A stretch of 64,000 bases of DNA from Prevotella sp. (GTDB lineage Bacteria; Bacteroidota; Bacteroidia; Bacteroidales; Bacteroidaceae), in assembly GCA_017412705.1 (NCBI GenBank), contig JAFPWS010000032.1, positions 1-64,000 on the forward strand. Direction: 5' to 3'. Positions within the stretch are counted from its first letter, which is position 1. Every line of letters starts with the position of its first letter. A program made the position numbers and the translations under genes. The notes beneath the pieces are model-generated. The model was not told the origin of the DNA. It searched no databases and saw only the letters and a program-made list of their open reading frames with translations. This document shows positions 1-64,000 of the stretch, piece by piece.

Positions 1-1464
1 GCTACCCATGCTGAGCACAGCATATCCTGAGGTGGGGCCAGACCAAGAGGTTCCCTGGTTGTTGAGCGAGCCGCACTGTACCAATGCGCCTTCTGCCAAG
101 CCAACATATGTAGCCTCGCCAGTACCATCTTCACTGCTGCTGAACATCAGCTCGCCATCAACTATCAATGCCGAGCCACCGACACCCTCATAGTTGCGGG
201 CTCGCATATCGCCAGCGCAATAGAACTGACAGCCGTTATAGATACGGAGGTTGGCAGAGCTGCCGGTCTGGCCAATGCTAATCAGCGAGTGGTTGTAGTA
301 GCGGCTGTTGCCTGCACCACCGTCCATCGTAGAAGCCTTCAGTGTGCCATAGTTATAGAAGTTACCGCCATTGTTGTTGAACTTGCCAACGTTGATGGTT
401 CCCCAGTTACCACTCAGCAGGTCGCTGTCAGTACCATTGCAGAACTCAATAGAACCTTCGCCAGAAATCTGGCCACCAGCGAGCACTACAATCTGAGCCT
501 CGTTGACACTTTCCAACGTTGCGCCAGAAGAAATATTAATCGTACCACCATTGGCAACGATGATGCGTCCCTTACCACCAACGCGCTGATCTTCTGTCAG
601 GTTCCAGGTGCCTGTTACTACAACAGTACGCTCACAATTATTTGCAACACCATCTGTCAAACCTTCTGTTGCGACTACATTAATATCGCCATCCCAAGTA
701 CCGGTAATCTTAAACTTGGTGATGAAGTCGGGGTCGGCATTGTAGACAATCCATGTGGGATGGTTGGCCAATGCATAGGCTATTTGTTCCTCCCAAGAAA
801 GTGTGAAGAAATACTCTCTTTCTTGCGTCTGCTCAGCATTGTTCCAGTCAATATCGTTTACACCACCAGTACTATAGTTGATGGCATAAGTGCTATTGTC
901 ATAGTTGTCCCCTGCATTTGTTGAGTTGGGCTCAGTAGCTGTCTCCAGATAGGTTGCCACCCAGTCAGCGTCATAGGGTGCCGAGGCCTCTTCAACTTCT
1001 GGGCTTGACATGCTACGTGTAAAAGCAGGGTTCATCGGCGTGCCAAAGACAGTAGTCAGCGTATTATCAACCACGGCAACGGTCTTTGACCTGCTGTGGT
1101 TGTTGCTGTCGAAGACTGAGACATACAGCGATGTCAAGGCCGTGGGTATAGCCAGCGAATCGGTAATGACGGTTCCGTCTTGAACCTCTTTCTTCAGGTA
1201 GTAGACAGCATCGTCGTTATCAAAGGGACTCTTGTCAAAAACATAAACCGTGTAGTTCTGGCCCGTTCCAAGATTCACCGTGATGTTCGCCTCAAGCCCT
1301 TGCGACATCTTCCAATCCTGTGCAGAATCAATAGTCAAACCAAGCACGCTCTCTGCATGCTTCAAAGCAGCAGCGTCGTCATAGACGCTTTCCTTAGAAC
1401 AGCTGGCGACCCCAAGGGATAGAGCCAATACGGCCAGACCGTTCAACAAATACTTCTTCTTCAT
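1..1464 (-). CDS. Large surface lipoprotein, N-terminus only in window (LruC/DUF4842-like start)
   Basis: The frame is open from the ATG at 1464 to the window edge, so the C-terminus is missing (488 codons seen). The start MKKKYLLNGLAVLALSLG leads to a lipobox ending at Cys22, which predicts an outer-membrane lipoprotein. Residues about 28-120 (AESVLGLTIDSAQDWKM, then NITVNLGTGQNYTVYVF) resemble the N-terminus of Bacteroidales LruC/DUF4842-type lipoproteins; this is from memory of the family. From about residue 270 the protein is rich in Gly, Asn and short beta-strand repeats (GGTINISSGATLESV), which suggests a parallel beta-helix. It is transcribed away from the fimbrial-type lipoprotein at 1654. 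No enzymatic motif is visible, and an adhesin or glycan-binding role is only a guess. Confidence 0.75.
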   Translation of the reverse strand, partial: MKKKYLLNGLAVLALSLGVASCSKESVYDDAAALKHAESVLGLTIDSAQDWKMSQGLEANITVNLGTGQNYTVYVFDKSPFDNDDAVYYLKKEVQDGTVITDSLAIPTALTSLYVSVFDSNNHSRSKTVAVVDNTLTTVFGTPMNPAFTRSMSSPEVEEASAPYDADWVATYLETATEPNSTNAGDNYDNSTYAINYSTGGVNDIDWNNAEQTQEREYFFTLSWEEQIAYALANHPTWIVYNADPDFITKFKITGTWDGDINVVATEGLTDGVANNCERTVVVTGTWNLTEDQRVGGKGRIIVANGGTINISSGATLESVNEAQIVVLAGGQISGEGSIEFCNGTDSDLLSGNWGTINVGKFNNNGGNFYNYGTLKASTMDGGAGNSRYYNHSLISIGQTGSSANLRIYNGCQFYCAGDMRARNYEGVGGSALIVDGELMFSSSEDGTGEATYVGLAEGALVQCGSLNNQGTSWSGPTSGYAVLSMGS

Positions 1465-1510
1465 AGTCTTTTGAGCTCAATAATATTTATACGATTTCGA
1501 AATTCTGCTG

Positions 1511-1518
1511 CAAAGATA
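1511..1518 (-). promoter_or_regulatory. Bacteroidetes -7 box for the lipoprotein ending at 1464
   Basis: On the minus strand this reads TATCTTTG, a match to TAnnTTTG, 46 nt upstream of the start codon. No convincing -33 box is seen at the usual distance. Confidence 0.55.
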
Positions 1519-1614
1519 AGCATTATTTCTGAATTTTCATACTTTTTCCAACTTTTTTTAATGATGTACGCGAAAAAAGTTGTAGTAAAGAGAACAACGA
1601 ATCTGAAACTTTTG

Positions 1615-1622
1615 TATATTTG
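1615..1622 (+). promoter_or_regulatory. Bacteroidetes -7 box for the gene at 1654
   Basis: TATATTTG matches TAnnTTTG and lies 31 nt upstream of the ATG. The divergent promoters of the two lipoprotein genes are about 100 nt apart. Confidence 0.55.
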
Positions 1623-1653
1623 CAATCAAAACAATTAAATAAAACTTTAACAT

Positions 1654-3018
1654 ATGAAGAACATTGCATATTTCTTGACGAGTGGCCTGATGGTGATGGC
1701 ACTCGCCTCGTGTGAGAAGAACTTAGAAGTTGCAGGTGCTGCAGAAGGTAATAGCATGCTCAGCATCATCACCCGTGCAGCAGAGGGCGACGCAAAGGTC
1801 AGCTACCCTGTACTCATCTATGCCATGAACCCTGATGGCCAGTGTGTCAGGCGGCAGCAGATAAATTCCGCCGCCGACCAGCTGATGATGAAGCTGGAGC
1901 CCATGACCTATCAGATATATGCCGTGGGAGGTGCCACTGATGGCGACTACACGCTTCCGGGACAGGACGGTGCCACCGCAACATCAGAGATTACCCTGAA
2001 CGCTGAAGTCGAACACGACGACCTGATGACTGCGAATAATTCTGTCACTATCGCCGAAGACGAGGATGCCACCCTGACCCTCAGTATGTCAAGAAAAGTA
2101 ATGGAGATGGAGAGCATTGTCATCCAGAACGTCCCCACAACCATCAGCAAGGTCAGCATCACCCTGACACCCATCTACAGCGACCTGTTGCTGAACGGCA
2201 GCTACACCAGCACAACCTTCACGAAGACCATCGATCTGACAGAAGCAGCTGACGGTACGACATGGGAGCTTGCCAACCCCATCTACATGCTGCCCTCTAA
2301 CGGCAATGCCACCATCACCGTCAAGTTCGAGAAGAACAATACCGTCAACAGCTTTTCCTACACAGCCCCTGTCGCCTTGGAGGCCAACAAGCACATCCGC
2401 ATTCAGGGACAATACAACGGTAGTGGGCAGTTCAACCTCGTTGGCACCATCACAGGCGTCCAATGGGATGGCACCACCACCATCGAGTTCACCTTCAACG
2501 AAAACGGTTCCACCGGCAGCTTCGACGATTCCGGCAATGACAACCAAAACGACGACGGGATAGAAGAAGGCGCCGCACCGGCGGCTACAACTATCTACAA
2601 AGATTGCTACGTTTTCAGTACTACTGATGATGAAACAGGAGAATACAAGATTGTAAAACTCTTATACAATAACGAAGTTGACATTACTGGGACTGGCAAA
2701 ACACAAGAAGAAGTAATGACTGAAATCAATGCAGCGTTACCCACCTTTAGCATAAATGGTATTACAGGGTGGAAATTGCCTTCAGCAGAAGAAGTCGACA
2801 TCTTTAAATCATTGATTCCCAGCGCAAATTCAAATTTTGAGAATATAGACGGCGCTAAGAAGATATCAACTTCTAGTGAAGGCTATTACTATATGGATGA
2901 TGTTACTCTAAAAACTTTTTATAGGAACAGCACTTATACCCTTTTAGACCAACCTTTCACCTCTGGTCAGCACTTGCGTCCTGTAAAGACACTCAAGTTC
3001 AATAAGAACGCCCAGTAA
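1654..3018 (+). CDS. FimB/Mfa2-like fimbrial lipoprotein with a variable C-terminal domain
   Basis: 454 residues. The signal MKNIAYFLTSGLMVMALASC has its lipobox Cys at 20. Residues about 40-300 fit the FimB/Mfa2 fold: a short strand region (SYPVLIYAMNPDGQCV), a mid-region on threonine- and serine-rich beta strands, and NPIYMLPSNGNATITV followed by ANKHIRIQGQYN. Such proteins anchor or cap Bacteroidales fimbriae at the outer membrane. An Asn/Asp-rich linker (about 290-310) leads to a C-terminal domain (about 315-454) with ITGWKLPSAEEVDIF, which recalls the DUF1566/FISUMP type of lectin-like tip domain. The DNA for this last part (about 2590-3000) is clearly more AT-rich than the rest, so the domain may have been acquired. 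The family assignment is inferred from layout and is not certain. Confidence 0.6.
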   Translation: MKNIAYFLTSGLMVMALASCEKNLEVAGAAEGNSMLSIITRAAEGDAKVSYPVLIYAMNPDGQCVRRQQINSAADQLMMKLEPMTYQIYAVGGATDGDYTLPGQDGATATSEITLNAEVEHDDLMTANNSVTIAEDEDATLTLSMSRKVMEMESIVIQNVPTTISKVSITLTPIYSDLLLNGSYTSTTFTKTIDLTEAADGTTWELANPIYMLPSNGNATITVKFEKNNTVNSFSYTAPVALEANKHIRIQGQYNGSGQFNLVGTITGVQWDGTTTIEFTFNENGSTGSFDDSGNDNQNDDGIEEGAAPAATTIYKDCYVFSTTDDETGEYKIVKLLYNNEVDITGTGKTQEEVMTEINAALPTFSINGITGWKLPSAEEVDIFKSLIPSANSNFENIDGAKKISTSSEGYYYMDDVTLKTFYRNSTYTLLDQPFTSGQHLRPVKTLKFNKNAQ

Positions 3019-3208
3019 GGGAACTATGAGTTTCTCGGTAGGAAACTACCAGTTTCTCGGCATGTAACTACCAGTTTCTCGGTAGGAAACTATGAGATTG
3101 TCGGTAGGGAACTGACAGTCACTCGTAATACGAAGGGTGCTCACTCGTAATGTGAGTGCCCTTCAATCGTAATACGAAGGCCCTTCAATCGTAATACGAA
3201 GGGCCTTT
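3019..3208. repeat. 22-nt phased tandem array, locus 1
   Basis: Eight full units and one partial unit, each exactly 22 nt, start right after the stop codon at 3016-3018: 3019-3040, 3041-3062, 3063-3084, 3085-3106, 3107-3128, 3129-3150, 3151-3172, 3173-3194, then 3195 on. Units 1-4 end in TCGGTA or TCGGCA; units 5-8 end in TCGTAA. Many junctions form a hairpin with a 7-nt loop: AGTTTC-TCGGTAG-GAAACT, CTCAC-TCGTAAT-GTGAG. There are no unique spacers, so it is not a CRISPR array. Confidence 0.9.
3178..3207. terminator. Bidirectional hairpin terminator between convergent genes
   Basis: AAGGCCCTTC (3178-3187) pairs perfectly with GAAGGGCCTT (3198-3207) around a 10-nt loop. It lies between the 3' ends of the convergent genes at 1654 and 3269 and is built from the last units of the 22-nt array. 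T runs on either side are weak. Confidence 0.6.
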
Positions 3209-3268
3209 AGAAAATCAGGCCCCACGATGGTGAACGTGGAGCCTGTCTTAATATAGAGTTCTTGCAGA

Positions 3269-5488
3269 TTATTCAGCCAGCGGGTCGAACGTTCCGTTGG
3301 CACCGCCGTTGTTGTAGTCCTGCCAACCAATGGTCTGGGGCAGACCCTTGTTTGCGCTCTGTGCACCGCTGCCCAATCCAAGGAAGTAGTACTTCGGACG
3401 GAAGGTGATGTACTCCAGGTTGTGCTGTGAGTCGTAGCCGTCTCCGCGCTTGTAGCTGGTGACCAAGTTGTCGGTGTACCAAGTCTTCAAGGTTTCGAGC
3501 TGCGTGGTGAGGTCGTCCTGCGTGAAGTCAACACCAGCAGGACGCTCTACGCCGGCTTTCACCAGGGGGTCGCCGTCCCACAGGGTAGTTCCTACGCCAA
3601 ATTTGTCAGCCGTGCGGAACTCGACGCGCTCACGACGCTGGCCATTCCAGGGTGTGAAGCCCAGCCAAGTGCAGGTATTGCCACCCCAGCCCGTCAGTGT
3701 CCATGAAGCAGGCTGTCCGTCAACCTTCTCCTGACCACCGTCAAAGAGCATCCAACGGCGCATGTCGTCGAAGCGCTTGCCCTCGTAGGCGAACTCTATC
3801 TGGCGCTCGTACAGGATAGCCGACATACAGGTAGCCTGGTCGCTGGCAAGGTTAGACTGTAGGCCGTAGCTGTCCTCGGCCTTGTAGCCGGCACGTTCAC
3901 GAATCTGCTGGAGAATCTGAACAGCCTCACCCATCTGACCGGCACCACAGGCAGCCTCAGCCAGATTCAGGAGCACTTCGGTATAGCGTAGCTCGATGAG
4001 CGGAGCCTGCGAGAAGAAAGCGGTGTTGTAGGTAGCACCGTAGTTGTAGAGCGGCGAGCCGTTGACGTCGAGGTCGTCACTCTTCTTGCGAACATAGATA
4101 GCCTGCTTGCTGCCCAACAGGTTGTCAGCACCGTAGGAGTTGCCACTTTCCACGTTGCCGGCATCGTCCATGCTGGTGTACCAAACATAGTTCCACACCA
4201 CGTAGTTCTTTCCTGCATCGTACGACGGATTGTGGCTGTCGCGCTGCGTCGGGTCGCCACTGTAAGCCCAGCGGAAGCCGGGGAAGGCGAAGGTGCGGTA
4301 GAAGCGTGGGTCGCGATTCATGTAGGGAGCAGTCTCGTCGTAGAGGTACTTGCTGCGCTCCAACTTGGAATAGGTGTTGGCATAGGTCCTCGCGGTAGTG
4401 AGTGCGCCAAGGTTGGCTATCTTACCATCCTTCATGGGGAACAGGTCGACGAGTGCCAGTCCTGCACCCTTGCCGCTGCCACCGGTATTCTTCGGACGTA
4501 CGGCACCCTCCCAGGTATTGTTCTTCTGATTGTCCAGACCTTCGTCGCTCATGACGTTGTTGTGCAGGGCGACGAACACAGCCTCAGGGTTGGCATTGAC
4601 CACCAGGAACTGGCGGGCAAAGTCAGAGCCATTCACGTTGTTGCCTGATGTATAAAGACCATAGCCGCAGGCATTGATGACACTCAAGTCGGCTTTCATT
4701 TGTGTGTAGGCATTCTGCCAACGTGTTTGGTCGTTAGCGCGGTTGAACAAGGGGCTTGCCCACAGCAACAGCACACGACCCTTCAGCGCCAAAGCAGTAC
4801 CAGCGGTTACTCGACCATAGTCGGAACCTGACCACACCTTACCGGCCAGCATGGTAGCTGCACGGTCGAGATCAGCCAGAATGAACTCAATACAATCCTT
4901 AGTCGAAGAACGCGGAGTGAAAGAACTCTCCACTGGTTCGAGCACATCAGTGACGATGGGCACGCCGCCATACCACTTTACGAGGTTATAGTAGCACCAG
5001 GCACGGAAGAAGTAAACCTGACCTAACAGCAGCTGCTTGTCTTCATCGGAGATAGAGCCGCCTTGGATACCATTGATACAGTCGTTGATGTTGCGGATGC
5101 GTCCATAAACAGAGTTCTGGATATTGGCATTGGCACCGAGGAAGTAGTCGGGCACGGCATTGGTAGTACCCATGGAGGTCAGTTCAATCTCAGGGTTGAC
5201 AAAATCGCTGAAACCCGTATACTCCTCTGTCGACTTGGCTGCGATGTCAGCATTACCAATAGAAACAGAAAGGTAATTCTGACCAGTTGTCAAATCGGAA
5301 ACCTTTGGCAGACACCAGCTATAGATATCGTTGACACGGCCGTTGCAGCCACTGAGATAGTTGTATATGTCGGTAGTCGCATTGTCGTAGTTCTTTTTCT
5401 CCTCCAAGAACTTATCGCTACAAGCTGACAGGGCGAGAACAGACACGAGACCGAAACTGAAATATTTAATTGCTTTCATAACTTTCAT
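3269..5488 (-). CDS. SusD/RagB-family surface glycan-binding lipoprotein (CAZyme-less locus)
   Basis: 739 residues, long for SusD. The signal peptide has a lipobox (FSFGLVSVLALSAC, Cys23). The family pattern is clear: N-terminal DKFLEEKKNYDNATT, a TPR-like helical part (LLLGQVYFFRAWCYYNLVKWYGGVPIV), ALKGRVLLLWASPLF, and a C-terminal EVLLNLAEAACGAG plus YERQIEFAYEGKRFDDMRRW. SusD proteins cap the SusC porin and deliver oligosaccharides at the outer membrane. It lies 13 bp downstream of its SusC, surely in one operon. A second ATG in frame at 5479 gives MKAIKYF and is an equally good start. The substrate cannot be read from the sequence. Confidence 0.93.
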   Translation of the reverse strand: MKVMKAIKYFSFGLVSVLALSACSDKFLEEKKNYDNATTDIYNYLSGCNGRVNDIYSWCLPKVSDLTTGQNYLSVSIGNADIAAKSTEEYTGFSDFVNPEIELTSMGTTNAVPDYFLGANANIQNSVYGRIRNINDCINGIQGGSISDEDKQLLLGQVYFFRAWCYYNLVKWYGGVPIVTDVLEPVESSFTPRSSTKDCIEFILADLDRAATMLAGKVWSGSDYGRVTAGTALALKGRVLLLWASPLFNRANDQTRWQNAYTQMKADLSVINACGYGLYTSGNNVNGSDFARQFLVVNANPEAVFVALHNNVMSDEGLDNQKNNTWEGAVRPKNTGGSGKGAGLALVDLFPMKDGKIANLGALTTARTYANTYSKLERSKYLYDETAPYMNRDPRFYRTFAFPGFRWAYSGDPTQRDSHNPSYDAGKNYVVWNYVWYTSMDDAGNVESGNSYGADNLLGSKQAIYVRKKSDDLDVNGSPLYNYGATYNTAFFSQAPLIELRYTEVLLNLAEAACGAGQMGEAVQILQQIRERAGYKAEDSYGLQSNLASDQATCMSAILYERQIEFAYEGKRFDDMRRWMLFDGGQEKVDGQPASWTLTGWGGNTCTWLGFTPWNGQRRERVEFRTADKFGVGTTLWDGDPLVKAGVERPAGVDFTQDDLTTQLETLKTWYTDNLVTSYKRGDGYDSQHNLEYITFRPKYYFLGLGSGAQSANKGLPQTIGWQDYNNGGANGTFDPLAE

Positions 5489-5501
5489 TTTTCTATTATT
5501 A

Positions 5502-8500
5502 TTAGAAGCTCATGTTCACACCGATATCCCACTTACGCAGGCTTGGATAATTGCCGTAGGTTCCAGCCATCGGGCTTGTGAACTTGTCGGGATACGGATT
5601 GTAGAAATTAATCAGGTTCTGACCCGTAATGTTGATACGGACATTCTTGATACCAACACTCTTGAACCATTCCTTAGGAAGTGTATAAGCCAGAGTGATT
5701 CGGCTCAGACGAACACTGGCAGCGCTGATACGCCAGAAACTTGAAGCAACAGAGTTGATGCCGTAAGCCAGGTTAGGATACTGGGCGTCACGGTTCTGCT
5801 TCACAACCACGTTGCCGCTACCGTCTAAGACATCCTGATAAGAATACATGTTGTCGGGATTCCAGAACGAAGGCATGTTGTAGAACTCGAGGTTCGAGTT
5901 GGAAGGAACACTGATGGCAGCCGAAGGCAGTGTGGTATAACCACCCCAGCTGGCACCAATCTGGGCAGTCAGGGTAATACCCTTCCATTCGCCGTGCAGG
6001 TTCATGGTCATACCGTAAGGATTGGAGCGGTTGGAGAGACAAACCTGGTCATTATCCCTATCGACGATGCCGTCAGGACCATCGTAAGAATCAGTCTCTG
6101 CATTGTACGCACCACGTACATCCTTATAGATCAGCATACCTGGACGAACCTTATCCTTCGTCATACCCATGTAAGAAGTGATGTTGTACTTCTCGAAGTA
6201 CTCCTCGATATCCTGGAACGAACGGAACATGCCAATGCACTGCATACCCCAGGTGCCGATGTCTGAACGTCCTCCCTGGCGAATCTGACGATAGAGATAC
6301 TGTTCTTCCCAGTCCATCAAAAGCACTTCATTGTCGTTGAAACCGGTATTGAGGCCTACACGATACTTGAAGTCCTTGCCAATCTTGTCACGCCAAGTGA
6401 TGCCAAATTCCCAACCCCAGCTGTTCATCTCACCGAGGTTCGTAGAGGCTGACTGCGTACCCACAGTGCCAGGCACGGTCTGGGCGATGTTCATCAGCAT
6501 CTCACGGTTCTTCTCGAAGTAGTAGTCGACATTAAACGCCAGACGCTTGTTCAAGACCTGGAAGTCCAGACCGATATTGGTCTTGTATGACTTGTCCCAG
6601 TGTACATCAGGATTGACTGCCGAGTTGTTCTTATTGATGGTGATTCGGCTGCCAGAGTCGCTGTTCTCACCAAAGACCACACCACGGTTGGCATCCTGTG
6701 CATAAACCTGCATCCACTGCCAGGGAGTCAGGTTATCACGACCGGTAAGACCCCAGCTGGCACGAATCTTCAAGAAGTCAACAAACTTCAGTGCCTGGAT
6801 GTTCTGCCACCAAGGCTCCTCGCTGACAACCCAACCGGCAGAGATAGCGGGGAAGGTTCCCCAATAGTTTGCAGGAGCAAACTTGGTAGATGCATCCGAA
6901 CGGAGCAGGAACTCGAACAGATAACGGTCAGCGTAAACGTAGTTGATACGACCAATGTAAGACAGTGTACCGCTCTCCGAACGACGGAACTGGGCATCTT
7001 CCTCACTACCACTCTTTACGGAGTTGTCCTGTAAGGTAGTAAACTCATAGGGCATGGTCTTACTGGCATAGGTCAACTCACTCTCAGCTTCCGACTTCTC
7101 GATGGAGAACAGAGCGCTGATGTCGTGCTTGCCAAACTTACGCTGATACTGGGCCGTGAAGTTCATCTGGTAGTTGTCGGTACGAATCATCTGACGACTC
7201 AGAATGTCACCATTGTTGAAGTTCAGAGGGTTGAAGTTGCTGGAGTCCAGATAGTCGAAGGTGGGGTCGTCGCCGCTTGTAGGCGTATAGAGATGCTGGC
7301 CTGAACCATATCGACGGGTCATCTGATACAACGTATAACTTGAACCATACTGGTTGTTCTTGTCTGTGCTGATGCTCTTCGAGTACGAGAAGCGCAGCTT
7401 CAGGCCCTTCAATATTTTGCTCCAACCGAAGTCGTAGCTCAAGCTGGCATTGATGTTGGTGTTAGAAGTCATGGTACGGGTATAGTCACCATTGTTCTGA
7501 AGAACGATGAACGAGTAGTTCTGGTTCTGTACACGGGCACTGTTGCTGGGACCATAGGTTGGGATGTAATAGCCGTCAACCTCCTCAGGGATATAGCCCG
7601 GACGGGTCAGCATCAGGTTATAGTCCTTCTCATCACTTGTACCACCTACCTTCAGCATGGGCTTGTTCTTCTTGCCATAGTCACCGCTGACGGTCAGGTT
7701 GGCAGACAGATAGTCGGAAATCTTCACATCGATGCCGGCACGATAGTTCCAGCGGTCGTAATCGAGCTTGCCCAGGTTACCGTCCTGCTTAAAGTAGCTG
7801 ATGCCACCGAAGTAGTTGACTTTTTCCGTAGCACCGCTGACATTTACAGCATGACGCATGGTGAAACCTGTCTCCCAATACTTGTCCAACAGGTCGTAGT
7901 TCAGATTCTTCATAGCCTCCAATTCGTCAGCCTGGAAAAGGGCTGTGGTCCTGTTCAGGCTGGTATTGGTGGGGTCAGCTGCCGTTACGGCATTGTACAG
8001 ACGACCATAGTCATAAGCGCTCAGCATCTTAGGACGAGACACCTCGTTGGTAAAACCGAAGTTACCGCTATAGCTGATGCTTGGAGCACCCATCTTACCC
8101 TTCTTGGTGGTCACCAGAATGACACCGTTGGCGGCACGGGCACCATAGACGGCAGCCGAAGCGTCCTTCAGCACCGAGATGCTCTCCACCTCAGAGGGGT
8201 CGAGGTTGTTGAAGGCCTCAGCACCCAGGTTCTGATAAGTATTACCTACCTTCACATCGTTAGGATAGATATAGCCGTCGATAACGAACAGGGGCTGCTG
8301 GGCTTCAGAACCTATTTCGCCCAATGAGCCTACGTCACGAATTTGGATGCGGGCACTCTCACCAGGACGGGCATCACCGCCGCTGACTGACATACCGTTT
8401 ACCAATCCGCTCAATGAACTGGCGAGGTTACCGTTAGCAAGGTCTTGTACATCGTCCATGTCAACCGTTCCTACCGAACCGGTCAGGTGGGCTTTCTTCT

Positions 8501-8831
8501 GTGTACCGTAACCAACGACCACCACTTCTTCCAGTGTCTGCTTGTCTTCCTGCAGCGATACAGTACCACCGGCCTTGACGGTCAGGGGCATGTAGCCGAT
8601 ATAGGAAATCGTGACCTTTGAGCCGGCTGGAGCAGAGATCTTATAATTACCATCCATATCGGTGACGGTAGCGTTCTTCGTTCCAGCTACAGTTACCGTT
8701 GCACCAATCACGGGTTCGCCAAGCTCGTCGAGCACCGTACCCGTAATGGTCTGGTTCTGAGCCAGAGCCGATGCCGAGCACATCAGCATCAGACTGAGGC
8801 ATAAGGTTTTCATATACTTTTTCATAGTCAT
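5502..8831 (-). CDS. SusC/RagA-family TonB-linked outer-membrane receptor (CAZyme-less locus)
   Basis: 1109 residues. Signal peptide (MKKYMKTLCLSLMLMCSASALAQ), then the carboxypeptidase-regulatory-like domain (ITGTVLDELGEPVIGATV, about 29-105), a TonB-box region (LEEVVVVGYGTQKKAHLTG), plug domain with VESISVLKDASAAVYGARA and NGVILVTTKKGK, and a long beta barrel ending in aromatic NMSF. It imports oligosaccharides with the SusD encoded next. The start could be at 8831 (MTMKKYM) or two codons later. It follows the DUF4957/DUF5123-like lipoprotein by 26 bp, so there is probably no separate promoter. Confidence 0.95.
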   Translation of the reverse strand: MTMKKYMKTLCLSLMLMCSASALAQNQTITGTVLDELGEPVIGATVTVAGTKNATVTDMDGNYKISAPAGSKVTISYIGYMPLTVKAGGTVSLQEDKQTLEEVVVVGYGTQKKAHLTGSVGTVDMDDVQDLANGNLASSLSGLVNGMSVSGGDARPGESARIQIRDVGSLGEIGSEAQQPLFVIDGYIYPNDVKVGNTYQNLGAEAFNNLDPSEVESISVLKDASAAVYGARAANGVILVTTKKGKMGAPSISYSGNFGFTNEVSRPKMLSAYDYGRLYNAVTAADPTNTSLNRTTALFQADELEAMKNLNYDLLDKYWETGFTMRHAVNVSGATEKVNYFGGISYFKQDGNLGKLDYDRWNYRAGIDVKISDYLSANLTVSGDYGKKNKPMLKVGGTSDEKDYNLMLTRPGYIPEEVDGYYIPTYGPSNSARVQNQNYSFIVLQNNGDYTRTMTSNTNINASLSYDFGWSKILKGLKLRFSYSKSISTDKNNQYGSSYTLYQMTRRYGSGQHLYTPTSGDDPTFDYLDSSNFNPLNFNNGDILSRQMIRTDNYQMNFTAQYQRKFGKHDISALFSIEKSEAESELTYASKTMPYEFTTLQDNSVKSGSEEDAQFRRSESGTLSYIGRINYVYADRYLFEFLLRSDASTKFAPANYWGTFPAISAGWVVSEEPWWQNIQALKFVDFLKIRASWGLTGRDNLTPWQWMQVYAQDANRGVVFGENSDSGSRITINKNNSAVNPDVHWDKSYKTNIGLDFQVLNKRLAFNVDYYFEKNREMLMNIAQTVPGTVGTQSASTNLGEMNSWGWEFGITWRDKIGKDFKYRVGLNTGFNDNEVLLMDWEEQYLYRQIRQGGRSDIGTWGMQCIGMFRSFQDIEEYFEKYNITSYMGMTKDKVRPGMLIYKDVRGAYNAETDSYDGPDGIVDRDNDQVCLSNRSNPYGMTMNLHGEWKGITLTAQIGASWGGYTTLPSAAISVPSNSNLEFYNMPSFWNPDNMYSYQDVLDGSGNVVVKQNRDAQYPNLAYGINSVASSFWRISAASVRLSRITLAYTLPKEWFKSVGIKNVRINITGQNLINFYNPYPDKFTSPMAGTYGNYPSLRKWDIGVNMSF

Positions 8832-8857
8832 TTCCTTTTTTTAGTTACCTTAATATA

Positions 8858-10366
8858 TTAGGGAAGCCAACGGGGGTCACCAGTCTTACGAGCCACCTGT
8901 GTAGCACCACTGATATGGAAGTCGCCAATAGCAGGGTTGGCAAACTGTGGGTCTTCCTCGATAATGGTACCCGAGGTGTCGTAGTTCTGCGGGTCTTGGA
9001 AGGTGCCGTCGTTCTTCATGTAAGTGTTGTTGTTGAAGCGGGCACCGGGCTGGTTGGCGCGACCGTGCAGGAAACGACGGGGTACGCTACCGCTGGTAGA
9101 GCAGTCGTAGAAGATGCAATCGGTCATAATCCAGTAGGAATAGGTCTTGGCCTGCATACCATTGTAGTTGCCCCACTGACCGTTGTTCCACGTGACGTGG
9201 TAGAACGTCGAGTTGGTGTAGTTGACCGAGTTGGTGGCAGCGCTTTGCTTTGGCGTGTTGTCAACATACAGGTCGGGAGCCTTGGCCATACCTGCCTGAT
9301 AGAAATACTTGTAGTCGTAAGCCCAGTCGGGGTCTTCGTAGAAGGTGCAGGCATTGACGGTGAGGTTGTTAATCTGGCCAGCCTTGTTGGTCCAGAACAC
9401 ACCGCCGCCGATGCTTGCCTCAGGTGCCAGACGCACCACACAGTTGTCGACCAACAGGTTGTCGACCCAAGTCTTCACCTGATTGTCCCAGAAGAAGTAA
9501 CCCTTGACGTTGTCGAAGTTACAGCTGGTGATGGCGATGGGGTCGGCAATATAGGCACCCGACCACTTGTAAACAGTTGGGTCGATGGTGTTGGCAGCAG
9601 CCACCGTTGTCGTCTTACTGAAGGCAAAGACTCCTGTACTGTTGGTCATGCCACTACAATCGAAGTCGATGTACTTGATGTTCATCTGTGCTGTTGTGGT
9701 AATGCCTGACGTTGCCGAAGAGTAAGTAATCTTTGCGTGGTCGTTCTTGCTGTTGGAGCGTAGGCAAACGCGCTTCGCATCGAAGTCGAGCACATCGCTG
9801 ATGATGTAGTCGCTGCCTCCTTCGAGGTCGTAGTTCAGCATCTCGTCGACAGCCGTCTCGGGAATCGGGTTGGCAGCAAACCACTCGTTCAGGTTACTTC
9901 CGGCAGGGATGGTCATGTAAGTCGGGGTGAACGTAGAGAACTCCTTGACTGTCATGTCGATAGCCTCGGTGTTGTTCTTCTTGGCATTACCCAAAGGCAG
10001 GATGGTCAACATGTAGTTGACATCCTCTTCGCGCTTGGCCGAAACGGAGCATCCATCTACGGTACTGTCGTTGATGAGCGGCTCGTCGATGTTGCTGACG
10101 TCAACCAGGTTGACGCGATAACCGCCAGCTCCCATGACCACTGGCCACGAGATGGTCTGCGTCTTGCCGTCGGCACTGGCGGTAATCGTAATATCGTCAG
10201 CAGAAATTGTCTCCACCTGCGTATTCGATACGCCACTGTCGAACGATTCGTCGTCGAAACCATCCTTGGCGCACGACGCAAGCAGCAGGGAACTTGCTCC
10301 CGTGAGAGCAAGCACGCACATCTTACTGTACGTAAAGAAATGATTCTTTTTCATAAAATCCTTCAT
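8858..10366 (-). CDS. DUF4957/DUF5123-like lipoprotein, probable surface glycan-binding protein
   Basis: 502 residues with lipobox LTGASSLLLASC (Cys32 from the first ATG; a second start at 10354 gives MKKNHFF). Residues about 50-130 form a fibronectin type III-like module (QTISWPVVMGAGGYRVNLVD). The rest looks like a parallel beta-helix (AQMNIKYIDFDCSGM, YWIMTDCIFYDCSTSG) ending in IIEEDPQFANPAIGDFHISG and GDPRW, the typical close of DUF5123 proteins. By family knowledge these occur in Bacteroidetes loci for pectin and related uronic glycans, often beside pectate lyases. No catalytic residues are evident, so a binding role is more likely than a lyase. It precedes susC in the operon, which is an unusual order. 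Confidence 0.75.
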   Translation of the reverse strand: MKDFMKKNHFFTYSKMCVLALTGASSLLLASCAKDGFDDESFDSGVSNTQVETISADDITITASADGKTQTISWPVVMGAGGYRVNLVDVSNIDEPLINDSTVDGCSVSAKREEDVNYMLTILPLGNAKKNNTEAIDMTVKEFSTFTPTYMTIPAGSNLNEWFAANPIPETAVDEMLNYDLEGGSDYIISDVLDFDAKRVCLRSNSKNDHAKITYSSATSGITTTAQMNIKYIDFDCSGMTNSTGVFAFSKTTTVAAANTIDPTVYKWSGAYIADPIAITSCNFDNVKGYFFWDNQVKTWVDNLLVDNCVVRLAPEASIGGGVFWTNKAGQINNLTVNACTFYEDPDWAYDYKYFYQAGMAKAPDLYVDNTPKQSAATNSVNYTNSTFYHVTWNNGQWGNYNGMQAKTYSYWIMTDCIFYDCSTSGSVPRRFLHGRANQPGARFNNNTYMKNDGTFQDPQNYDTSGTIIEEDPQFANPAIGDFHISGATQVARKTGDPRWLP

Positions 10367-10427
10367 TTAGTTTAACTTATTAATAATTATTATCTCTATC
10401 TGTTTGAATTGCATCGCCACACTCTGG

Positions 10428-11312
10428 CTAGTAGTCAGAGAATATCTCTTTCAGGTAAGCCACATTTGTCGAGAAGTTGCCCTTGACATTACGGACATCC
10501 TGCGCATTGCGGCTGCGTTCCACAACCAGCCAGCCTTTCCACTTCATCTTGTCAAGCGTCTTCTTGACCTTATGCAGGTCGATACGGGGGTCCTTGTCCA
10601 GCGTGACGCTGTCTGTCAGCGAGGCGTGAATCTGGGCTATGTTGTCAGCCCCCAACTTCTTCAGGTCCTTGCAGACATTGATCCCCTGGTCGACAGCATC
10701 CTGCAGGTTGTAATAGATCTTAACGCCCGAGCTGTTGACCTCCTTTAATAAAGAAAGGTTCGCGCATGCGCTAAGCTGGGTACGAATGGCAATGGTCTTT
10801 CCCTTTTGCAGAGCCATCTCCCCTACTTCATGCAGTCTGCGCACCATCTCCTGACGAGCCTCGCCAGGCTGTTTCCATTCTTCACCACTTCCACCCAGAG
10901 GCAGAAAGGCTACGCTGGCACCCATCACCTCCATGGTCTGCAGACAGTCCTGCACCAAGTCTTTGTAATTCTCACGCCCCAAGAAACTCTGAGCAAAGAA
11001 TCCCGACATAGCAATCGAGGGCACCGCAATGCCTAAGGAGTCGGCAGTATGACGGAACAGCTGCTGGAAGTGGGGCTCACGCAGCTTGTTGTCGAACAGT
11101 ATGCGCTTTCCCAGCGGCCCCATGTCGACCTCAATACCATCAGCTCTGATATCCTTGGCAAGCTGAAACTCTCCTATCTTCTGGCGTTTCAGCATCATCC
11201 AGTCGCAGGCAGCCACACGATACTGCTGCTGGGCAAACACGCCAAGCGGCAATGCGGAGAACAATACGACAGCCCCGACAATCAGGCATTTTTTGAGTCT
11301 TGATTTGCTCAT
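10428..11312 (-). CDS. Exported sugar phosphate isomerase/epimerase-like TIM-barrel protein
   Basis: 294 residues. A signal peptide (LIVGAVVLFSALPLGVFA, cut before QQQYRVAAC) places it in the periplasm, although most members of this fold (AP endonuclease 2/xylose-isomerase-like) are cytoplasmic. Barrel features: ADGIEVDMGPLG (strand 2), VPSIAMSGFFAQSF, GASVAFLPLGGSGEEW, KIYYNLQDAVDQG, IAQIHASLTD and the final WKGWLVVERSRNAQD. It is the first gene of the minus-strand set leading to the DUF5123-like protein, SusC and SusD. It may be a sugar or uronate isomerase or a non-catalytic relative; metal ligands (E in IEVDMG, H in QIHAS, E in VVERS) appear largely kept. Confidence 0.7.
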   Translation of the reverse strand: MSKSRLKKCLIVGAVVLFSALPLGVFAQQQYRVAACDWMMLKRQKIGEFQLAKDIRADGIEVDMGPLGKRILFDNKLREPHFQQLFRHTADSLGIAVPSIAMSGFFAQSFLGRENYKDLVQDCLQTMEVMGASVAFLPLGGSGEEWKQPGEARQEMVRRLHEVGEMALQKGKTIAIRTQLSACANLSLLKEVNSSGVKIYYNLQDAVDQGINVCKDLKKLGADNIAQIHASLTDSVTLDKDPRIDLHKVKKTLDKMKWKGWLVVERSRNAQDVRNVKGNFSTNVAYLKEIFSDY

Positions 11313-11354
11313 TAGTAGTTGTAGACTATATAGTTTTACGTTATTTAAGACGTT

Positions 11355-11384
11355 TTAGCATTCTGAATGTCATCATTAGCATTC
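11355..11384. repeat. 9-bp direct repeat, 21 bp apart, upstream of the isomerase-like gene
   Basis: TTAGCATTC occurs at 11355-11363 and again at 11376-11384 (21 bp start to start, two helical turns) between the terminator at 11411-11445 and the start codon at 11312. Such spacing fits a site for an AraC-like or response-regulator dimer. No TAnnTTTG box is seen nearby. Confidence 0.4.
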
Positions 11385-11410
11385 ATAATTTTGTAACATG
11401 GATAAAAAGA

Positions 11411-11445
11411 AATCAGGCGGACACCGTCGCGATGTCCGCCTGATT
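11411..11445 (-). terminator. Rho-independent terminator of the starch susCDEF operon
   Basis: AATCAGGCGGACA (11411-11423) pairs perfectly over 13 bp with TGTCCGCCTGATT (11433-11445). On the minus strand the stem is followed by TCTTTTTATC. It lies 22 bp beyond the susF-like stop and separates the starch operon from the next locus. Confidence 0.9.
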
Positions 11446-11467
11446 CCCTTTTAAAGAATTTGGCCGA

Positions 11468-13327
11468 TTATTCTATTGTGCAATAGATATTGTCCTTATC
11501 CTTACGAGTGGGGTACAGCTTGATGGTAGTACCCACTACGGTGAGGTTGTCACCGTTGGCAACGAGGTCGGCGACATCGCCTCCCAGGTTGATGCTCCAC
11601 GAGTTGTTGGTGGTGAACTTCCAACCGTTGGCTGTCACGCCGGCACCGCTGATTTCGAAGCAGTAGTCGGTAGCGTTCCATGTCATCTGCTGGGCATCGT
11701 CGGCAGCATTCCATCCGTTGAAGTCGCCCACAAGGTTCATGTTCTGGATGCGTACGGCATTGATGCTCATGGTGGCCATATCGAGTGTGACATAATAGAC
11801 GCCCTCACCAGCAGTAGCCTTGAAGTTGCCACCGCCGTCGCCGAAGTCGCCAGTGATACCACCTGTCATGTGACCGGTATTAATCTCGGTACCCCAATCG
11901 CCTGGAACCTTCTGGAACTTGAACTCATTGCCCCATCCGTTCGGGTCAGCGCAATAGAGGAAGCCCGTATAGATACCGCTCTCATCGGTAAGAGCCAGCT
12001 TCTGCTCGGCATTTGTCCAACCGTCGGTAGCTCCGATGAAGTAGATGTACGGGTCGAAGTTGAGCGGAGTAATCTCGTAGGTCATATCCAGCGCATTGAT
12101 GGTAAAGCGATAGAACTTGGCGGAACCGTCCACATGGAACGAGTGGTCACCATCGAGGTTATAGCGACGATCGAATGAACCACTCAGGTCCTCGCTTGCA
12201 CCAGTAGTGCCAAAGAGCTGCGACCAGTCGTTGGCATCGATGGCATCGAGTGCCTCGGCATCACCGAACGCGAACCACAATTCACTGCCACCAGTCAAAA
12301 CGTAGCTGAAGACAGGATCCTCAAAGACGTCCTTATCGCTGTGCGAGAACTTCTGGCTCTTGTCACTGCTCCAGCTGCCATTACCACCTACCAGATAGTA
12401 GGACTCGGCAATGTTGACGGCCTCTACAGTAAAGGTCTGCTCCATCATGTCGATGGTGACGCGAATCTTCTTGGCACCCTTGACACAGAATGAGTTGTCA
12501 CCGCCAAGCTCGGAGCGACGGGCAATCTTACCTTCCGTTGCCTCGTTGTCGCCGCCTACGATGCCGTACAGCTGACTCCAGTCGCCAGCAGCAATGGCAT
12601 CACAAGCCTGGTCGTCACCGATAGCAAACCACGTATCGCCATCTGCTGCGTCGAAAGTTACCGTGAAGATAGGATCCACATAGACATCCTCATCGCTGTG
12701 CTGGAACTTAATGGTACGCTCAATGGCAGAAGCCTGCCAGTCGTTAGGACCACCCACGATATAATAAGCTGGTGCTATGGTCAGCTTATTCAGCGGAGTA
12801 AACGTAATACTATTTACCGCGAAGTAATTCTCACCAGGCTTACCGATGATAGCTTCTGCTTCACCACCTGTTACCGTGTAGAGGATAATACGCGAATAGA
12901 GTGTCACAGTAGCGGGATTCTTGGTGATACCCTCGAAATATGCTGTCTGCAGATTACCAGCGTCAATAGTGATAAGGCCATCCTCGGCAATGGTGTTAGC
13001 TGCCAAAACGACCGAGTTGCCAAAATCAGCTTCGCGTGCAATTTCCACCTCTGCCTTCAGGATTGTGTTAACAGGCATGGCACCCTCAATGACTGAAACA
13101 GTTCCAAAAGTAATAGGATTGCCTGTGCCTTCATTCTCATTGATATAGTCTTCCAGGTTGATAGCCGTGGGAGCACCGGCAGTGCTGACACTGACATCGC
13201 TTGCTGCAAGAGGACTCTCTGCGGTGTAGGACTGAGGTCCTACCGTCGCATCGAAGTTCTCAGTACATGCAACAAAACCCATGCTCAAAAGAGCGGTCAT
13301 GAATATACCTAACTTTTTCATATTCAT
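11468..13327 (-). CDS. susF: SusF-like outer-membrane starch-binding lipoprotein with several binding modules
   Basis: About 619 residues from the chosen start. MNMKKLGIFMTALLSMGFVAC gives a clean lipoprotein signal (Cys21); an ATG at 13348 would add seven residues and sit 3 bp from the previous stop, and 13321 is also possible. An N-terminal SusE/SusF Ig-like domain is followed by four related modules opening with YYIVGGPNDW, YYLVGGNGSW, YFIGATDGW and NLVGDFNGW, each a likely starch-binding unit with an exposed Trp. The protein ends in TIKLYPTRKDKDNIYCTIE. It is the last gene of the starch susCDEF operon, just before a strong terminator. SusE and SusF hold starch at the cell surface and are not enzymes. 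Confidence 0.85.
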   Translation of the reverse strand: MNMKKLGIFMTALLSMGFVACTENFDATVGPQSYTAESPLAASDVSVSTAGAPTAINLEDYINENEGTGNPITFGTVSVIEGAMPVNTILKAEVEIAREADFGNSVVLAANTIAEDGLITIDAGNLQTAYFEGITKNPATVTLYSRIILYTVTGGEAEAIIGKPGENYFAVNSITFTPLNKLTIAPAYYIVGGPNDWQASAIERTIKFQHSDEDVYVDPIFTVTFDAADGDTWFAIGDDQACDAIAAGDWSQLYGIVGGDNEATEGKIARRSELGGDNSFCVKGAKKIRVTIDMMEQTFTVEAVNIAESYYLVGGNGSWSSDKSQKFSHSDKDVFEDPVFSYVLTGGSELWFAFGDAEALDAIDANDWSQLFGTTGASEDLSGSFDRRYNLDGDHSFHVDGSAKFYRFTINALDMTYEITPLNFDPYIYFIGATDGWTNAEQKLALTDESGIYTGFLYCADPNGWGNEFKFQKVPGDWGTEINTGHMTGGITGDFGDGGGNFKATAGEGVYYVTLDMATMSINAVRIQNMNLVGDFNGWNAADDAQQMTWNATDYCFEISGAGVTANGWKFTTNNSWSINLGGDVADLVANGDNLTVVGTTIKLYPTRKDKDNIYCTIE

Positions 13328-13351
13328 TATTGTTTTGCTTTTATACACTCA

Positions 13352-14278
13352 TTAATTAATCGTAAAGTTGACGGTCTTCTTCTTCAGGTCAACCTTCATG
13401 GTGATGGTACCACCCTCGAAAGCACCGAAGTTCCACGAGCCTTTGTAGAAGGCAGAAGCATCCCACATAATAGAGCCTTCATAGCTGCCATCCTTGAAGC
13501 TGCAGTCCACACCGGCATCAGCCTCCTGGGGTCCCATAGAAGTGAGGTCCCAACCCAACAGCTCGCGATAGAAGCGGAACTGAAGCGGATCGATGGCAGG
13601 AATAGTGAAGGTACCATAATAGACGTCACTGCCAATCTCGTCTTCCTTCTCGTACAGACGCCAGGGGATATAAGTGTCCAGATTGCCCGCATTAGGAGTT
13701 GCCCAACCTGTGGGGTTACCGACCAGGTAGATGTAGGCAGGACTCTTCACGGCGTTAAAGGCAGCCATGTGCTTAAAGGTAACATAATTGTCAGAAATAA
13801 TTCCTGAGTTGGCTATTTCTTCACCATTGGCATTAACCAGACTTGAGTAAACGCGCAGGGCGACCTCGCGGAAACCCATGTCAACATAGCTGTCGGCATC
13901 CTTAAAGCCGTCGAGGTCGCAGATGGATTCTGCTATCTCATCGCCACTGATGTTGGCATTGCAGACAGTATAAGTAGTCTTCAGATACTTAGGAGCGCCA
14001 TCCTTGGTATTCCAAGTCACGTTGCCACCTTCCACCAGGCCTACCTGAATCTGATAAGTAGCGAGGGCGTTAAATCCGTAGTTAGGCTGTGACCAAGTCA
14101 GATTGACCATATTGTCAGCCGACAACTGGATGTATTGATCAGCAAGCGGAGAAGCATTGATGATGAACTCCGTAGGCTGGGTAACTGTCGGGTTACTGCC
14201 ATTGTCATCGCTGCACGATGTGAGCATCGGCAGAGCGGCTACCATGGCCAGCAACAAACTATTGAATATCTTTTTCAT
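13352..14278 (-). CDS. susE: SusE-like outer-membrane starch-binding lipoprotein
   Basis: 308 residues with signal MKKIFNSLLLAMVAALPMLTSC (Cys22). The N-terminal Ig-like domain (about 35-150) carries the SusE pattern LSADNMVNLTWSQPNYGFNA and YQIQVGLVEGG. One C-terminal module begins AYIYLVGNPTGWATP and includes PLQFRFYRELLGWD, as in SusE/SusF starch-binding modules. It has one module where the next gene has four. It is 43 bp downstream of SusD and just upstream of the SusF-like gene, and its job is to bind maltooligosaccharides at the surface. Confidence 0.85.
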   Translation of the reverse strand: MKKIFNSLLLAMVAALPMLTSCSDDNGSNPTVTQPTEFIINASPLADQYIQLSADNMVNLTWSQPNYGFNALATYQIQVGLVEGGNVTWNTKDGAPKYLKTTYTVCNANISGDEIAESICDLDGFKDADSYVDMGFREVALRVYSSLVNANGEEIANSGIISDNYVTFKHMAAFNAVKSPAYIYLVGNPTGWATPNAGNLDTYIPWRLYEKEDEIGSDVYYGTFTIPAIDPLQFRFYRELLGWDLTSMGPQEADAGVDCSFKDGSYEGSIMWDASAFYKGSWNFGAFEGGTITMKVDLKKKTVNFTIN

Positions 14279-14321
14279 AATTTCTAATTTGTTCGTTGAA
14301 TAATTATCTTACCCATTACTA

Positions 14322-15887
14322 TTAATATCCAGGATTCTGTTCCAAGTTGGGGTTGTTAGTCAGATCGTTGTTAGGAATAGGATAGATGTAACGATACTTA
14401 GGAAGATCATACGAACCAAAGCGAATCTGATCAATGCGCGAACGGCCCTCAAACCAGAACTCACGAATCCACTCCTCTTGAATCTGATCCAGACTATACG
14501 AATTATAAGTCACAGCATTTGCACGATTGCGGATAGCATCAATTTTCTCCTTGGCTGCACTCGTTGCACCGTTCAGGCGTGTCTCTGCCTCAGCGTAGGT
14601 GAGGTAAGCCTCTGCAATACGCATCAATGGCAGGTCAGTATCTACCTTTGCCAATGCACTGGCAGGCTTGCCGTCAGAGCGAACGTTGCGGAACTTCACA
14701 CAACCATAACCCTGGGTCTCTTGAGAACGGTCGGTGATATCGCGTGTATAGCCAGTAGTGAAGAACAATGCACGGTTGTCACCAGCGGCTGTAGTAATAT
14801 CATTGAGAGAAATAGTCTCTGACGGTGCAGAAACACCCTTGCCAAAGAAGGCGTCCACCAGCTGGCCTGTAACTGCCATACACTTACCCCAAGACACGTC
14901 GGTGCCAGAGGGAACAATGACGTCCATGTCGCTGGCATCGCGCTTAGCATAGGTAGAGAGTACCAGGAAGTGCATAGAACCGTGACTCTGGGTCTTAATA
15001 CCATCGTTCAGGACGGGGAAGATGTTCTCATACTGCGCACCATTGGTGTCATTGTCAGCCAAGAACAGCATCTGGTAAGCAGAATAGCCGTTTGAACCTG
15101 TAGTATTCAGGTGATAGTGGCCATTGTTGATAACCTTCTCTGCATATTCCTTAGCCTTTGCCCACTGAGGTGTGCCTGTATAGACCCCGGCATTGAGGTA
15201 GAGGCGGGAAAGCAGCATCCATGCAGCAACCTTGTCAACCCGACCATACTGGTTAGCACCGGCAGCGGCAAGATCGCCCTCGATTGCCAGCAGTTCCTGC
15301 TCAATATAACTATAGTACTGGTCACGCGTATAGCGTATACCCGGCTCCTGGCTGACATGCTCGATGAAAGCAGCGTTACCATAGAAGTCCATCACATAGT
15401 AATAGAGTAAGGAACGAATGAAACGAACCTCTGCGCGCTTCTGCTTGATATCTTCAGTACCGTCATCGGCCACCTGGTCTAGATAGTAGTTGCATAATGT
15501 AATGGAGAAGAACAGACGATAGTACAGGCCTACGGAGCTGGCATTGTCAGCACCCCATGTCTTGTTAAGCAACTCTGGCAGACCTGTGTCGTCCCACTGC
15601 CAGCTGGCCTCACCAGTTGGGAACTCGTTCATCTCCCAGCTCTTGCGATAGAGGTCAGAACGTCCTTCATCGATATCAGCAATATCCTTGTCACCATCAG
15701 GTCCGACCTGTCCGGTCAGTACGAAGCTGGAGTATATCTTGTTGAGTAGTGCGTTGGCATCCAGCTCACTGGTCTGCTGCGGGTTGATATTGTCAACATG
15801 CAGGTCTTTGACACAAGAGCTCATAAATCCCATTGACAGCAGGAATGCTGCGACAGGAATAAATGATTTGAATCTATTTAGTTTCAT
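14322..15887 (-). CDS. susD: SusD-family starch-binding lipoprotein
   Basis: 521 residues. Signal MKLNRFKSFIPVAAFLLSMG with lipobox Cys25. The SusD fold is shown by VKDLHVDNINPQQTS, RAEVRFIRSLLYYYVMDFYGNAAFI, KVAAWMLLSRLYLNAGVYTG, PLMRIAEAYLTYAEAETRLNG and IQEEWIREFWFEGRSRIDQIRFG. With its SusC it binds and imports maltooligosaccharides. It lies 22 bp after susC and 43 bp before susE. The starch assignment comes from the context (GH97, GH77, SusE/SusF) and not from the protein alone. Confidence 0.93.
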   Translation of the reverse strand: MKLNRFKSFIPVAAFLLSMGFMSSCVKDLHVDNINPQQTSELDANALLNKIYSSFVLTGQVGPDGDKDIADIDEGRSDLYRKSWEMNEFPTGEASWQWDDTGLPELLNKTWGADNASSVGLYYRLFFSITLCNYYLDQVADDGTEDIKQKRAEVRFIRSLLYYYVMDFYGNAAFIEHVSQEPGIRYTRDQYYSYIEQELLAIEGDLAAAGANQYGRVDKVAAWMLLSRLYLNAGVYTGTPQWAKAKEYAEKVINNGHYHLNTTGSNGYSAYQMLFLADNDTNGAQYENIFPVLNDGIKTQSHGSMHFLVLSTYAKRDASDMDVIVPSGTDVSWGKCMAVTGQLVDAFFGKGVSAPSETISLNDITTAAGDNRALFFTTGYTRDITDRSQETQGYGCVKFRNVRSDGKPASALAKVDTDLPLMRIAEAYLTYAEAETRLNGATSAAKEKIDAIRNRANAVTYNSYSLDQIQEEWIREFWFEGRSRIDQIRFGSYDLPKYRYIYPIPNNDLTNNPNLEQNPGY

Positions 15888-15909
15888 AATTGTCTTCTAT
15901 GTTAGTTGA

Positions 15910-18900
15910 TTAGAAATTCAGGTTCACTCCGAGAATACCAACGAACGGACGCGGATAGATGTTACCATCGTAGCCACCGTCGATTTCAGGATCAAGACCC
16001 TTGTACTTCGTAATGGTAAATACATTCTGAGCTGTTACGTAGACACGTCCGCTGGCCTTCAAGCCAAACAGGTTGTCGAATGAGTAGCCAATCGTAATGT
16101 TGTCACACTTCAGGAACGATGCGTTCTGAATATAGTAATCACTCAGGGCGCCCTGAAGGTTGGCGGTATGCCAGTTCTTGGCACGAGCCATATCCAATAC
16201 GTTACGCCAGGCATTTCCCTGATAGATCTTTGACAATGAGAGGTCTGAGTTTCCTGCTTCAACACCATTATATACATAATTATTGAAACTTGCACGGAGT
16301 GAGAAGCCAAAATCCCACTGCTTGTACATCAGCTTCGATGTGAAGCCCATCGTTACGTCAGGAGTGCTCTTCTTGTAGTAGTAGCGGTCGTCCTGATTGA
16401 TGATACCGTCAGCATTGCGGTCAACATACTGGCCGTCAATGGGCTGTCCGTTGGCATCATAAACCTGCTGATAGGTATAGAAAGCCTCAACGGCATTACC
16501 TACGTGCCATGACTTGATACCGTCGGAACCTGAGTCACCAAGAGCCAGGCCACCGTGCAGAATCTTGTAGTCCTCGCCTGTGCTGGCTACCAGCTCGTCA
16601 ATCTCGTTCTTGTTCCAGGTAAAATTATAGCCAATCTGCCAGCTCCAGTCCTTGGTTTGGATAGCACGCCAGTTAGCTGCTGCCTCGAAACCGGTGTTGT
16701 GCAGAGAACCGATGTTGCTGGTCAGCTTATTTGAGAAGTTAGTACCTACAGGAATGACCACAGTATTGATCAGGTCCTTGGTCTTACGGTGATAGAAGTC
16801 TAAGTTCACTGTCAAACGGTCGTTCAGGATACCGAAGTCGATACCGGCATTCCACGTTGTGGTCTTCTCCCATGTTAAGGCATTGTTATAGGCATCGGGA
16901 CGATAGGTTGTTCCATCGGTATTGAAGAGCGGATAGTAAGCGCCCTGCTTGTTGGGTGTGTAGGTAGGAATATAGGTGTAGTCACCAATACCTTCCTGCT
17001 GACCAGTGATACCCCAACCGGCACGCAGCTTCAGGTCTGAGAGCCATTTAGCGTCCTTCAGGAACGGTTCGTTGTTGATTTTCCATGCCAGCGCTACTGA
17101 TGGGAAGACACCCCACTGCTCGTTCTTTCCACCGTTGCTGGTAATCCAGTTGAAACGTGAAGAGCCGTCAGCACGCAGCGTTGCGGTAATCAGGTAGCGG
17201 TCGAGGTACGAATAGTTCAGACGTCCGAAGAATGATACCAGGTAGTTCTCGGTCTTGTATTCTGTCGTTCCTTCAGAAGGCATATACTGTGTACCAGCCA
17301 GCGGCTTGCCGTCGGCATCGACCTTCAGAGACGTTGAGGGATAATAGCCAGTGTAGAAATAGTCGGTCTTCTTGTGGAAGTGCTGCCACTCGTAACCGGC
17401 CATGATGTCGAAGTGATGGTCCTCATTAAAGTCTTTCATGTACTGGGCATACATATTGAGCGACAGGTTGTAGGTGTCCTGCTTGTTCCATCCTGTGTTA
17501 CCAAAATAATAGGTACCTGAACCATAGGTGTAGGGCGACTGGTTCTTGTTGCTCTTACCTGAGGTGATGTCCATACCGGCATTCAAGTGCAGGTGCAGGT
17601 CCTCAAAGCCATGTATCTTATAGTCGACTTCCAGATTACCTATCAGCGCCTTCGTCTTACCCTTGTCAGAGTAGTTGTTCAAGGCTGCAACGGGGTTGCC
17701 GGTAGCATAGGTGTTGATGTTGGTAAACCAAGCGGTATCTTCCCAGTCCGTAGTACTTGCCCACTGCCAGTAACCGCCAAAGCCATTGTTGTCGGTGTTG
17801 TCGTAGACGGGTTTGGTAGGATCCATGAAGATGGCATTGCCAATGGCTGAACCGCTGTTGGCGTATGTGGTCTTCGAGTACATGCCCTTGGCATTGACGT
17901 TCAGTGTCAGGTGGTCATCCAGGAACGTTGGCGACACATTGATGCTGGCCGTGTAGCGCTGGTAGTTGCTGGTCTTGACAATACCGTTTTGGTTGGTATA
18001 GCCCAGGCTCACGCGGTACGGCATGTTCTTCAGACCACCGGAAACCGTGATGTTATGGTCGGTGCTGACTGCTGTACGATAGATTTCGTCCTGCCAGTCG
18101 GTGTTGGCAAACAAATGGTTGCCGGAAGCATCATAGTAGCCCAGATCTGCATAATAGTCACTTGCAAGGTATTCAGCTTCTGAAAGACCTTTGTCCGACA
18201 TAACATAGTCCTTGACGAAAGCCTGGTATTCAGAAGAATTCATCACATCCATCTTTTTGCGGACGGTGCTGATAGATACGTTACCGTTGTACGAAATGCT
18301 GGGCTTGGCACCCTTGCGGCCCTTCTTGGTGGTAATGATGATCACACCGTTAGAAGCGCGGCTACCATAAATAGCAGTAGCTGAAGCATCCTTCAGCACG
18401 GTGAACGACTCAATATCGTTCGGGTTGACCAGTGAGAGGGGGTTCGAAGCACCCTGCATACCGTAGTTGTCCATTGCCAGTCCGTCGATGACGATCAGCG
18501 GGTCGTTAGAGGCATTCAGTGACGAGCCACCACGAATACGGATGGTAGCACCGCCGCCAGGCTCACCACCGCCGTTGGTGATGTTGACACCGGCCACCTT
18601 ACCCTGAAGAGCATCCTGGGCACTGGTAATCAGACCGTGGTTCATCTCATCCGGCTTGATGGCTGTTACCGAACCGGTCAAGTCGTTCTTCTTGGCACGG
18701 CCGTAACCGATGACCACCACATTCTCCAGTACAGCGGCGTCTTCTTCAAGAGTAATCTCCAGCGAAGGAGCCGCCTTCACGGTTTTTGTCTGATAGCCTA
18801 CATACGAAATAGATATGTCGGCTCCTTGATTGGCTTTCAAGGCGAAGTTACCATCGAAGTCTGTAACGGTAGCGGTTTGTGTTCCGACTACGCGTACTGT

Positions 18901-19041
18901 GGCACCGATGACGGGTTCACCCTGAGCATCCTTAACATAGCCTTTCACGTCAATCTGCGCAAAGGCTCCTACCGATAGGAAAAGCCCTAAAAGAAGGACA
19001 AGCATCCTAAACGGAATCTTAATGTTTACCTGCTTCATCAT
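15910..19041 (-). CDS. susC: SusC-family TonB-linked receptor of the starch locus
   Basis: 1043 residues from the tandem ATG at 19041/19038. A longer open frame runs to 19254 but passes through the promoter and operator, so it is not the real start. Signal peptide IPFRMLVLLLGLFLSVGAFAQ; carboxypeptidase-regulatory-like domain (VKGYVKDAQGEPVIGATV); TonB-box region (LENVVVIGYGRAKKNDLTG); plug with IESFTVLKDASATAIYGSR; barrel ending in LGVNLNF. It imports starch fragments and is the first gene of the susCDEF operon. It is divergent from the LacI-type regulator, with a perfect palindromic operator between them, so control by that regulator is very likely. Confidence 0.95.
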   Translation of the reverse strand: MMKQVNIKIPFRMLVLLLGLFLSVGAFAQIDVKGYVKDAQGEPVIGATVRVVGTQTATVTDFDGNFALKANQGADISISYVGYQTKTVKAAPSLEITLEEDAAVLENVVVIGYGRAKKNDLTGSVTAIKPDEMNHGLITSAQDALQGKVAGVNITNGGGEPGGGATIRIRGGSSLNASNDPLIVIDGLAMDNYGMQGASNPLSLVNPNDIESFTVLKDASATAIYGSRASNGVIIITTKKGRKGAKPSISYNGNVSISTVRKKMDVMNSSEYQAFVKDYVMSDKGLSEAEYLASDYYADLGYYDASGNHLFANTDWQDEIYRTAVSTDHNITVSGGLKNMPYRVSLGYTNQNGIVKTSNYQRYTASINVSPTFLDDHLTLNVNAKGMYSKTTYANSGSAIGNAIFMDPTKPVYDNTDNNGFGGYWQWASTTDWEDTAWFTNINTYATGNPVAALNNYSDKGKTKALIGNLEVDYKIHGFEDLHLHLNAGMDITSGKSNKNQSPYTYGSGTYYFGNTGWNKQDTYNLSLNMYAQYMKDFNEDHHFDIMAGYEWQHFHKKTDYFYTGYYPSTSLKVDADGKPLAGTQYMPSEGTTEYKTENYLVSFFGRLNYSYLDRYLITATLRADGSSRFNWITSNGGKNEQWGVFPSVALAWKINNEPFLKDAKWLSDLKLRAGWGITGQQEGIGDYTYIPTYTPNKQGAYYPLFNTDGTTYRPDAYNNALTWEKTTTWNAGIDFGILNDRLTVNLDFYHRKTKDLINTVVIPVGTNFSNKLTSNIGSLHNTGFEAAANWRAIQTKDWSWQIGYNFTWNKNEIDELVASTGEDYKILHGGLALGDSGSDGIKSWHVGNAVEAFYTYQQVYDANGQPIDGQYVDRNADGIINQDDRYYYKKSTPDVTMGFTSKLMYKQWDFGFSLRASFNNYVYNGVEAGNSDLSLSKIYQGNAWRNVLDMARAKNWHTANLQGALSDYYIQNASFLKCDNITIGYSFDNLFGLKASGRVYVTAQNVFTITKYKGLDPEIDGGYDGNIYPRPFVGILGVNLNF

Positions 19042-19088
19042 ACAATTTTTAAAGTTAGTATATAATTCAGTTCTCGAATATTCAGTAC

Positions 19089-19104
19089 ATTGATTTAAAT
19101 CAAT
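19089..19104. promoter_or_regulatory. 16-bp palindrome at the predicted susC transcription start
   Basis: ATTGATTTAAATCAAT is a perfect palindrome just downstream of the susC -7 box on the minus strand, about where transcription should begin. It could be a second operator or a start-site feature. No other copy was noticed. Confidence 0.4.
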
Positions 19105-19111
19105 TTCGGTG

Positions 19112-19119
19112 CAAAGGTA
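19112..19119 (-). promoter_or_regulatory. susC: -7 box of the starch susC operon
   Basis: Minus-strand TACCTTTG matches TAnnTTTG, 70 nt upstream of the susC start. The palindromic operator is centred about 62 bp further upstream. Confidence 0.65.
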
Positions 19120-19170
19120 GGTATTCTTTTCATTCGTTAATACTTTTTTTGACATAAAAGCGTTATTGAA

Positions 19171-19192
19171 GCCATGCAAACGTTTGCATGGC
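19171..19192. promoter_or_regulatory. Perfect 22-bp palindrome, LacI-family operator
   Basis: The core CATGCAAACGTTTGCATG extends to a perfect 22-bp palindrome (11+11, centred on CG). TGCAAACGTTTGCA is the classic shape of LacI/GalR-family operators. It lies between the divergent susC operon and the LacI-type regulator gene that starts at 19298, so it can serve both. Confidence 0.85.
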
Positions 19193-19215
19193 TGGATGGA
19201 GCAAAATAAATAAAG

Positions 19216-19251
19216 TTGGGGAACAATGAATGAAACTTTTCGATAACTTTG
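19216..19251 (+). promoter_or_regulatory. Promoter of the LacI-type regulator
   Basis: -7 box TAACTTTG at 19244-19251 with TTGGGG from 19216 as a possible -33 box (spacing slightly long). The -7 box is 46 nt before the ATG. Confidence 0.55.
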
Positions 19252-19297
19252 CACCCAGAAGGGTGCGAGGATGCAACCTTAAAACGCTGAAAACCTG

Positions 19298-20323
19298 ATG
19301 AAAGAAAAGACTCCATTGACGATGAAGGACATAGCCCGCGAGTTTGGTATCTCGGTGGCTACGGTATCCCGTGCGCTGAAGGATTCACCCCGCATTTCGG
19401 CAGAGCGTCGCGCTGCCATCCAGCAGTATGCCCGCGAGCATAACTTCACCCCCAACATGATTGCCGAGTCGCTGCGTTTCTCACGCGTTCAGCCTATGAA
19501 GGTCATCGGCGTCATCATCCCTGAGTTCACCCACTTCTATTTCTCGTCGGTATTGGCAGGCATTGAGGAAGAGGCCTCTGCCCGCGGCTACCGCATTATG
19601 GTGGCCCAGAGCAATGAGCGTTACGAGCGCGAGGTGCGCATCTGCCAGTCGTTCTACGAGAACAAGGTTTGTGGCATCATCGTGTCGCAGGCCAAGGACA
19701 CACTGAAGTACGACCACTTCCAGCGACTGATGGACGACGGAGTGCCCCTTGTCTTCTACGATAGAATATGTACGGGCGTGAATGCCAGTCGTGTGGTGGT
19801 CGACGACTATATGGGTGCCTTCAATGCTGTGAGCCACCTTGTCGAGACAGGCTGCAAGCGCATTGCCTTCTATGGTTCTGCCTTTACCCTGGAGATTTCC
19901 AAGAATCGCTTCAACGGCTATAAGGACGCCCTGCTAAAGCATGGCCTGTCCTATGATGAGTCGCTGACCCGAATCTGCGACAACCGCGCTGACGCAGAGG
20001 TCATTACCCCCGAGCTGTTACAAGGCGACAACGTCCCCGATGCCTTCTTTGCCGTCAACGACGACACCGCCATCGGCATCCTCTATACCGCCAAGCGCAT
20101 GGGCTTCAAGGTACCACAAGACATCTCCATCTGTGGCTTCACCAACGGACAGCGTGCCGTAGCCTGCGACCCCATGCTGACCACCGTTGAACAGCGTGGT
20201 GTCAAGGTGGGCGAGGAGGCTGCTGACATCTTGATAAGCCACGTGGAAGGCTCCATTCCCTTGGATAAGGCAGAGCGCCGAATCGTGCGCACACGACTGA
20301 TTATCAGAGGTACTACCAGGTAA
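19298..20323 (+). CDS. LacI-family transcriptional regulator of the starch locus
   Basis: 341 residues. N-terminal LacI helix-turn-helix (TMKDIAREFGISVATVSRAL, about 8-27) with the hinge region RFSRVQPMKVIGVIIPEF, then a periplasmic-binding-protein-like effector domain: FYFSSVLAGIEEEA, VVVDDYMGAFNAVSHLVETG, VPDAFFAVNDDTAIGIL, DISICGFTNGQRAVACDPMLTTV. It should bind the 22-bp palindrome at 19171-19192 and respond to a maltose-type sugar; both are inferences from position. It heads the plus-strand unit with transporter, GH77 and GH97 genes. LacI control of starch genes, in place of a SusR-type membrane activator, differs from the textbook B. thetaiotaomicron arrangement. Confidence 0.93.
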   Translation: MKEKTPLTMKDIAREFGISVATVSRALKDSPRISAERRAAIQQYAREHNFTPNMIAESLRFSRVQPMKVIGVIIPEFTHFYFSSVLAGIEEEASARGYRIMVAQSNERYEREVRICQSFYENKVCGIIVSQAKDTLKYDHFQRLMDDGVPLVFYDRICTGVNASRVVVDDYMGAFNAVSHLVETGCKRIAFYGSAFTLEISKNRFNGYKDALLKHGLSYDESLTRICDNRADAEVITPELLQGDNVPDAFFAVNDDTAIGILYTAKRMGFKVPQDISICGFTNGQRAVACDPMLTTVEQRGVKVGEEAADILISHVEGSIPLDKAERRIVRTRLIIRGTTR

Positions 20324-20352
20324 TTAAGCATTAAGAGTTAAGAATTAAAGAT
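20324..20352. repeat. Heptad-phased A/T-rich spacer
   Basis: The gap between the regulator and the transporter is TTAAGCA, TTAAGAG, TTAAGAA, TTAAAGA and then TATG, that is, 7-nt units running up to the start codon. Similar spacers precede the genes at 39015, 40767 and 46613. Confidence 0.6.
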
Positions 20353-21663
20353 ATGAAACAAAGACCCAATCTACCATTCTGGAATCTCTGGAACCTAAGT
20401 TTCGGATTCTTTGGCGTGCAGATAGCGTATGCGCTCCAAAGCGCAAACATCTCGCGCATCTTCCGTACCCTGGGAGCCGACCCCCACGACCTGAGCTTCT
20501 TCTGGATACTGCCTCCCCTGATGGGTATTCTCGTGCAACCCATCGTCGGTACCCTGTCAGACAAGACGTGGTGTCGTTTCGGGCGTCGCATACCCTATCT
20601 GTTCGTTGGCGCTGCCGTAGCCGTGACTGTCATGTGTCTTCTGCCCAATGCAGGTTCATTCGGCCTTACAGTAGGAGCTGCCCTCATCTTCGGCCTGATA
20701 GCCCTCATGCTCCTCGACACCAGCATTAACATGGCCATGCAGCCTTTCAAGATGCTCGTTGGCGACATGGTGAATGAGAAGCAGAAGGCCCTTGCCTACA
20801 GCCTTCAGTCGTTCCTTTGCAATGCCGGCTCTGTGGTAGGCTTCCTCTTCCCCTTCGTCTTTACTGCCGTCGGCATCAGCAATGTAGCTCCCGAGGGTGT
20901 CGTTCCAGACAGCGTCATCTGGTCGTTCTATATCGGAGCCCTCATCCTCATCCTCTGCGTCTTTTACACGACCGTCAAGGTCAAGGAGATGCCCCCTGAG
21001 GAGTATGCAGAATACCATGGCCGCAAGGAGGAGAAGGAAGGCCGTAAAGACTCTGCCAACTGGCTGGTACTGCTGAAGAACGCCCCCTCCACCTTTTGGA
21101 AGGTCGGTCTTGTTCAGTTCTTCTGCTGGGCAGCATTCCTCTATATGTGGACCTATGTCGTCGATGCCGTATCCGAGACTGTTTGGAATACCGACGACCC
21201 TGCCTCTGAGTCGTACCAGATTGCAGCCAACTGGACGGGTGTGCTCTATGCCATTCAGGCTGTCGGCTCCGTGCTATGGGCTACCATGCTGCCTCGCTTT
21301 AAGAGCATGAAGATGGCCTACGCCACCAGCCTGATACTGGGTGCGGTCGGCTTTGCACTGATTCCCTTCGTACCTAACCAGTACGGACAGATACTCCCCT
21401 TCGTACTCATCGGCTGCGGCTGGACTGCCATGCTGGCCATGCCGTTCACCTTTGTCACCAATGCCCTTGAGGGCTACGGTCACATGGGTGCCTACCTCGG
21501 CCTTTTCAATGGCACCATCTGCCTGCCCCAGATCATAGCAGCCCTCTGTGGTGGCAGCATCTTGTCGCTCATTGGCGGCCATGCGTCCTCCATGATGATT
21601 GTGGCAGGCGTCAGCCTGCTCATAGGCTCCTGCTGCGTGATGGTCATCAAAGAGAAGAAATAA
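20353..21663 (+). CDS. Sugar (maltose-type) MFS transporter, GPH/SLC45-like
   Basis: 436 residues with about 12 membrane segments. Helix 1 begins LPFWNLWNLSFGFFGVQIAYALQ, and the loop 2-3 motif GTLSDKTWCRFGRRIPYL is the signature of the SLC45/GPH branch of the major facilitator superfamily. Later hydrophobic segments include FLFPFVFTAVGI, ALILILCVFYTTV, VQFFCWAAFLYMWTYVV and ILPFVLIGCGWTAMLAMP. It likely moves maltose or short maltooligosaccharides from periplasm to cytoplasm, where the GH77 enzyme acts. It sits between the LacI-type regulator and the GH77 gene in one direction. Confidence 0.9.
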   Translation: MKQRPNLPFWNLWNLSFGFFGVQIAYALQSANISRIFRTLGADPHDLSFFWILPPLMGILVQPIVGTLSDKTWCRFGRRIPYLFVGAAVAVTVMCLLPNAGSFGLTVGAALIFGLIALMLLDTSINMAMQPFKMLVGDMVNEKQKALAYSLQSFLCNAGSVVGFLFPFVFTAVGISNVAPEGVVPDSVIWSFYIGALILILCVFYTTVKVKEMPPEEYAEYHGRKEEKEGRKDSANWLVLLKNAPSTFWKVGLVQFFCWAAFLYMWTYVVDAVSETVWNTDDPASESYQIAANWTGVLYAIQAVGSVLWATMLPRFKSMKMAYATSLILGAVGFALIPFVPNQYGQILPFVLIGCGWTAMLAMPFTFVTNALEGYGHMGAYLGLFNGTICLPQIIAALCGGSILSLIGGHASSMMIVAGVSLLIGSCCVMVIKEKK

Positions 21664-21725
21664 AAGAAACAGAATAGTGCAATCGGTTGCACAAAACATC
21701 GAGAATCCTAAAAATACGATAACCT

Positions 21726-26407
<4,682 letters not shown>

Positions 26408-26418
26408 CAAGGGTTCTT

Positions 26419-26506
26419 GGCGACGCGGAGTTTCTCGGTAGGAAACTACCAGTTACTCGGCATGTAACTACCAGTTTCTCGGTAGGAAACTCTTGCTTTG
26501 TCGGTA
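26419..26506. repeat. 22-nt phased tandem array, locus 2
   Basis: Four units of exactly 22 nt (26419-26440, 26441-26462, 26463-26484, 26485-26506) and a partial fifth begin 11 nt after the GH97 stop. Unit 26463-26484 is identical to locus 1 unit 3063-3084. Junction hairpins with 7-nt loops: AGTTTC-TCGGTAG-GAAACT, AGTTAC-TCGGCAT-GTAACT, AGTTTC-TCGGTAG-GAAACT, then TTTG-TCGGTAC-CAAA. Confidence 0.9.
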
Positions 26507-26637
26507 CCAAACTTCAGATCGGATTTGTACTGCAAAGAAATTATATTCTTTTGCTGAGGCGCTACAAGAGTGCGATATCCTCACTCCTCCACGTCGATGC
26601 AGAACTTTTCGGTGATAATCTACATTTTTCACTTTTA
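26507..26637. other. Intergenic stretch without recognised feature
   Basis: After the 22-nt array and before the large inverted repeat I see no gene of convincing length, no TAnnTTTG box and no hairpin. It is part of the 497-bp gap between GH97 and pnp. Confidence 0.5.
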
Positions 26638-26775
26638 CATGACGGATGACGGATATGACACATGTTTTCCTGATTTCTCGCGCGTGTACGCGGGAAGTGT
26701 TGACACTGCCAAGAGTTCCTGCGTACACGCGCGAGGGATTCCTACAATTATCCGTCATATCTGTCATGTGTCATG
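26638..26775. repeat. Large composite inverted repeat with a 19/20-bp core stem
   Basis: The core arms CTCGCGCGTGTACGCGGGAA (26677-26696) and TTCCTGCGTACACGCGCGAG (26716-26735) pair with one mismatch around a 19-nt loop. The match extends outwards: CATGAC and GATATGAC on the left (26638-26663) pair with GTCATATC and GTCATG on the right (26751-26775), with a poorly matched middle. Total arms are about 60 nt. The spelling is unlike neighbouring DNA. Confidence 0.85.
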
Positions 26776-26814
26776 GTTTTAATTCCTAAAAAACAATAAT
26801 AAATGAGGTGTTTG

Positions 26815-26846
26815 TTTGTTTCTTTATATAATAATGTGTACTTTTG
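26815..26846 (+). promoter_or_regulatory. pnp: pnp promoter
   Basis: -33 TTTG at 26815-26818 and -7 TACTTTTG at 26839-26846, spacer 20, one of the best promoter matches in the window. The -7 box is 58 nt before the pnp ATG. Confidence 0.7.
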
Positions 26847-26904
26847 TGGCCGATTTGCGCAAAGACGCGAGAAATATTATTATTTTTAGATGTTTTAAAA
26901 CAAG

Positions 26905-29253
26905 ATGAACGTAATTACGAAAAGCATTCAGTTGCCTGATGGAAGAACCATCACAATTGAAACCGGGAAAGTGGCAAAGCAGGCCGACGGCAGTGTGATG
27001 CTCCGCATGAACAACACCGTACTGCTGGCTACTGTTTGTGCCGCAAAAGATGCAGTTCCCGGAACCGATTTCATGCCTCTGCAGGTGGACTACAGAGAGC
27101 AGTATGCCGCAGCAGGACGTTTTCCCGGCGGTTTCACAAAACGTGAGGGTAAGGCCTCGGACAATGAGATTCTGACCAGTCGCCTGGTAGACCGTGTGCT
27201 CCGTCCGCTGTTCCCCTCGAACTATCACGCAGAAGTATTTGTCAACGTGATGCTGTTCAGCGCCGACGGTGTTGACCAGCCCGATGCTTTGGCAGGTTTT
27301 GCCGCCTCTGCTGCGCTGGCATGTTCAGATATTCCCTTCGAGTGTCCTATCTCTGAGGTTCGCGTGGCCCGTGTGAACGGCGAGTATGTGATTGACCCCA
27401 CCTTCGAGCAGATGAAGGAGGCCGACATGGACATCATGGTTGGCGCCTCTGCCGAGAACATCATGATGGTGGAGGGCGAGATGAAGGAGGTGTCTGAGCA
27501 AGACCTGCTGGGTGCCCTGAAGGCTGCCATGGCCGCCATCAAGCCGATGTGTGAGTTGCAGACCGAGCTGAGCAAGGAGCTGGGCAAGGATGTGAAGCGC
27601 GAGTACGACCACGAGGTGAACGACGAGGCGCTGCGCGAGCAGATGAACAAGGAGCTGTACCAGCCCGCCTATAACGTCACAAAGCAGGCCCTGGAGAAGC
27701 ACGCCCGTGCCGAGGCCTTCGAGAAGATTCTTTCCGACTTCAAGGAGAAGTTCTTCGCCGAGCACACAGAGATTACCGAGACTTCTGAGATTTCCAAGGA
27801 CGAATACGAGGCTCTGATGGACCGTTACTACCACGACGTCGAGCGCGACGCCATGCGTCGTTGCATCCTGGACGAGGGTATCCGTCTGGACGGTCGTAAG
27901 ACGGACGAGATTCGCCCCATCTGGTGCGAGGTCAGTCCGCTGCCCATGCCTCACGGAAGCAGCATCTTCACCCGTGGCGAGACACAGTCGCTGACGACGG
28001 TCACACTGGGTACCAAGCTGGACGAGAAGCTGGTGGACGACGTACTGGACAAGAGCTACATGCGCTTCCTGCTGCACTATAACTTCCCCCCGTTCTGCAC
28101 AGGCGAGGCCAAGGCCCAGCGTGGCGTAGGCCGTCGTGAGATTGGTCACGGACACCTGGCATGGCGCGGTCTGAAGGACATGATTCCTGACGACTTCCCC
28201 TACACCGTGCGTGTGGTGAGCCAGATTCTGGAGTCGAACGGTTCTTCGTCGATGGCTACCGTCTGCGCCGGTACGCTGGCCCTGATGGACGCCGGTGTTC
28301 CCATGAAGAAGCCCGTCAGCGGTATTGCCATGGGTCTGATTAAGAACCCCGGCGAGGACAAGTATGCCGTGCTGAGCGATATCCTCGGTGACGAGGACCA
28401 CCTGGGCGACATGGACTTCAAGACCACCGGTACGAAGGATGGTCTGACTGCCACCCAGATGGATATCAAGTGCGACGGTCTGTCGTTCGACATTCTGGAG
28501 AAGGCGCTGATGCAGGCTAAGGCTGGCCGTGAGCATATCCTCAATTGCATCACCGACACCATTGCCGAGCCCCGTCCCGAGCTCAAGCCCCATGTACCCC
28601 GCATTGAGGCCTTCGAGATTCCGAAGGAGTTCATCGGTGCTGTCATTGGCCCTGGTGGCAAGATTATCCAGCAGATGCAGGAGGATACCGGTGCTACCAT
28701 CTCTATCGACGAGGAAGACGGTGTCGGCAAGATTCAGGTCAGCGGTCCTGACAAGGAGTCCATTGACGCTGCCATTGCCAAGATCAAGGCCATCGTGGCC
28801 ATCCCCGAGGTGGGCGAGGTCTACGAGGGTACCGTCCGCAGCATCATGCCTTATGGCTGCTTCGTAGAGTTCATGCCTGGCAAGGACGGCCTGCTCCACA
28901 TCTCGGAGATTGACTGGAAGCGCCTGGAGACCGTTGAGGAGGCTGGCATCAAGGAGGGTGACAAGATTACCGTCAAGCTGCTGGAGATTGACCCGAAGAC
29001 CGGCAAGTTCAAGCTCTCTCACCGTGTGCTGGTAGAGAAGCCCGAGGGCTATCAGGAGCGTCCTGCCCGTCGCGAGCGCGGTGAGCGCCCCGACCGTGGC
29101 GAGCGTCGTCCTCGTCCTGACCGTCAGGACCGTGGTGAGCGTCGTCCTCGTCCTGAGCGCGGCGAGCGTCGTGAGCGCACCGAGGAGTATCATGACCCCG
29201 AGAACCATGAACCCAAGGGTTTCACGGACGAGCTGGACAAGATGGACTTCTAA
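26905..29253 (+). CDS. pnp: Polyribonucleotide nucleotidyltransferase (PNPase)
   Basis: 782 residues. A phosphorolytic 3'-5' exoribonuclease of RNA turnover, cytoplasmic, a trimer by family knowledge. Domains in order: first RNase PH core ([16 protein letters not shown], with [13 protein letters not shown]), helical linker, second RNase PH core ([31 protein letters not shown]-type ISGIAMGLI with [15 protein letters not shown]), KH domain ([17 protein letters not shown], about 570-630) and S1 domain ([17 protein letters not shown], about 640-715). A basic C-terminal tail (about 716-770) repeats [15 protein letters not shown]-type stretches before an acidic end. It is a single gene with its own promoter and terminator. 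Confidence 0.97.
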
Positions 29254-29280
29254 GAAAGTCTGAAACATAAGCTAACTAAA

Positions 29281-29315
29281 AGGCCTGTCGCACACCATAG
29301 CGACGGGTCTTTTTT
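29281..29315 (+). terminator. Rho-independent terminator after pnp
   Basis: A stem of about 11 bp (AGGCCTGTCGC with GCGACGGGTCT, two G-U pairs) is followed by a T run, 28 nt after the pnp stop. Confidence 0.85.
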
Positions 29316-29388
29316 CATTGGGACAGGGCAGAAGCAGGGATGTTGGGACAATACACAAAAAAAATTTCCCTCTTCGTGTAGTTTTTCG

Positions 29389-29396
29389 TATCTTTG
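29389..29396 (+). promoter_or_regulatory. -7 box of the ECF sigma factor gene
   Basis: TATCTTTG. Because transcription should start around 29403, upstream in-frame TTG or ATG codons (29394, 29406) are poor start choices and favour the ATG at 29439. Confidence 0.6.
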
Positions 29397-29438
29397 CTGC
29401 GTCTAATGGGCAAAATGATTCAAAAAACAGATGAGACA

Positions 29439-29918
29439 ATGACAACATTAGAACAACAATTTGCGCAAACCGTAGCAGAACACAAGAGCACCATCTACAC
29501 CGTGTGCTACATGTTCTCGCAAGATGCCGACGAAGTGAACGACCTGTTCCAGGAGGTACTAGTCAATCTATGGAAGGGCTTCAGCAGCTTCGAGCATCGC
29601 AGTGACATCAAGACGTGGATTTACCGCGTCGCCCTGAACACCTGCATCTCGCAGGACAGAAAGAAGCGTCGCTCAGCCACCGTCCGACTGACCATGGACA
29701 TCAACCTCTTTGAAGACCGCGACGAAGACACCCGACAGGTGGACATGCTCCACAAGCGGATATCGAAGTTGCAACCCTTCGACAGGGCCATTGTCCTGCT
29801 CTGGCTCGAAAACCTGTCGTACGAGGAAATCGGCCAGATAGTCGGCATCACTGCCAAGAATGTCAGCGTCCGCCTGTACAGAATCAGAGAACAGTTAAAA
29901 CAAATGTCTAACGATTAA
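29439..29918 (+). CDS. ECF-type RNA polymerase sigma factor
   Basis: 159 residues from the ATG at 29439 (MTTLEQQFAQTVAEHKSTIY). Region 2 shows CYMFSQDADEVNDLFQEVLVNLW and FEHRSDIKTWIYRVALNTC; region 4 shows DRAIVLLWLENLSYEEIGQIVGI and NVSVRLYRIREQLKQ. The frame is open further upstream but would overlap the -7 box. The gene is followed after 14 bp by a small membrane protein, so the pair may be a sigma factor and its membrane partner. There is no FecR-like gene or SusC gene next to it, so it is not the usual iron or glycan transport sigma. Regulon unknown. Confidence 0.92.
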   Translation: MTTLEQQFAQTVAEHKSTIYTVCYMFSQDADEVNDLFQEVLVNLWKGFSSFEHRSDIKTWIYRVALNTCISQDRKKRRSATVRLTMDINLFEDRDEDTRQVDMLHKRISKLQPFDRAIVLLWLENLSYEEIGQIVGITAKNVSVRLYRIREQLKQMSND

Positions 29919-29932
29919 AACCATCACCCATT

Positions 29933-30517
29933 ATGAACACGAACGATTTCGAATTAGAGAACATGCGTCAGCAGATGACCACACTCAAGAATAAACTCGA
30001 CCAGCAGGAGATAGTCAGCGACCGCCTTATCCGTCGCTCGATGCGGGACACCGCCGGCAATATCACCCGCCGCTACTACCTCATCATGGCGCTTTGCGTG
30101 CTGGTGATTCCATACACTTACGTGGTGTTTGTGATGAACCTGGGACTCTCACTCGCCTTCTGGATTGGCACCAGTATCTTCATGCTCGTCTGCGGCGGGG
30201 CAACATATTACAATTGCCTGAACGTGACAAGCGCAAACATGATGAGCGACAACCTGATAGGAGTAGGAAAGAAAATGGCCCGCGCCAAGAAGTTCGACGC
30301 CAACTGGCTCTTCTTCGGCATCCCCGCCGTCATCCTCTGGCTGGCCTGGCTCGTGTGGGAACTCTATCAGCTGGATGCCGATGCTGCACGCTACAGCCTC
30401 TATGGCGTAGTCTGTGGTGCCATCGTCGGAGCCGTCTTCGGCATCAAGATACACACCAGAACACTACGCCAGTATCAGGACATCATCGACCAGATAGACG
30501 ACATCGCCAAAGACTAA
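29933..30517 (+). CDS. Membrane protein encoded with the ECF sigma factor (possible anti-sigma)
   Basis: 194 residues. A charged, coiled-coil-prone N-terminus (about 1-45: LENMRQQMTTLKNKLDQQEI) precedes four hydrophobic segments at about 48-68 (YYLIMALCVLVIPYTYVVF), 70-90 (LGLSLAFWIGTSIFMLVCGG), 124-144 (LFFGIPAVILWLAWLVW) and 153-172 (LYGVVCGAIVGAVFGI), and a charged tail. I do not recognise a named domain. The cytoplasmic N-terminal helix and tight linkage to the sigma gene make a sigma-binding role plausible but unproven. Its stop lies 5 bp from the stop of the convergent flavodiiron gene. Confidence 0.75.
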   Translation: MNTNDFELENMRQQMTTLKNKLDQQEIVSDRLIRRSMRDTAGNITRRYYLIMALCVLVIPYTYVVFVMNLGLSLAFWIGTSIFMLVCGGATYYNCLNVTSANMMSDNLIGVGKKMARAKKFDANWLFFGIPAVILWLAWLVWELYQLDADAARYSLYGVVCGAIVGAVFGIKIHTRTLRQYQDIIDQIDDIAKD

Positions 30518-30522
30518 GAGTC

Positions 30523-31704
30523 TCAGCCTTCCTTCAGGCGTTCAGCCATAGCACGTCCCAGAGCCTCACACTGTAGCTTGGTATCAGCATTGAGGCTCTG
30601 CTTGATTTCCACGGGGTTGCCCACCGCCTCGAAATGCAGGTGCTCGTCGTTCCAGCGCTGAATCTCGCTGACAGCCTTTGAGGCCCAGCCATAAGAGCCG
30701 AACCAACCCAACAGGTGGTTCTTGATGTCCTTGCCCGAGAGTTCAGAGAGCAGCACGTCCATCTCGTGGTAGAGCGCCGTGTTATAGGTGGGAGCACCTA
30801 CGATGAGTCCCTTGTAGCGGAAGACGTCGCGGATGATATAGGAATGGTGGGTCTTCGACACGTTGTACATGACGATATTCTTGACACCGGCCTCCGATGC
30901 CGCACGGGCAATGACCTCTGCCGCACGTTCCGTATTGCCATACATGGTGCCATAGCAGATGACCAGTCCGGGCTCTGTCTCGTACTTCGACATGCGGTCG
31001 TACTCAGCCACTACCTTACCGATATACTGATGCCATACGGGGCCATGGGTGGCGCAAATATAGTCGAGCTTGACGCCGGCCAGCTTCTTCAGCGCATTCT
31101 GCACAGGGGTACCGTACTTGCCCACGATGTTCGAGTAGTAGCGTACCATCTCAAGCCAGAAGGTGTCGCAGTTGATCTGTTCGTCGATGACACCCCCATT
31201 CAAGGCACCGAAGCAGCCAAAGGCGTCGCCGCTGAAGAGCGTGGTGCCGCACAGGGTGACCATGGTCTCGGGCCAGTGTACCATAGGGGTGAGCACAAAG
31301 GTCAGCGTCTGTCTGCCCAGGGCCAGCGTATCGCCGTTCTTCACCTCCAAGATGCCTTCATTGATGCCATAGAAGCCTTCCATCATCTGGAACGTCTTCT
31401 TGTTGCCCACAATCTGGATGTTGGGATAGAACTTCTTGATGAGGGCTATCGAGCCACTGTGGTCGGGCTCCATGTGGTTGACGACCATGTAGTCGATGGG
31501 ACGGTCGCCAATGACCTCGCGGATGTGCTCAATGAACTGGGTGAAGAAGTCGACCTCGACCGTATCGATGAGACAGACTTTCTCGTCGTCGATGAGGTAC
31601 GAGTTGTAGCTCACACCATTGGGCAAGGGCCACAGACCCTCGAAGAGTGACTTGTTGCGGTCGTTCACGCCAACGTAGTAAATGTTCTCAGTAATCTTTT
31701 GCAT
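30523..31704 (-). CDS. Flavodiiron protein (A-type flavoprotein, O2/NO reductase)
   Basis: 393 residues. An N-terminal metallo-beta-lactamase-like domain (about 1-245) carries the diiron motif NHMEPDHSGS (His77, Glu79, Asp81, His82), HWPETMV and SGDAFGCFG, and ATHGPVWH. The C-terminal flavodoxin domain (about 252-393) has VICYGTMYGNTERAA and VGAPTYNT for FMN. Such cytoplasmic enzymes reduce O2 to water or NO to N2O in anaerobes, protecting against both. No rubredoxin domain is fused. It follows the PfkB kinase by 40 bp in the same direction and shows no promoter of its own. Confidence 0.93.
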   Translation of the reverse strand: MQKITENIYYVGVNDRNKSLFEGLWPLPNGVSYNSYLIDDEKVCLIDTVEVDFFTQFIEHIREVIGDRPIDYMVVNHMEPDHSGSIALIKKFYPNIQIVGNKKTFQMMEGFYGINEGILEVKNGDTLALGRQTLTFVLTPMVHWPETMVTLCGTTLFSGDAFGCFGALNGGVIDEQINCDTFWLEMVRYYSNIVGKYGTPVQNALKKLAGVKLDYICATHGPVWHQYIGKVVAEYDRMSKYETEPGLVICYGTMYGNTERAAEVIARAASEAGVKNIVMYNVSKTHHSYIIRDVFRYKGLIVGAPTYNTALYHEMDVLLSELSGKDIKNHLLGWFGSYGWASKAVSEIQRWNDEHLHFEAVGNPVEIKQSLNADTKLQCEALGRAMAERLKEG

Positions 31705-31744
31705 AGTCTTATTTATCTTTAGTATGTGAATCCTTGTTGTCTGG

Positions 31745-32674
31745 CTACAGCTTCATCTTCGCCCCGAACTCCGGCGACACGTAGTTGAAGAGGCTGCGGC
31801 AAGTCTCGGCAGAGAACTGCTGGCCGCACTCGATGAGCTGGTCCCACTGCTGTTCGCTGATGCCCCCGGCCATCTCCCTCTGAGTGATACCGTAGCGGAT
31901 AAGGCCATAGAGGAAGCCTGCGTTGAAGTTGTCGCCCGCGCCAATGGTGCTGACGGTATCGACAGGCGCTATGGGGTATTGTTTCCTGAACCCACCGTCC
32001 GCACGCAACTCTATGGGGTCGGCAGCCTGGGTATAGATGAACTTCTTGGTGTAGAACATGATTTGGGAGCGATAGACGACGTCGGGGTCGCTCTTCTTGA
32101 AGAGAATCTCGAAATCCTCCGCAGAGCCTCGCACAATGTCCGCCAACTCAAAGTTCTCCAGCAGGTTTGGCGTCAGTCGCATGACCTCGTCCCGATGCGA
32201 GCTGCGGAAGTTCACGTCGTAGTAGAGGATGGCCCCACGTTCATGAGCATGGTCCAGAAAACCCTTCACCTGGGGACGGATGACGGGGTTGAGCGCATAG
32301 TACGAGCCGAAAAGCACGATATCGTCAGCATTGACCTCGGGGTAGGTGAAGTCGAGCCGGTCGTTAGGATGGTCTTTGTAGAAGATGTACTCGGCGTCGT
32401 TCTGCTCGTTGAGGAAGGCCAGCGACAGGGGCGACTTAGAGTCGGGATATACATTGACACAACTGGCATCGCAACCGTTGTCCTCCAGAAAATGCGTTAT
32501 CAGCCGTCCTATGCGGTCGTTGCCCGTCTCACTGATGAAACTGGTCTTCACGCCCGAACGTCCTAACGAGATGATGGCATTAAAGGTCGAGCCTCCGGGG
32601 ACGGCTTGGATGGGCTGGTCGTTCTTGAAGATGATGTCCAGCACGGTCTCTCCTATTCCTATAACTTTTCGCAT
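31745..32674 (-). CDS. PfkB-family carbohydrate kinase
   Basis: 309 residues, cytoplasmic. The PfkB signatures are the N-terminal IGIGETVLDIIF and VPGGSTFNAIISLGRSG and the C-terminal TIGAGDNFNAGFLYGL, whose Asp is the catalytic base. DVNFRSSHRDEV and IVRGSAEDFEIL fit the fructokinase/ribokinase branch. The sugar is not certain. A second, clearer fructokinase lies in the fructan locus at 47787. It has its own promoter, divergent from the M16 peptidase, and may be cotranscribed with the flavodiiron gene. Confidence 0.88.
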   Translation of the reverse strand: MRKVIGIGETVLDIIFKNDQPIQAVPGGSTFNAIISLGRSGVKTSFISETGNDRIGRLITHFLEDNGCDASCVNVYPDSKSPLSLAFLNEQNDAEYIFYKDHPNDRLDFTYPEVNADDIVLFGSYYALNPVIRPQVKGFLDHAHERGAILYYDVNFRSSHRDEVMRLTPNLLENFELADIVRGSAEDFEILFKKSDPDVVYRSQIMFYTKKFIYTQAADPIELRADGGFRKQYPIAPVDTVSTIGAGDNFNAGFLYGLIRYGITQREMAGGISEQQWDQLIECGQQFSAETCRSLFNYVSPEFGAKMKL

Positions 32675-32691
32675 AGTTTTAAATTTTGTGG

Positions 32692-32699
32692 CAAAGATA
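32692..32699 (-). promoter_or_regulatory. -7 box of the PfkB kinase
   Basis: Minus-strand TATCTTTG, 17 nt upstream of the start. It lies 22 bp from the oppositely directed -7 box of the M16 gene, so the -33 region of each promoter covers the -7 region of the other. Confidence 0.6.
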
Positions 32700-32721
32700 C
32701 GAAAAAGTTTGGAGTTTTCAC

Positions 32722-32729
32722 TACCTTTG
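32722..32729 (+). promoter_or_regulatory. -7 box of the M16 peptidase gene
   Basis: TACCTTTG, 10 nt before the ATG at 32740, which implies a very short leader of a few nucleotides. Confidence 0.6.
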
Positions 32730-32739
32730 CACCAAAATT

Positions 32740-33960
32740 ATGACGAAATATAATACTACCACCCTCTCCAGCGGGCTTCGCGTCATCCATCTGCCCGCCA
32801 CATCGCCCGTTGTCTATTGCGGCATCGGCATCAACGCAGGCTCCCGTCAGGAAACCGCTGGCGAGGAGGGATTGGCCCACTTTTGCGAACATACCACCTT
32901 CAAGGGCACCCGCCGTCGGTCGTCGCTGCAGATACTCAACTGCCTGGAGAGTGTGGGCGGCGACCTCAACGCCTTTACCAATAAGGAAGACACCGTTTTC
33001 TACGCTGCCATCCAGCAGGAGCATTTCCTGCGTGCCGTCGACCTGCTGACGGACATCGTCTTCAACAGCCAGTATCCCCCACACGAGACAGAACACGAGG
33101 TGGACGTCATCTGCGACGAGATAGAGAGCTACAACGACTCGCCTGCCGAGCTCATCTACGACGAGTTCGAGAACCTGCTCTTTGCCGGGCATCCCTTGGG
33201 ACACAACATCTTAGGCACACGCGAGCGCATACTCTCCTTCACCAGCGAGGACGCCCTCCGCTTCAACCGGCACCACTATCGTCCCGACAATGCCATCTTC
33301 TTTGTCTATGGAAACATCAGCTTCCCCCGTCTGGTGAGGAACTTGGAACAAAGGGTAACCCCCACCGAACCTCCCCGAGGTGAGGAAGGGAGGGGGCAGG
33401 TGGGTATAGGGACGACCCACGCTCCCTACTCCTCCGGGCAACACCACCAGGCGCACGTCATGCTGGGCAGCAAGGCATACGCCTGGGACGACGAGCGACG
33501 CATACCCCTCTACCTGCTGAACAACATGCTGGGCGGCCCGGCCATGAATGCCCGTCTGAACCTCTCGCTACGCGAGCGCAACGGACTGGTATATACCGTC
33601 GAGAGCTCGATGGCGAGCTACAGCGATACAGGATGCTGGAGCGTCTATTTCGGTTGCGACCACCACGATGTGAAACGCTGTCTACGCCTGGTGCATCGCG
33701 AGCTGGACCGCATGATGCAACACCCCTTGAGTGAGCGACAGCTGACTGCTGCCAAGCGACAGTTGAAGGGTCAGCTTGCCATTGCCTGCGACAACCGTGA
33801 GCAGTATGCCTTGGACTTCGCCAAGCATTTCCTGCACTATGGACAGGAGCGCGACATCACCCATCTGCTGCAGCATATCGAGGCCATCACAGCTTCCCAG
33901 CTACAGGATGTGGCTCAGCATATTTTTGCCCCTGAGCGTCTTCAGCAACTGATACTGTAG
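32740..33960 (+). CDS. M16-family zinc metallopeptidase
   Basis: 406 residues from the ATG at 32740; the open frame reaches back to 32686 but runs across the promoter. The inverted zinc motif HFCEH (47-51) lies in EEGLAHFCEHTTFKGT, with the distal Glu in VDVICDEIESYNDS. The C-terminal half shows LNLSLRERNGLVYTVESSMASYSDTG, typical of the second M16 domain. There is no signal peptide, so it is cytoplasmic and probably degrades peptides. An odd Pro/Gly/Arg stretch (about residues 205-228, TPTEPPRGEEGRGQVG) coincides with a GC-rich palindromic repeat in the DNA. Confidence 0.92.
   Translation: MTKYNTTTLSSGLRVIHLPATSPVVYCGIGINAGSRQETAGEEGLAHFCEHTTFKGTRRRSSLQILNCLESVGGDLNAFTNKEDTVFYAAIQQEHFLRAVDLLTDIVFNSQYPPHETEHEVDVICDEIESYNDSPAELIYDEFENLLFAGHPLGHNILGTRERILSFTSEDALRFNRHHYRPDNAIFFVYGNISFPRLVRNLEQRVTPTEPPRGEEGRGQVGIGTTHAPYSSGQHHQAHVMLGSKAYAWDDERRIPLYLLNNMLGGPAMNARLNLSLRERNGLVYTVESSMASYSDTGCWSVYFGCDHHDVKRCLRLVHRELDRMMQHPLSERQLTAAKRQLKGQLAIACDNREQYALDFAKHFLHYGQERDITHLLQHIEAITASQLQDVAQHIFAPERLQQLIL
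33363..33408. repeat. GC-rich palindromic repeat embedded in frame in the M16 gene
   Basis: ACCTCCCCGAGG followed by GAGGAAGGGAGGGGG resembles the intergenic CCTCCCC...GGGGAGG elements at 56605-56705 and 57944-57972, but here it lies inside the coding sequence and is translated in frame. Confidence 0.5.
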
Positions 33961-33996
33961 TTACTCTCACTCAATAAAAAATTAACCCAAATTTAT

Positions 33997-34027
33997 TTTG
34001 TTTTGTTCTCGCTAATTCGTAACTTTG
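33997..34027 (+). promoter_or_regulatory. Promoter of the fructan-locus regulator
   Basis: -33 TTTG at 33997-34000 and -7 TAACTTTG at 34020-34027, spacer 19. The -7 box is 32 nt before the ATG at 34060. Confidence 0.7.
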
Positions 34028-34059
34028 CAGGCAGAACCATAAAGATTTGAACCAAGGAC

Positions 34060-35688
34060 ATGCAGAAACTACTAACAAATACGATAGTAAGTGTACTGAT
34101 TTTGTTATGTTTAGGATGTAGCCGTCAGCAACCACGCTACGCGATTGGCGTATCACAATGCTCTGAAGACATCTGGCGCGAGAAGCAGAACGCTGAGATG
34201 CGCATGGGATGTTATTTCCAGGACGATGTGAAACTGTGCTTTGCTGCTGCCTACGATAGTGACGAGCGACAGATACAGCAGATAGACAGCCTGCTCAAAA
34301 TAGGCATCGACCTGCTTATTGTGGCTCCCAACCAAGTGCAGACCATATCGCCAGCCATCGACAGGGCCTACGACAGTGGCATCCCCGTCATCGTCTTTGA
34401 GCGTAAGACCAACTCGCAAAAGTACACAGCTTTCGTGAGTGCCGACAACTACGAGATGGGGCGTCAGATGGGCGAATACGTGGCTACGCGTTTGGACGAC
34501 AACGGCAACGTGATAGAGGTAATGGGTCTGGAGGGCTCGTCACCAGCCATTGAGCGCCATGAGGGATTCATGGAGGCACTGAGTCACTATCCGAACATCC
34601 ATGTCCTGGCCACCCTGCAGGGCGACTGGACGGAAGAGTCAGCCTATCATGCCGTAAAGGAATGGCGCAAGGAACATCCCTGCGAGCAGATTGACTTCGT
34701 CTTCGGACAGAACGATCGCATGGCCATCGGAGCGCGCAAAGCCCTACAGGAAAGCAAAATGCCAACTGCTAATAGCCATTGCAACGCCACACTCTCAAAG
34801 AGAGAAAAGCCATTATACTGTGGCATCGACGGTCTGCCAGGCGAGGATGGAGGCATCCAACTGGTACGCGACTCCATTCTTGACGCCACCTATATCTATC
34901 CTACCCGTGGTGACCAGCTGTTGCAGCTGGCTATCGACATCCTGGAAGGCAAGCCCTACAAGAAGGAGACTCTTCTCATGTCAGCCCTTGTTACCAACGA
35001 CAATGCCCATCTGCTGGTGATGCAGAACGACGAGATTATTCGCCAGTCCTCCTGGTTAGGTCAGCTACATCAGAAGGCAGACACCTATCTGCAACAGCTC
35101 GACAACCAACGCATCATCACATTGTTGGCCTGCATCGTCATCGTCCTGTTGCTGACGACACTGATACTGTTCTATCGCTACCATCTTGGCAAGATGACCT
35201 TGCGCCGAGAGCGCGTAGTCAACACCCTATGGAACCTGAAACCCGAGGATGTGGCATCGATGACTCCTGCAAAGGACGCGCCAGAGGATGACAAGCCCGC
35301 TGAAGACGCTGAACACCCAGTAGAGTCCGAGGACACTGACGCTGATAATGCTCAGGAACTACCAGCCTCAGCTTCCCTCTTCATCACCCGCTTCAGAGAG
35401 GTGGTAGAGGCCCGTCTGGAGAACAGCGAGCTCAGCGTGGAGGACCTTGCTGCTGACATGAATCTCAGTCGTGTGCAACTCTATCGCAAGGTCAAAGCCG
35501 TCACAGGTGCTACCCCCGTGGAGATCCTGCGTACTGCACGCCTGAATCGTGGCTATCAGCTGTTGCTGACTACGGACAAGAGTGTCAGCGAAGTGGCCTA
35601 TCAGGTAGGCTTCACTGCTCCCAGCTACTTCACCAAATGTTTCAAGAAAGAATACGGAAAGTTGCCTGGCGACGTACGACAAAGCTGA
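34060..35688 (+). CDS. Membrane-spanning one-component regulator: periplasmic sugar-binding domain, one TM, AraC-type HTH
   Basis: 542 residues. The N-terminal signal ends LLCLGC (Cys20), so the end is either lipidated or a membrane anchor. Residues about 26-330 form a ribose-binding-protein-like sensor (IDLLIVAPNQVQTISPAIDRAY, IPVIVFERKTNSQKY, FVFGQNDRMAIGARKAL, CGIDGLPGEDGGIQLV). A transmembrane helix follows (about 351-373, LLACIVIVLLLTTLILFY), then an acidic linker (EDDKPAEDAEHPVESEDTDAD) and a C-terminal AraC domain (about 440-542: LSVEDLAADMNLSRVQLYRK, SVSEVAYQVGFTAPSYFTKC). It resembles the fructose-sensing hybrid two-component regulator of Bacteroides fructan loci with the histidine kinase and receiver removed. 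It probably activates the genes at 35872 and 44870. Confidence 0.9.
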   Translation: MQKLLTNTIVSVLILLCLGCSRQQPRYAIGVSQCSEDIWREKQNAEMRMGCYFQDDVKLCFAAAYDSDERQIQQIDSLLKIGIDLLIVAPNQVQTISPAIDRAYDSGIPVIVFERKTNSQKYTAFVSADNYEMGRQMGEYVATRLDDNGNVIEVMGLEGSSPAIERHEGFMEALSHYPNIHVLATLQGDWTEESAYHAVKEWRKEHPCEQIDFVFGQNDRMAIGARKALQESKMPTANSHCNATLSKREKPLYCGIDGLPGEDGGIQLVRDSILDATYIYPTRGDQLLQLAIDILEGKPYKKETLLMSALVTNDNAHLLVMQNDEIIRQSSWLGQLHQKADTYLQQLDNQRIITLLACIVIVLLLTTLILFYRYHLGKMTLRRERVVNTLWNLKPEDVASMTPAKDAPEDDKPAEDAEHPVESEDTDADNAQELPASASLFITRFREVVEARLENSELSVEDLAADMNLSRVQLYRKVKAVTGATPVEILRTARLNRGYQLLLTTDKSVSEVAYQVGFTAPSYFTKCFKKEYGKLPGDVRQS

Positions 35689-35722
35689 CAGGAAACCTTG
35701 TCATAGGGCATCAGTGCTTAAG

Positions 35723-35768
35723 AAAAATCGTTCAATGTCTATCAAAATTGTTGCATTGAACGATTTTT
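35723..35768. promoter_or_regulatory. Inverted-repeat element A upstream of the fructan susC (possible operator and/or terminator)
   Basis: Arms AAAAATCGTTCAATG (35723-35737) and CATTGAACGATTTTT (35754-35768) pair perfectly. The same element, with TGTTGCA(T/A)TGAACG and CGTTCA kept in register, occurs at 44733-44778 upstream of GH32. In both, the right arm ends exactly 53 nt before the -7 box. The T run after the stem means it could also terminate the regulator transcript. Confidence 0.75.
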
Positions 35769-35795
35769 TGGGTCTCTTGAAACATCTTTTTTATC

Positions 35796-35822
35796 TTGTA
35801 TGGGCGAAAGAGTGTACTTTTG
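35796..35822 (+). promoter_or_regulatory. Promoter of the fructan susC-susD operon
   Basis: -7 box TACTTTTG at 35815-35822, with a weaker TTG at 35796-35798 as a possible -33 box. The leader is about 45 nt. Confidence 0.65.
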
Positions 35823-35871
35823 CTGCAAAGATTTTAAGCAACAAGAGTACTAACAAAAACCTATCAAGCAA

Positions 35872-38800
35872 ATGAAACAAGTGAAAAGATTCATTCTGAG
35901 TTTCCTGGCTTTGACGTTATGTACATTAATGTACGCGCAACAGGAAATCACTGGTACGGTGACTGACGCCATGGGGCCTGTCATCGGTGCGACTGTCATG
36001 GAGAAGGGCACTACCAATGGTACTGTGACCGACTTCGACGGAAACTTCAAGTTGAAGGTGGAACCTGGCAAGATGCTGGTGTTCTCCTACATTGGTTATC
36101 AGCCGCAGGAGCTGCCAGCCCAGAACGGGATGTCAGTAACCCTGAAGGAAGACTCCCAGACCTTGAACGAGGTGGTGGTGACTGGTTACCAGGTTCAGCG
36201 CAAGGCAGACCTGACGGGTTCTGTAGGCGTTGTAGAGACCAAGGACTTCAAGGCCAGCAACACAGACCCCATGTCATCACTGCAGGGTAAAGTTCCCGGC
36301 ATGACAATTACTTCTAACGGATCGCCCTCTGGCGAAGCTAACGTCCAGATTCGTGGTATCGGCTCTATGGGTGGATCAAGCACTGCTCCTCTCTACATTG
36401 TGGATGGCATGCCATTCAGTGGCTCCCTCAATAGCCTGAATCCCTCAGACATTGAGTCTATGCAGGTGCTGAAGGATGCCGCTTCCGCTTCTATCTACGG
36501 TAGCCGAGCATCTAACGGTGTCGTTGTTATCACTACCAAGAAAGGTAAGAAGGGCGACAAGGTGAACATCGATTTCAACGCATCGGTCTCTATGTCGTGG
36601 ATGACTCAGAAGATGAAGCTGCTCAACAGCCAGCAGTATGCTACCGCACTGGTGCAGGCCGCACTCAACGATGAAAAGAGCCCTGAGGACTATGCCGCAA
36701 ACTACGGTCTGGCCCTTGACGTTAAAGACGGAATGCCCATCACCGTTTATAATCCTGAATTGGGCACGATGGTCAACTACAACGTGGGCGGCTTCTACGA
36801 CGGCTATATGAACGCCAAGAAGACGATGCCCTTCAGCGATACCGATTGGGTGGATGAGATTGGACGCACCGGTATCACCCAGAACTACGACCTCTCTTTC
36901 TCAAAGGCTAACGACAAGGGTTCTTCACTCTTCTCAGTCGGTTACAAGAAGGCCACCGGTGTACTGAAACATACTGACTTCGAGAACTTCTCAGCCCGCT
37001 TCAACAGTGTTTATAAGCTGAACAAGATTGTCAGTGTCGGCGAGAACGCTACCTTCTCTTATTCTACTAATGTTGACTGCGCTCCATTGGAGAACGCCCT
37101 AAAGATAGCTCCTACACTTCCTGTCTACGAGATTGACGGTGAGACCTTCTCTGGTCCTGTAGGTGGTATGAGCGACCGCCAGAACCCCCTGCGCGAGCTG
37201 TACCACAATAAGGACAACCGTCTGAAGAAGTGGCGCATCTTTGCCAACACATACGTTGACATCACCCCCATTAAGGGAATGTTGTTCCGCTCGAACTTTG
37301 GTATCGACTATACCAACAGCAACATCCGCAGCTTGCAGCACACCTGGGACTCTGACGTTGTCAAGAACAGCACCAGTGCCAGCACGATGTCGCAGACCCA
37401 CAGCACCAAGTGGACATGGTCGAACACCTTGCAGTATAACTTCGATATCACAGAAGGTCACAACCTCAACGTTCTGCTCGGTCTGGAGACCCACCAGGAC
37501 AATGGCATCGACTTCTCTGCACGTCGTACAGACTATCCTCTGGAGACGCTTGACTACATGTGGCCCAATGCCGGTACTGGCATTCAGAGCGTAACAGGTG
37601 CAGGCGACTCTTATAAGCTGATGTCTTACTTCGGTAAGATTGACTATAACTGGAACGACCTGCTGTTGGCATCGTTCACACTGCGTTACGATGGTTCAAG
37701 CCGTTTCGGTAAGAACAACCAGTATGGTACCTTCCCATCAGTATCATTGGCCTATCGCCTCTCCAAGCACATTGATGCTCCTTGGCTCCGCGACTGGAAG
37801 ATTCGCGCCAGCTTTGGTGTAACTGGTAACCAAGGCATGAACTCCAACACAGCACGCTACGGACTCTATGTGGCCAACTATGGTTCTGACCGCGAGAACT
37901 CAACAGCTTACGACCTCAATCTGCAGGGCTCAGGTACACTGCCTTCAGGTTACTACAAGTCGCAGTCATCCAACGAAGACCTCAAGTGGGAGTCTTCTTC
38001 ACAGTGGAACTTCGGTACCGACTTCTCACTCTTCGGAGGCGAGCTCTACGGATCGTACGATCTGTTCTTCAAGGAGACCAAGGACATGCTCGTTCAGCCT
38101 GCCTTCCTCGGAGCCATCGGTTTTGGTGGTCAGACCTGGATCAACGGTCCTACGCTGAAGAACTGGGGTATGGAGCTCTCGCTAGGCTACCGCCATCAGA
38201 CAGCTTACGGTCTGTCGTACAACATCACAGGTAATATCGACTTCTACCGTTCAAAGGTAACCTATCTGCCTGAGAACTCAAAGAACTCTTACGAGCATAA
38301 CGACTACCACAACCTGGCTCAGGACGCCAAGGCCTATGGCTCGCTCATCGGCTACGTGGTCGAGGGTCTCTATCAGTCTCGCGAGGAAGTGCTGGCTCAC
38401 GGACAGGCTGGTGCTCGCGTAGGTGGTCTGAAGTATGCCGACCTCAATGGTGACGGTAAGATTAACGAGGCCGACCGTACTTGGGTGTTCAATCCCGTGC
38501 CCAACTTCTCGTATGGTATCAATGTCGACCTGGGTTACAAGGACTTCGACTTCACCATGTTCTGGCAGGGTGTCTCGGGTGTTGACGTCATCAATAATCA
38601 GAAGTACCAGACCGACTTCTGGAGCATTACCGATGCCGGTTCAAACAAGGGTGAGCGTCTGATTGACGCCTGGACACCAGCCAACACTGGCTCCAGCATT
38701 CCTGCTCTCACTACCTCTAACGGTGCTGACGAAGGTCGTATGTCATCCTACTTCGTAGAGAATGGCTCTTACATCAAGTTGCGCACACTCCAGCTGGGTT

Positions 38801-38979
38801 ACAACTTCCCAACAGCATTGGCTAAGAAGCTGTTGCTTCAGAAGTCACGTATCTATATCTCTGCTGACAACCTGCTGACCATCAAGTCAAGTTCGCTCAC
38901 ATGTTCCGATCCTGAGAACACTGCATGGAACTATCCTCACACTGCTTCCTTCACTGTTGGTGTGCAGCTGGGCTTCTAA
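35872..38979 (+). CDS. SusC-family TonB-linked receptor of the fructan locus
   Basis: 1035 residues. Signal peptide MKQVKRFILSFLALTLCTLMYAQ, carboxypeptidase-regulatory-like domain (ITGTVTDAMGPVIGATV, with FDGNFKLKVEPG), TonB-box region (LNEVVVTGYQVQRKADLTG), plug (IESMQVLKDAASASIYGSR, NGVVVITTKKGKKG) and barrel ending in FTVGVQLGF. It imports fructooligosaccharides with the SusD at 39015. The substrate is inferred from the GH32, fructokinase and regulator in the same locus. It starts the first transcription unit of the locus, downstream of element A. Confidence 0.95.
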   Translation: MKQVKRFILSFLALTLCTLMYAQQEITGTVTDAMGPVIGATVMEKGTTNGTVTDFDGNFKLKVEPGKMLVFSYIGYQPQELPAQNGMSVTLKEDSQTLNEVVVTGYQVQRKADLTGSVGVVETKDFKASNTDPMSSLQGKVPGMTITSNGSPSGEANVQIRGIGSMGGSSTAPLYIVDGMPFSGSLNSLNPSDIESMQVLKDAASASIYGSRASNGVVVITTKKGKKGDKVNIDFNASVSMSWMTQKMKLLNSQQYATALVQAALNDEKSPEDYAANYGLALDVKDGMPITVYNPELGTMVNYNVGGFYDGYMNAKKTMPFSDTDWVDEIGRTGITQNYDLSFSKANDKGSSLFSVGYKKATGVLKHTDFENFSARFNSVYKLNKIVSVGENATFSYSTNVDCAPLENALKIAPTLPVYEIDGETFSGPVGGMSDRQNPLRELYHNKDNRLKKWRIFANTYVDITPIKGMLFRSNFGIDYTNSNIRSLQHTWDSDVVKNSTSASTMSQTHSTKWTWSNTLQYNFDITEGHNLNVLLGLETHQDNGIDFSARRTDYPLETLDYMWPNAGTGIQSVTGAGDSYKLMSYFGKIDYNWNDLLLASFTLRYDGSSRFGKNNQYGTFPSVSLAYRLSKHIDAPWLRDWKIRASFGVTGNQGMNSNTARYGLYVANYGSDRENSTAYDLNLQGSGTLPSGYYKSQSSNEDLKWESSSQWNFGTDFSLFGGELYGSYDLFFKETKDMLVQPAFLGAIGFGGQTWINGPTLKNWGMELSLGYRHQTAYGLSYNITGNIDFYRSKVTYLPENSKNSYEHNDYHNLAQDAKAYGSLIGYVVEGLYQSREEVLAHGQAGARVGGLKYADLNGDGKINEADRTWVFNPVPNFSYGINVDLGYKDFDFTMFWQGVSGVDVINNQKYQTDFWSITDAGSNKGERLIDAWTPANTGSSIPALTTSNGADEGRMSSYFVENGSYIKLRTLQLGYNFPTALAKKLLLQKSRIYISADNLLTIKSSSLTCSDPENTAWNYPHTASFTVGVQLGF

Positions 38980-39014
38980 TTAAGTTAAGAATTAAGAGTT
39001 AAGAATTAAGAGTT
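38980..39014. repeat. Heptad-phased spacer before the fructan susD
   Basis: Units TTAAGAA, TTAAGAG, TTAAGAA and TTAAGAG run in tandem up to TT-ATG. It fills the whole gap between the SusC stop and the SusD start. Confidence 0.75.
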
Positions 39015-40730
39015 ATGAAAAAGATTAATCTATATATTTCCGTCTTACTGCTTTCTGTCTTTGCAGTATCATGTAGTGTTGACGATGTGAAGCCGCAAGG
39101 AACGCTCGATGAAGAAACAGCGTTCTCTAGCCCTGATAAGCTTGTCACCGCAGCCTATGCTAAACTTGGTGACGACTGGTATTCCTATCCCTTCAACTTG
39201 TGGCCATACGGTGACATGAGTGCCGACGACTGCCTGAAGGGAGGCTCTGGTGAAAACGATACGGGTTATCATCCCATGGAGATCTTCTCTACTCTCCAGC
39301 CTGACCGTGGCGAGTTTGATGAGCTCTGGTATCAACTGTACAGTGCCATCTCTCGCGTCAATCGTGCCATTGAGGCTTTGGATAATGTTGAAGAGACTGA
39401 TGCCATCAGACAGCTGAAAGCTGAGGCACGTTTCCTCCGTGGCCATTTCTACTTCAAACTGCAGCAGATGTGGTACGAGGTACCCTTCATCACCGAGGGT
39501 ATGGACAATGCCACCATCGAGGCTACGCCCCAGAGCTCGCACGACCAGATTATGCAGCAGATTATCGACGACTTCCAGTATGCCTACGAGAACCTGCCGA
39601 CAGCTAATCCTGGCACAACAGGTCGCGCCCACAAGGTGGCTGCTGCTGCCTACCTGGCCAAGTGCTATCTGAACTGGGCCTATGGCGACGGCTATGAGGC
39701 TACCACGGGCTACAGCCATGTGGACAAGGCCAAGATACAGAAGGTGCTGGACTACACCTTGGTGGTAAAGAACTCTCCCTACGACTATCTCGACACCTAC
39801 GGACACATCTTCCTGCAGGACTATGCTAACTCTGTAGAGAGCATCTTCGCCGTGCAGCACTCGAACAAGGCTGACGATGGTACTCAATATGGTCGTGCCA
39901 ACTGGTCGAACATGCTGAATGGTGTTTGGGGCATCTGGTCGTGCGGATGGGACTTCCACAAGCCCTCACAGAACCTGGTCAATGCCTTCAAGACCCGCAA
40001 CGGTCTGCCTATGGACAACTTCGACGAGGACCACAATGCCATCGTCGTCAACGGAGCCGACTCTAAGTACAAGTACGACCCCCGTCTGTTCCACACCGTT
40101 GGTATGCCTACCTATCCTTATAAGTACGAGGAGCAATACACTCTTACCAAGGCCAACAGCCGTACCCCCAACACCTATGGCTACTACTGCTCTATGAAGG
40201 AGATTCCTCAGCGCTCAAAGGGTGAATACTACGACAACCCCTGGCAGGCATTTGGCCAGAACGACTACGTGCTGCGCTATACCGACATCATGCTGATGCG
40301 CGCCGAGGCACTCATCGAGAGCGGCGACTTCAATGGCGAGGCCCTGCAGATTATCAACGAGATTCGCAGTCGTGCCAAGAAGGACATCAGCGCTACCTCG
40401 CTCATCAGCTATGCCCGCAACCAGTGCGACATCAGCCTGTATGGCTCGTTCGCCTCAAAGGATGACGCCCGCAAGGCCCTGCGTTGGGAGCGTCGCGTGG
40501 AGCTCGCCATGGAAGGACACCGTTTCTTCGACCTGCGTCGCTGGGGTCTGCTCTCCTCTACCCTCAACAAGTACTTCGAGACAGAGGTTACTGACGAGTA
40601 CGACGGACAGACCTATGGCCTGTACTACAAGGATGCCTTCTTCACTGCAGGCAAGAACGAGTACTTCCCCATCGCCTCTAACCAGATGAACTACGTTCAG
40701 GGACTCTATCACCAGAACAAAGGCTACTAA
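39015..40730 (+). CDS. SusD-family lipoprotein of the fructan locus
   Basis: 571 residues. Signal MKKINLYISVLLLSVFAVSC (Cys20). SusD landmarks: VKPQGTLDEETAFSSPDKLVT, AEARFLRGHFYFKLQQMWYEVPFI, AHKVAAAAYLAKCYLNWAYG, YVLRYTDIMLMRAEALIESG and RRVELAMEGHRFFDLRRWG, ending YVQGLYHQNKGY. Outer-membrane partner of the SusC just upstream, binding fructans or fructooligosaccharides at the cell surface. A heptad-repeat spacer stands directly before its start, and the same type follows before the next gene. Confidence 0.94.
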   Translation: MKKINLYISVLLLSVFAVSCSVDDVKPQGTLDEETAFSSPDKLVTAAYAKLGDDWYSYPFNLWPYGDMSADDCLKGGSGENDTGYHPMEIFSTLQPDRGEFDELWYQLYSAISRVNRAIEALDNVEETDAIRQLKAEARFLRGHFYFKLQQMWYEVPFITEGMDNATIEATPQSSHDQIMQQIIDDFQYAYENLPTANPGTTGRAHKVAAAAYLAKCYLNWAYGDGYEATTGYSHVDKAKIQKVLDYTLVVKNSPYDYLDTYGHIFLQDYANSVESIFAVQHSNKADDGTQYGRANWSNMLNGVWGIWSCGWDFHKPSQNLVNAFKTRNGLPMDNFDEDHNAIVVNGADSKYKYDPRLFHTVGMPTYPYKYEEQYTLTKANSRTPNTYGYYCSMKEIPQRSKGEYYDNPWQAFGQNDYVLRYTDIMLMRAEALIESGDFNGEALQIINEIRSRAKKDISATSLISYARNQCDISLYGSFASKDDARKALRWERRVELAMEGHRFFDLRRWGLLSSTLNKYFETEVTDEYDGQTYGLYYKDAFFTAGKNEYFPIASNQMNYVQGLYHQNKGY

Positions 40731-40766
40731 GTAAAGTTTAAAGTTTAAAGATTAAAGTTTAAAGTT
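40731..40766. repeat. Heptad-phased spacer before the glycan-binding protein
   Basis: AAGTTTA, AAGTTTA, AAGATTA and AAGTTTA in tandem, ending AAGTT-ATG. Same 7-nt period as at 38980 but a different unit; both end AGTTATG. Confidence 0.75.
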
Positions 40767-42314
40767 ATGAAGACATTATATAATAAAATAGGTGCGGCAC
40801 TGTTAGGTATGCTCCTCTTCACCTCCTGTCAAGACAGAGATCTCCCCGGCTCTGGTGCCATGCAGATTGCCAGTCCCGATGCAACACAGATAACGGGTGC
40901 GCTCAGTGGCGACAACAATTACGACTACACGCTGACGTGGCCTGCAAGCAATAATGGCGCTGTGATGAATGTCGCAGTGTACAAGAATGGTACGCAGATG
41001 CAGGCCCTCACCCCTTGCACGGGCAACTCCTTCACACTGAAGAACCTGGAGACCAACCAGCTCTATGAGTTCCTCTTCAAGTACGCCTCTGGCGATGCCG
41101 TCTCCAATGGTGTAATGACCTCCTACACCCGTGCCGGTGCCACGACACCTGCTGAGGTCAAGATGGAACAGGTCGACATCTCCGACGACGTGCACAACCT
41201 GCAGATTTCCTGGACAGCAAGTGCCGATGCTACCTCATACATTCTGAAAGTGGTGAAGAACAGCACTCAGGAAATAGTCAACACCACTGTTAATGGTACG
41301 ACTTACCTGCTGGAGAACGTTCAGATGAAAGACCGTTTCGAGGCTACCGTCATTGCTCAGAACAACGAAGGCAAGGCTCTGCCCGTCGAGGCCTCTGCCA
41401 AGATTGGCGGCAAGATTCCTGGCTTCCTGTCAGAATATGCTACACCTGAAGAGCTCATCGCTAATGGTGACGACGACGAAGCCTCTGCATGGCTCTGGTT
41501 CCAGGCCAACTACCCCAAGGGCGAGTACATCTACTTTGGCAACATCAGCACGGTATCGGACATCGAGGACTACCGTATGCTCTTCTGGCTCCGCGACATC
41601 GAGACAGGCAACGTCGACGACATCTGGAACTTCTCTGACGTGGCCAAGAATGCTGCTCCCTGCATCGAACAGTATGTGAAGAATGGTGGCAACCTGCTGC
41701 TGTGGTCGCATGCCGTACCTTACATCGGCACTATCAACCGTCTGTCTACCTCGTTGCTGCGTGGTGTGAGTAATGCCTTCGGATGTGGTGTCGGTGGTCC
41801 AAACCCCGACGTATGGAAGATGGGTGTTTGCCTGAACACAGGCTCGTTCTCTAAGGACCTCAGCACCCATGCCATCTATGCTGGCATCCCGACTGAGAAG
41901 CTCAATGACACCTGCTTCAAAGGCATTGCCTTCAAGGGCGCAGGCTGGACGGAGGACCACAACTGCCTCTTCTTCGACATCCCCGCCAAGCTGACCGGTC
42001 TCGACAACGATACCGAGGAGTGCTACAACGTGCTCACCAACGACTACGGCATCTACCCCCTCGGCACCTGGGACAGCCAGGTAGCATGGGTCAGCCAGCT
42101 CAACGTCTGGGAGGCCAAGGGAGCCGACAAGGCCCCTGACGGATTCCAGAAAGGTTGCGGCACCGTGCTCTGCATCGGTAATGGCGGTTGCGAGTTCTCG
42201 ATGAAGAACACCGACGGCACGCCCGACAAGAGTGCCACGCCCAAGAACAACTCTTGTCAGGACAACATCCTGAAGCTGGCAAAGAACAGCGTCGAGTATC
42301 TGATGTCTATCTAA
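40767..42314 (+). CDS. Surface glycan-binding lipoprotein of the fructan locus (DUF4960-like)
   Basis: 515 residues. Signal MKTLYNKIGAALLGMLLFTSC (Cys21). Two fibronectin type III-like modules follow (about 40-118: YDYTLTWPASNNGAVMNVAVY; about 128-212: LQISWTASADATSYILKVVKN). The C-terminal part (about 225-515) has NLLLWSHAVPYIGTINRLSTS, VGGPNPDVWKMGVCLN and QKGCGTVLCIGNGGCEFSM, with no glycosidase signature. The order SusC, SusD, this gene matches the surface fructan-binding protein of Bacteroides fructan loci, and the C-terminal part fits DUF4960; the second point is from memory. A weak terminator follows. Confidence 0.78.
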   Translation: MKTLYNKIGAALLGMLLFTSCQDRDLPGSGAMQIASPDATQITGALSGDNNYDYTLTWPASNNGAVMNVAVYKNGTQMQALTPCTGNSFTLKNLETNQLYEFLFKYASGDAVSNGVMTSYTRAGATTPAEVKMEQVDISDDVHNLQISWTASADATSYILKVVKNSTQEIVNTTVNGTTYLLENVQMKDRFEATVIAQNNEGKALPVEASAKIGGKIPGFLSEYATPEELIANGDDDEASAWLWFQANYPKGEYIYFGNISTVSDIEDYRMLFWLRDIETGNVDDIWNFSDVAKNAAPCIEQYVKNGGNLLLWSHAVPYIGTINRLSTSLLRGVSNAFGCGVGGPNPDVWKMGVCLNTGSFSKDLSTHAIYAGIPTEKLNDTCFKGIAFKGAGWTEDHNCLFFDIPAKLTGLDNDTEECYNVLTNDYGIYPLGTWDSQVAWVSQLNVWEAKGADKAPDGFQKGCGTVLCIGNGGCEFSMKNTDGTPDKSATPKNNSCQDNILKLAKNSVEYLMSI

Positions 42315-42337
42315 GCTGATTTATTTAACAGCCCCAA

Positions 42338-42371
42338 AAAGGCTCCCTATCCTCACGGACGGGGAGCCTTT
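42338..42371 (+). terminator. Hairpin terminator after the fructan susCD operon
   Basis: AAAGGCTCCC (42338-42347) pairs perfectly with GGGAGCCTTT (42362-42371), 24 nt after the stop codon. The T run is short. Confidence 0.75.
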
Positions 42372-42439
42372 ACTTCTAGATGATCAGTGATATCTGTGAA
42401 ATCTGTGTAACATTCTAAATGCTCTCTTTTTGTGTAAAG

Positions 42440-42549
42440 CTGCAAGATATTTTGCCTATAGGCATAAGTGTTTTCACCTATAGACGCAAGATATTTCACC
42501 TGTAGGCGAAAGGTTTTCCAGACGGCACTTTGACCCTGTCCAGACGGCT
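42440..42549. repeat. 22-nt phased tandem array, locus 3
   Basis: Five degenerate units of exactly 22 nt: 42440-42461, 42462-42483, 42484-42505, 42506-42527, 42528-42549. The first three end in CCTATAG, CCTATAG and CCTGTAG; the last two end in CCAGACGGCA and CCAGACGGCT. The unit sequence is unrelated to loci 1 and 2 but the period is identical. TGCCTATAGGCA within it is a perfect 12-bp palindrome. Confidence 0.8.
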
Positions 42550-42650
42550 CTTATACCTTGTAAGGTGATATCTGGACAAAGTGAAGAAGGTGAGGCAAAC
42601 GACAATCATTCAAACATGGATGAAGTCAATGCTAACACAGAAGGATTCCA

Positions 42651-42740
42651 ATGGGCATAGAGAATCCAAAACTTCTTTATAAATATGGCGAAGAATTACC
42701 GATAGAAGTACCAGAACTATTGGCAAGGGGAAAAAGCTGA
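42651..42740 (+). pseudogene. Short open frame, possible gene remnant
   Basis: A 29-codon frame starting MGIENPKLLYKYGEELPIEV reads like real protein sequence (mixed charge, Pro and Leu in natural order) but is too short to be assigned. It is preceded by a second short frame from 42615 (MDEVNANTEGFQWA). Together they may be a decayed gene in the 566-bp gap. No start signal was found. Confidence 0.25.
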
Positions 42741-42815
42741 CTGCTTAATAAAGTTCAATTGGAACTGAAGCAGATACCTATTTCTTTTCGTATATTTGCG
42801 GCATGGCAAAAGAGA

Positions 42816-42850
42816 AAAGACAGGTTGCCAACATCGTGCAACCTGTCTTT
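42816..42850 (-). terminator. Rho-independent terminator of the isomerase-like gene
   Basis: AAAGACAGGTTGC (42816-42828) pairs perfectly over 13 bp with GCAACCTGTCTTT (42838-42850). On the minus strand it is followed by TCTCTTTTG. It lies 30 bp past the stop at 42881. Confidence 0.85.
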
Positions 42851-42880
42851 GTGATGTATCCTTCGTATATAAGGGAATGC

Positions 42881-44377
42881 TTATGCGAACGGATTCTCTG
42901 TAGGATAGTAGTCACCCTTGGGGAAGTTGTAGTCAATCTCCTCAACGGGGATGCCCATGTATTTGAGCACCTCCCACAAGTACTTGCCTGCATGGTCGAA
43001 CATGACGGCAGCGTGGTGAGGATAGTGTTTCTCGATGAGGACGTGACGATAGAAGCGGCTCATGTTCTTGATACCGAAGGTACCGATAGAACCAAACGAG
43101 CGGGTGGGCACGGGCAGAATCTCGCCCTGGGCGATGTAAGCGCGCAGCTTGGTGTCGGCAGTAGACTGCAGACGGTATACGGTAGCACGGCCAGGCTTCA
43201 GGTCGCCCTCCAGTGTACCGTTGGTCACCTCTACAGGCAGTGCGCGTGCCATGATGCGCTGGAAGCACATCTGACAGTTGCAAACCTTCGAAGAAGCGGT
43301 GTTACCACAGTGGAAGCCCATGAAGATCTCCTTGTCGGTATAGGTGTCGCAGAGGAACTGCTTGCCCTTGATGCTCTCCTCGTACATGTCGCGAGGTACA
43401 GAGTTGTTGATGTCGAGCAGCGTAACAGCGTCCTGTGTGATGCAGGTACCAATGAACTCACTGAGAGCGCCATAGATATCCACCTCGCAAGCTACGGGGA
43501 TGCCACGGCTGGTCAGACGGCTGTTGACATAGCAGGGAACGAAGCCGAACTGCGTCTGGAAAGCGGGCCAGCACTTGTTGGCCATGGCGACGAACTGACG
43601 TGAGCCCTTGTGAGCCTCTATCCAGTCGAGCAGCGTCAGCTCATACTGGGCGAGTTTAGGCAGCACCTGAGGAATCTTGTTGCCAGCACCGAGTTCCTGA
43701 GCCATATCCTTCACCACGTCGTCGATACGTGGGTCACCCTCGTGCTTCTTGAAAGCCTCGAACAGGTCGAGCTCAGAGTTCTCCTCAATCTCGACATCGA
43801 GGTCGTAGAGGGCACGGATAGGGGCGTTACAAGCCAAGAAGTTATTGGGACGGGGACCGAAGCTGATAATCTTCAGGTTCTGAAGACCCACGATGGCACG
43901 TGCGATGGGCACGAAATCGTGAATCAAATCAGCACACTGGGCAGCATCACCTACGGGCTCCTCGGGGATGTAAGCGCGAGTCTTGCGCAGCGACAGGGCC
44001 TGGCTGGCATTCAGCATGCCGCAGTAAGCGTCGCCACGACCGTCGATCAGGTTGTCCTGAGTCTCCTCAGCAGCAGCGCAGAACATAGACGGTCCCTTGA
44101 ACCAATCGGCAATCATGGTCTCAGAAATCTCAGGACCGAAGTTGCCCAAATAGACGCAGAGGGCGTTACAGCCAGCCTTCTCAATGTCGGCCAAAGCCTG
44201 CTGGGCGTGGATTTCGCTCTCCACAATGCAGATAGGACACTCGTAGATGTCGGCAGAACCGTACTTCTCTACATACTTTGCCACAAGAGCCTTACGGCGA
44301 TTCACTGCCAAAGACTCGGGGAAACAGTCGCGGCTTACTGCGACGATTCCGATTTTCATTTCAGGTACATTCTTCAT
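42881..44377 (-). CDS. L-fucose/L-arabinose isomerase family protein
   Basis: 498 residues, cytoplasmic. The N-terminal Rossmann-like part (MKIGIVAVSRDCFPESLAVNRRKAL, CNALCVYLGNFGPEISETM) and the later SRGIPVACEVDIYGALSEFIG, FMGFHCGNTASSKVCN and MFDHAGKYLWEVLKYMGIPVEEIDYNFP fit the FucI/AraA-like fold, where Glu (CEVDIYG), Asp and His would hold Mn. Members convert aldoses to ketoses, but many of this subgroup have no known substrate. It lies on the opposite strand in the middle of the fructan locus, with its own promoter and terminator and no fucose kinase or aldolase nearby. ATG 44359 (MKIGIV) is an alternative start. Confidence 0.85.
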   Translation of the reverse strand: MKNVPEMKIGIVAVSRDCFPESLAVNRRKALVAKYVEKYGSADIYECPICIVESEIHAQQALADIEKAGCNALCVYLGNFGPEISETMIADWFKGPSMFCAAAEETQDNLIDGRGDAYCGMLNASQALSLRKTRAYIPEEPVGDAAQCADLIHDFVPIARAIVGLQNLKIISFGPRPNNFLACNAPIRALYDLDVEIEENSELDLFEAFKKHEGDPRIDDVVKDMAQELGAGNKIPQVLPKLAQYELTLLDWIEAHKGSRQFVAMANKCWPAFQTQFGFVPCYVNSRLTSRGIPVACEVDIYGALSEFIGTCITQDAVTLLDINNSVPRDMYEESIKGKQFLCDTYTDKEIFMGFHCGNTASSKVCNCQMCFQRIMARALPVEVTNGTLEGDLKPGRATVYRLQSTADTKLRAYIAQGEILPVPTRSFGSIGTFGIKNMSRFYRHVLIEKHYPHHAAVMFDHAGKYLWEVLKYMGIPVEEIDYNFPKGDYYPTENPFA

Positions 44378-44420
44378 ATGCGTAAATATTTATAAAGTAA
44401 TGTTTAGTTCATGACCCGTG

Positions 44421-44428
44421 CAAAGTTA
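44421..44428 (-). promoter_or_regulatory. -7 box of the isomerase-like gene
   Basis: Minus-strand TAACTTTG, 43 nt upstream of the start at 44377. Confidence 0.6.
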
Positions 44429-44577
44429 CACATTATTCTGGAAAGTCGTGCGCAAAATGCAAGAAAAATGCAAGATAATAGACTACTTTTCACATTAATT
44501 TTTATTAAATTTGCTATGATGAACGCTTTTTAATAGTCTTTGTAACATTTCTTATAGCCCTCAAAGGTCAAAATGTC

Positions 44578-44585
44578 TACCTTTG
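44578..44585 (+). promoter_or_regulatory. -7 box with no coding sequence downstream
   Basis: TACCTTTG on the plus strand. The next feature in this direction is a strong hairpin at 44663-44697, with no open frame between. It may drive a small RNA. Confidence 0.45.
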
Positions 44586-44591
44586 CACCAG

Positions 44592-44705
44592 AAACCTATT
44601 CGGTCAAGCATGACTCGTTAAATTTTATTAGTTAGTAGTATAGTTATTAAAGTTATTAAACTGCGCCCCTGCCTTTCGTGATGAAAAGCAGGGGCGCTCT
44701 GCTTA
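44592..44705 (+). ncRNA. Candidate small RNA upstream of GH32
   Basis: A transcript from the TACCTTTG box at 44578-44585 would start near 44592 and reach the hairpin GCGCCCCTGC...GCAGGGGCGC (44663-44697), about 110 nt in all, without a start codon followed by a sensible frame. It is AT-rich up to the stem. The T run after the stem is poor, so this is a candidate only. Confidence 0.35.
44663..44697 (+). terminator. GC-rich hairpin, possible terminator of the candidate small RNA
   Basis: GCGCCCCTGC (44663-44672) and GCAGGGGCGC (44688-44697) pair perfectly over 10 bp with a 15-nt loop. It is followed by TCTGCTTATATCTTCTT, a weak T-rich stretch. Confidence 0.55.
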
Positions 44706-44732
44706 TATCTTCTTGTATCATGCTGGTGTCCA

Positions 44733-44778
44733 AAAAAGCGTTCATTACGTGCGAAATATGTTGCAATGAACGTTTTTT
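44733..44778. promoter_or_regulatory. Inverted-repeat element B upstream of GH32 (same as element A)
   Basis: CGTTCATT on the left (44739-44746) and AATGAACG on the right (44765-44772) keep dyad symmetry although the variable base differs from element A (A/T swapped for T/A). TGTTGCA before the right arm is shared with A. The right arm ends 53 nt before the -7 box, exactly as in A. Confidence 0.75.
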
Positions 44779-44824
44779 CTTATTATTTGTATCAATTATT
44801 ATACCGTAAACGATGGAAAAAGAC

Positions 44825-44832
44825 TAATTTTG
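44825..44832 (+). promoter_or_regulatory. -7 box of the GH32 operon
   Basis: TAATTTTG, 37 nt before the GH32 ATG, at the same distance from element B as the susC -7 box is from element A. Confidence 0.65.
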
Positions 44833-44869
44833 CAGCAGATTCGATAAATAACTAAAGACGATTATTTTT

Positions 44870-46561
44870 ATGAAGAAACTCGTATTGACAATGATGACCT
44901 TGATGCTGACACTCGTAGGAGCCTCTGCTCAGGAGAAGCCACAGGTGTTAGGCAAGAGCCACGCCATGCAACGCGTGGAAGTAAAGAACAAGTACCTGCT
45001 GTTGCCCGTACAGGAGCGCGAAGATATGGCCAAGATCCGCGTGCTGTCCAACAACCAGGAGGTGCAGAAGCTCAACGTACGCCTGGCAGTCGACAAGGTT
45101 GACTACTGGGTACCCATGGATCTCTCTCAGCTCGCCACACCCAACGCCCACTTGCTGCTCGACATCACCTTCGAGGGCGACCGCCGCTTTACTGGCGCTA
45201 TGAAGGACTTCCTGTGCTGGCGCGAGATGAAGCAGAGCGACACCTTCGACATTCAGAACCGTGAGAAGTATCGTCCCCAGTACCACCATACCCCCGTCTA
45301 TGGCTGGATGAACGACCCCAACGGCATGTTCTATAAGGATGGCGTCTATCATCTGTACTACCAATGGAACCCCTACGGCTCTCAGTGGGAGAACATGACG
45401 TGGGGACACTCGACCTCGCGCGACCTTATTCATTGGGAGGCGCAGCCCACAGCCATTGCCCCCGATGCTCTGGGAGCCATCTTCAGTGGCTCGTGCGTGG
45501 TCGATAAGAAGAATAATCAGGTCGTGGCGTTCTACACCTCTGCTGGCGAGAAGACACAGGTGCAGTCCATGGCCATCTCAAAGGATAACGGACAGACCTT
45601 CCAGAAGTACGACGGCAACCCCGTACTGGTAAGCACCGAGGAAGATTTCCGCGACCCCAAGGCCTTCTGGAACCCCGAGATACAGAAGTGGAACCTCATT
45701 CTGGCTGTTGGTCAGGAGATGCGCATCTACACCTCCGACAACCTGAAGGACTGGCAGTACGAGAGCTCTTTCGGCAAGGAGTTGGGTTGCCACGATGGCG
45801 TGTGGGAGTGTCCCGACCTCATGAAGCTGCAGGTGCGTGGCACCGACAAGCAGAAGTGGATGCTCATCTGCAACATCAACCCCGGAGGACCCTTCGGCGG
45901 CTCGGCCACCCAGTATTTCGTGGGTGAGTTCGACGGACGTCACTTCTCGTGCGAGCATAAGGACACGCGCTGGATGGATTATGGCAAGGACCACTATGCC
46001 ACCGTCACCTTCGACAATGCCCCCGACGGACGCAAGATAGCACTGGCTTGGATGTCCAACTGGCAGTACGCCAACCAGGTGCCCACCAAGCAGTTCCGTT
46101 CTGCCAACAGCGTCCCCCGCGACCTCGACCTCTTCGAGTATGAAGGCCAGACCTACTGTGGCGTCACTCCTTCGCGCGAGTTACTCTCCATCCGTGGCCA
46201 GGTGGTGAAGAAGCTGCCCAAGACCTGCGAGATTGTAGTCGACGTGAAAGGCACTACCGACATCACCCTGTCTAACGCCCTTGGCGAGCGTGTCGTCATG
46301 CGCTACGACGCCCAGCAAAAGACCTTCTCCATGGACCGCACCCGCAGCTATGCCAGCTTCAGCGAGGCCTTCCCCTGCGTCACTACGGCACCCGTCTATG
46401 GCGACATCAAGCAGTTACGCATCTTCGTCGACAACAGCAGCATCGAGGCCTTCGACGCTGAAGGTCGTCTGTCTATGACCAACCTCATCTTTCCCCAGGA
46501 GCCCTACAACAACATCAAGGTCACTGGTGGCAAGGCTACCATCTATGAAATTAAGAAGTAA
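44870..46561 (+). CDS. GH32 beta-fructosidase (exo-fructanase/invertase type), exported
   Basis: 563 residues. Signal peptide MKKLVLTMMTLMLTLVGASAQ without a lipobox, so probably periplasmic. GH32 five-blade propeller motifs: GWMNDPNGMFY (nucleophile Asp149), YYQWNPYGSQW, FSGSCVVD, EEDFRDPKAFW (transition-state Asp about 262) and DGVWECPDLMKL (acid/base Glu about 313), then AWMSNWQYANQVP. The C-terminal beta-sandwich ends in LRIFVDNSSIEAFDAEGR. About 120 residues before the first motif form an extra N-terminal beta domain. It releases fructose from fructans or sucrose. It starts the operon with the permease and fructokinase. Confidence 0.95.
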   Translation: MKKLVLTMMTLMLTLVGASAQEKPQVLGKSHAMQRVEVKNKYLLLPVQEREDMAKIRVLSNNQEVQKLNVRLAVDKVDYWVPMDLSQLATPNAHLLLDITFEGDRRFTGAMKDFLCWREMKQSDTFDIQNREKYRPQYHHTPVYGWMNDPNGMFYKDGVYHLYYQWNPYGSQWENMTWGHSTSRDLIHWEAQPTAIAPDALGAIFSGSCVVDKKNNQVVAFYTSAGEKTQVQSMAISKDNGQTFQKYDGNPVLVSTEEDFRDPKAFWNPEIQKWNLILAVGQEMRIYTSDNLKDWQYESSFGKELGCHDGVWECPDLMKLQVRGTDKQKWMLICNINPGGPFGGSATQYFVGEFDGRHFSCEHKDTRWMDYGKDHYATVTFDNAPDGRKIALAWMSNWQYANQVPTKQFRSANSVPRDLDLFEYEGQTYCGVTPSRELLSIRGQVVKKLPKTCEIVVDVKGTTDITLSNALGERVVMRYDAQQKTFSMDRTRSYASFSEAFPCVTTAPVYGDIKQLRIFVDNSSIEAFDAEGRLSMTNLIFPQEPYNNIKVTGGKATIYEIKK

Positions 46562-46612
46562 GAGTTAAGAATTATTGGTTTCACCAAGTTAAGAATTAAG
46601 AATTATATATTT
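46562..46612. repeat. A/T-rich spacer with heptad-like TTAAGAA units before the permease
   Basis: GAGTTAAGAATTA, an interruption, then AAGTTAAGAATTAAGAATT. It belongs to the same spacer type as 20324 and 38980 but is less regular. Confidence 0.5.
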
Positions 46613-47773
46613 ATGGCTAATCAGAACAAATCCATCTATCTCATCCCGGTCATGCTCTGCTTCTTCTGCATGGGCTTCGTGGATCTAGTAGGCATCGCCT
46701 CCAACTATGTAAAAGAAGACCTCGGACTCACTGACTCCGTGGCCAACACGCTCCCCTCGCTGGTGTTTTTCTGGTTCCTCATCTTCTCCGTGCCTACAGG
46801 CATGCTGATGAACAAGATAGGTCGTAAGAAGACCGTGCTGCTCTCACTCCTCGTCACCGTCGTGTCATTGTTCATTCCCCTGCTGGGCTACTCCTTCGGC
46901 ATCATGCTGGTGGCCTTCTCCCTGCTGGGTATCGGCAACGCGCTGATGCAGACCAGTATCAACCCGCTGGCCATGCTCATTATTGGTGACAAGAACCTGG
47001 CATCGACACTCACCTTCGGACAGTTTGTCAAGGCCATTGCGTCGTTCCTCGCTCCCTATCTGGCCATGTGGGGCGCCACACAGGTGCTACCCTCCTTCGG
47101 CTACGACTGGCGCATCCTCTTCCTTATCTACTTCATCGTGGGTGTGCTGGCAACAGCCCTGCTGTGGTCTACACCCATCCACGAGGAGATGGTCGGAGGC
47201 AAGTCGTCCACATTCGTCGACTGCCTGCGCCTGCTGGGCAAGCCCATCGTGCTGCTGTCGTTCCTGGCCATCATGTGCCATGTGGGCATCGACGTTGGTA
47301 CCAACACCACCGCACCGAAAATCCTCATGGAGCGCCTGGGTATGACACTCAACGAGGCAGCCTTTGCCACCTCGCTGTACTTCATCTTCCGTACCATTGG
47401 TGCACTGACGGGCTCCTTCTTCCTGCGCGTGCTGAAGACCCGCTGGTTCTTCATCATCAGCGTCGTCATGATGGCCCTGTCCATGCTGTTGCTCTTCACC
47501 GGCACCGAACAGTGGGAGCTCTACATCGCCATTGCCCTCGTAGGCTACGGCAACTCCAATGTCTTCTCCATGGCCTTCTCTGAGGCACTGCTGTCCGTAC
47601 CCGACAAGCAGAACGAGGTGTCTGGCCTAATGATTATGGGACTCTTCGGAGGTACGGTATTCCCCCTGCTCATGGGCTTCTGCAGCGATGCCTTCAGACA
47701 GGCTGGCGCAGTGCTCGTCATGGCAGTAGGCGTCATCTATCTCTTTACTTATATCCCCCAAGTGAAACATTAA
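46613..47773 (+). CDS. Fructose/hexose permease, MFS (FHS-like)
   Basis: 386 residues and about 12 membrane helices. It starts IYLIPVMLCFFCMGFVDLVGI; the loop 2-3 motif is GMLMNKIGRKKTVLLSLL, and LLGIGNALMQTSINPLAMLI and VALVGYGNSNVFSMAF-like segments are typical of the fucose/glucose/galactose permease (FHS) group. It would carry fructose released by the GH32 enzyme across the inner membrane. It lies between GH32 and fructokinase in one operon, the same gene order as in known Bacteroides fructan loci. Confidence 0.92.
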   Translation: MANQNKSIYLIPVMLCFFCMGFVDLVGIASNYVKEDLGLTDSVANTLPSLVFFWFLIFSVPTGMLMNKIGRKKTVLLSLLVTVVSLFIPLLGYSFGIMLVAFSLLGIGNALMQTSINPLAMLIIGDKNLASTLTFGQFVKAIASFLAPYLAMWGATQVLPSFGYDWRILFLIYFIVGVLATALLWSTPIHEEMVGGKSSTFVDCLRLLGKPIVLLSFLAIMCHVGIDVGTNTTAPKILMERLGMTLNEAAFATSLYFIFRTIGALTGSFFLRVLKTRWFFIISVVMMALSMLLLFTGTEQWELYIAIALVGYGNSNVFSMAFSEALLSVPDKQNEVSGLMIMGLFGGTVFPLLMGFCSDAFRQAGAVLVMAVGVIYLFTYIPQVKH

Positions 47774-47786
47774 AAACAGAAATAAT

Positions 47787-48674
47787 ATGGAAGCAAAACG
47801 TTATGTAGTAGGCCTCGGTGAGGCCCTGTGGGATGTACTTCCCGAAGGTAAGAAACTGGGTGGCGCACCCGCCAACTTCGCCTATCATGCAGGTCAGTTC
47901 GGACTCCAGACGCTGGCTGTCAGCGCTCTGGGTGAGGATGCTCTGGCAGAAGAGACCATCGAAGCGCTGAAGGAGCACGGCTTGAACTATCTGATGCCCC
48001 GCGTTCCCTATCCCACTGGAACCGTTCAGGTGACGCTGTCGGGCGACGGCATCCCTGCCTATGAAATCAAGGAAGGCGTGGCTTGGGACAACATTCCCTA
48101 CACCCCTGAGATTGCCGCTATTGCCAAGAACTGTCGTGCCGTATGCTTTGGCTCGCTGGCTCAGCGCAACGTCACCTCGTGGGCTACCATCCGTCAGTTC
48201 CTGGACGACACCCCCGCAGACTGCGTGAAGATTTTCGATATCAACCTGCGCCAGCAGTTCTATACCAAGGACGTCATCGAGGAGTCGTTCAAGCGCTGCA
48301 ACATCCTGAAGATTAATGACGAGGAGCTGGTAGTCATCAACCGTATGTATGGCTACGAAGGTCTCGACATGCGTGGCACCTGCGAGAAGATTCTGGCTGA
48401 GTATGGTCTGAAGATGCTCGTGCTCACCTGTGGCACCAACGGCTCTTACGTCTTTGCACCGGGTCTGACCTCCTTCCAGGAGACACCCAAGGTGAAGGTT
48501 GCCGACACGGTAGGTGCTGGCGACTCCTTCACGGGTTCCTTCTGTGCCGCTATCCTCAATGGCAAACCCATGGAGGAGGCTCACCGCATCGCAGTCGATG
48601 TGTCGGCCTACGTGTGCACCCAGAACGGTGCCATGCCGACGTACCCTGCCGAGCTGGTGGCCAAGGTCAAGTAA
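47787..48674 (+). CDS. Fructokinase (PfkB family)
   Basis: 295 residues, cytoplasmic. N-terminal VVGLGEALWDVLPEGKKLGG and APANFAYHAGQFG are the fructokinase form of the PfkB sugar-binding motif; the C-terminal ADTVGAGDSFTGSFCAAIL holds the catalytic Asp. FDINLRQQFYTKDVIEES is also typical. It phosphorylates imported fructose to fructose 6-phosphate. It is 13 bp after the permease and ends the operon; its stop is 9 bp from the stop of the convergent GH13 gene, and I see no terminator between them. Confidence 0.94.
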   Translation: MEAKRYVVGLGEALWDVLPEGKKLGGAPANFAYHAGQFGLQTLAVSALGEDALAEETIEALKEHGLNYLMPRVPYPTGTVQVTLSGDGIPAYEIKEGVAWDNIPYTPEIAAIAKNCRAVCFGSLAQRNVTSWATIRQFLDDTPADCVKIFDINLRQQFYTKDVIEESFKRCNILKINDEELVVINRMYGYEGLDMRGTCEKILAEYGLKMLVLTCGTNGSYVFAPGLTSFQETPKVKVADTVGAGDSFTGSFCAAILNGKPMEEAHRIAVDVSAYVCTQNGAMPTYPAELVAKVK

Positions 48675-48683
48675 GGCTGAGCT

Positions 48684-50600
48684 TTAAAACTCCAGCACCA
48701 GGGTCTGGCGAGGTTTCAGCTTGAGGTCTTTCGTCAAGTCGTAGTAGCGTCCCGTGGGAATGTCCCGGACACGTTTCAGGTCCTGTCCGTCGCCGAGCAC
48801 CTCGGCATAGCGTTTCACCTCAAGCACGGCCTCCTGACTCGTACCGTTGAGAATGGTCATCACCGTGTTGCGATGCCAGCGGCGCGTGACGACATAGACA
48901 CCTTTGTAGGGAATGAATTGCGTCTGATAGCCACGGATGACGGTCTCGTTGCCCTGGCGCCACTGCAACAGTCGGCTGAGCCAGTTGAACATGGCGTTCT
49001 CGGCCTTGGTACGGCCTTCCTTGGTAAAGGCATTGTGCTTGTCGCCGGGGAAGCCTCCGGGGAAGTCCTTGCGCACGTTGCCGTCCGTCACCTCCTTGGT
49101 GCCGTTCATCAGTATCTCCGTACCGTAATACAGCTGTGGGATGCGCTGTACCGTCAGCAGCAGGGCCAACGCCTGCTTCAGGGCCAGCGTGTCCTTGCCG
49201 TTTCCCAAGAACCGATCCGTGTCGTGGTTGTCGATGAAGGCCATTACGCTCTTGGGGTTCGCGTACAAGTAGTCATAGACGAACGAGTTGTACAGTCTGT
49301 TCAGACCTGCGAACCAGGGGTCTGTCTCTTCGTTCTTCGCCTGGTTCATCTTGTCGTAGAACGAGAAGTCCATCACCGTCTTCAGGTACGAGTTCTTCTC
49401 CGCCAGCTTCGAGTCCTTCTGCCACGAAGCGGTATAGGCAGGCTCCGTCACCCATGTCTCGCCCACGGTGTTGAAGTTCGGATACTCCTCGTCCAGCTCC
49501 TTCATCCACTGGGCCATGGCGTCAGCATAGGCGTACGGATAGGTGTCCATTCGGATGCCGTCGATGCCAACCGTCTCTATCCACCATATCGAGTTCTGTA
49601 TCAGGTAGCGCATCAGGTGCGGGTTATGCTGGTTCAGGTCGGGCATGGTGGGGACGAACCATCCCTGCGTAGTCTCCTTCAAGTCTACCTCTGAGGCATA
49701 GGGGTCCACCACGGGCGTCAGCTTGTACGACGTCTGCAGGAAGCTGGTGCCGCGGGCATCCGACGTACCCTTCGACTCCTCCAGCCATTCAGGCAGGTTC
49801 AGCCAGTCCTTCGCCGGTCTGTCGAGTGTCCAGGGATGCTCAAAACCCGAGTGGTTGAAAATCATGTCCATCACCACCTTCAGGCCCTTCTGGTGCGCCT
49901 CGTCGCACAGCCTGCGGTAATCGTCATTCGTGCCAAAGCGCGGGTCTACCTTGTAGTAGTCCGTCGTGGCATAGCCGTGGTAGGTCGAGTATCCGTCGGC
50001 ATCGTCGGGCGAGTCGTTCTCCAACACAGGCGTGAGCCACAGAGCCGTCACGCCCAGCTCCTTGAAGTAGTCCAGATGCTCGCGAATGCCGTTCAGGTCG
50101 CCACCATGGCGCAACGAAGGCTGCGTGCGGTCCTCCTTATAGGGGCGCATGCCTTTCACCTGCGGATTGTGGTTGGCACCCTGCGCAAAGCGGTCGGGCA
50201 TCAGCATATAAAGTACATCGCTATTGTCGAAGCCCATGCGCTTGTCACCCGACATCTCGCGCTCCTTCAGTGTGTAGTTGACTTTGAACTTTGAACTTTG
50301 AATCTTGAACTGTAATGTCATCGTGCCTGCCTTGGCCTCGCGCACGTTCATATAAATTAAAAGGTAGTTGGGCGAGTCCAGACGCACCACGCTGTCTATC
50401 CTGACACCCGGATAGTCCGTCGTCACGCTCTCAACGTCGCGGATGCCCCGGCCATACACCATCAGCTGAACCTGGGGGTTCTTCATGCCCACAAACCAGT
50501 CGGTGGGGTCAATACGGTCTACTGTCACTTTACTCTTTGCTGCACTCATTGTCAATACGTTTGCCAACAGGATGGCGCTTACCAGAAATAATCGTCGCAT
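48684..50600 (-). CDS. susA: GH13 alpha-amylase/neopullulanase (SusA-like)
   Basis: 638 residues. A signal peptide (LFLVSAILLANVLTMSA) directs it to the periplasm. An N-terminal Ig-like domain (about 22-120) precedes the GH13 barrel: VLYMLMPDRFAQG, ALWLTPVLEND, VVMDMIFNHSG, IDGIRMDTYPY (nucleophile Asp352), TVGETWVTEP (acid/base Glu381) and FIDNHDTDRF (Asp460). It cleaves maltooligosaccharides, cyclodextrins or pullulan, and complements the starch locus 22 kb away. Residues about 97-107 (FKIQSSKFKV) are encoded by three in-frame copies of the heptamer TTCAAAG, which look like an inserted repeat. A LacI-type operator match lies upstream at 50681-50697. Confidence 0.93.
   Translation of the reverse strand: MRRLFLVSAILLANVLTMSAAKSKVTVDRIDPTDWFVGMKNPQVQLMVYGRGIRDVESVTTDYPGVRIDSVVRLDSPNYLLIYMNVREAKAGTMTLQFKIQSSKFKVNYTLKEREMSGDKRMGFDNSDVLYMLMPDRFAQGANHNPQVKGMRPYKEDRTQPSLRHGGDLNGIREHLDYFKELGVTALWLTPVLENDSPDDADGYSTYHGYATTDYYKVDPRFGTNDDYRRLCDEAHQKGLKVVMDMIFNHSGFEHPWTLDRPAKDWLNLPEWLEESKGTSDARGTSFLQTSYKLTPVVDPYASEVDLKETTQGWFVPTMPDLNQHNPHLMRYLIQNSIWWIETVGIDGIRMDTYPYAYADAMAQWMKELDEEYPNFNTVGETWVTEPAYTASWQKDSKLAEKNSYLKTVMDFSFYDKMNQAKNEETDPWFAGLNRLYNSFVYDYLYANPKSVMAFIDNHDTDRFLGNGKDTLALKQALALLLTVQRIPQLYYGTEILMNGTKEVTDGNVRKDFPGGFPGDKHNAFTKEGRTKAENAMFNWLSRLLQWRQGNETVIRGYQTQFIPYKGVYVVTRRWHRNTVMTILNGTSQEAVLEVKRYAEVLGDGQDLKRVRDIPTGRYYDLTKDLKLKPRQTLVLEF
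50281..50313. repeat. In-frame heptamer repeat inside the GH13 gene
   Basis: On the coding strand TTCAAGA is followed by three TTCAAAG copies. The 21-nt run keeps frame and encodes IQSSKFK in the N-terminal domain. It differs by one base from the TTTAAAG heptads of the intergenic spacer at 40731. Confidence 0.7.
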
Positions 50601-50622
50601 AGTCGTTTTAAGTTTTATGCAG

Positions 50623-50630
50623 CAAAGATA
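50623..50630 (-). promoter_or_regulatory. susA: -7 box of the GH13 gene
   Basis: Minus-strand TATCTTTG, 22 nt before the start codon at 50600. Confidence 0.65.
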
Positions 50631-50680
50631 CGGTATTTTTTCGAAAGTTGTACGCTTTCAGCCCGAATTTCTGCCGCCTG

Positions 50681-50697
50681 CATGCAAAATCGTTTGC
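50681..50697. promoter_or_regulatory. Probable second LacI-type operator (starch regulon)
   Basis: On the minus strand GCAAACGATTTTGCATG equals the 15-base core GCAAACGTTTGCATG of the palindrome at 19171-19192 plus a 2-nt insertion. Its centre is about 60 bp upstream of the -7 box; in the susC promoter that distance is about 62 bp. Confidence 0.55.
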
Positions 50698-50783
50698 GCA
50701 ACATGCCGCTAATCCAAATGTTTTTCGTAACTTTGGCTTCGCCGAACTTACTACGTCTCGGGAGAAAAAACAAACGAATTTGT

Positions 50784-50814
50784 TTTGTTCTTCTCTCGAC
50801 TTTTTGTAACTTTG
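50784..50814 (+). promoter_or_regulatory. Promoter of the esterase gene
   Basis: -33 TTTG (50784-50787) and -7 TAACTTTG (50807-50814), spacer 19. The -7 box is 27 nt before the ATG. Confidence 0.7.
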
Positions 50815-50835
50815 TCCCCTGACAATAACACCTAA

Positions 50836-52092
<1,257 letters not shown>

Positions 52093-52118
52093 CCCCACTC
52101 CCACACAAGCAACCGGAT

Positions 52119-53645
52119 ATGGAGAAGAACGATAACAAGACGGAGCAGATGCGGCGAATGGCGGGGGCTGTGTTGGGTCCTCTGTGCGCCGTAGTGCTGT
52201 GGATGATGCCCATCGCGGGGATATCCGAGCAGGCACACCACCTGCTGGCGGTGATGTCGCTGGTGGCGATATGGTGGATTACGGAGCCGGTGGCGATACC
52301 CGTAACGTCGCTGATGGGTCCGACGCTGTGCGTGGTGCTGGGCATTGTCCCGTTGAAAGACGCGTACGAGCAGTTTGCCAATCCGATGATATTCCTATTC
52401 ATGGGAGGCTTCCTGCTGGCAAAGGGAATGATGGTGAACGGCCTGGACAAGCGCATAGCATACGGCATCATGTCGATGAAGTGGGTGGGCGACTCGCCCA
52501 AGCGCATCTTCCTGGCCATCGGACTGGCGTGCATACTGTGTTCGGGCTGGGTGAGCAACACCGCTACGGCAGCCATGATGTTCCCCGTCGCCCTGGGACT
52601 ATTAGAGGCGATACGCGAGATGATGGCGAGCAACGGCAAGACGATAGACCTGTCGGACTACAAATACGCCACCGGACTGATGCTGATGACGGCCTACGCG
52701 TGTAGCATAGGCGGCGTGATGACGCCCATCGGCACGCCTCCAAACATCATCATGATAGGTTTCGTGGACCAGTTGGCTCCGGACGCGCCGAAGGTGTCGT
52801 TCTTCCAGTGGATGGTATGGGGCACGCTGGCGATGGTGGTTTACTTTGTCCTGGCCTACGTGGTGCTGTGGAGGATGTTCCCGTCGGACGTAAAGCACAT
52901 CGAAGGCGCCCGCGAGTATATACGCCAGACCGTCGACTCACTGGGCACGTGGACACGGGCGCAGAAGAACACCATCTTCGCCTTCTCGGTGGCCGTGCTG
53001 CTTTGGGTGGCGCCCAGCGTGCTGAGCATGGTGTACGGCACCGGCTCGGAGGTGATGAAATTCTATGACAGCCATTTCCCCGAGGCCATAGCGGCGATGG
53101 TGGGCGGACTGCTGCTGTTCTTCCTGCCTGTGGACCTGAAGAAAGGTGAGATGACGCTGAGCTGGAAGGACGGGATGGAGGGTATAGAGTGGGGGACGCT
53201 GCTGCTCTTCGGAGGCGGGCTGGCCATGGGAGCCATGATGTACACCACAGGTCTCTCGGCATGGATAGGCAACGGCATCAAGGAAGCCCTGGGAGGCAAC
53301 CCCTCGGAATGGCTCTTTGTAGGCGTCTTCTGTGTAGTGGCCCTTGTGATGTCAGAGCTGACATCGCACACGGCGTCGACGAACCTCATCGGTCCCATAG
53401 CCATCGGCGCCGCCCTGTCGCTGGGCTTCAGTCCCATTCCCGTTGCGGTAGGCATCGCCCTGTCGTCGTCGCTCGGATTCATGCTGCCCGTGTCAACGCC
53501 GCCCAATGCCATTGTCTATGCCTCGGGCTACATCCCCATAACGAAAATGATAAAGTCAGGAGCCGTCATTGACTTCGTCGGCATCCTGCTGGTGACCATT
53601 CCCGTCGTGATGCTGGTGGTGAAGTACGTGATGGGGGTTCTGTAA
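52119..53645 (+). CDS. SLC13/DASS-family sodium-coupled anion (dicarboxylate) transporter
   Basis: 508 residues from ATG 52119 (MEKNDNKTEQM). The frame is open back into the esterase gene, but that start would overlap coding sequence. About 11-12 membrane segments. Family signatures: WWITEPVAIPVTSLMGP, IFLFMGGFLLAKGM, GWVSNTATAAMMFPVALGLL (first SNT motif), CSIGGVMTPIGTPPNIIMIG, GTLLLFGGGLAMG, ELTSHTASTNLIGPIAIGAAL (second SNT-like motif) and MLPVSTPPNAIVYASGYI. It probably takes up succinate or related dicarboxylates. It is 26 bp after the esterase, maybe cotranscribed. Confidence 0.93.
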   Translation: MEKNDNKTEQMRRMAGAVLGPLCAVVLWMMPIAGISEQAHHLLAVMSLVAIWWITEPVAIPVTSLMGPTLCVVLGIVPLKDAYEQFANPMIFLFMGGFLLAKGMMVNGLDKRIAYGIMSMKWVGDSPKRIFLAIGLACILCSGWVSNTATAAMMFPVALGLLEAIREMMASNGKTIDLSDYKYATGLMLMTAYACSIGGVMTPIGTPPNIIMIGFVDQLAPDAPKVSFFQWMVWGTLAMVVYFVLAYVVLWRMFPSDVKHIEGAREYIRQTVDSLGTWTRAQKNTIFAFSVAVLLWVAPSVLSMVYGTGSEVMKFYDSHFPEAIAAMVGGLLLFFLPVDLKKGEMTLSWKDGMEGIEWGTLLLFGGGLAMGAMMYTTGLSAWIGNGIKEALGGNPSEWLFVGVFCVVALVMSELTSHTASTNLIGPIAIGAALSLGFSPIPVAVGIALSSSLGFMLPVSTPPNAIVYASGYIPITKMIKSGAVIDFVGILLVTIPVVMLVVKYVMGVL

Positions 53646-53648
53646 ACA

Positions 53649-54188
53649 TTACCGCCGGCTGCTGAGGAAGCGGACGACGGCGTTGCGTATGCTGGTAAGC
53701 CCGAAGTCGTCGGGGTTGACCTGGCTGATGGGAATCCATAGGGCCTCGGCAGCGTCGTCGGCGGCACGTACGGCGGCCTTGACGGCCTCAGGGTCGCCAT
53801 GCACGGGGACGAGGAAGTCCATGTCGAGGGTATGGATACCCATACCACTATAGACGTAAACGTTGGGTGAGGAGAAGAGGTACTGGATGTCGTGGACGTC
53901 AAGCCCCGTCTCTTCCTTTATCTCGCGACGCATGCCCTCCTCCACCGTTTCGCCCATGTCGACGAAGCCGCCCGGCAGGTCGAGTGTGCCCTTGGCGGGT
54001 TCCTTAGCACGCCGCACGACGAGCATCTCCTGCCGGTCGTTGATGATGAAGGCGGCGGTGGCCGAACAGGGGTTGGCATAGTAGGTGAAGCCGCAGTCGC
54101 GACACTTACGGCTCTTGAAATTGTTGACCGGGAAGTGCTCACTGCCGCAGACGGGACAGTACCGGAAGACGGCCAGGGGATGTTCCAT
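53649..54188 (-). CDS. Nudix hydrolase with N-terminal zinc ribbon
   Basis: 179 residues. Cys11 and Cys14 (YCPVCGS) with Cys29 and Cys32 (KCRDCGF) form a zinc ribbon as in NADH pyrophosphatase-like Nudix proteins. The Nudix box GGFVDMGETVEEGMRREIKE continues with ETGLD and is intact (G-x5-E-x7-R-E-x-x-E-E-x-G). It hydrolyses a nucleoside diphosphate derivative; which one cannot be told. Convergent with the transporter (3 bp between stops). Upstream, before its start, CTTTGACC and GGTCAAAG (54203-54220) form a small dyad. Confidence 0.9.
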   Translation of the reverse strand: MEHPLAVFRYCPVCGSEHFPVNNFKSRKCRDCGFTYYANPCSATAAFIINDRQEMLVVRRAKEPAKGTLDLPGGFVDMGETVEEGMRREIKEETGLDVHDIQYLFSSPNVYVYSGMGIHTLDMDFLVPVHGDPEAVKAAVRAADDAAEALWIPISQVNPDDFGLTSIRNAVVRFLSSRR

Positions 54189-54235
54189 AACTATAACCTA
54201 TGCTTTGACCTTGGTCAAAGAACTATGAACTAATC

Positions 54236-55693
54236 TCACTCCCAGTTGTCAGTACGGAACGGGAACAGTGGCAGTCCGCCTGCGTTGGCGAGGTTGCCCA
54301 ACTGCCAGTTGCGGAAGCAGTAGCGCACGGCCACGGGTTGCTTGACCTCGGGGCTGGTGACAGTGATGCACTCGTCCCAGTACCCTCCGCCGGGCTGCCA
54401 GAAGTGGGCGGCCTTGGCAGGATGGAACACACGGTCGGCACCGGCAACCTCGAAGCCCTTGATGTCCTCGAAACGGCTGATGCCGCCACACTCGTTGTCG
54501 AGATGTATCATGACGGTGTCGTTCCTGACCAGCATGTCCTTGAAGGAGGGGCTTTCGCAGATGACCGACTGCATGCCGTAGGTCTTGTTCAGTGCGAGGA
54601 AGGCCAGTCGCTCGCCCACCTTCTGCTTCTGGGCGGGGTGTATCTGCGTCCCCTCGTAACTGAACACGGCGTCGTTGGTGCAGACCAGTCCGCTGTTGGG
54701 TATGATTTTCGAGGCGCGGAACTGCTGTTCCTGCAGCAGTGCGTTCCACGTGCCGTTGGCGTCGCCGCTGACAAAGGGTGCTATCTGTACGAAGTAGAAG
54801 GGAATGTCGCCCAGTCCGAACTGGCTGCGCCACTGCTCGACGAGGAGCTTCAGACGCTCAGAATACTGGTTGCCGGGGTCGCCGACGTTGGAGCAGCCCT
54901 GATAGAAGAGGATACCCTTGACGGTGTAGTTGAGGATGGGGTTGAAGGTGCCGTTACCCCAGACGAGTGCGCGGTGGTAGTCCCACTCCTTCTTGAAGTT
55001 GACGATGCCCATCGTGTCGGTAGGCTCACTGGTGTACTTCTCGAGGTTCTCCTTGGTGAGCCAGCTCTCGACACGCGAGCCGCCCTTGTTGGCCTCGATG
55101 AGTCCGATGGGCACGTCGAGCGCCCGGTTGGCTGTCTTGGCAAAGAAGTAGCCCGTCGCAGAGAACTCGCCCACGGTGGCGGGGCTGCACTCGCGCCACC
55201 GGGTGTCAGCATCCTCCTGCGGTGTCATGCGCATGATGCTGGGAATCTTCGCCGAGCGCACCTGGTGCCGGCCGGCAGCGTTGAGCACCTCGTGGTTGTA
55301 GTCCAGCACGGGGCAGTTGCCGAAGCCCCTGACAGGCATCTCCATGTTCGACTGTCCGGCACACACCCACACCTCGCCCGCCACGACGTTGCCGATGGTA
55401 ACCTTGCCGTCGCCGTCGTCGAAGGTGATGCTCAGCGGCTCATAGCTGGCCTTGGGCGACCTGACGGTGAGCAGCCAGCGGCCCTGCCTGTCGGCCTTCG
55501 CCTCGGAGCGCTGGTCCGACCACGACGTGGTGGCCACCACCTTGCTGCCCGCCTTGGCCCAACCCCAGAGTCGGACGTCGGTCTGCTGTTGAATCACCAT
55601 GTTGTCACTTACCAAGTGGGGCAACTTCACTTTTGCCTGGACGCTGACGGTCAGTGCGGCGAGCACGACCAGAGAAAGGAGCTTTTTATTCAT
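54236..55693 (-). CDS. Sialate O-acetylesterase-like carbohydrate esterase, exported
   Basis: 485 residues from ATG 55693, giving signal peptide MNKKLLSLVVLAALTVSVQA. An ATG at 55714 would sit almost at the transcription start, and the frame is open still further up through the promoter. The SGNH-type fold is shown by VCAGQSNMEMPVRGF (nucleophile Ser), GLIEANKGGSRVESWL, GILFYQGCSNVGDPG and EGTQIHPAQKQKVGERLA (catalytic His). An N-terminal beta domain (VSDNMVIQQQTDVRLWGWA) matches Bacteroidetes sialate O-acetylesterases. In this setting it may instead remove acetyl groups from xylan or pectin. The divergent neighbour at 55782 is another esterase-like hydrolase. Confidence 0.88.
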   Translation of the reverse strand: MNKKLLSLVVLAALTVSVQAKVKLPHLVSDNMVIQQQTDVRLWGWAKAGSKVVATTSWSDQRSEAKADRQGRWLLTVRSPKASYEPLSITFDDGDGKVTIGNVVAGEVWVCAGQSNMEMPVRGFGNCPVLDYNHEVLNAAGRHQVRSAKIPSIMRMTPQEDADTRWRECSPATVGEFSATGYFFAKTANRALDVPIGLIEANKGGSRVESWLTKENLEKYTSEPTDTMGIVNFKKEWDYHRALVWGNGTFNPILNYTVKGILFYQGCSNVGDPGNQYSERLKLLVEQWRSQFGLGDIPFYFVQIAPFVSGDANGTWNALLQEQQFRASKIIPNSGLVCTNDAVFSYEGTQIHPAQKQKVGERLAFLALNKTYGMQSVICESPSFKDMLVRNDTVMIHLDNECGGISRFEDIKGFEVAGADRVFHPAKAAHFWQPGGGYWDECITVTSPEVKQPVAVRYCFRNWQLGNLANAGGLPLFPFRTDNWE

Positions 55694-55722
55694 TGTCGTC
55701 GAGTTTTTAGTCATATTTGCCG

Positions 55723-55730
55723 CAAAGGTA
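55723..55730 (-). promoter_or_regulatory. -7 box of the sialate O-acetylesterase-like gene
   Basis: Minus-strand TACCTTTG, 29 nt upstream of the chosen start at 55693. Confidence 0.6.
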
Positions 55731-55753
55731 CGAATAAATTGAGAAATATTTCG

Positions 55754-55761
55754 TAACTTTG
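55754..55761 (+). promoter_or_regulatory. -7 box of the alpha/beta-hydrolase gene
   Basis: TAACTTTG, 20 nt before the ATG at 55782; the two divergent -7 boxes are 23 bp apart. Confidence 0.6.
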
Positions 55762-55781
55762 CCCACAAAAATAGCGAACCT

Positions 55782-56603
55782 ATGAAGAAATTTGTGTTTT
55801 CACTCCTGATGATGCTGCCCTGCACGGCCTTTGCGCAGCAGGGTCAAGAGATTGATTTGTGGCCCGAGGGTCCCCGTACCGCCAATGGCGACCCCAACGA
55901 CCTGGCCAAGGTGACGGTGTTCCTTCCTGACGAGAAGAAGGTGCGGTCCACGGGGCGCGCCGTCGTGTGCTGTCCCGGTGGCGGCTACGGCCATCTGGCC
56001 ATGAACCACGAGGGTTTCGACTGGGCGCCGTTCTTCAACAGCCAGGGCATAGCCCTCGTCGTGCTGAAGTACCGCATGCCCCACGGCCACTATACGGTGC
56101 CTGCCGAGGATGCCGAGGAGGCCGTGCGGCTGGTGCGCAGGAATGCCGAGGCGTGGCACGTCAACCCGCACGACGTAGGCATCATGGGCTTTTCTGCCGG
56201 CGGCCACTTAGCGTCCACCGTCGCCACGCACGCCACGGGCGACGCCGTGCCCGACTTCCAAATACTGTTCTACCCCGTCATCTCCATGGAGCAGGGTACC
56301 ACACACCAGGGTTCCCGCGACAACCTGTTAGGCAAGGCCCCCAAGCGCAAGTTAGTGAACCAGTACACCAACGAGCAGCACGTCACCAAGCACACACCGC
56401 GCTGCTTCATGGCGCTGGCCAACGACGACCGCTCGGTCATTCCCGTCAACAGCCTGAACTACTACGAGCAACTCTATACGCACGGGGTGCCCGCCACCCT
56501 GCACATCTACCCCACCGGAGGCCACGGCTTCGGCATCCGCCAGTCGTTTGCCTACCACTTCGAGATGATGCTCGACCTGAAGGCATGGCTGAAAAGCTTT
56601 TAG
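55782..56603 (+). CDS. Exported alpha/beta-hydrolase (acetyl-esterase/BD-FAE-like)
   Basis: 273 residues. Signal peptide MKKFVFSLLMMLPCTAFAQ. PGGGYGHLAMNHEG gives the oxyanion hole (HGGG-like, here PGGGY), GIMGFSAGGHLAST holds the nucleophile Ser, LANDDRSVIPVN the Asp and PTGGHGFGIRQS the His. This is the layout of the bifunctional acetyl/feruloyl esterase group of the human gut and related xylan esterases. It faces the sialate O-acetylesterase-like gene across a short divergent promoter region, so the two may be co-induced on acetylated glycans. Confidence 0.88.
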   Translation: MKKFVFSLLMMLPCTAFAQQGQEIDLWPEGPRTANGDPNDLAKVTVFLPDEKKVRSTGRAVVCCPGGGYGHLAMNHEGFDWAPFFNSQGIALVVLKYRMPHGHYTVPAEDAEEAVRLVRRNAEAWHVNPHDVGIMGFSAGGHLASTVATHATGDAVPDFQILFYPVISMEQGTTHQGSRDNLLGKAPKRKLVNQYTNEQHVTKHTPRCFMALANDDRSVIPVNSLNYYEQLYTHGVPATLHIYPTGGHGFGIRQSFAYHFEMMLDLKAWLKSF

Positions 56604-56684
56604 GGGAAGCCCCCTCCAACCTCCCCCCGAAGGGAGAGGCTATGAAGAGGCTGAAAAGTTACTAAGGAAGAGATAATCCTATCA

Positions 56685-56703
56685 CCTCCCCCTTTTGGGG
56701 AGG
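56685..56703. terminator. Bidirectional GC-rich hairpin between convergent genes
   Basis: CCTCCCC (56685-56691) pairs with GGGGAGG (56697-56703) around CTTTT. It lies between the stops at 56603 and 56719. A related CCTCC/GGGAGAGG element is at 56609-56639, and the gap also holds a second copy of the 3' gene end (GGCTGAAAAG...TAAGG). Confidence 0.6.
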
Positions 56704-56718
56704 GAGGGGACCAGCCTT

Positions 56719-57861
56719 TTACAGGAGGCTCCTGATGGCCTGGTCCAGGTCCTTGATGGTCTGCGAGCGGCCTGTCAGGTTGTTGCCGCGGTCTATCAGG
56801 AAGAACTCGGGCACCGCCTGCACGTTATAGACCGTCAGCATGGTCGAGCCGACACCTTTGTCCTCACGCACGCTGATCCACGGTAGCGCCGCCGTCTGCT
56901 GCTTCCAGAAGTGCTCGTCGGCGTCGAGGCTCACCTGGTATATCTCCAGTCCCTGTCCGTGGTACTTGTTATACAGCTCGCGCAACAGCAGTATGCGGGC
57001 GGGCGACTCGCTGGTGGCGAAGACGTGGAAGTCCAGCAGCACCACCCTGCCCTTCAGGTCCGTCAGACGGCGCACCTGCCCCTTGTTGTCGCGCAGGGCA
57101 ATGTCTATCACGCCCGTCTCCTGCACCTTCGAGGCGTCAATGGCACGGTTGGCCTGCGCCTCGCTGATGCGGACGTTCCTCATGCCCTCGATGGCTATGT
57201 TGTGCAGGTTCCTGCCGCGCTCCGCCTCCGGCCAGTAGGTGTCCCAGCTGGTGGCCACGGCGGCAAACACCTTGATGTCGGCCTTGTCGGCCCGCGGGTT
57301 GAACAGCAGCATGTTACCCAGCGTCTGGAACAACGCGTAGTAGGCCGACGGCCTGTTGGGTGCGGGGAAGATATACTTGCGCTTCACCTCGACCTTGTAG
57401 CTACGAATCATGGCCAGGATGCTGTCGTTCACCTGGTCCACCGTCAACCCTTCGTCACGGCTCACCTGCATGGCACGGCGCTGCAAGTCCATCTGCTTCA
57501 GGGCAAGGGCCTTGATGGTCCGGCACTCCTCAGAGCCGTCCACCTCATACTCGCTGGCCATCCGGGGCCAGTGCGCCTTGACCGTCACTGTCTCCGTGGA
57601 GTCTATGGCGAGGGATACTATCTGGTCGCTGATGCGCAGCCTGTAGAACTCCGGAGCCTCCTGCCCCTCGCCGCTGAAGCTGAAGCTGCCGTCGTCGTCC
57701 AGCCGGACAGAGTCAAGCACGTCACAGCCCGCCAGCCCCATGTGCTCAAAGTAGAGCACCGAGTCCTTCGCGTTACTGACCTGTCCCTCCACGTGGAACC
57801 TGTTTCTGCTACACGACGCCATGGCCAGGACAGCCACGGCTATCATCACCGTTTTCTTCAT
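56719..57861 (-). CDS. Thioredoxin-fold lipoprotein with DUF4369-like N-terminus, lacking CxxC
   Basis: 380 residues from ATG 57861; the open frame begins at 57894 but that codon lies on the -7 box. Signal MKKTVMIAVAVLAMASC (Cys17). Residues about 20-115 resemble DUF4369 (FHVEGQVSNAKDSVLYFEHM, FSFSGEGQEAPEFYRLRI). A helical middle is followed by an AhpC/TSA-like thioredoxin domain (about 250-380: LTDLKGRVVLLDFHVFATSESP, YQVSLDADEHFWKQQ, VQAVPEFFLIDRGNNL). Where TlpA-like proteins have WCxxC this one reads FATSESP, so the redox pair is absent. The cis-Pro loop VPEFFLID is kept. Its role is unknown. Confidence 0.85.
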   Translation of the reverse strand: MKKTVMIAVAVLAMASCSRNRFHVEGQVSNAKDSVLYFEHMGLAGCDVLDSVRLDDDGSFSFSGEGQEAPEFYRLRISDQIVSLAIDSTETVTVKAHWPRMASEYEVDGSEECRTIKALALKQMDLQRRAMQVSRDEGLTVDQVNDSILAMIRSYKVEVKRKYIFPAPNRPSAYYALFQTLGNMLLFNPRADKADIKVFAAVATSWDTYWPEAERGRNLHNIAIEGMRNVRISEAQANRAIDASKVQETGVIDIALRDNKGQVRRLTDLKGRVVLLDFHVFATSESPARILLLRELYNKYHGQGLEIYQVSLDADEHFWKQQTAALPWISVREDKGVGSTMLTVYNVQAVPEFFLIDRGNNLTGRSQTIKDLDQAIRSLL

Positions 57862-57891
57862 TGTCGTCACCTGTTTGCTTGTTTCTGCCTG

Positions 57892-57899
57892 CAAAATTA
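57892..57899 (-). promoter_or_regulatory. -7 box of the thioredoxin-fold lipoprotein
   Basis: Minus-strand TAATTTTG, 30 nt upstream of the start at 57861. Confidence 0.55.
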
Positions 57900-57991
57900 C
57901 TAAAACCCGAGCGAAACACCAAATTTATTTGCCTTTTTCGTCAGCCTCCCCCATCACCTCCCCCTCAGGGAGCCGAAGGCCTTGGCGAACG

Positions 57992-58057
57992 GGGCGCGAC
58001 TTGGCAGCAAGCCGGGCGCGACACGGCAGAGGACGGGGCGCGACACGACAGCGGACG
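57992..58057. repeat. 22-nt phased tandem array, locus 4
   Basis: Three units of exactly 22 nt: 57992-58013, 58014-58035, 58036-58057, each opening GGGCGCGAC, with a partial fourth (GGGCAAAAC) and a weak unit before. The array ends 27 nt from the stop of the ABC gene at 58084. The sequence is GC-rich and unlike the other three arrays; only the period is shared. Confidence 0.8.
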
Positions 58058-58083
58058 GGGCAAAACCCCCTTCAGGAACAGCG

Positions 58084-59904
58084 TTACCCGTGGAAAAGCT
58101 GCCAGTAGCGCCCTTGCTGCTGCAACAGCTGGGCGTGGGTGCCTTGTTCCAGGATGCGCCCGTGGTCGAGGACAATAATCTGGTCGGCGTTGCGAACGGT
58201 GGACAGCCGATGGGCGATGACAAAGGTGGTACGCCCCTGCATAAGTCTGTCCATACCCTGCTGTACCAGACGCTCCGTGCGGGTATCGATGGAGCTGGTA
58301 GCCTCGTCGAGGATGAGAACAGGAGGGTTGGCCACAGCGGCGCGACAGATGGCCAGCAGCTGACGCTCGCCTTGAGAAAGGTTGCCCCCGTCGCCCTGCA
58401 GCTGTGTGTCGTAGCCATTAGCCAGACGACGGATGAAGTCGTCGGCACCTACCAGACGTGCTGCCTCGCGACACTCGTCGTCGGTGGCATCGAGGCGTCC
58501 ATAACGGATGTTGTCGAGCACCGTACCCGTAAAGAGGCGGGTCTCCTGCAGCACGATGCTCATGCTCCGGCGCAACGACTGCTTGGTGATATGCGTCACG
58601 GGAATGCCATCGTAGAGTATCTGTCCGCCCTGTATCTCATAGAAGCGGTTGATGAGATTGATGATGGTGGTCTTGCCTGCTCCCGTGCCTCCCACGAAGG
58701 CTATCTTCTGGCCTGGCGAGGTGTTGATGTCGATGTCGAAGAGTATCTGCTTTTGAGGCGTGTAGCCGAAGTCGACATCCTGGAAGTCGACGTCTCCCTT
58801 GGGGTCGGTCAGGATGACAGATCCCTCATCAACCTCGGGTTCGACATCGGTCAGGGCAAAGACACGCTCAGCACCCACAGAGGCGTTGAGCACGCTGTTG
58901 ATTTGCTGCGACACCTGTGTGATGGGTTGCGTGAAGTTCTTGTTCAGCTGCAGGAAGGCCACGATGGTACCCAGGGAGAGGGGTGTGACAAGGGGCAGCA
59001 ACTTTGGGTTGAGGGCCAGCGTGGCACCCACCACGGCGATGAGCACGTAGCCCAAGTTGCCTAAGTTGCCATTGACAGGCATCACGATGTTGGCAATGCG
59101 ATTGGCGTTGCACGCTGAGGAGCGCAGCTGCTCGTTGATGGCCTCGAACTGACGGATGGCCTGCTGCTCGTGGCAGAAGACCTTGACGACCTTCTGACCC
59201 GTCATCATCTCCTCGATGAAGCCATTGACCTGTGCCAGGCTCTGCTGCTGGGTACGGAAGTAGGTACGTGAGCGCTTGCCTAACCAGCCGGTTACCAGCA
59301 TCATGACGACAGCCATGGCGACGCTGACCAGAGTCAGGGGTATGCTGAGCGTCACCATAGAGGTAAAGGTAGCCACGATAGTGATAAGCGACGAGAACAC
59401 CTGTGCCATGGCTGTGGATATCATCTGTCGGAGGGAGTCTACATCGTTGGTATAGACGGACATGATGTCGCCATGTGAGCGCTGGTCGAAATAGCTCAGT
59501 GGCAGGCGTTCCATGCGTTCGAAGACAGCTTTGCGCAGACGCAGCATGGTGCCTTGCGAGATGTTGATCATCAAGCGGTTATAAGCATAGGAGCATAACG
59601 TGCCGAACAAGAGGATGAGTCCCAGCGTGAACAGCGTTTGCGCCAGGGAGGCGTATTCGGGATTGGTCACCTGCGTCAGGGGGACGATGTAGTCATCTAT
59701 CAAGGTACGCGTGAAGAGCGACGATACCAGGGACGTCAGCGACGAGACGAGGACGCAGAACAGTACGACGACCATGGACCATTTGTAATGGTGCCACACA
59801 AAGGCCGTCATGCGCAACAAGACGTCGCGCTGCTCCTTGCTGGCATGCTGGAAGCCTGCCTGAGGACGCTCGCGCTGGGGACCTCCGAACGACGGTTGTC
59901 TCAT
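58084..59904 (-). CDS. ABC half-transporter (permease plus ATPase), second of a pair
   Basis: 606 residues. About six membrane helices (about 30-330, starting YKWSMVVVLFCVLVSSLTSLV) precede a nucleotide-binding domain: Walker A FVGGTGAGKTTI, C-loop GGNLSQGERQLL (Gln in place of Gly, as is common in this branch) and Walker B PVLILDEATSSID, followed by the H-loop VIAHRLSTV. It resembles MdlB-type multidrug or lipid exporters that work as heterodimers with the neighbour. Its start overlaps the stop of the upstream ABC gene by 4 bp (ATGA), so equal amounts are likely made. Substrate unknown. Confidence 0.94.
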   Translation of the reverse strand: MRQPSFGGPQRERPQAGFQHASKEQRDVLLRMTAFVWHHYKWSMVVVLFCVLVSSLTSLVSSLFTRTLIDDYIVPLTQVTNPEYASLAQTLFTLGLILLFGTLCSYAYNRLMINISQGTMLRLRKAVFERMERLPLSYFDQRSHGDIMSVYTNDVDSLRQMISTAMAQVFSSLITIVATFTSMVTLSIPLTLVSVAMAVVMMLVTGWLGKRSRTYFRTQQQSLAQVNGFIEEMMTGQKVVKVFCHEQQAIRQFEAINEQLRSSACNANRIANIVMPVNGNLGNLGYVLIAVVGATLALNPKLLPLVTPLSLGTIVAFLQLNKNFTQPITQVSQQINSVLNASVGAERVFALTDVEPEVDEGSVILTDPKGDVDFQDVDFGYTPQKQILFDIDINTSPGQKIAFVGGTGAGKTTIINLINRFYEIQGGQILYDGIPVTHITKQSLRRSMSIVLQETRLFTGTVLDNIRYGRLDATDDECREAARLVGADDFIRRLANGYDTQLQGDGGNLSQGERQLLAICRAAVANPPVLILDEATSSIDTRTERLVQQGMDRLMQGRTTFVIAHRLSTVRNADQIIVLDHGRILEQGTHAQLLQQQGRYWQLFHG

Positions 59905-61661
59905 GCGTCACCTCCTTTCTTGGCGTCAAAGTCGCCCGTCGTCTCGCTCTGGATGGCATTGATTTCCTGATAGAGTGCGTTAGTCTTCAACAGCTGTTCG
60001 TGGGTGTCGAAGCCTGTGACGGCACCATTGTCGAGCACGAGGATGCGGTCGCAGTCCCTGACGCTCAGGATGCGCTGCGCGATGATGAGCTTCGTCATCT
60101 GAGGCAGCTGGGTGTGCAAGGCCTGGCGTATCTTGGCATCGGTAGCCGTGTCGCAGGCTGACGTGGAGTCGTCGAGCACCAGAATCTGCGGATTCTTCAG
60201 CAGGGCACGGGCTATGCAGAGACGCTGCTTCTGACCTCCTGAGACATTGGTGCCACCTTGTTCTATATGCGTGTGATAGCCCTCGGGCATCTGGTCGATG
60301 AACTCGTCGGCACAGGCCAGACGACAGGCCTGCCGGCATTCCTCCAGCGTAGCATCAGGGCGACCCCAGCGCAGGTTGTCCAGGATGGTGCCACTGAACA
60401 GGATGTTCTGCTGCAACACCACGCTGACAGCAGTGCGCAGGGCCGTGAGGTCGTAGTCCTTGACGGGTCGTCCTCCCACCCACACCTCGCCCTTGGTAGG
60501 GTCGTAGAGGCGGCTGATGAGGTTGATGAGCGTTGACTTTCCCGAGCCCGTACCGCCAATGACGCCGACGGTCTCACCACTCCGAATGCTGAACGAGATG
60601 TTATAGAGCGCTGAGCGACGATGCTTCTCTTCCTTAGAATAGTCGAAGCGCACACCGCGGAACTCCACGCTGCCATCCTTGACCTCAGTCACGGCATGGG
60701 CAGGATTGTTGATGTCGGCCTTCTCCTCGATGACCTCTGCCACACGACGGGCAGAAGCCGCACTCTGGGTGAGCATGACGAAAATCATAGAGAGCATCAT
60801 GAGCGACATGAGGATAGACATGACATAGGTAAAGAGGGAGGTGAGCTCGCCCGTGGTCAGCGTGCCACCCACGATATAGTGGGCACCCATCCACGACAGG
60901 GCGATGATGCAGCCATAGACCACCATGTTCATGACAGGATGGTTGAGGGCCATGAGGCTCTCCGCCTTGACATAGAGCCTGTAAAGCCCCTCTGCAGCCC
61001 GGGCGAACTTCTGGTTCTCGTAGTCCTCGCGGACAAAGGCCTTGACGACACGGATGGCCGCCACATTCTCCTGAACACTCCGGTTCAGCTCGTCGTACTT
61101 GACAAAGACCTGTTGGAACAGGCGTGCCACACGGGAGATAATCTGGTAGAGCGACACGCTGAGCACCACCAGCGCCACCAGAAAGATGAACGACAGGCGG
61201 GCGTCGATGACCAGGCACATGAGGATGCTCAGTAGCAGGCGGAAGGGAGCACGGACTGTCACGCGCAGAATCTGCTGGTAGGCATTCTGCAACGAGTTGA
61301 CGTCGGTTGTCAAACGTGTGACGAGCCCTGAGGTGGAGTACTTGTCGATGTCGGAGAAGGCAAAGGTCTGGATGTTGAGATACATGGCTGAGCGCAGGTT
61401 GGCGGCAAAGCCTGTAGAGGCATAGGCAGAGCAACGCCCTGCCAAGATGCCAAAGCCCAAGCTGAGAAAGGCCATGCCTATCATGATGGCGCCATAATAG
61501 TAGACCTGTTGCATGTCGCCCACATTGATGCCCTTGTCGATGAGCGATGCCGTGACATAGGGTATCAACACGTCCATGACCACCTCCAGCGCCGTGAAGA
61601 AGGGCGTTAGCATGGAGCTTACGCGGTACTGGCGTATCTGTCGCACGAGTGTATTGTACAT
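59901..61661 (-). CDS. ABC half-transporter (permease plus ATPase), first of a pair
   Basis: 586 residues. Six-helix membrane part (from MLTPFFTALEVVMDVLIPYVT) and an ATPase domain: Walker A VIGGTGSGKSTLIN, C-loop GTNVSGGQKQRLCIARAL, Walker B QILVLDDSTSACD. In Walker B the residue after Asp is Asp (DD), not the usual catalytic Glu, so this half probably has the degenerate site of a heterodimeric exporter, while the partner at 58084 (LDEATS) keeps Glu. It lies 7 bp after the DUF5686 gene. Confidence 0.94.
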   Translation of the reverse strand: MYNTLVRQIRQYRVSSMLTPFFTALEVVMDVLIPYVTASLIDKGINVGDMQQVYYYGAIMIGMAFLSLGFGILAGRCSAYASTGFAANLRSAMYLNIQTFAFSDIDKYSTSGLVTRLTTDVNSLQNAYQQILRVTVRAPFRLLLSILMCLVIDARLSFIFLVALVVLSVSLYQIISRVARLFQQVFVKYDELNRSVQENVAAIRVVKAFVREDYENQKFARAAEGLYRLYVKAESLMALNHPVMNMVVYGCIIALSWMGAHYIVGGTLTTGELTSLFTYVMSILMSLMMLSMIFVMLTQSAASARRVAEVIEEKADINNPAHAVTEVKDGSVEFRGVRFDYSKEEKHRRSALYNISFSIRSGETVGVIGGTGSGKSTLINLISRLYDPTKGEVWVGGRPVKDYDLTALRTAVSVVLQQNILFSGTILDNLRWGRPDATLEECRQACRLACADEFIDQMPEGYHTHIEQGGTNVSGGQKQRLCIARALLKNPQILVLDDSTSACDTATDAKIRQALHTQLPQMTKLIIAQRILSVRDCDRILVLDNGAVTGFDTHEQLLKTNALYQEINAIQSETTGDFDAKKGGDA

Positions 61662-61668
61662 GGGTGTG

Positions 61669-64000
61669 TCAGAACGAGAACGCTATGACGTAGCGCATGC
61701 CCCATTTGGGGCTGGTGGAGAGGTCGTTGTAGCTGAGGCGTCGGACGTACTCGACGTGGAAGAACTTGAAGATGTTGTGTACGCCTAACACGAGCTCGGC
61801 ATAGGGGCGGTTGGGGTCCATGATGTGCGTGCCCTCTGGGAAGTACATCAGTCGGTGGCTGCCGCGGTTCTGCTCGAGCAGGGGGTTGTTCTTGTCGGAG
61901 AGCTCGCCCCAGAGCATGCGGAAGCCTATGAACTCGCGCCAATGGAGCTTCTTGATGAGCGGCAGGCGGTTGAAGAGCTTGCCGTTGAGGTCCCACGACA
62001 CCATGAGCGATGCGAAGCGGTCGTTGAGGAACTCCATGGTGTTGATGAGGCTGAAAGTCTCAGGCAGTATAATGTACGACTGGTTGGCGGCGGGCTGTAT
62101 GAGCAGTGGGTAGGGCACCTGATCCCACTGTATGCCTCCCTTGAGGCTGATGTCGAGCTTGCCCCAGCTGCTGAGCCAGAAGCGCTTGCGGATGCCTATC
62201 TCGGTGTACTGGTAGTTGTAGTCGCCTCCGAGGAAGCTGTTGAAGCCCATGGTGTGGGCGATGGTGAAGACGGGTGCGTCGAGGTTGATGACGCGGCGGC
62301 GCAGCTTGTTGTTGATGTAGGTCTCGCCGGGTGCGTAGCGCAGTCGTGCGGTGACCTCGGTGGTGCGCAGGTACTCGCGGTTACCGTGTCGCTCGAAGGT
62401 GGTGCGCCGTGGCATGTCAAGTGTGCGGAACGACATGTTGCCGCAGGCCTCGTTCTCCTCGACCTTGCCGTTGAGGGTGGCCTTGAGTCCCCAGTCGGTC
62501 TCGTAGTCAAAGGTGACCTGCTGGCGGTTGTAGTACATCATCTTGTTGGTCTCGGCCCACTTGAAGGCCACCATGAAGTTGTCCTTGTCGGTGTCCATAA
62601 AGCGGTCGCCGGGCGAGCAGACGTCGCGGTTGGACTGGAAGGTCAGCGTGCGGCGCGGGAACTCGTGCGGCAGGTACTTCTTGGCGTTCAGCGAGTAGGT
62701 GATCTCAGCGTTGTAGTAGTTCTGGTGGCTGCCCCAGCCGCGTCCGACGTAGCCCGAGAGGAAGAAGTGCTTGGAGAGATTGGCGGTGGTCTTGGCGGAC
62801 AGGCGCGAGCGCCAGCCGTCGACGTAGTTGCGCGTCAGGATGGTGTTGACGGGGCAGATGTCGACGTAGTTGGGCGTACTGGTCTCGACGGAGTTCTCGA
62901 AAAGGGCCTTGAGTCCGAAGATGACGTACTTCATGCCCTTGACGTTCTCTATGCGGTGTATGAAGCGGTCCATGGAGCCCTCGCTCTTGGTGAGCTCCAC
63001 CTGTCGGTACTGTTTCCAGAAGTCGTCATCGCGCATCTGTGCGTCGGCCTCGGTGACCTCCTTGGCCAGTCCGCGGAACAGCTTCTTGGGTATGGGGTTG
63101 AAGGCGTAGTCGCTCATGCGTGTGGTACGTGTGACGATGGCCTGTCGCAGGAAGCTCATGATTTCGAGCTCGGTGGTCATGTCGTCCTTGGTGAGCACCC
63201 ACTGTCCGTTGGGCAGCTGTTCGTAGTCCTGCAGGATGCGCACGTTCTGCACGAAGTTGACGTTGGACTGCTTAGGGATGGTCATCTCGCAGCGTCGCAC
63301 GTGTAGGGTGGAGTCCTTGAGGATATAAAGGTCGCCGCGGAACCCCATGTCGTTCTGGTTGTTGGGCAGGAAGTGCAGGTGTATGCACGAGTCGCGCTCG
63401 ACGGTCAAGGTGTCCTCAATGTAGTAGCGGTAGAAGCCAATGCCCTCGTTGCTGATGGGCGAGATGAAGGGGTACTGCAGCAGTCGGATGTGGTCCTGAT
63501 AGAGGTCGATATTGGTGAAGACGTCCTTGAGGACGGTGTTGACGATGTCGCCGGTCTGGAACAGGTCGTTGACGCCCTTCGAGGTCTGTCCGGTGATGAT
63601 GGTCTTCTCAGCCCGCGGCTCGCGGCGGTAGATTTTCTGCGAGACGGTCTCGTCGACGCTGACGGGCAGGATCATCTTGCCCGTGACGCTGCTGACCTCC
63701 ACCTGGTCCAGCAGCCACGGATGCTTCTTGAAGATGCCGGTCTCGAGCTGTTCGGGTTTCAGGTCGTTGAGCGACAGGGTGATTTTCTCGTACTTGTTGT
63801 ACTGGTAGTAGTCGTTCAGGCTGAGGTCGGTCTGCTTCTTGGCGGCCACCACGCGCCGCATCAGCTCCACGGCGGGGTTGTTCTTGCGGCTGTAGCGTCC
63901 GCGCTTGGCCTTCACCGTGACCTCGGCCAGCTGCTGGCGGTCGGGTTTCAGCTTGATGTTCAGGCGTGACTTGGTCTTGGGGCCTATCTGGACGATGCGC
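61669..64000 (-). CDS. DUF5686/carboxypeptidase-regulatory-like outer-membrane protein, N-terminus outside window
   Basis: At least 777 codons; the frame stays open to the window end, so the true start lies beyond it. The first residues seen (RLNIKLKPDRQQLAEVTV, then KAKRGRYSRKNNPAVELMRR) are the tail of a carboxypeptidase-regulatory-like domain and the start of the DUF5686 region. Further on come DFYQ-like NDYYQYNKYEKITLSLND, TVLKDVFTNIDLYQDHIRLL and FPISPISNEGIGFYRYYIED. The C-terminal part is a run of beta strands ending in the aromatic VIAFSF, as expected for an outer-membrane barrel. The function of DUF5686 proteins is not known. It seems cotranscribed with the two ABC half-transporters. 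Confidence 0.85.
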   Translation of the reverse strand, partial: RIVQIGPKTKSRLNIKLKPDRQQLAEVTVKAKRGRYSRKNNPAVELMRRVVAAKKQTDLSLNDYYQYNKYEKITLSLNDLKPEQLETGIFKKHPWLLDQVEVSSVTGKMILPVSVDETVSQKIYRREPRAEKTIITGQTSKGVNDLFQTGDIVNTVLKDVFTNIDLYQDHIRLLQYPFISPISNEGIGFYRYYIEDTLTVERDSCIHLHFLPNNQNDMGFRGDLYILKDSTLHVRRCEMTIPKQSNVNFVQNVRILQDYEQLPNGQWVLTKDDMTTELEIMSFLRQAIVTRTTRMSDYAFNPIPKKLFRGLAKEVTEADAQMRDDDFWKQYRQVELTKSEGSMDRFIHRIENVKGMKYVIFGLKALFENSVETSTPNYVDICPVNTILTRNYVDGWRSRLSAKTTANLSKHFFLSGYVGRGWGSHQNYYNAEITYSLNAKKYLPHEFPRRTLTFQSNRDVCSPGDRFMDTDKDNFMVAFKWAETNKMMYYNRQQVTFDYETDWGLKATLNGKVEENEACGNMSFRTLDMPRRTTFERHGNREYLRTTEVTARLRYAPGETYINNKLRRRVINLDAPVFTIAHTMGFNSFLGGDYNYQYTEIGIRKRFWLSSWGKLDISLKGGIQWDQVPYPLLIQPAANQSYIILPETFSLINTMEFLNDRFASLMVSWDLNGKLFNRLPLIKKLHWREFIGFRMLWGELSDKNNPLLEQNRGSHRLMYFPEGTHIMDPNRPYAELVLGVHNIFKFFHVEYVRRLSYNDLSTSPKWGMRYVIAFSF

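What the first reader, a model, noticed from the sequence alone, without database searches (positions are those of the whole stretch)
3019..3208. Array of degenerate units with an exact 22-nt period whose junctions form small hairpins
Eight consecutive units are each exactly 22 nt although their sequence drifts from a TCGGTA type to a TCGTAA type. The period is kept while the bases are not, so the length itself seems to matter (about two helical turns or a fixed RNA module). At many junctions the end of one unit pairs with the start of the next around a 7-nt loop (TCGGTAG, TCGGCAT or TCGTAAT), and the arms change together: AGTTTC/GAAACT in one place, CTCAC/GTGAG in another. The array starts at the stop codon and its last units form the terminator hairpin. 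Four arrays with the same period and mostly different unit sequences occur in 64 kb. I know no described element of this kind, but I could not search.
Basis: partly seen in the sequence, partly recalled or inferred. Interest (0 to 1): 0.78.

Follow-up and report, generated by a model that had tools for sequence, protein, structure and literature searches.

The report
Gene-end repeats spaced two helix turns
The DNA between genes in this Prevotella-like bacterium and in several relatives carries many short repeat arrays whose unit length stays near two turns of the double helix (21-23, most often 22 bases) although the repeated sequences differ, which hints at an undescribed process or protein that works in steps of about two helix turns at gene ends.

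Summary
Eight TCG(G/T) landmarks lie exactly 22 nt apart from 3035 to 3189, across a change of unit type; 20 shuffles of 137 intergenic gaps gave no such segment at any period. It is part of a wider pattern: in 464 kb of this genome and 400 kb of a congener, non-coding tandem repeats peak at 22 nt. Of 91 sequence clusters at periods 10-60, 44 have a period of 21-23 and 19 one of 40-45. One family has 22 in 106 of 118 hits over 15 genomes; another, in another species, has 21 in 90 of 90. So the constant is about two helical turns, not 22 itself. Arrays favour gene ends and are rare in divergent gaps. The RNA fold is strong, but strand preference is absent overall, arm covariation is weak and mixed, and no + strand terminator was found. 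Best reading: DNA-level, BIME-like gene-end arrays with a two-turn pitch; the cause of the pitch is inferred. Closest in print: P. gingivalis BrickBuilt (23 nt) and REP/BIME.

The parts
1654..3018 (+). Upstream gene (454 aa, lipoprotein-like by its N-terminus, recalled, not searched); the array begins at its stop codon
   Evidence: ORF list, sequence
3019..3208 (.). Composite array: units with TCGGTAG/TCGGCAT cores, then TCGTAAT cores, one 22-nt frame
   Evidence: TRF; eight landmarks with seven intervals of 22; RNA fold z -7.56
3216..3245 (-). Terminator-like hairpin with T-rich tail, outside the array, pointing out of the convergent minus-strand gene
3269..5488 (-). Convergent gene (739 aa, SusD-like from memory, not searched)
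   Evidence: ORF list
26429..26513 (.). Second array, TCGGTAG/TCGGCAT type, 3' of gene 24188-26407 and upstream of gene 26905-29253 (PNPase by my reading of its sequence, not searched)
42455..42518 (+). Third array, TTTTGCCTATAGGC type, 3' of gene 40767-42314; cores at 42455, 42477, 42499
57992..58061 (.). Fourth array, GGGCGCGACACGGCAG type, 3' of the minus-strand gene 58084-59904

Best explanation
These are gene-end tandem-repeat arrays at DNA level, a minisatellite-like system of several Prevotella lineages, in which the step is about two helical turns (21, 22 or 23 bp by family). Shown: tight pitch within families, many unlike unit families at about the same pitch, gene-end bias, arrays in the same gap in different species, in-frame mosaics of unlike units, and degenerate 22-nt phasing that remains in two samples of congeners after clear arrays are masked. 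Inferred: arrays are born and extended by tandem duplication in two-turn steps, and they persist where same-face repeats 3' of genes, above all between convergent genes, are bound by a DNA protein (a nucleoid protein or gyrase, as at BIMEs of enterobacteria), giving a transcription or supercoiling boundary. The hairpins are then mostly a by-product of dyad-rich units and not the main selected feature.
For: Period spectra: 22 dominates non-coding repeats in own 464 kb and G016 400 kb; of 91 clusters 44 lie at 21-23 and 19 at 40-45, against 4 at 15-20 and 7 at 26-39. Tight pitch: 106 of 118 at 22 (in genomes picked by a 22-spaced pattern), 90 of 90 at 21. After masking, lag 22 keeps z 8.4 in G016 (with 44, 66, 88) and 8.8 in the pooled G003/G004/G008/G010 sample. 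Position, with one array counted twice removed: of 91 arrays with both neighbours, 28 lie in convergent and 11 in divergent gaps, where base shares predict about 16 and 26; of 52 in tandem gaps 36 lie nearer the 3' end, 15 nearer the next start, 1 tie. Same gap in different species: 3' of one gene in L182, L198, L201, L206, L207, L208 and before another in L193, L198, L207, L209. In-frame mosaic in L191. Five of 74 gaps 3' of PNPase carry unlike arrays with best periods 21, 21, 22, 44, 44; a sixth has 15. No coding counterpart; none in 50 kb of E. coli.
Against: No binding protein is identified. Unit sequences differ so much between families that one sequence-specific protein is unlikely. The lattice is not seen in the small G008, G009 and G010 samples, and after masking it is gone in own (z 1.5) and in the 80 named loci (z -1.1). 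Gene-end bias could merely be avoidance of promoters. The TTTTGCC family is oriented with the upstream gene (16 of 18) and both families tested on one strand show a small covariation excess, which speaks for RNA. A 17-nt deletion in L209 breaks the frame. 21 and 42 are also multiples of 3 and 7, so some arrays there may be unrecognised coding or heptamer repeats.
Confidence: 0.43

Rival explanations
1. Neutral minisatellites: short anchors repeated every 21-23 nt (KTTTG, CCCT, TATAGGC, TCGG) cause slippage by exactly one unit, so the frame perpetuates itself while the rest drifts; gene ends are simply where junk is tolerated.
For: Sharp within-family pitch; local expansion in frame, e.g. four to five type-C units in L191 where other copies have one or two (by eye); covariation only weak; depletion in divergent gaps; decayed lattice after masking in some congeners.
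Against: Does not explain why unlike families share 21-23 and 40-45 and why 15-20 and 26-39 are nearly empty, nor arrays kept in the same gap in species whose neighbouring genes are about 67-86% identical.
Confidence: 0.3
2. RNA module: the arrays are transcribed as 3' UTR hairpin chains that form mRNA 3' ends or block exonucleases, with 22 nt per hairpin.
For: RNA fold of 3019-3208 z -7.56; 61 of 110 arrays have a mean z of both strands below -1.65 (at least one z was undefined); TTTTGCC family oriented with the upstream gene in 16 of 18; small covariation excess on one strand: TTTTGCC double changes 9 against 5.1, 11 of 500, TCGGTA 8 against 4.5, 14 of 500.
Against: Tandem dyads fold well whatever their function, and related units can exceed such shuffles without structure; sense and antisense equal, 44 to 40; G-U 32, A-C 27; broken pairs outnumber swapped ones in the TCGGTA family; TCGGTA arrays read by eye 6 with and 6 against transcription, 8 of 20 undetermined; clear dyads in only 22 of 80 arrays at p<=0.05; no + strand terminator.
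Confidence: 0.17
3. Non-autonomous mobile elements (MITE or REP/RAYT type) that carry the array as cargo and spread it.
For: Own-genome copies share flanks beyond the array (L185-L193); tens of loci per family; BrickBuilt is a MITE with a 23-nt array (PMC4596501); one Y1_Tnp gene in the own genome.
Against: No terminal inverted repeats were noticed in the flanks read by eye (not searched systematically); G003 (99% complete) has a strong lattice but no Y1_Tnp match; no array found in the 3.4 kb around the own Y1_Tnp gene; some positions are shared by distinct species. Other transposase families were not searched.
Confidence: 0.1

Closest known systems
BrickBuilt 23-nt minisatellite MITE of Porphyromonas gingivalis (PMC4596501: abstract, sections 5 and 8 and part 1 of section 7 read)
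   Same: Same order Bacteroidales; intergenic, dispersed (19 loci), imperfect tandem units of about two turns without spacers, predicted stem-loops; the paper also mentions 22- and 41-nt direct repeats in strain W83
   Different: One family with leader, tail and IS5-like terminal repeats and 1 to 22.8 units; here many families, mostly short arrays, no terminal repeats noticed, and the shared feature is the pitch
REP elements and BIMEs with RAYT transposases (PMC2817692, PMC3733652: abstract start and search passages only)
   Same: Dispersed, extragenic, palindromic, in regularly spaced clusters in BIMEs; passages report IHF, gyrase and Pol I binding and help in Rho-dependent termination; CGTC-tagged repeats are reported in Bacteroidetes among five phyla
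   Different: REPs are 20-40 bp palindromes tagged GTAG or CGTC at one end, in alternating orientation in BIMEs; here head-to-tail units with a two-turn pitch, no conserved tag in the families looked at, and no Y1_Tnp match in G003
Plasmid iterons of about 22 bp (recalled; PMC4980987 seen only in a search listing)
   Same: Tandem direct repeats at about two helical turns, so that bound proteins share a face (recalled)
   Different: Iterons sit at origins beside rep genes (recalled); the window array has no match in 72,556 plasmid records, and chromosomal arrays lie at many gene ends

Membership tests
REP/BIME | 20-40 bp palindromic unit | tested here: inconclusive
   Dyads enriched but not general: mean z 1.2, 22 of 80 arrays at p<=0.05
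REP/BIME | GTAG or CGTC tag conserved at one end (from PMC3733652) | tested here: not met
   TCGGTAG alternates with TCGGCAT and TCGTAAT in one array; TTTTGCC and GTTACGAAAT families show none conserved in the listed hits, by eye
REP/BIME | Cognate RAYT (Y1_Tnp) gene in the genome | tested here: not met
   Present once in own, in 7 of 10 genomes searched, absent from G003 where the lattice is strong
REP/BIME | Extragenic location | tested here: met
   Period-22 segments own: 15 non-coding, 2 coding; gene-end bias
REP/BIME | Binding of gyrase, IHF or Pol I | not testable with these tools
   needs ChIP or binding assays
BrickBuilt-type MITE | Terminal inverted repeats in leader and tail | tested here: inconclusive
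   Flanks of 20 and 10 loci read by eye: shared flanks but no terminal inverted repeat seen; not searched systematically
BrickBuilt-type MITE | Imperfect intergenic tandem units of about two turns without spacer | tested here: met
Rfam RNA family | Match at the gathering score | tested here: not met
   None for window 2900-3400, L191, L185, L193; two weak miRNA hits far below gathering scores
Plasmid iteron | Match to known plasmid repeats | tested here: not met
   window array only: no plasmid or phage record
Plasmid iteron | Location beside a rep gene at an origin | not tested
   no search for rep genes was run

The most novel reading that the evidence does not exclude
Prevotella lineages possess an undescribed DNA-level system (a duplicating enzyme or a filament-forming DNA-binding protein) that counts two helical turns, with a family- or species-set step of 21, 22 or 23 bp; it writes or maintains same-face arrays of arbitrary sequence at gene ends, so that in some species much of the intergenic DNA is laid out on a degenerate 22-bp lattice.
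Probability: 0.25. Interest if true: 0.88.

Novelty: new variant of a known kind. Interest (0 to 1): 0.62.

Why it matters
Dispersed bacterial repeats are usually defined by sequence. Here the conserved quantity is a length, about two helical turns, kept over unit families without recognisable similarity, and still visible as lags of 22, 44, 66 and 88 in one congener after clear arrays are masked. If the pitch is set by an enzyme or a protein, intergenic DNA of these bacteria would carry a readable imprint of it, and it becomes testable why gene ends in compact genomes collect repeats. If it is purely mutational, the arrays still give a natural record of a tandem-duplication step.

Tried and rejected
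Plasmid, phage and viral origin: no match of the window array and no exact pattern hit in viral contigs. Known RNA family: none at the gathering score. RAYT/REP as general cause: rejected because G003 lacks Y1_Tnp. Length-only dyad phasing between dissimilar neighbours: dyads 22 apart with unlike sequence are not clearly enriched (own 5, G016 6, named 16, close to neighbouring distances), so the 22 peak comes mostly from similar units. RNA strand signal by G-U against A-C: 32 to 27 in 82 arrays with an orientation and at least four stem columns (L039 was counted again as L181, one A-C). Another unit type (L035) had no second copy in the own genome.

Covariation tests: the first runs on the TTTTGCC and TCGGTA families took both strands, and the TCGTAA run (17 distinct units) used a badly placed structure. 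One-strand redos: TTTTGCC weak excess; TCGGTA weak excess. In my draft I had called covariation absent in the TCGGTA family; the redo changed that, so I raised the RNA rival from 0.15 to 0.17 and lowered the best explanation from 0.45 to 0.43.

Rows dropped or doubled: one search had 102 arrays, 10 at locus edges dropped; one array (L015 = L030) was counted twice and the report uses 91 of 101. In one search, of 23 loci, 1 duplicate and 4 divergent were dropped, leaving 18 that include shared gaps and are not independent. In one search, 8 of 20 loci were undetermined. In one search at least one z was undefined, so the mean sense z was not obtained. In one search clusters are single-linkage at 73% identity: one holds 25 arrays and the TCGGTA type is split over more than one cluster, so 91 is not a count of proven independent origins. 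G012 stretches (318-340 bases) were left out of counts. A strain-level test of copy number and indels was not possible: one genome per species is held.

Full report
What is there. The protein of gene 26905-29253 (PNPase by my reading) has its listed relatives in records titled Prevotella, Prevotellaceae, Xylanibacter or uncultured Bacteroidales (one only 'uncultured bacterium'), many named after ruminants or their stomachs. Between the stop codon of a plus-strand gene (1654-3018) and a convergent minus-strand gene (3269-5488) sits a 190-nt array. Its eight TCGG/TCGT landmarks are exactly 22 nt apart, and the frame runs through the change from TCGGTAG/TCGGCAT to TCGTAAT cores. TRF finds four period-22 arrays in the 64 kb; the first two share a unit type.

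Is it more than chance? A segment scan of 464 kb of this genome (window plus 20 stretches) found 15 non-coding segments at period 22, 7 at 44, 3 at period 8, and no more than 2 at any other period from 8 to 60. In 400 kb of the congener G016 it found 8 at 22 and no more than 2 at any other period, although G016 has no match to the query at E 0.001. At a threshold of 16, coding included, own has 19 at 22 against 0 at 20, 3 at 21, 0 at 23 and 3 at 24; G016 has 11 against 0, 2, 0 and 2. Shuffling 137 own gaps 20 times gave none at any period. Coding DNA shows a lag-22 excess of at most about 1.5 standard deviations, and a 50-kb E. coli control shows no array (only 3.7 kb of gaps, so weak).

How wide is it? 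Stretches of own and six congeners (G003, G004, G008, G009, G010, G016), of ten genomes from other families of the order, and 80 named loci were scanned. Clustering 209 arrays at 73% identity (the highest value in 300 random comparisons was 71%) gave 91 clusters: 15 at 21, 23 at 22, 6 at 23, 3 at 24, 2 at 25; 4 at 15-20; 7 at 26-39; 19 at 40-45; 7 below 15 and 5 above 45. So the constant is about two helical turns and its double. Heptamer repeats (periods 7, 14, 28) are a separate class; some of the 21 and 42 arrays could belong to it or be unrecognised coding. Five-base words recur at lag 22 in own (z 3.4), G016 (7.7), G003 (10.4, with 21 and 23 at 4.5 and 4.4), G004 (4.7) and the named loci (3.4, but 21 at 7.1), not in G008 (-0.8), G009 (-1.0) or G010 (0.7), and not clearly in the other families (highest 2.4 in G025 and 2.3 in G026). 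After masking detected arrays, lag 22 remains in G016 (z 8.4, with 44, 66, 88) and in the pooled G003/G004/G008/G010 sample (8.8), but not in own (1.5), the named loci (-1.1) or the four other-family genomes tested (1.0).

How strict is the pitch? A second family, TTTTGCCTATAGGCGCAAG, gave 16 matching places in the own genome, 11 separate arrays, nine of them with 4 units, one with 3 and one with 4 plus 2 of another type. It occurs in 15 of 299 genomes of the genus, own included (that pattern fixed the pitch at 22, so families at another pitch would be missed). Searching two TATAGGC cores with any gap of 8-24 in those 15 genomes gave 118 hits in 13 of them, strands and overlaps counted apart; 106 have a period of 22 and 12 another, of which most look unrelated and one (21) lies in an array; the reversed control pattern gave 6. 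In the genome of L094 (G315) a different family gave 90 hits with gaps of 4-30 allowed, all at 21. The pitch is thus fixed within a family but is not universally 22.

Mosaics. Around the TTTTGCC arrays the 22-nt frame seems to continue through unlike units: L191 holds about 13 consecutive units of three types when cut at 22 (frame judged by eye). In L091 two unlike arrays follow each other (12456-12560 and 12565-12636), with dyad centres 22 apart across the junction. In L209 a 17-nt deletion breaks the frame. At the gap 3' of PNPase, 6 of 74 gaps examined have an array, with best periods 22, 21, 21, 44, 44 and 15 and six unlike units.

Place and age. Of 101 arrays at 21-23 or 40-45 (one double count removed), 10 lay at locus edges; of the other 91, 52 are in tandem, 28 in convergent and 11 in divergent gaps, where intergenic base totals are 138, 45 and 72 kb. 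In tandem gaps 36 lie nearer the upstream gene's 3' end, 15 nearer the next start, 1 is a tie. Arrays recur in the same gap in different species: 3' of the gene that ends before the array in L182, also in L198, L201, L206, L207 and L208 (that gene about 68-74% identical to own), and before the gene that follows the array in L193, also in L198, L207 and L209 (about 72-85%). In L198 and L207 both genes flank one array, while in the own genome each gene has its own array on a different contig. L199 matches L193 only over the array and its flank, so it may be a dispersed copy.

RNA or DNA? The window array folds well (z -7.56), and dyads are enriched (22 of 80 arrays at p<=0.05). But sense and antisense fold equally over 84 oriented arrays (44 lower, 40 higher), G-U and A-C mismatches are 32 and 27, and no plus-strand terminator is found. 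Covariation is weak and mixed: nothing for TCGGTA on both strands, a small excess on one strand (double changes 8 against 4.5, 14 of 500 shuffles, with broken pairs far commoner than swapped ones at the two inner pairs), and a small excess for TTTTGCC (9 against 5.1, 11 of 500). Related units can exceed such shuffles without structure. For RNA speaks the TTTTGCC family: 16 of 18 usable loci are oriented with the upstream gene. TCGGTA arrays read by eye 6 with and 6 against, 8 of 20 undetermined.

Mechanism. I favour a DNA-level array with a two-turn pitch at gene ends that works like a BIME, bound on one face and acting as a boundary, with births by tandem duplication. Pitch, position and recurrence in the same gaps are shown; the binding protein and the duplication step are inferred. 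The main rival is a neutral minisatellite with anchors that make the frame self-perpetuating; the clustering of unlike families at 21-23 and 40-45 is what it explains least well.

Comparison with print. BrickBuilt of P. gingivalis is the nearest described element (PMC4596501; abstract, sections 5 and 8 and part 1 of section 7 read). Of PMC2817692 and PMC3733652 I saw passages; the latter reports CGTC-tagged repeats in Bacteroidetes among five phyla. REP/BIME membership fails on tag and transposase. Library searches for Prevotella intergenic or tandem repeats, 22-bp periodicity and helical-turn repeats listed no description of this (listings only, at most 20 shown of up to 338 papers, two searches returning none, and passages of PMC5771137); that library lacks most subscription papers.

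Noticed in passing
window 20322-20348, 38983-39019, 40732-40766, 46549-46605: Heptamer tandem repeats (AATTAAG, TTAAGAA, TAAAGTT) stand directly before or at start codons of several genes; the same heptamer class (periods 7, 14, 28) is common in relatives.
   Followed up: no
window 26677-26735: Inverted repeat with 29-nt arms, 86% complementary, 1 nt apart, between the second array and gene 26905-29253.
   Followed up: partly
L003, L004, L011: Three of 16 own-genome loci of the first repeat search that were scanned have minus-strand tRNA genes (Val, Gln, Val and Leu), the nearest about 70-75 nt from the array.
   Followed up: partly
L180:1411-2280: Single Y1_Tnp protein (289 aa) in the own genome with no repeat array found in the 3.4 kb around it.
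   Followed up: partly
L193, L199, L209 upstream of the arrays: An 11-nt triplicate (GTGCTACTRTA-like) precedes the 22-nt arrays, a half-length repeat, seen by eye.
   Followed up: no
L182 and L193 (own) against L198 and L207: Two genes that flank one array in G307 and G312 are apart in the own genome, each with its own array of the same family.
   Followed up: no
named loci L063-L142: Unlike dyads 33 nt apart are over-represented (29 against 9 and 13 at 32 and 34), perhaps the conserved leader of the PNPase gene.
   Followed up: no
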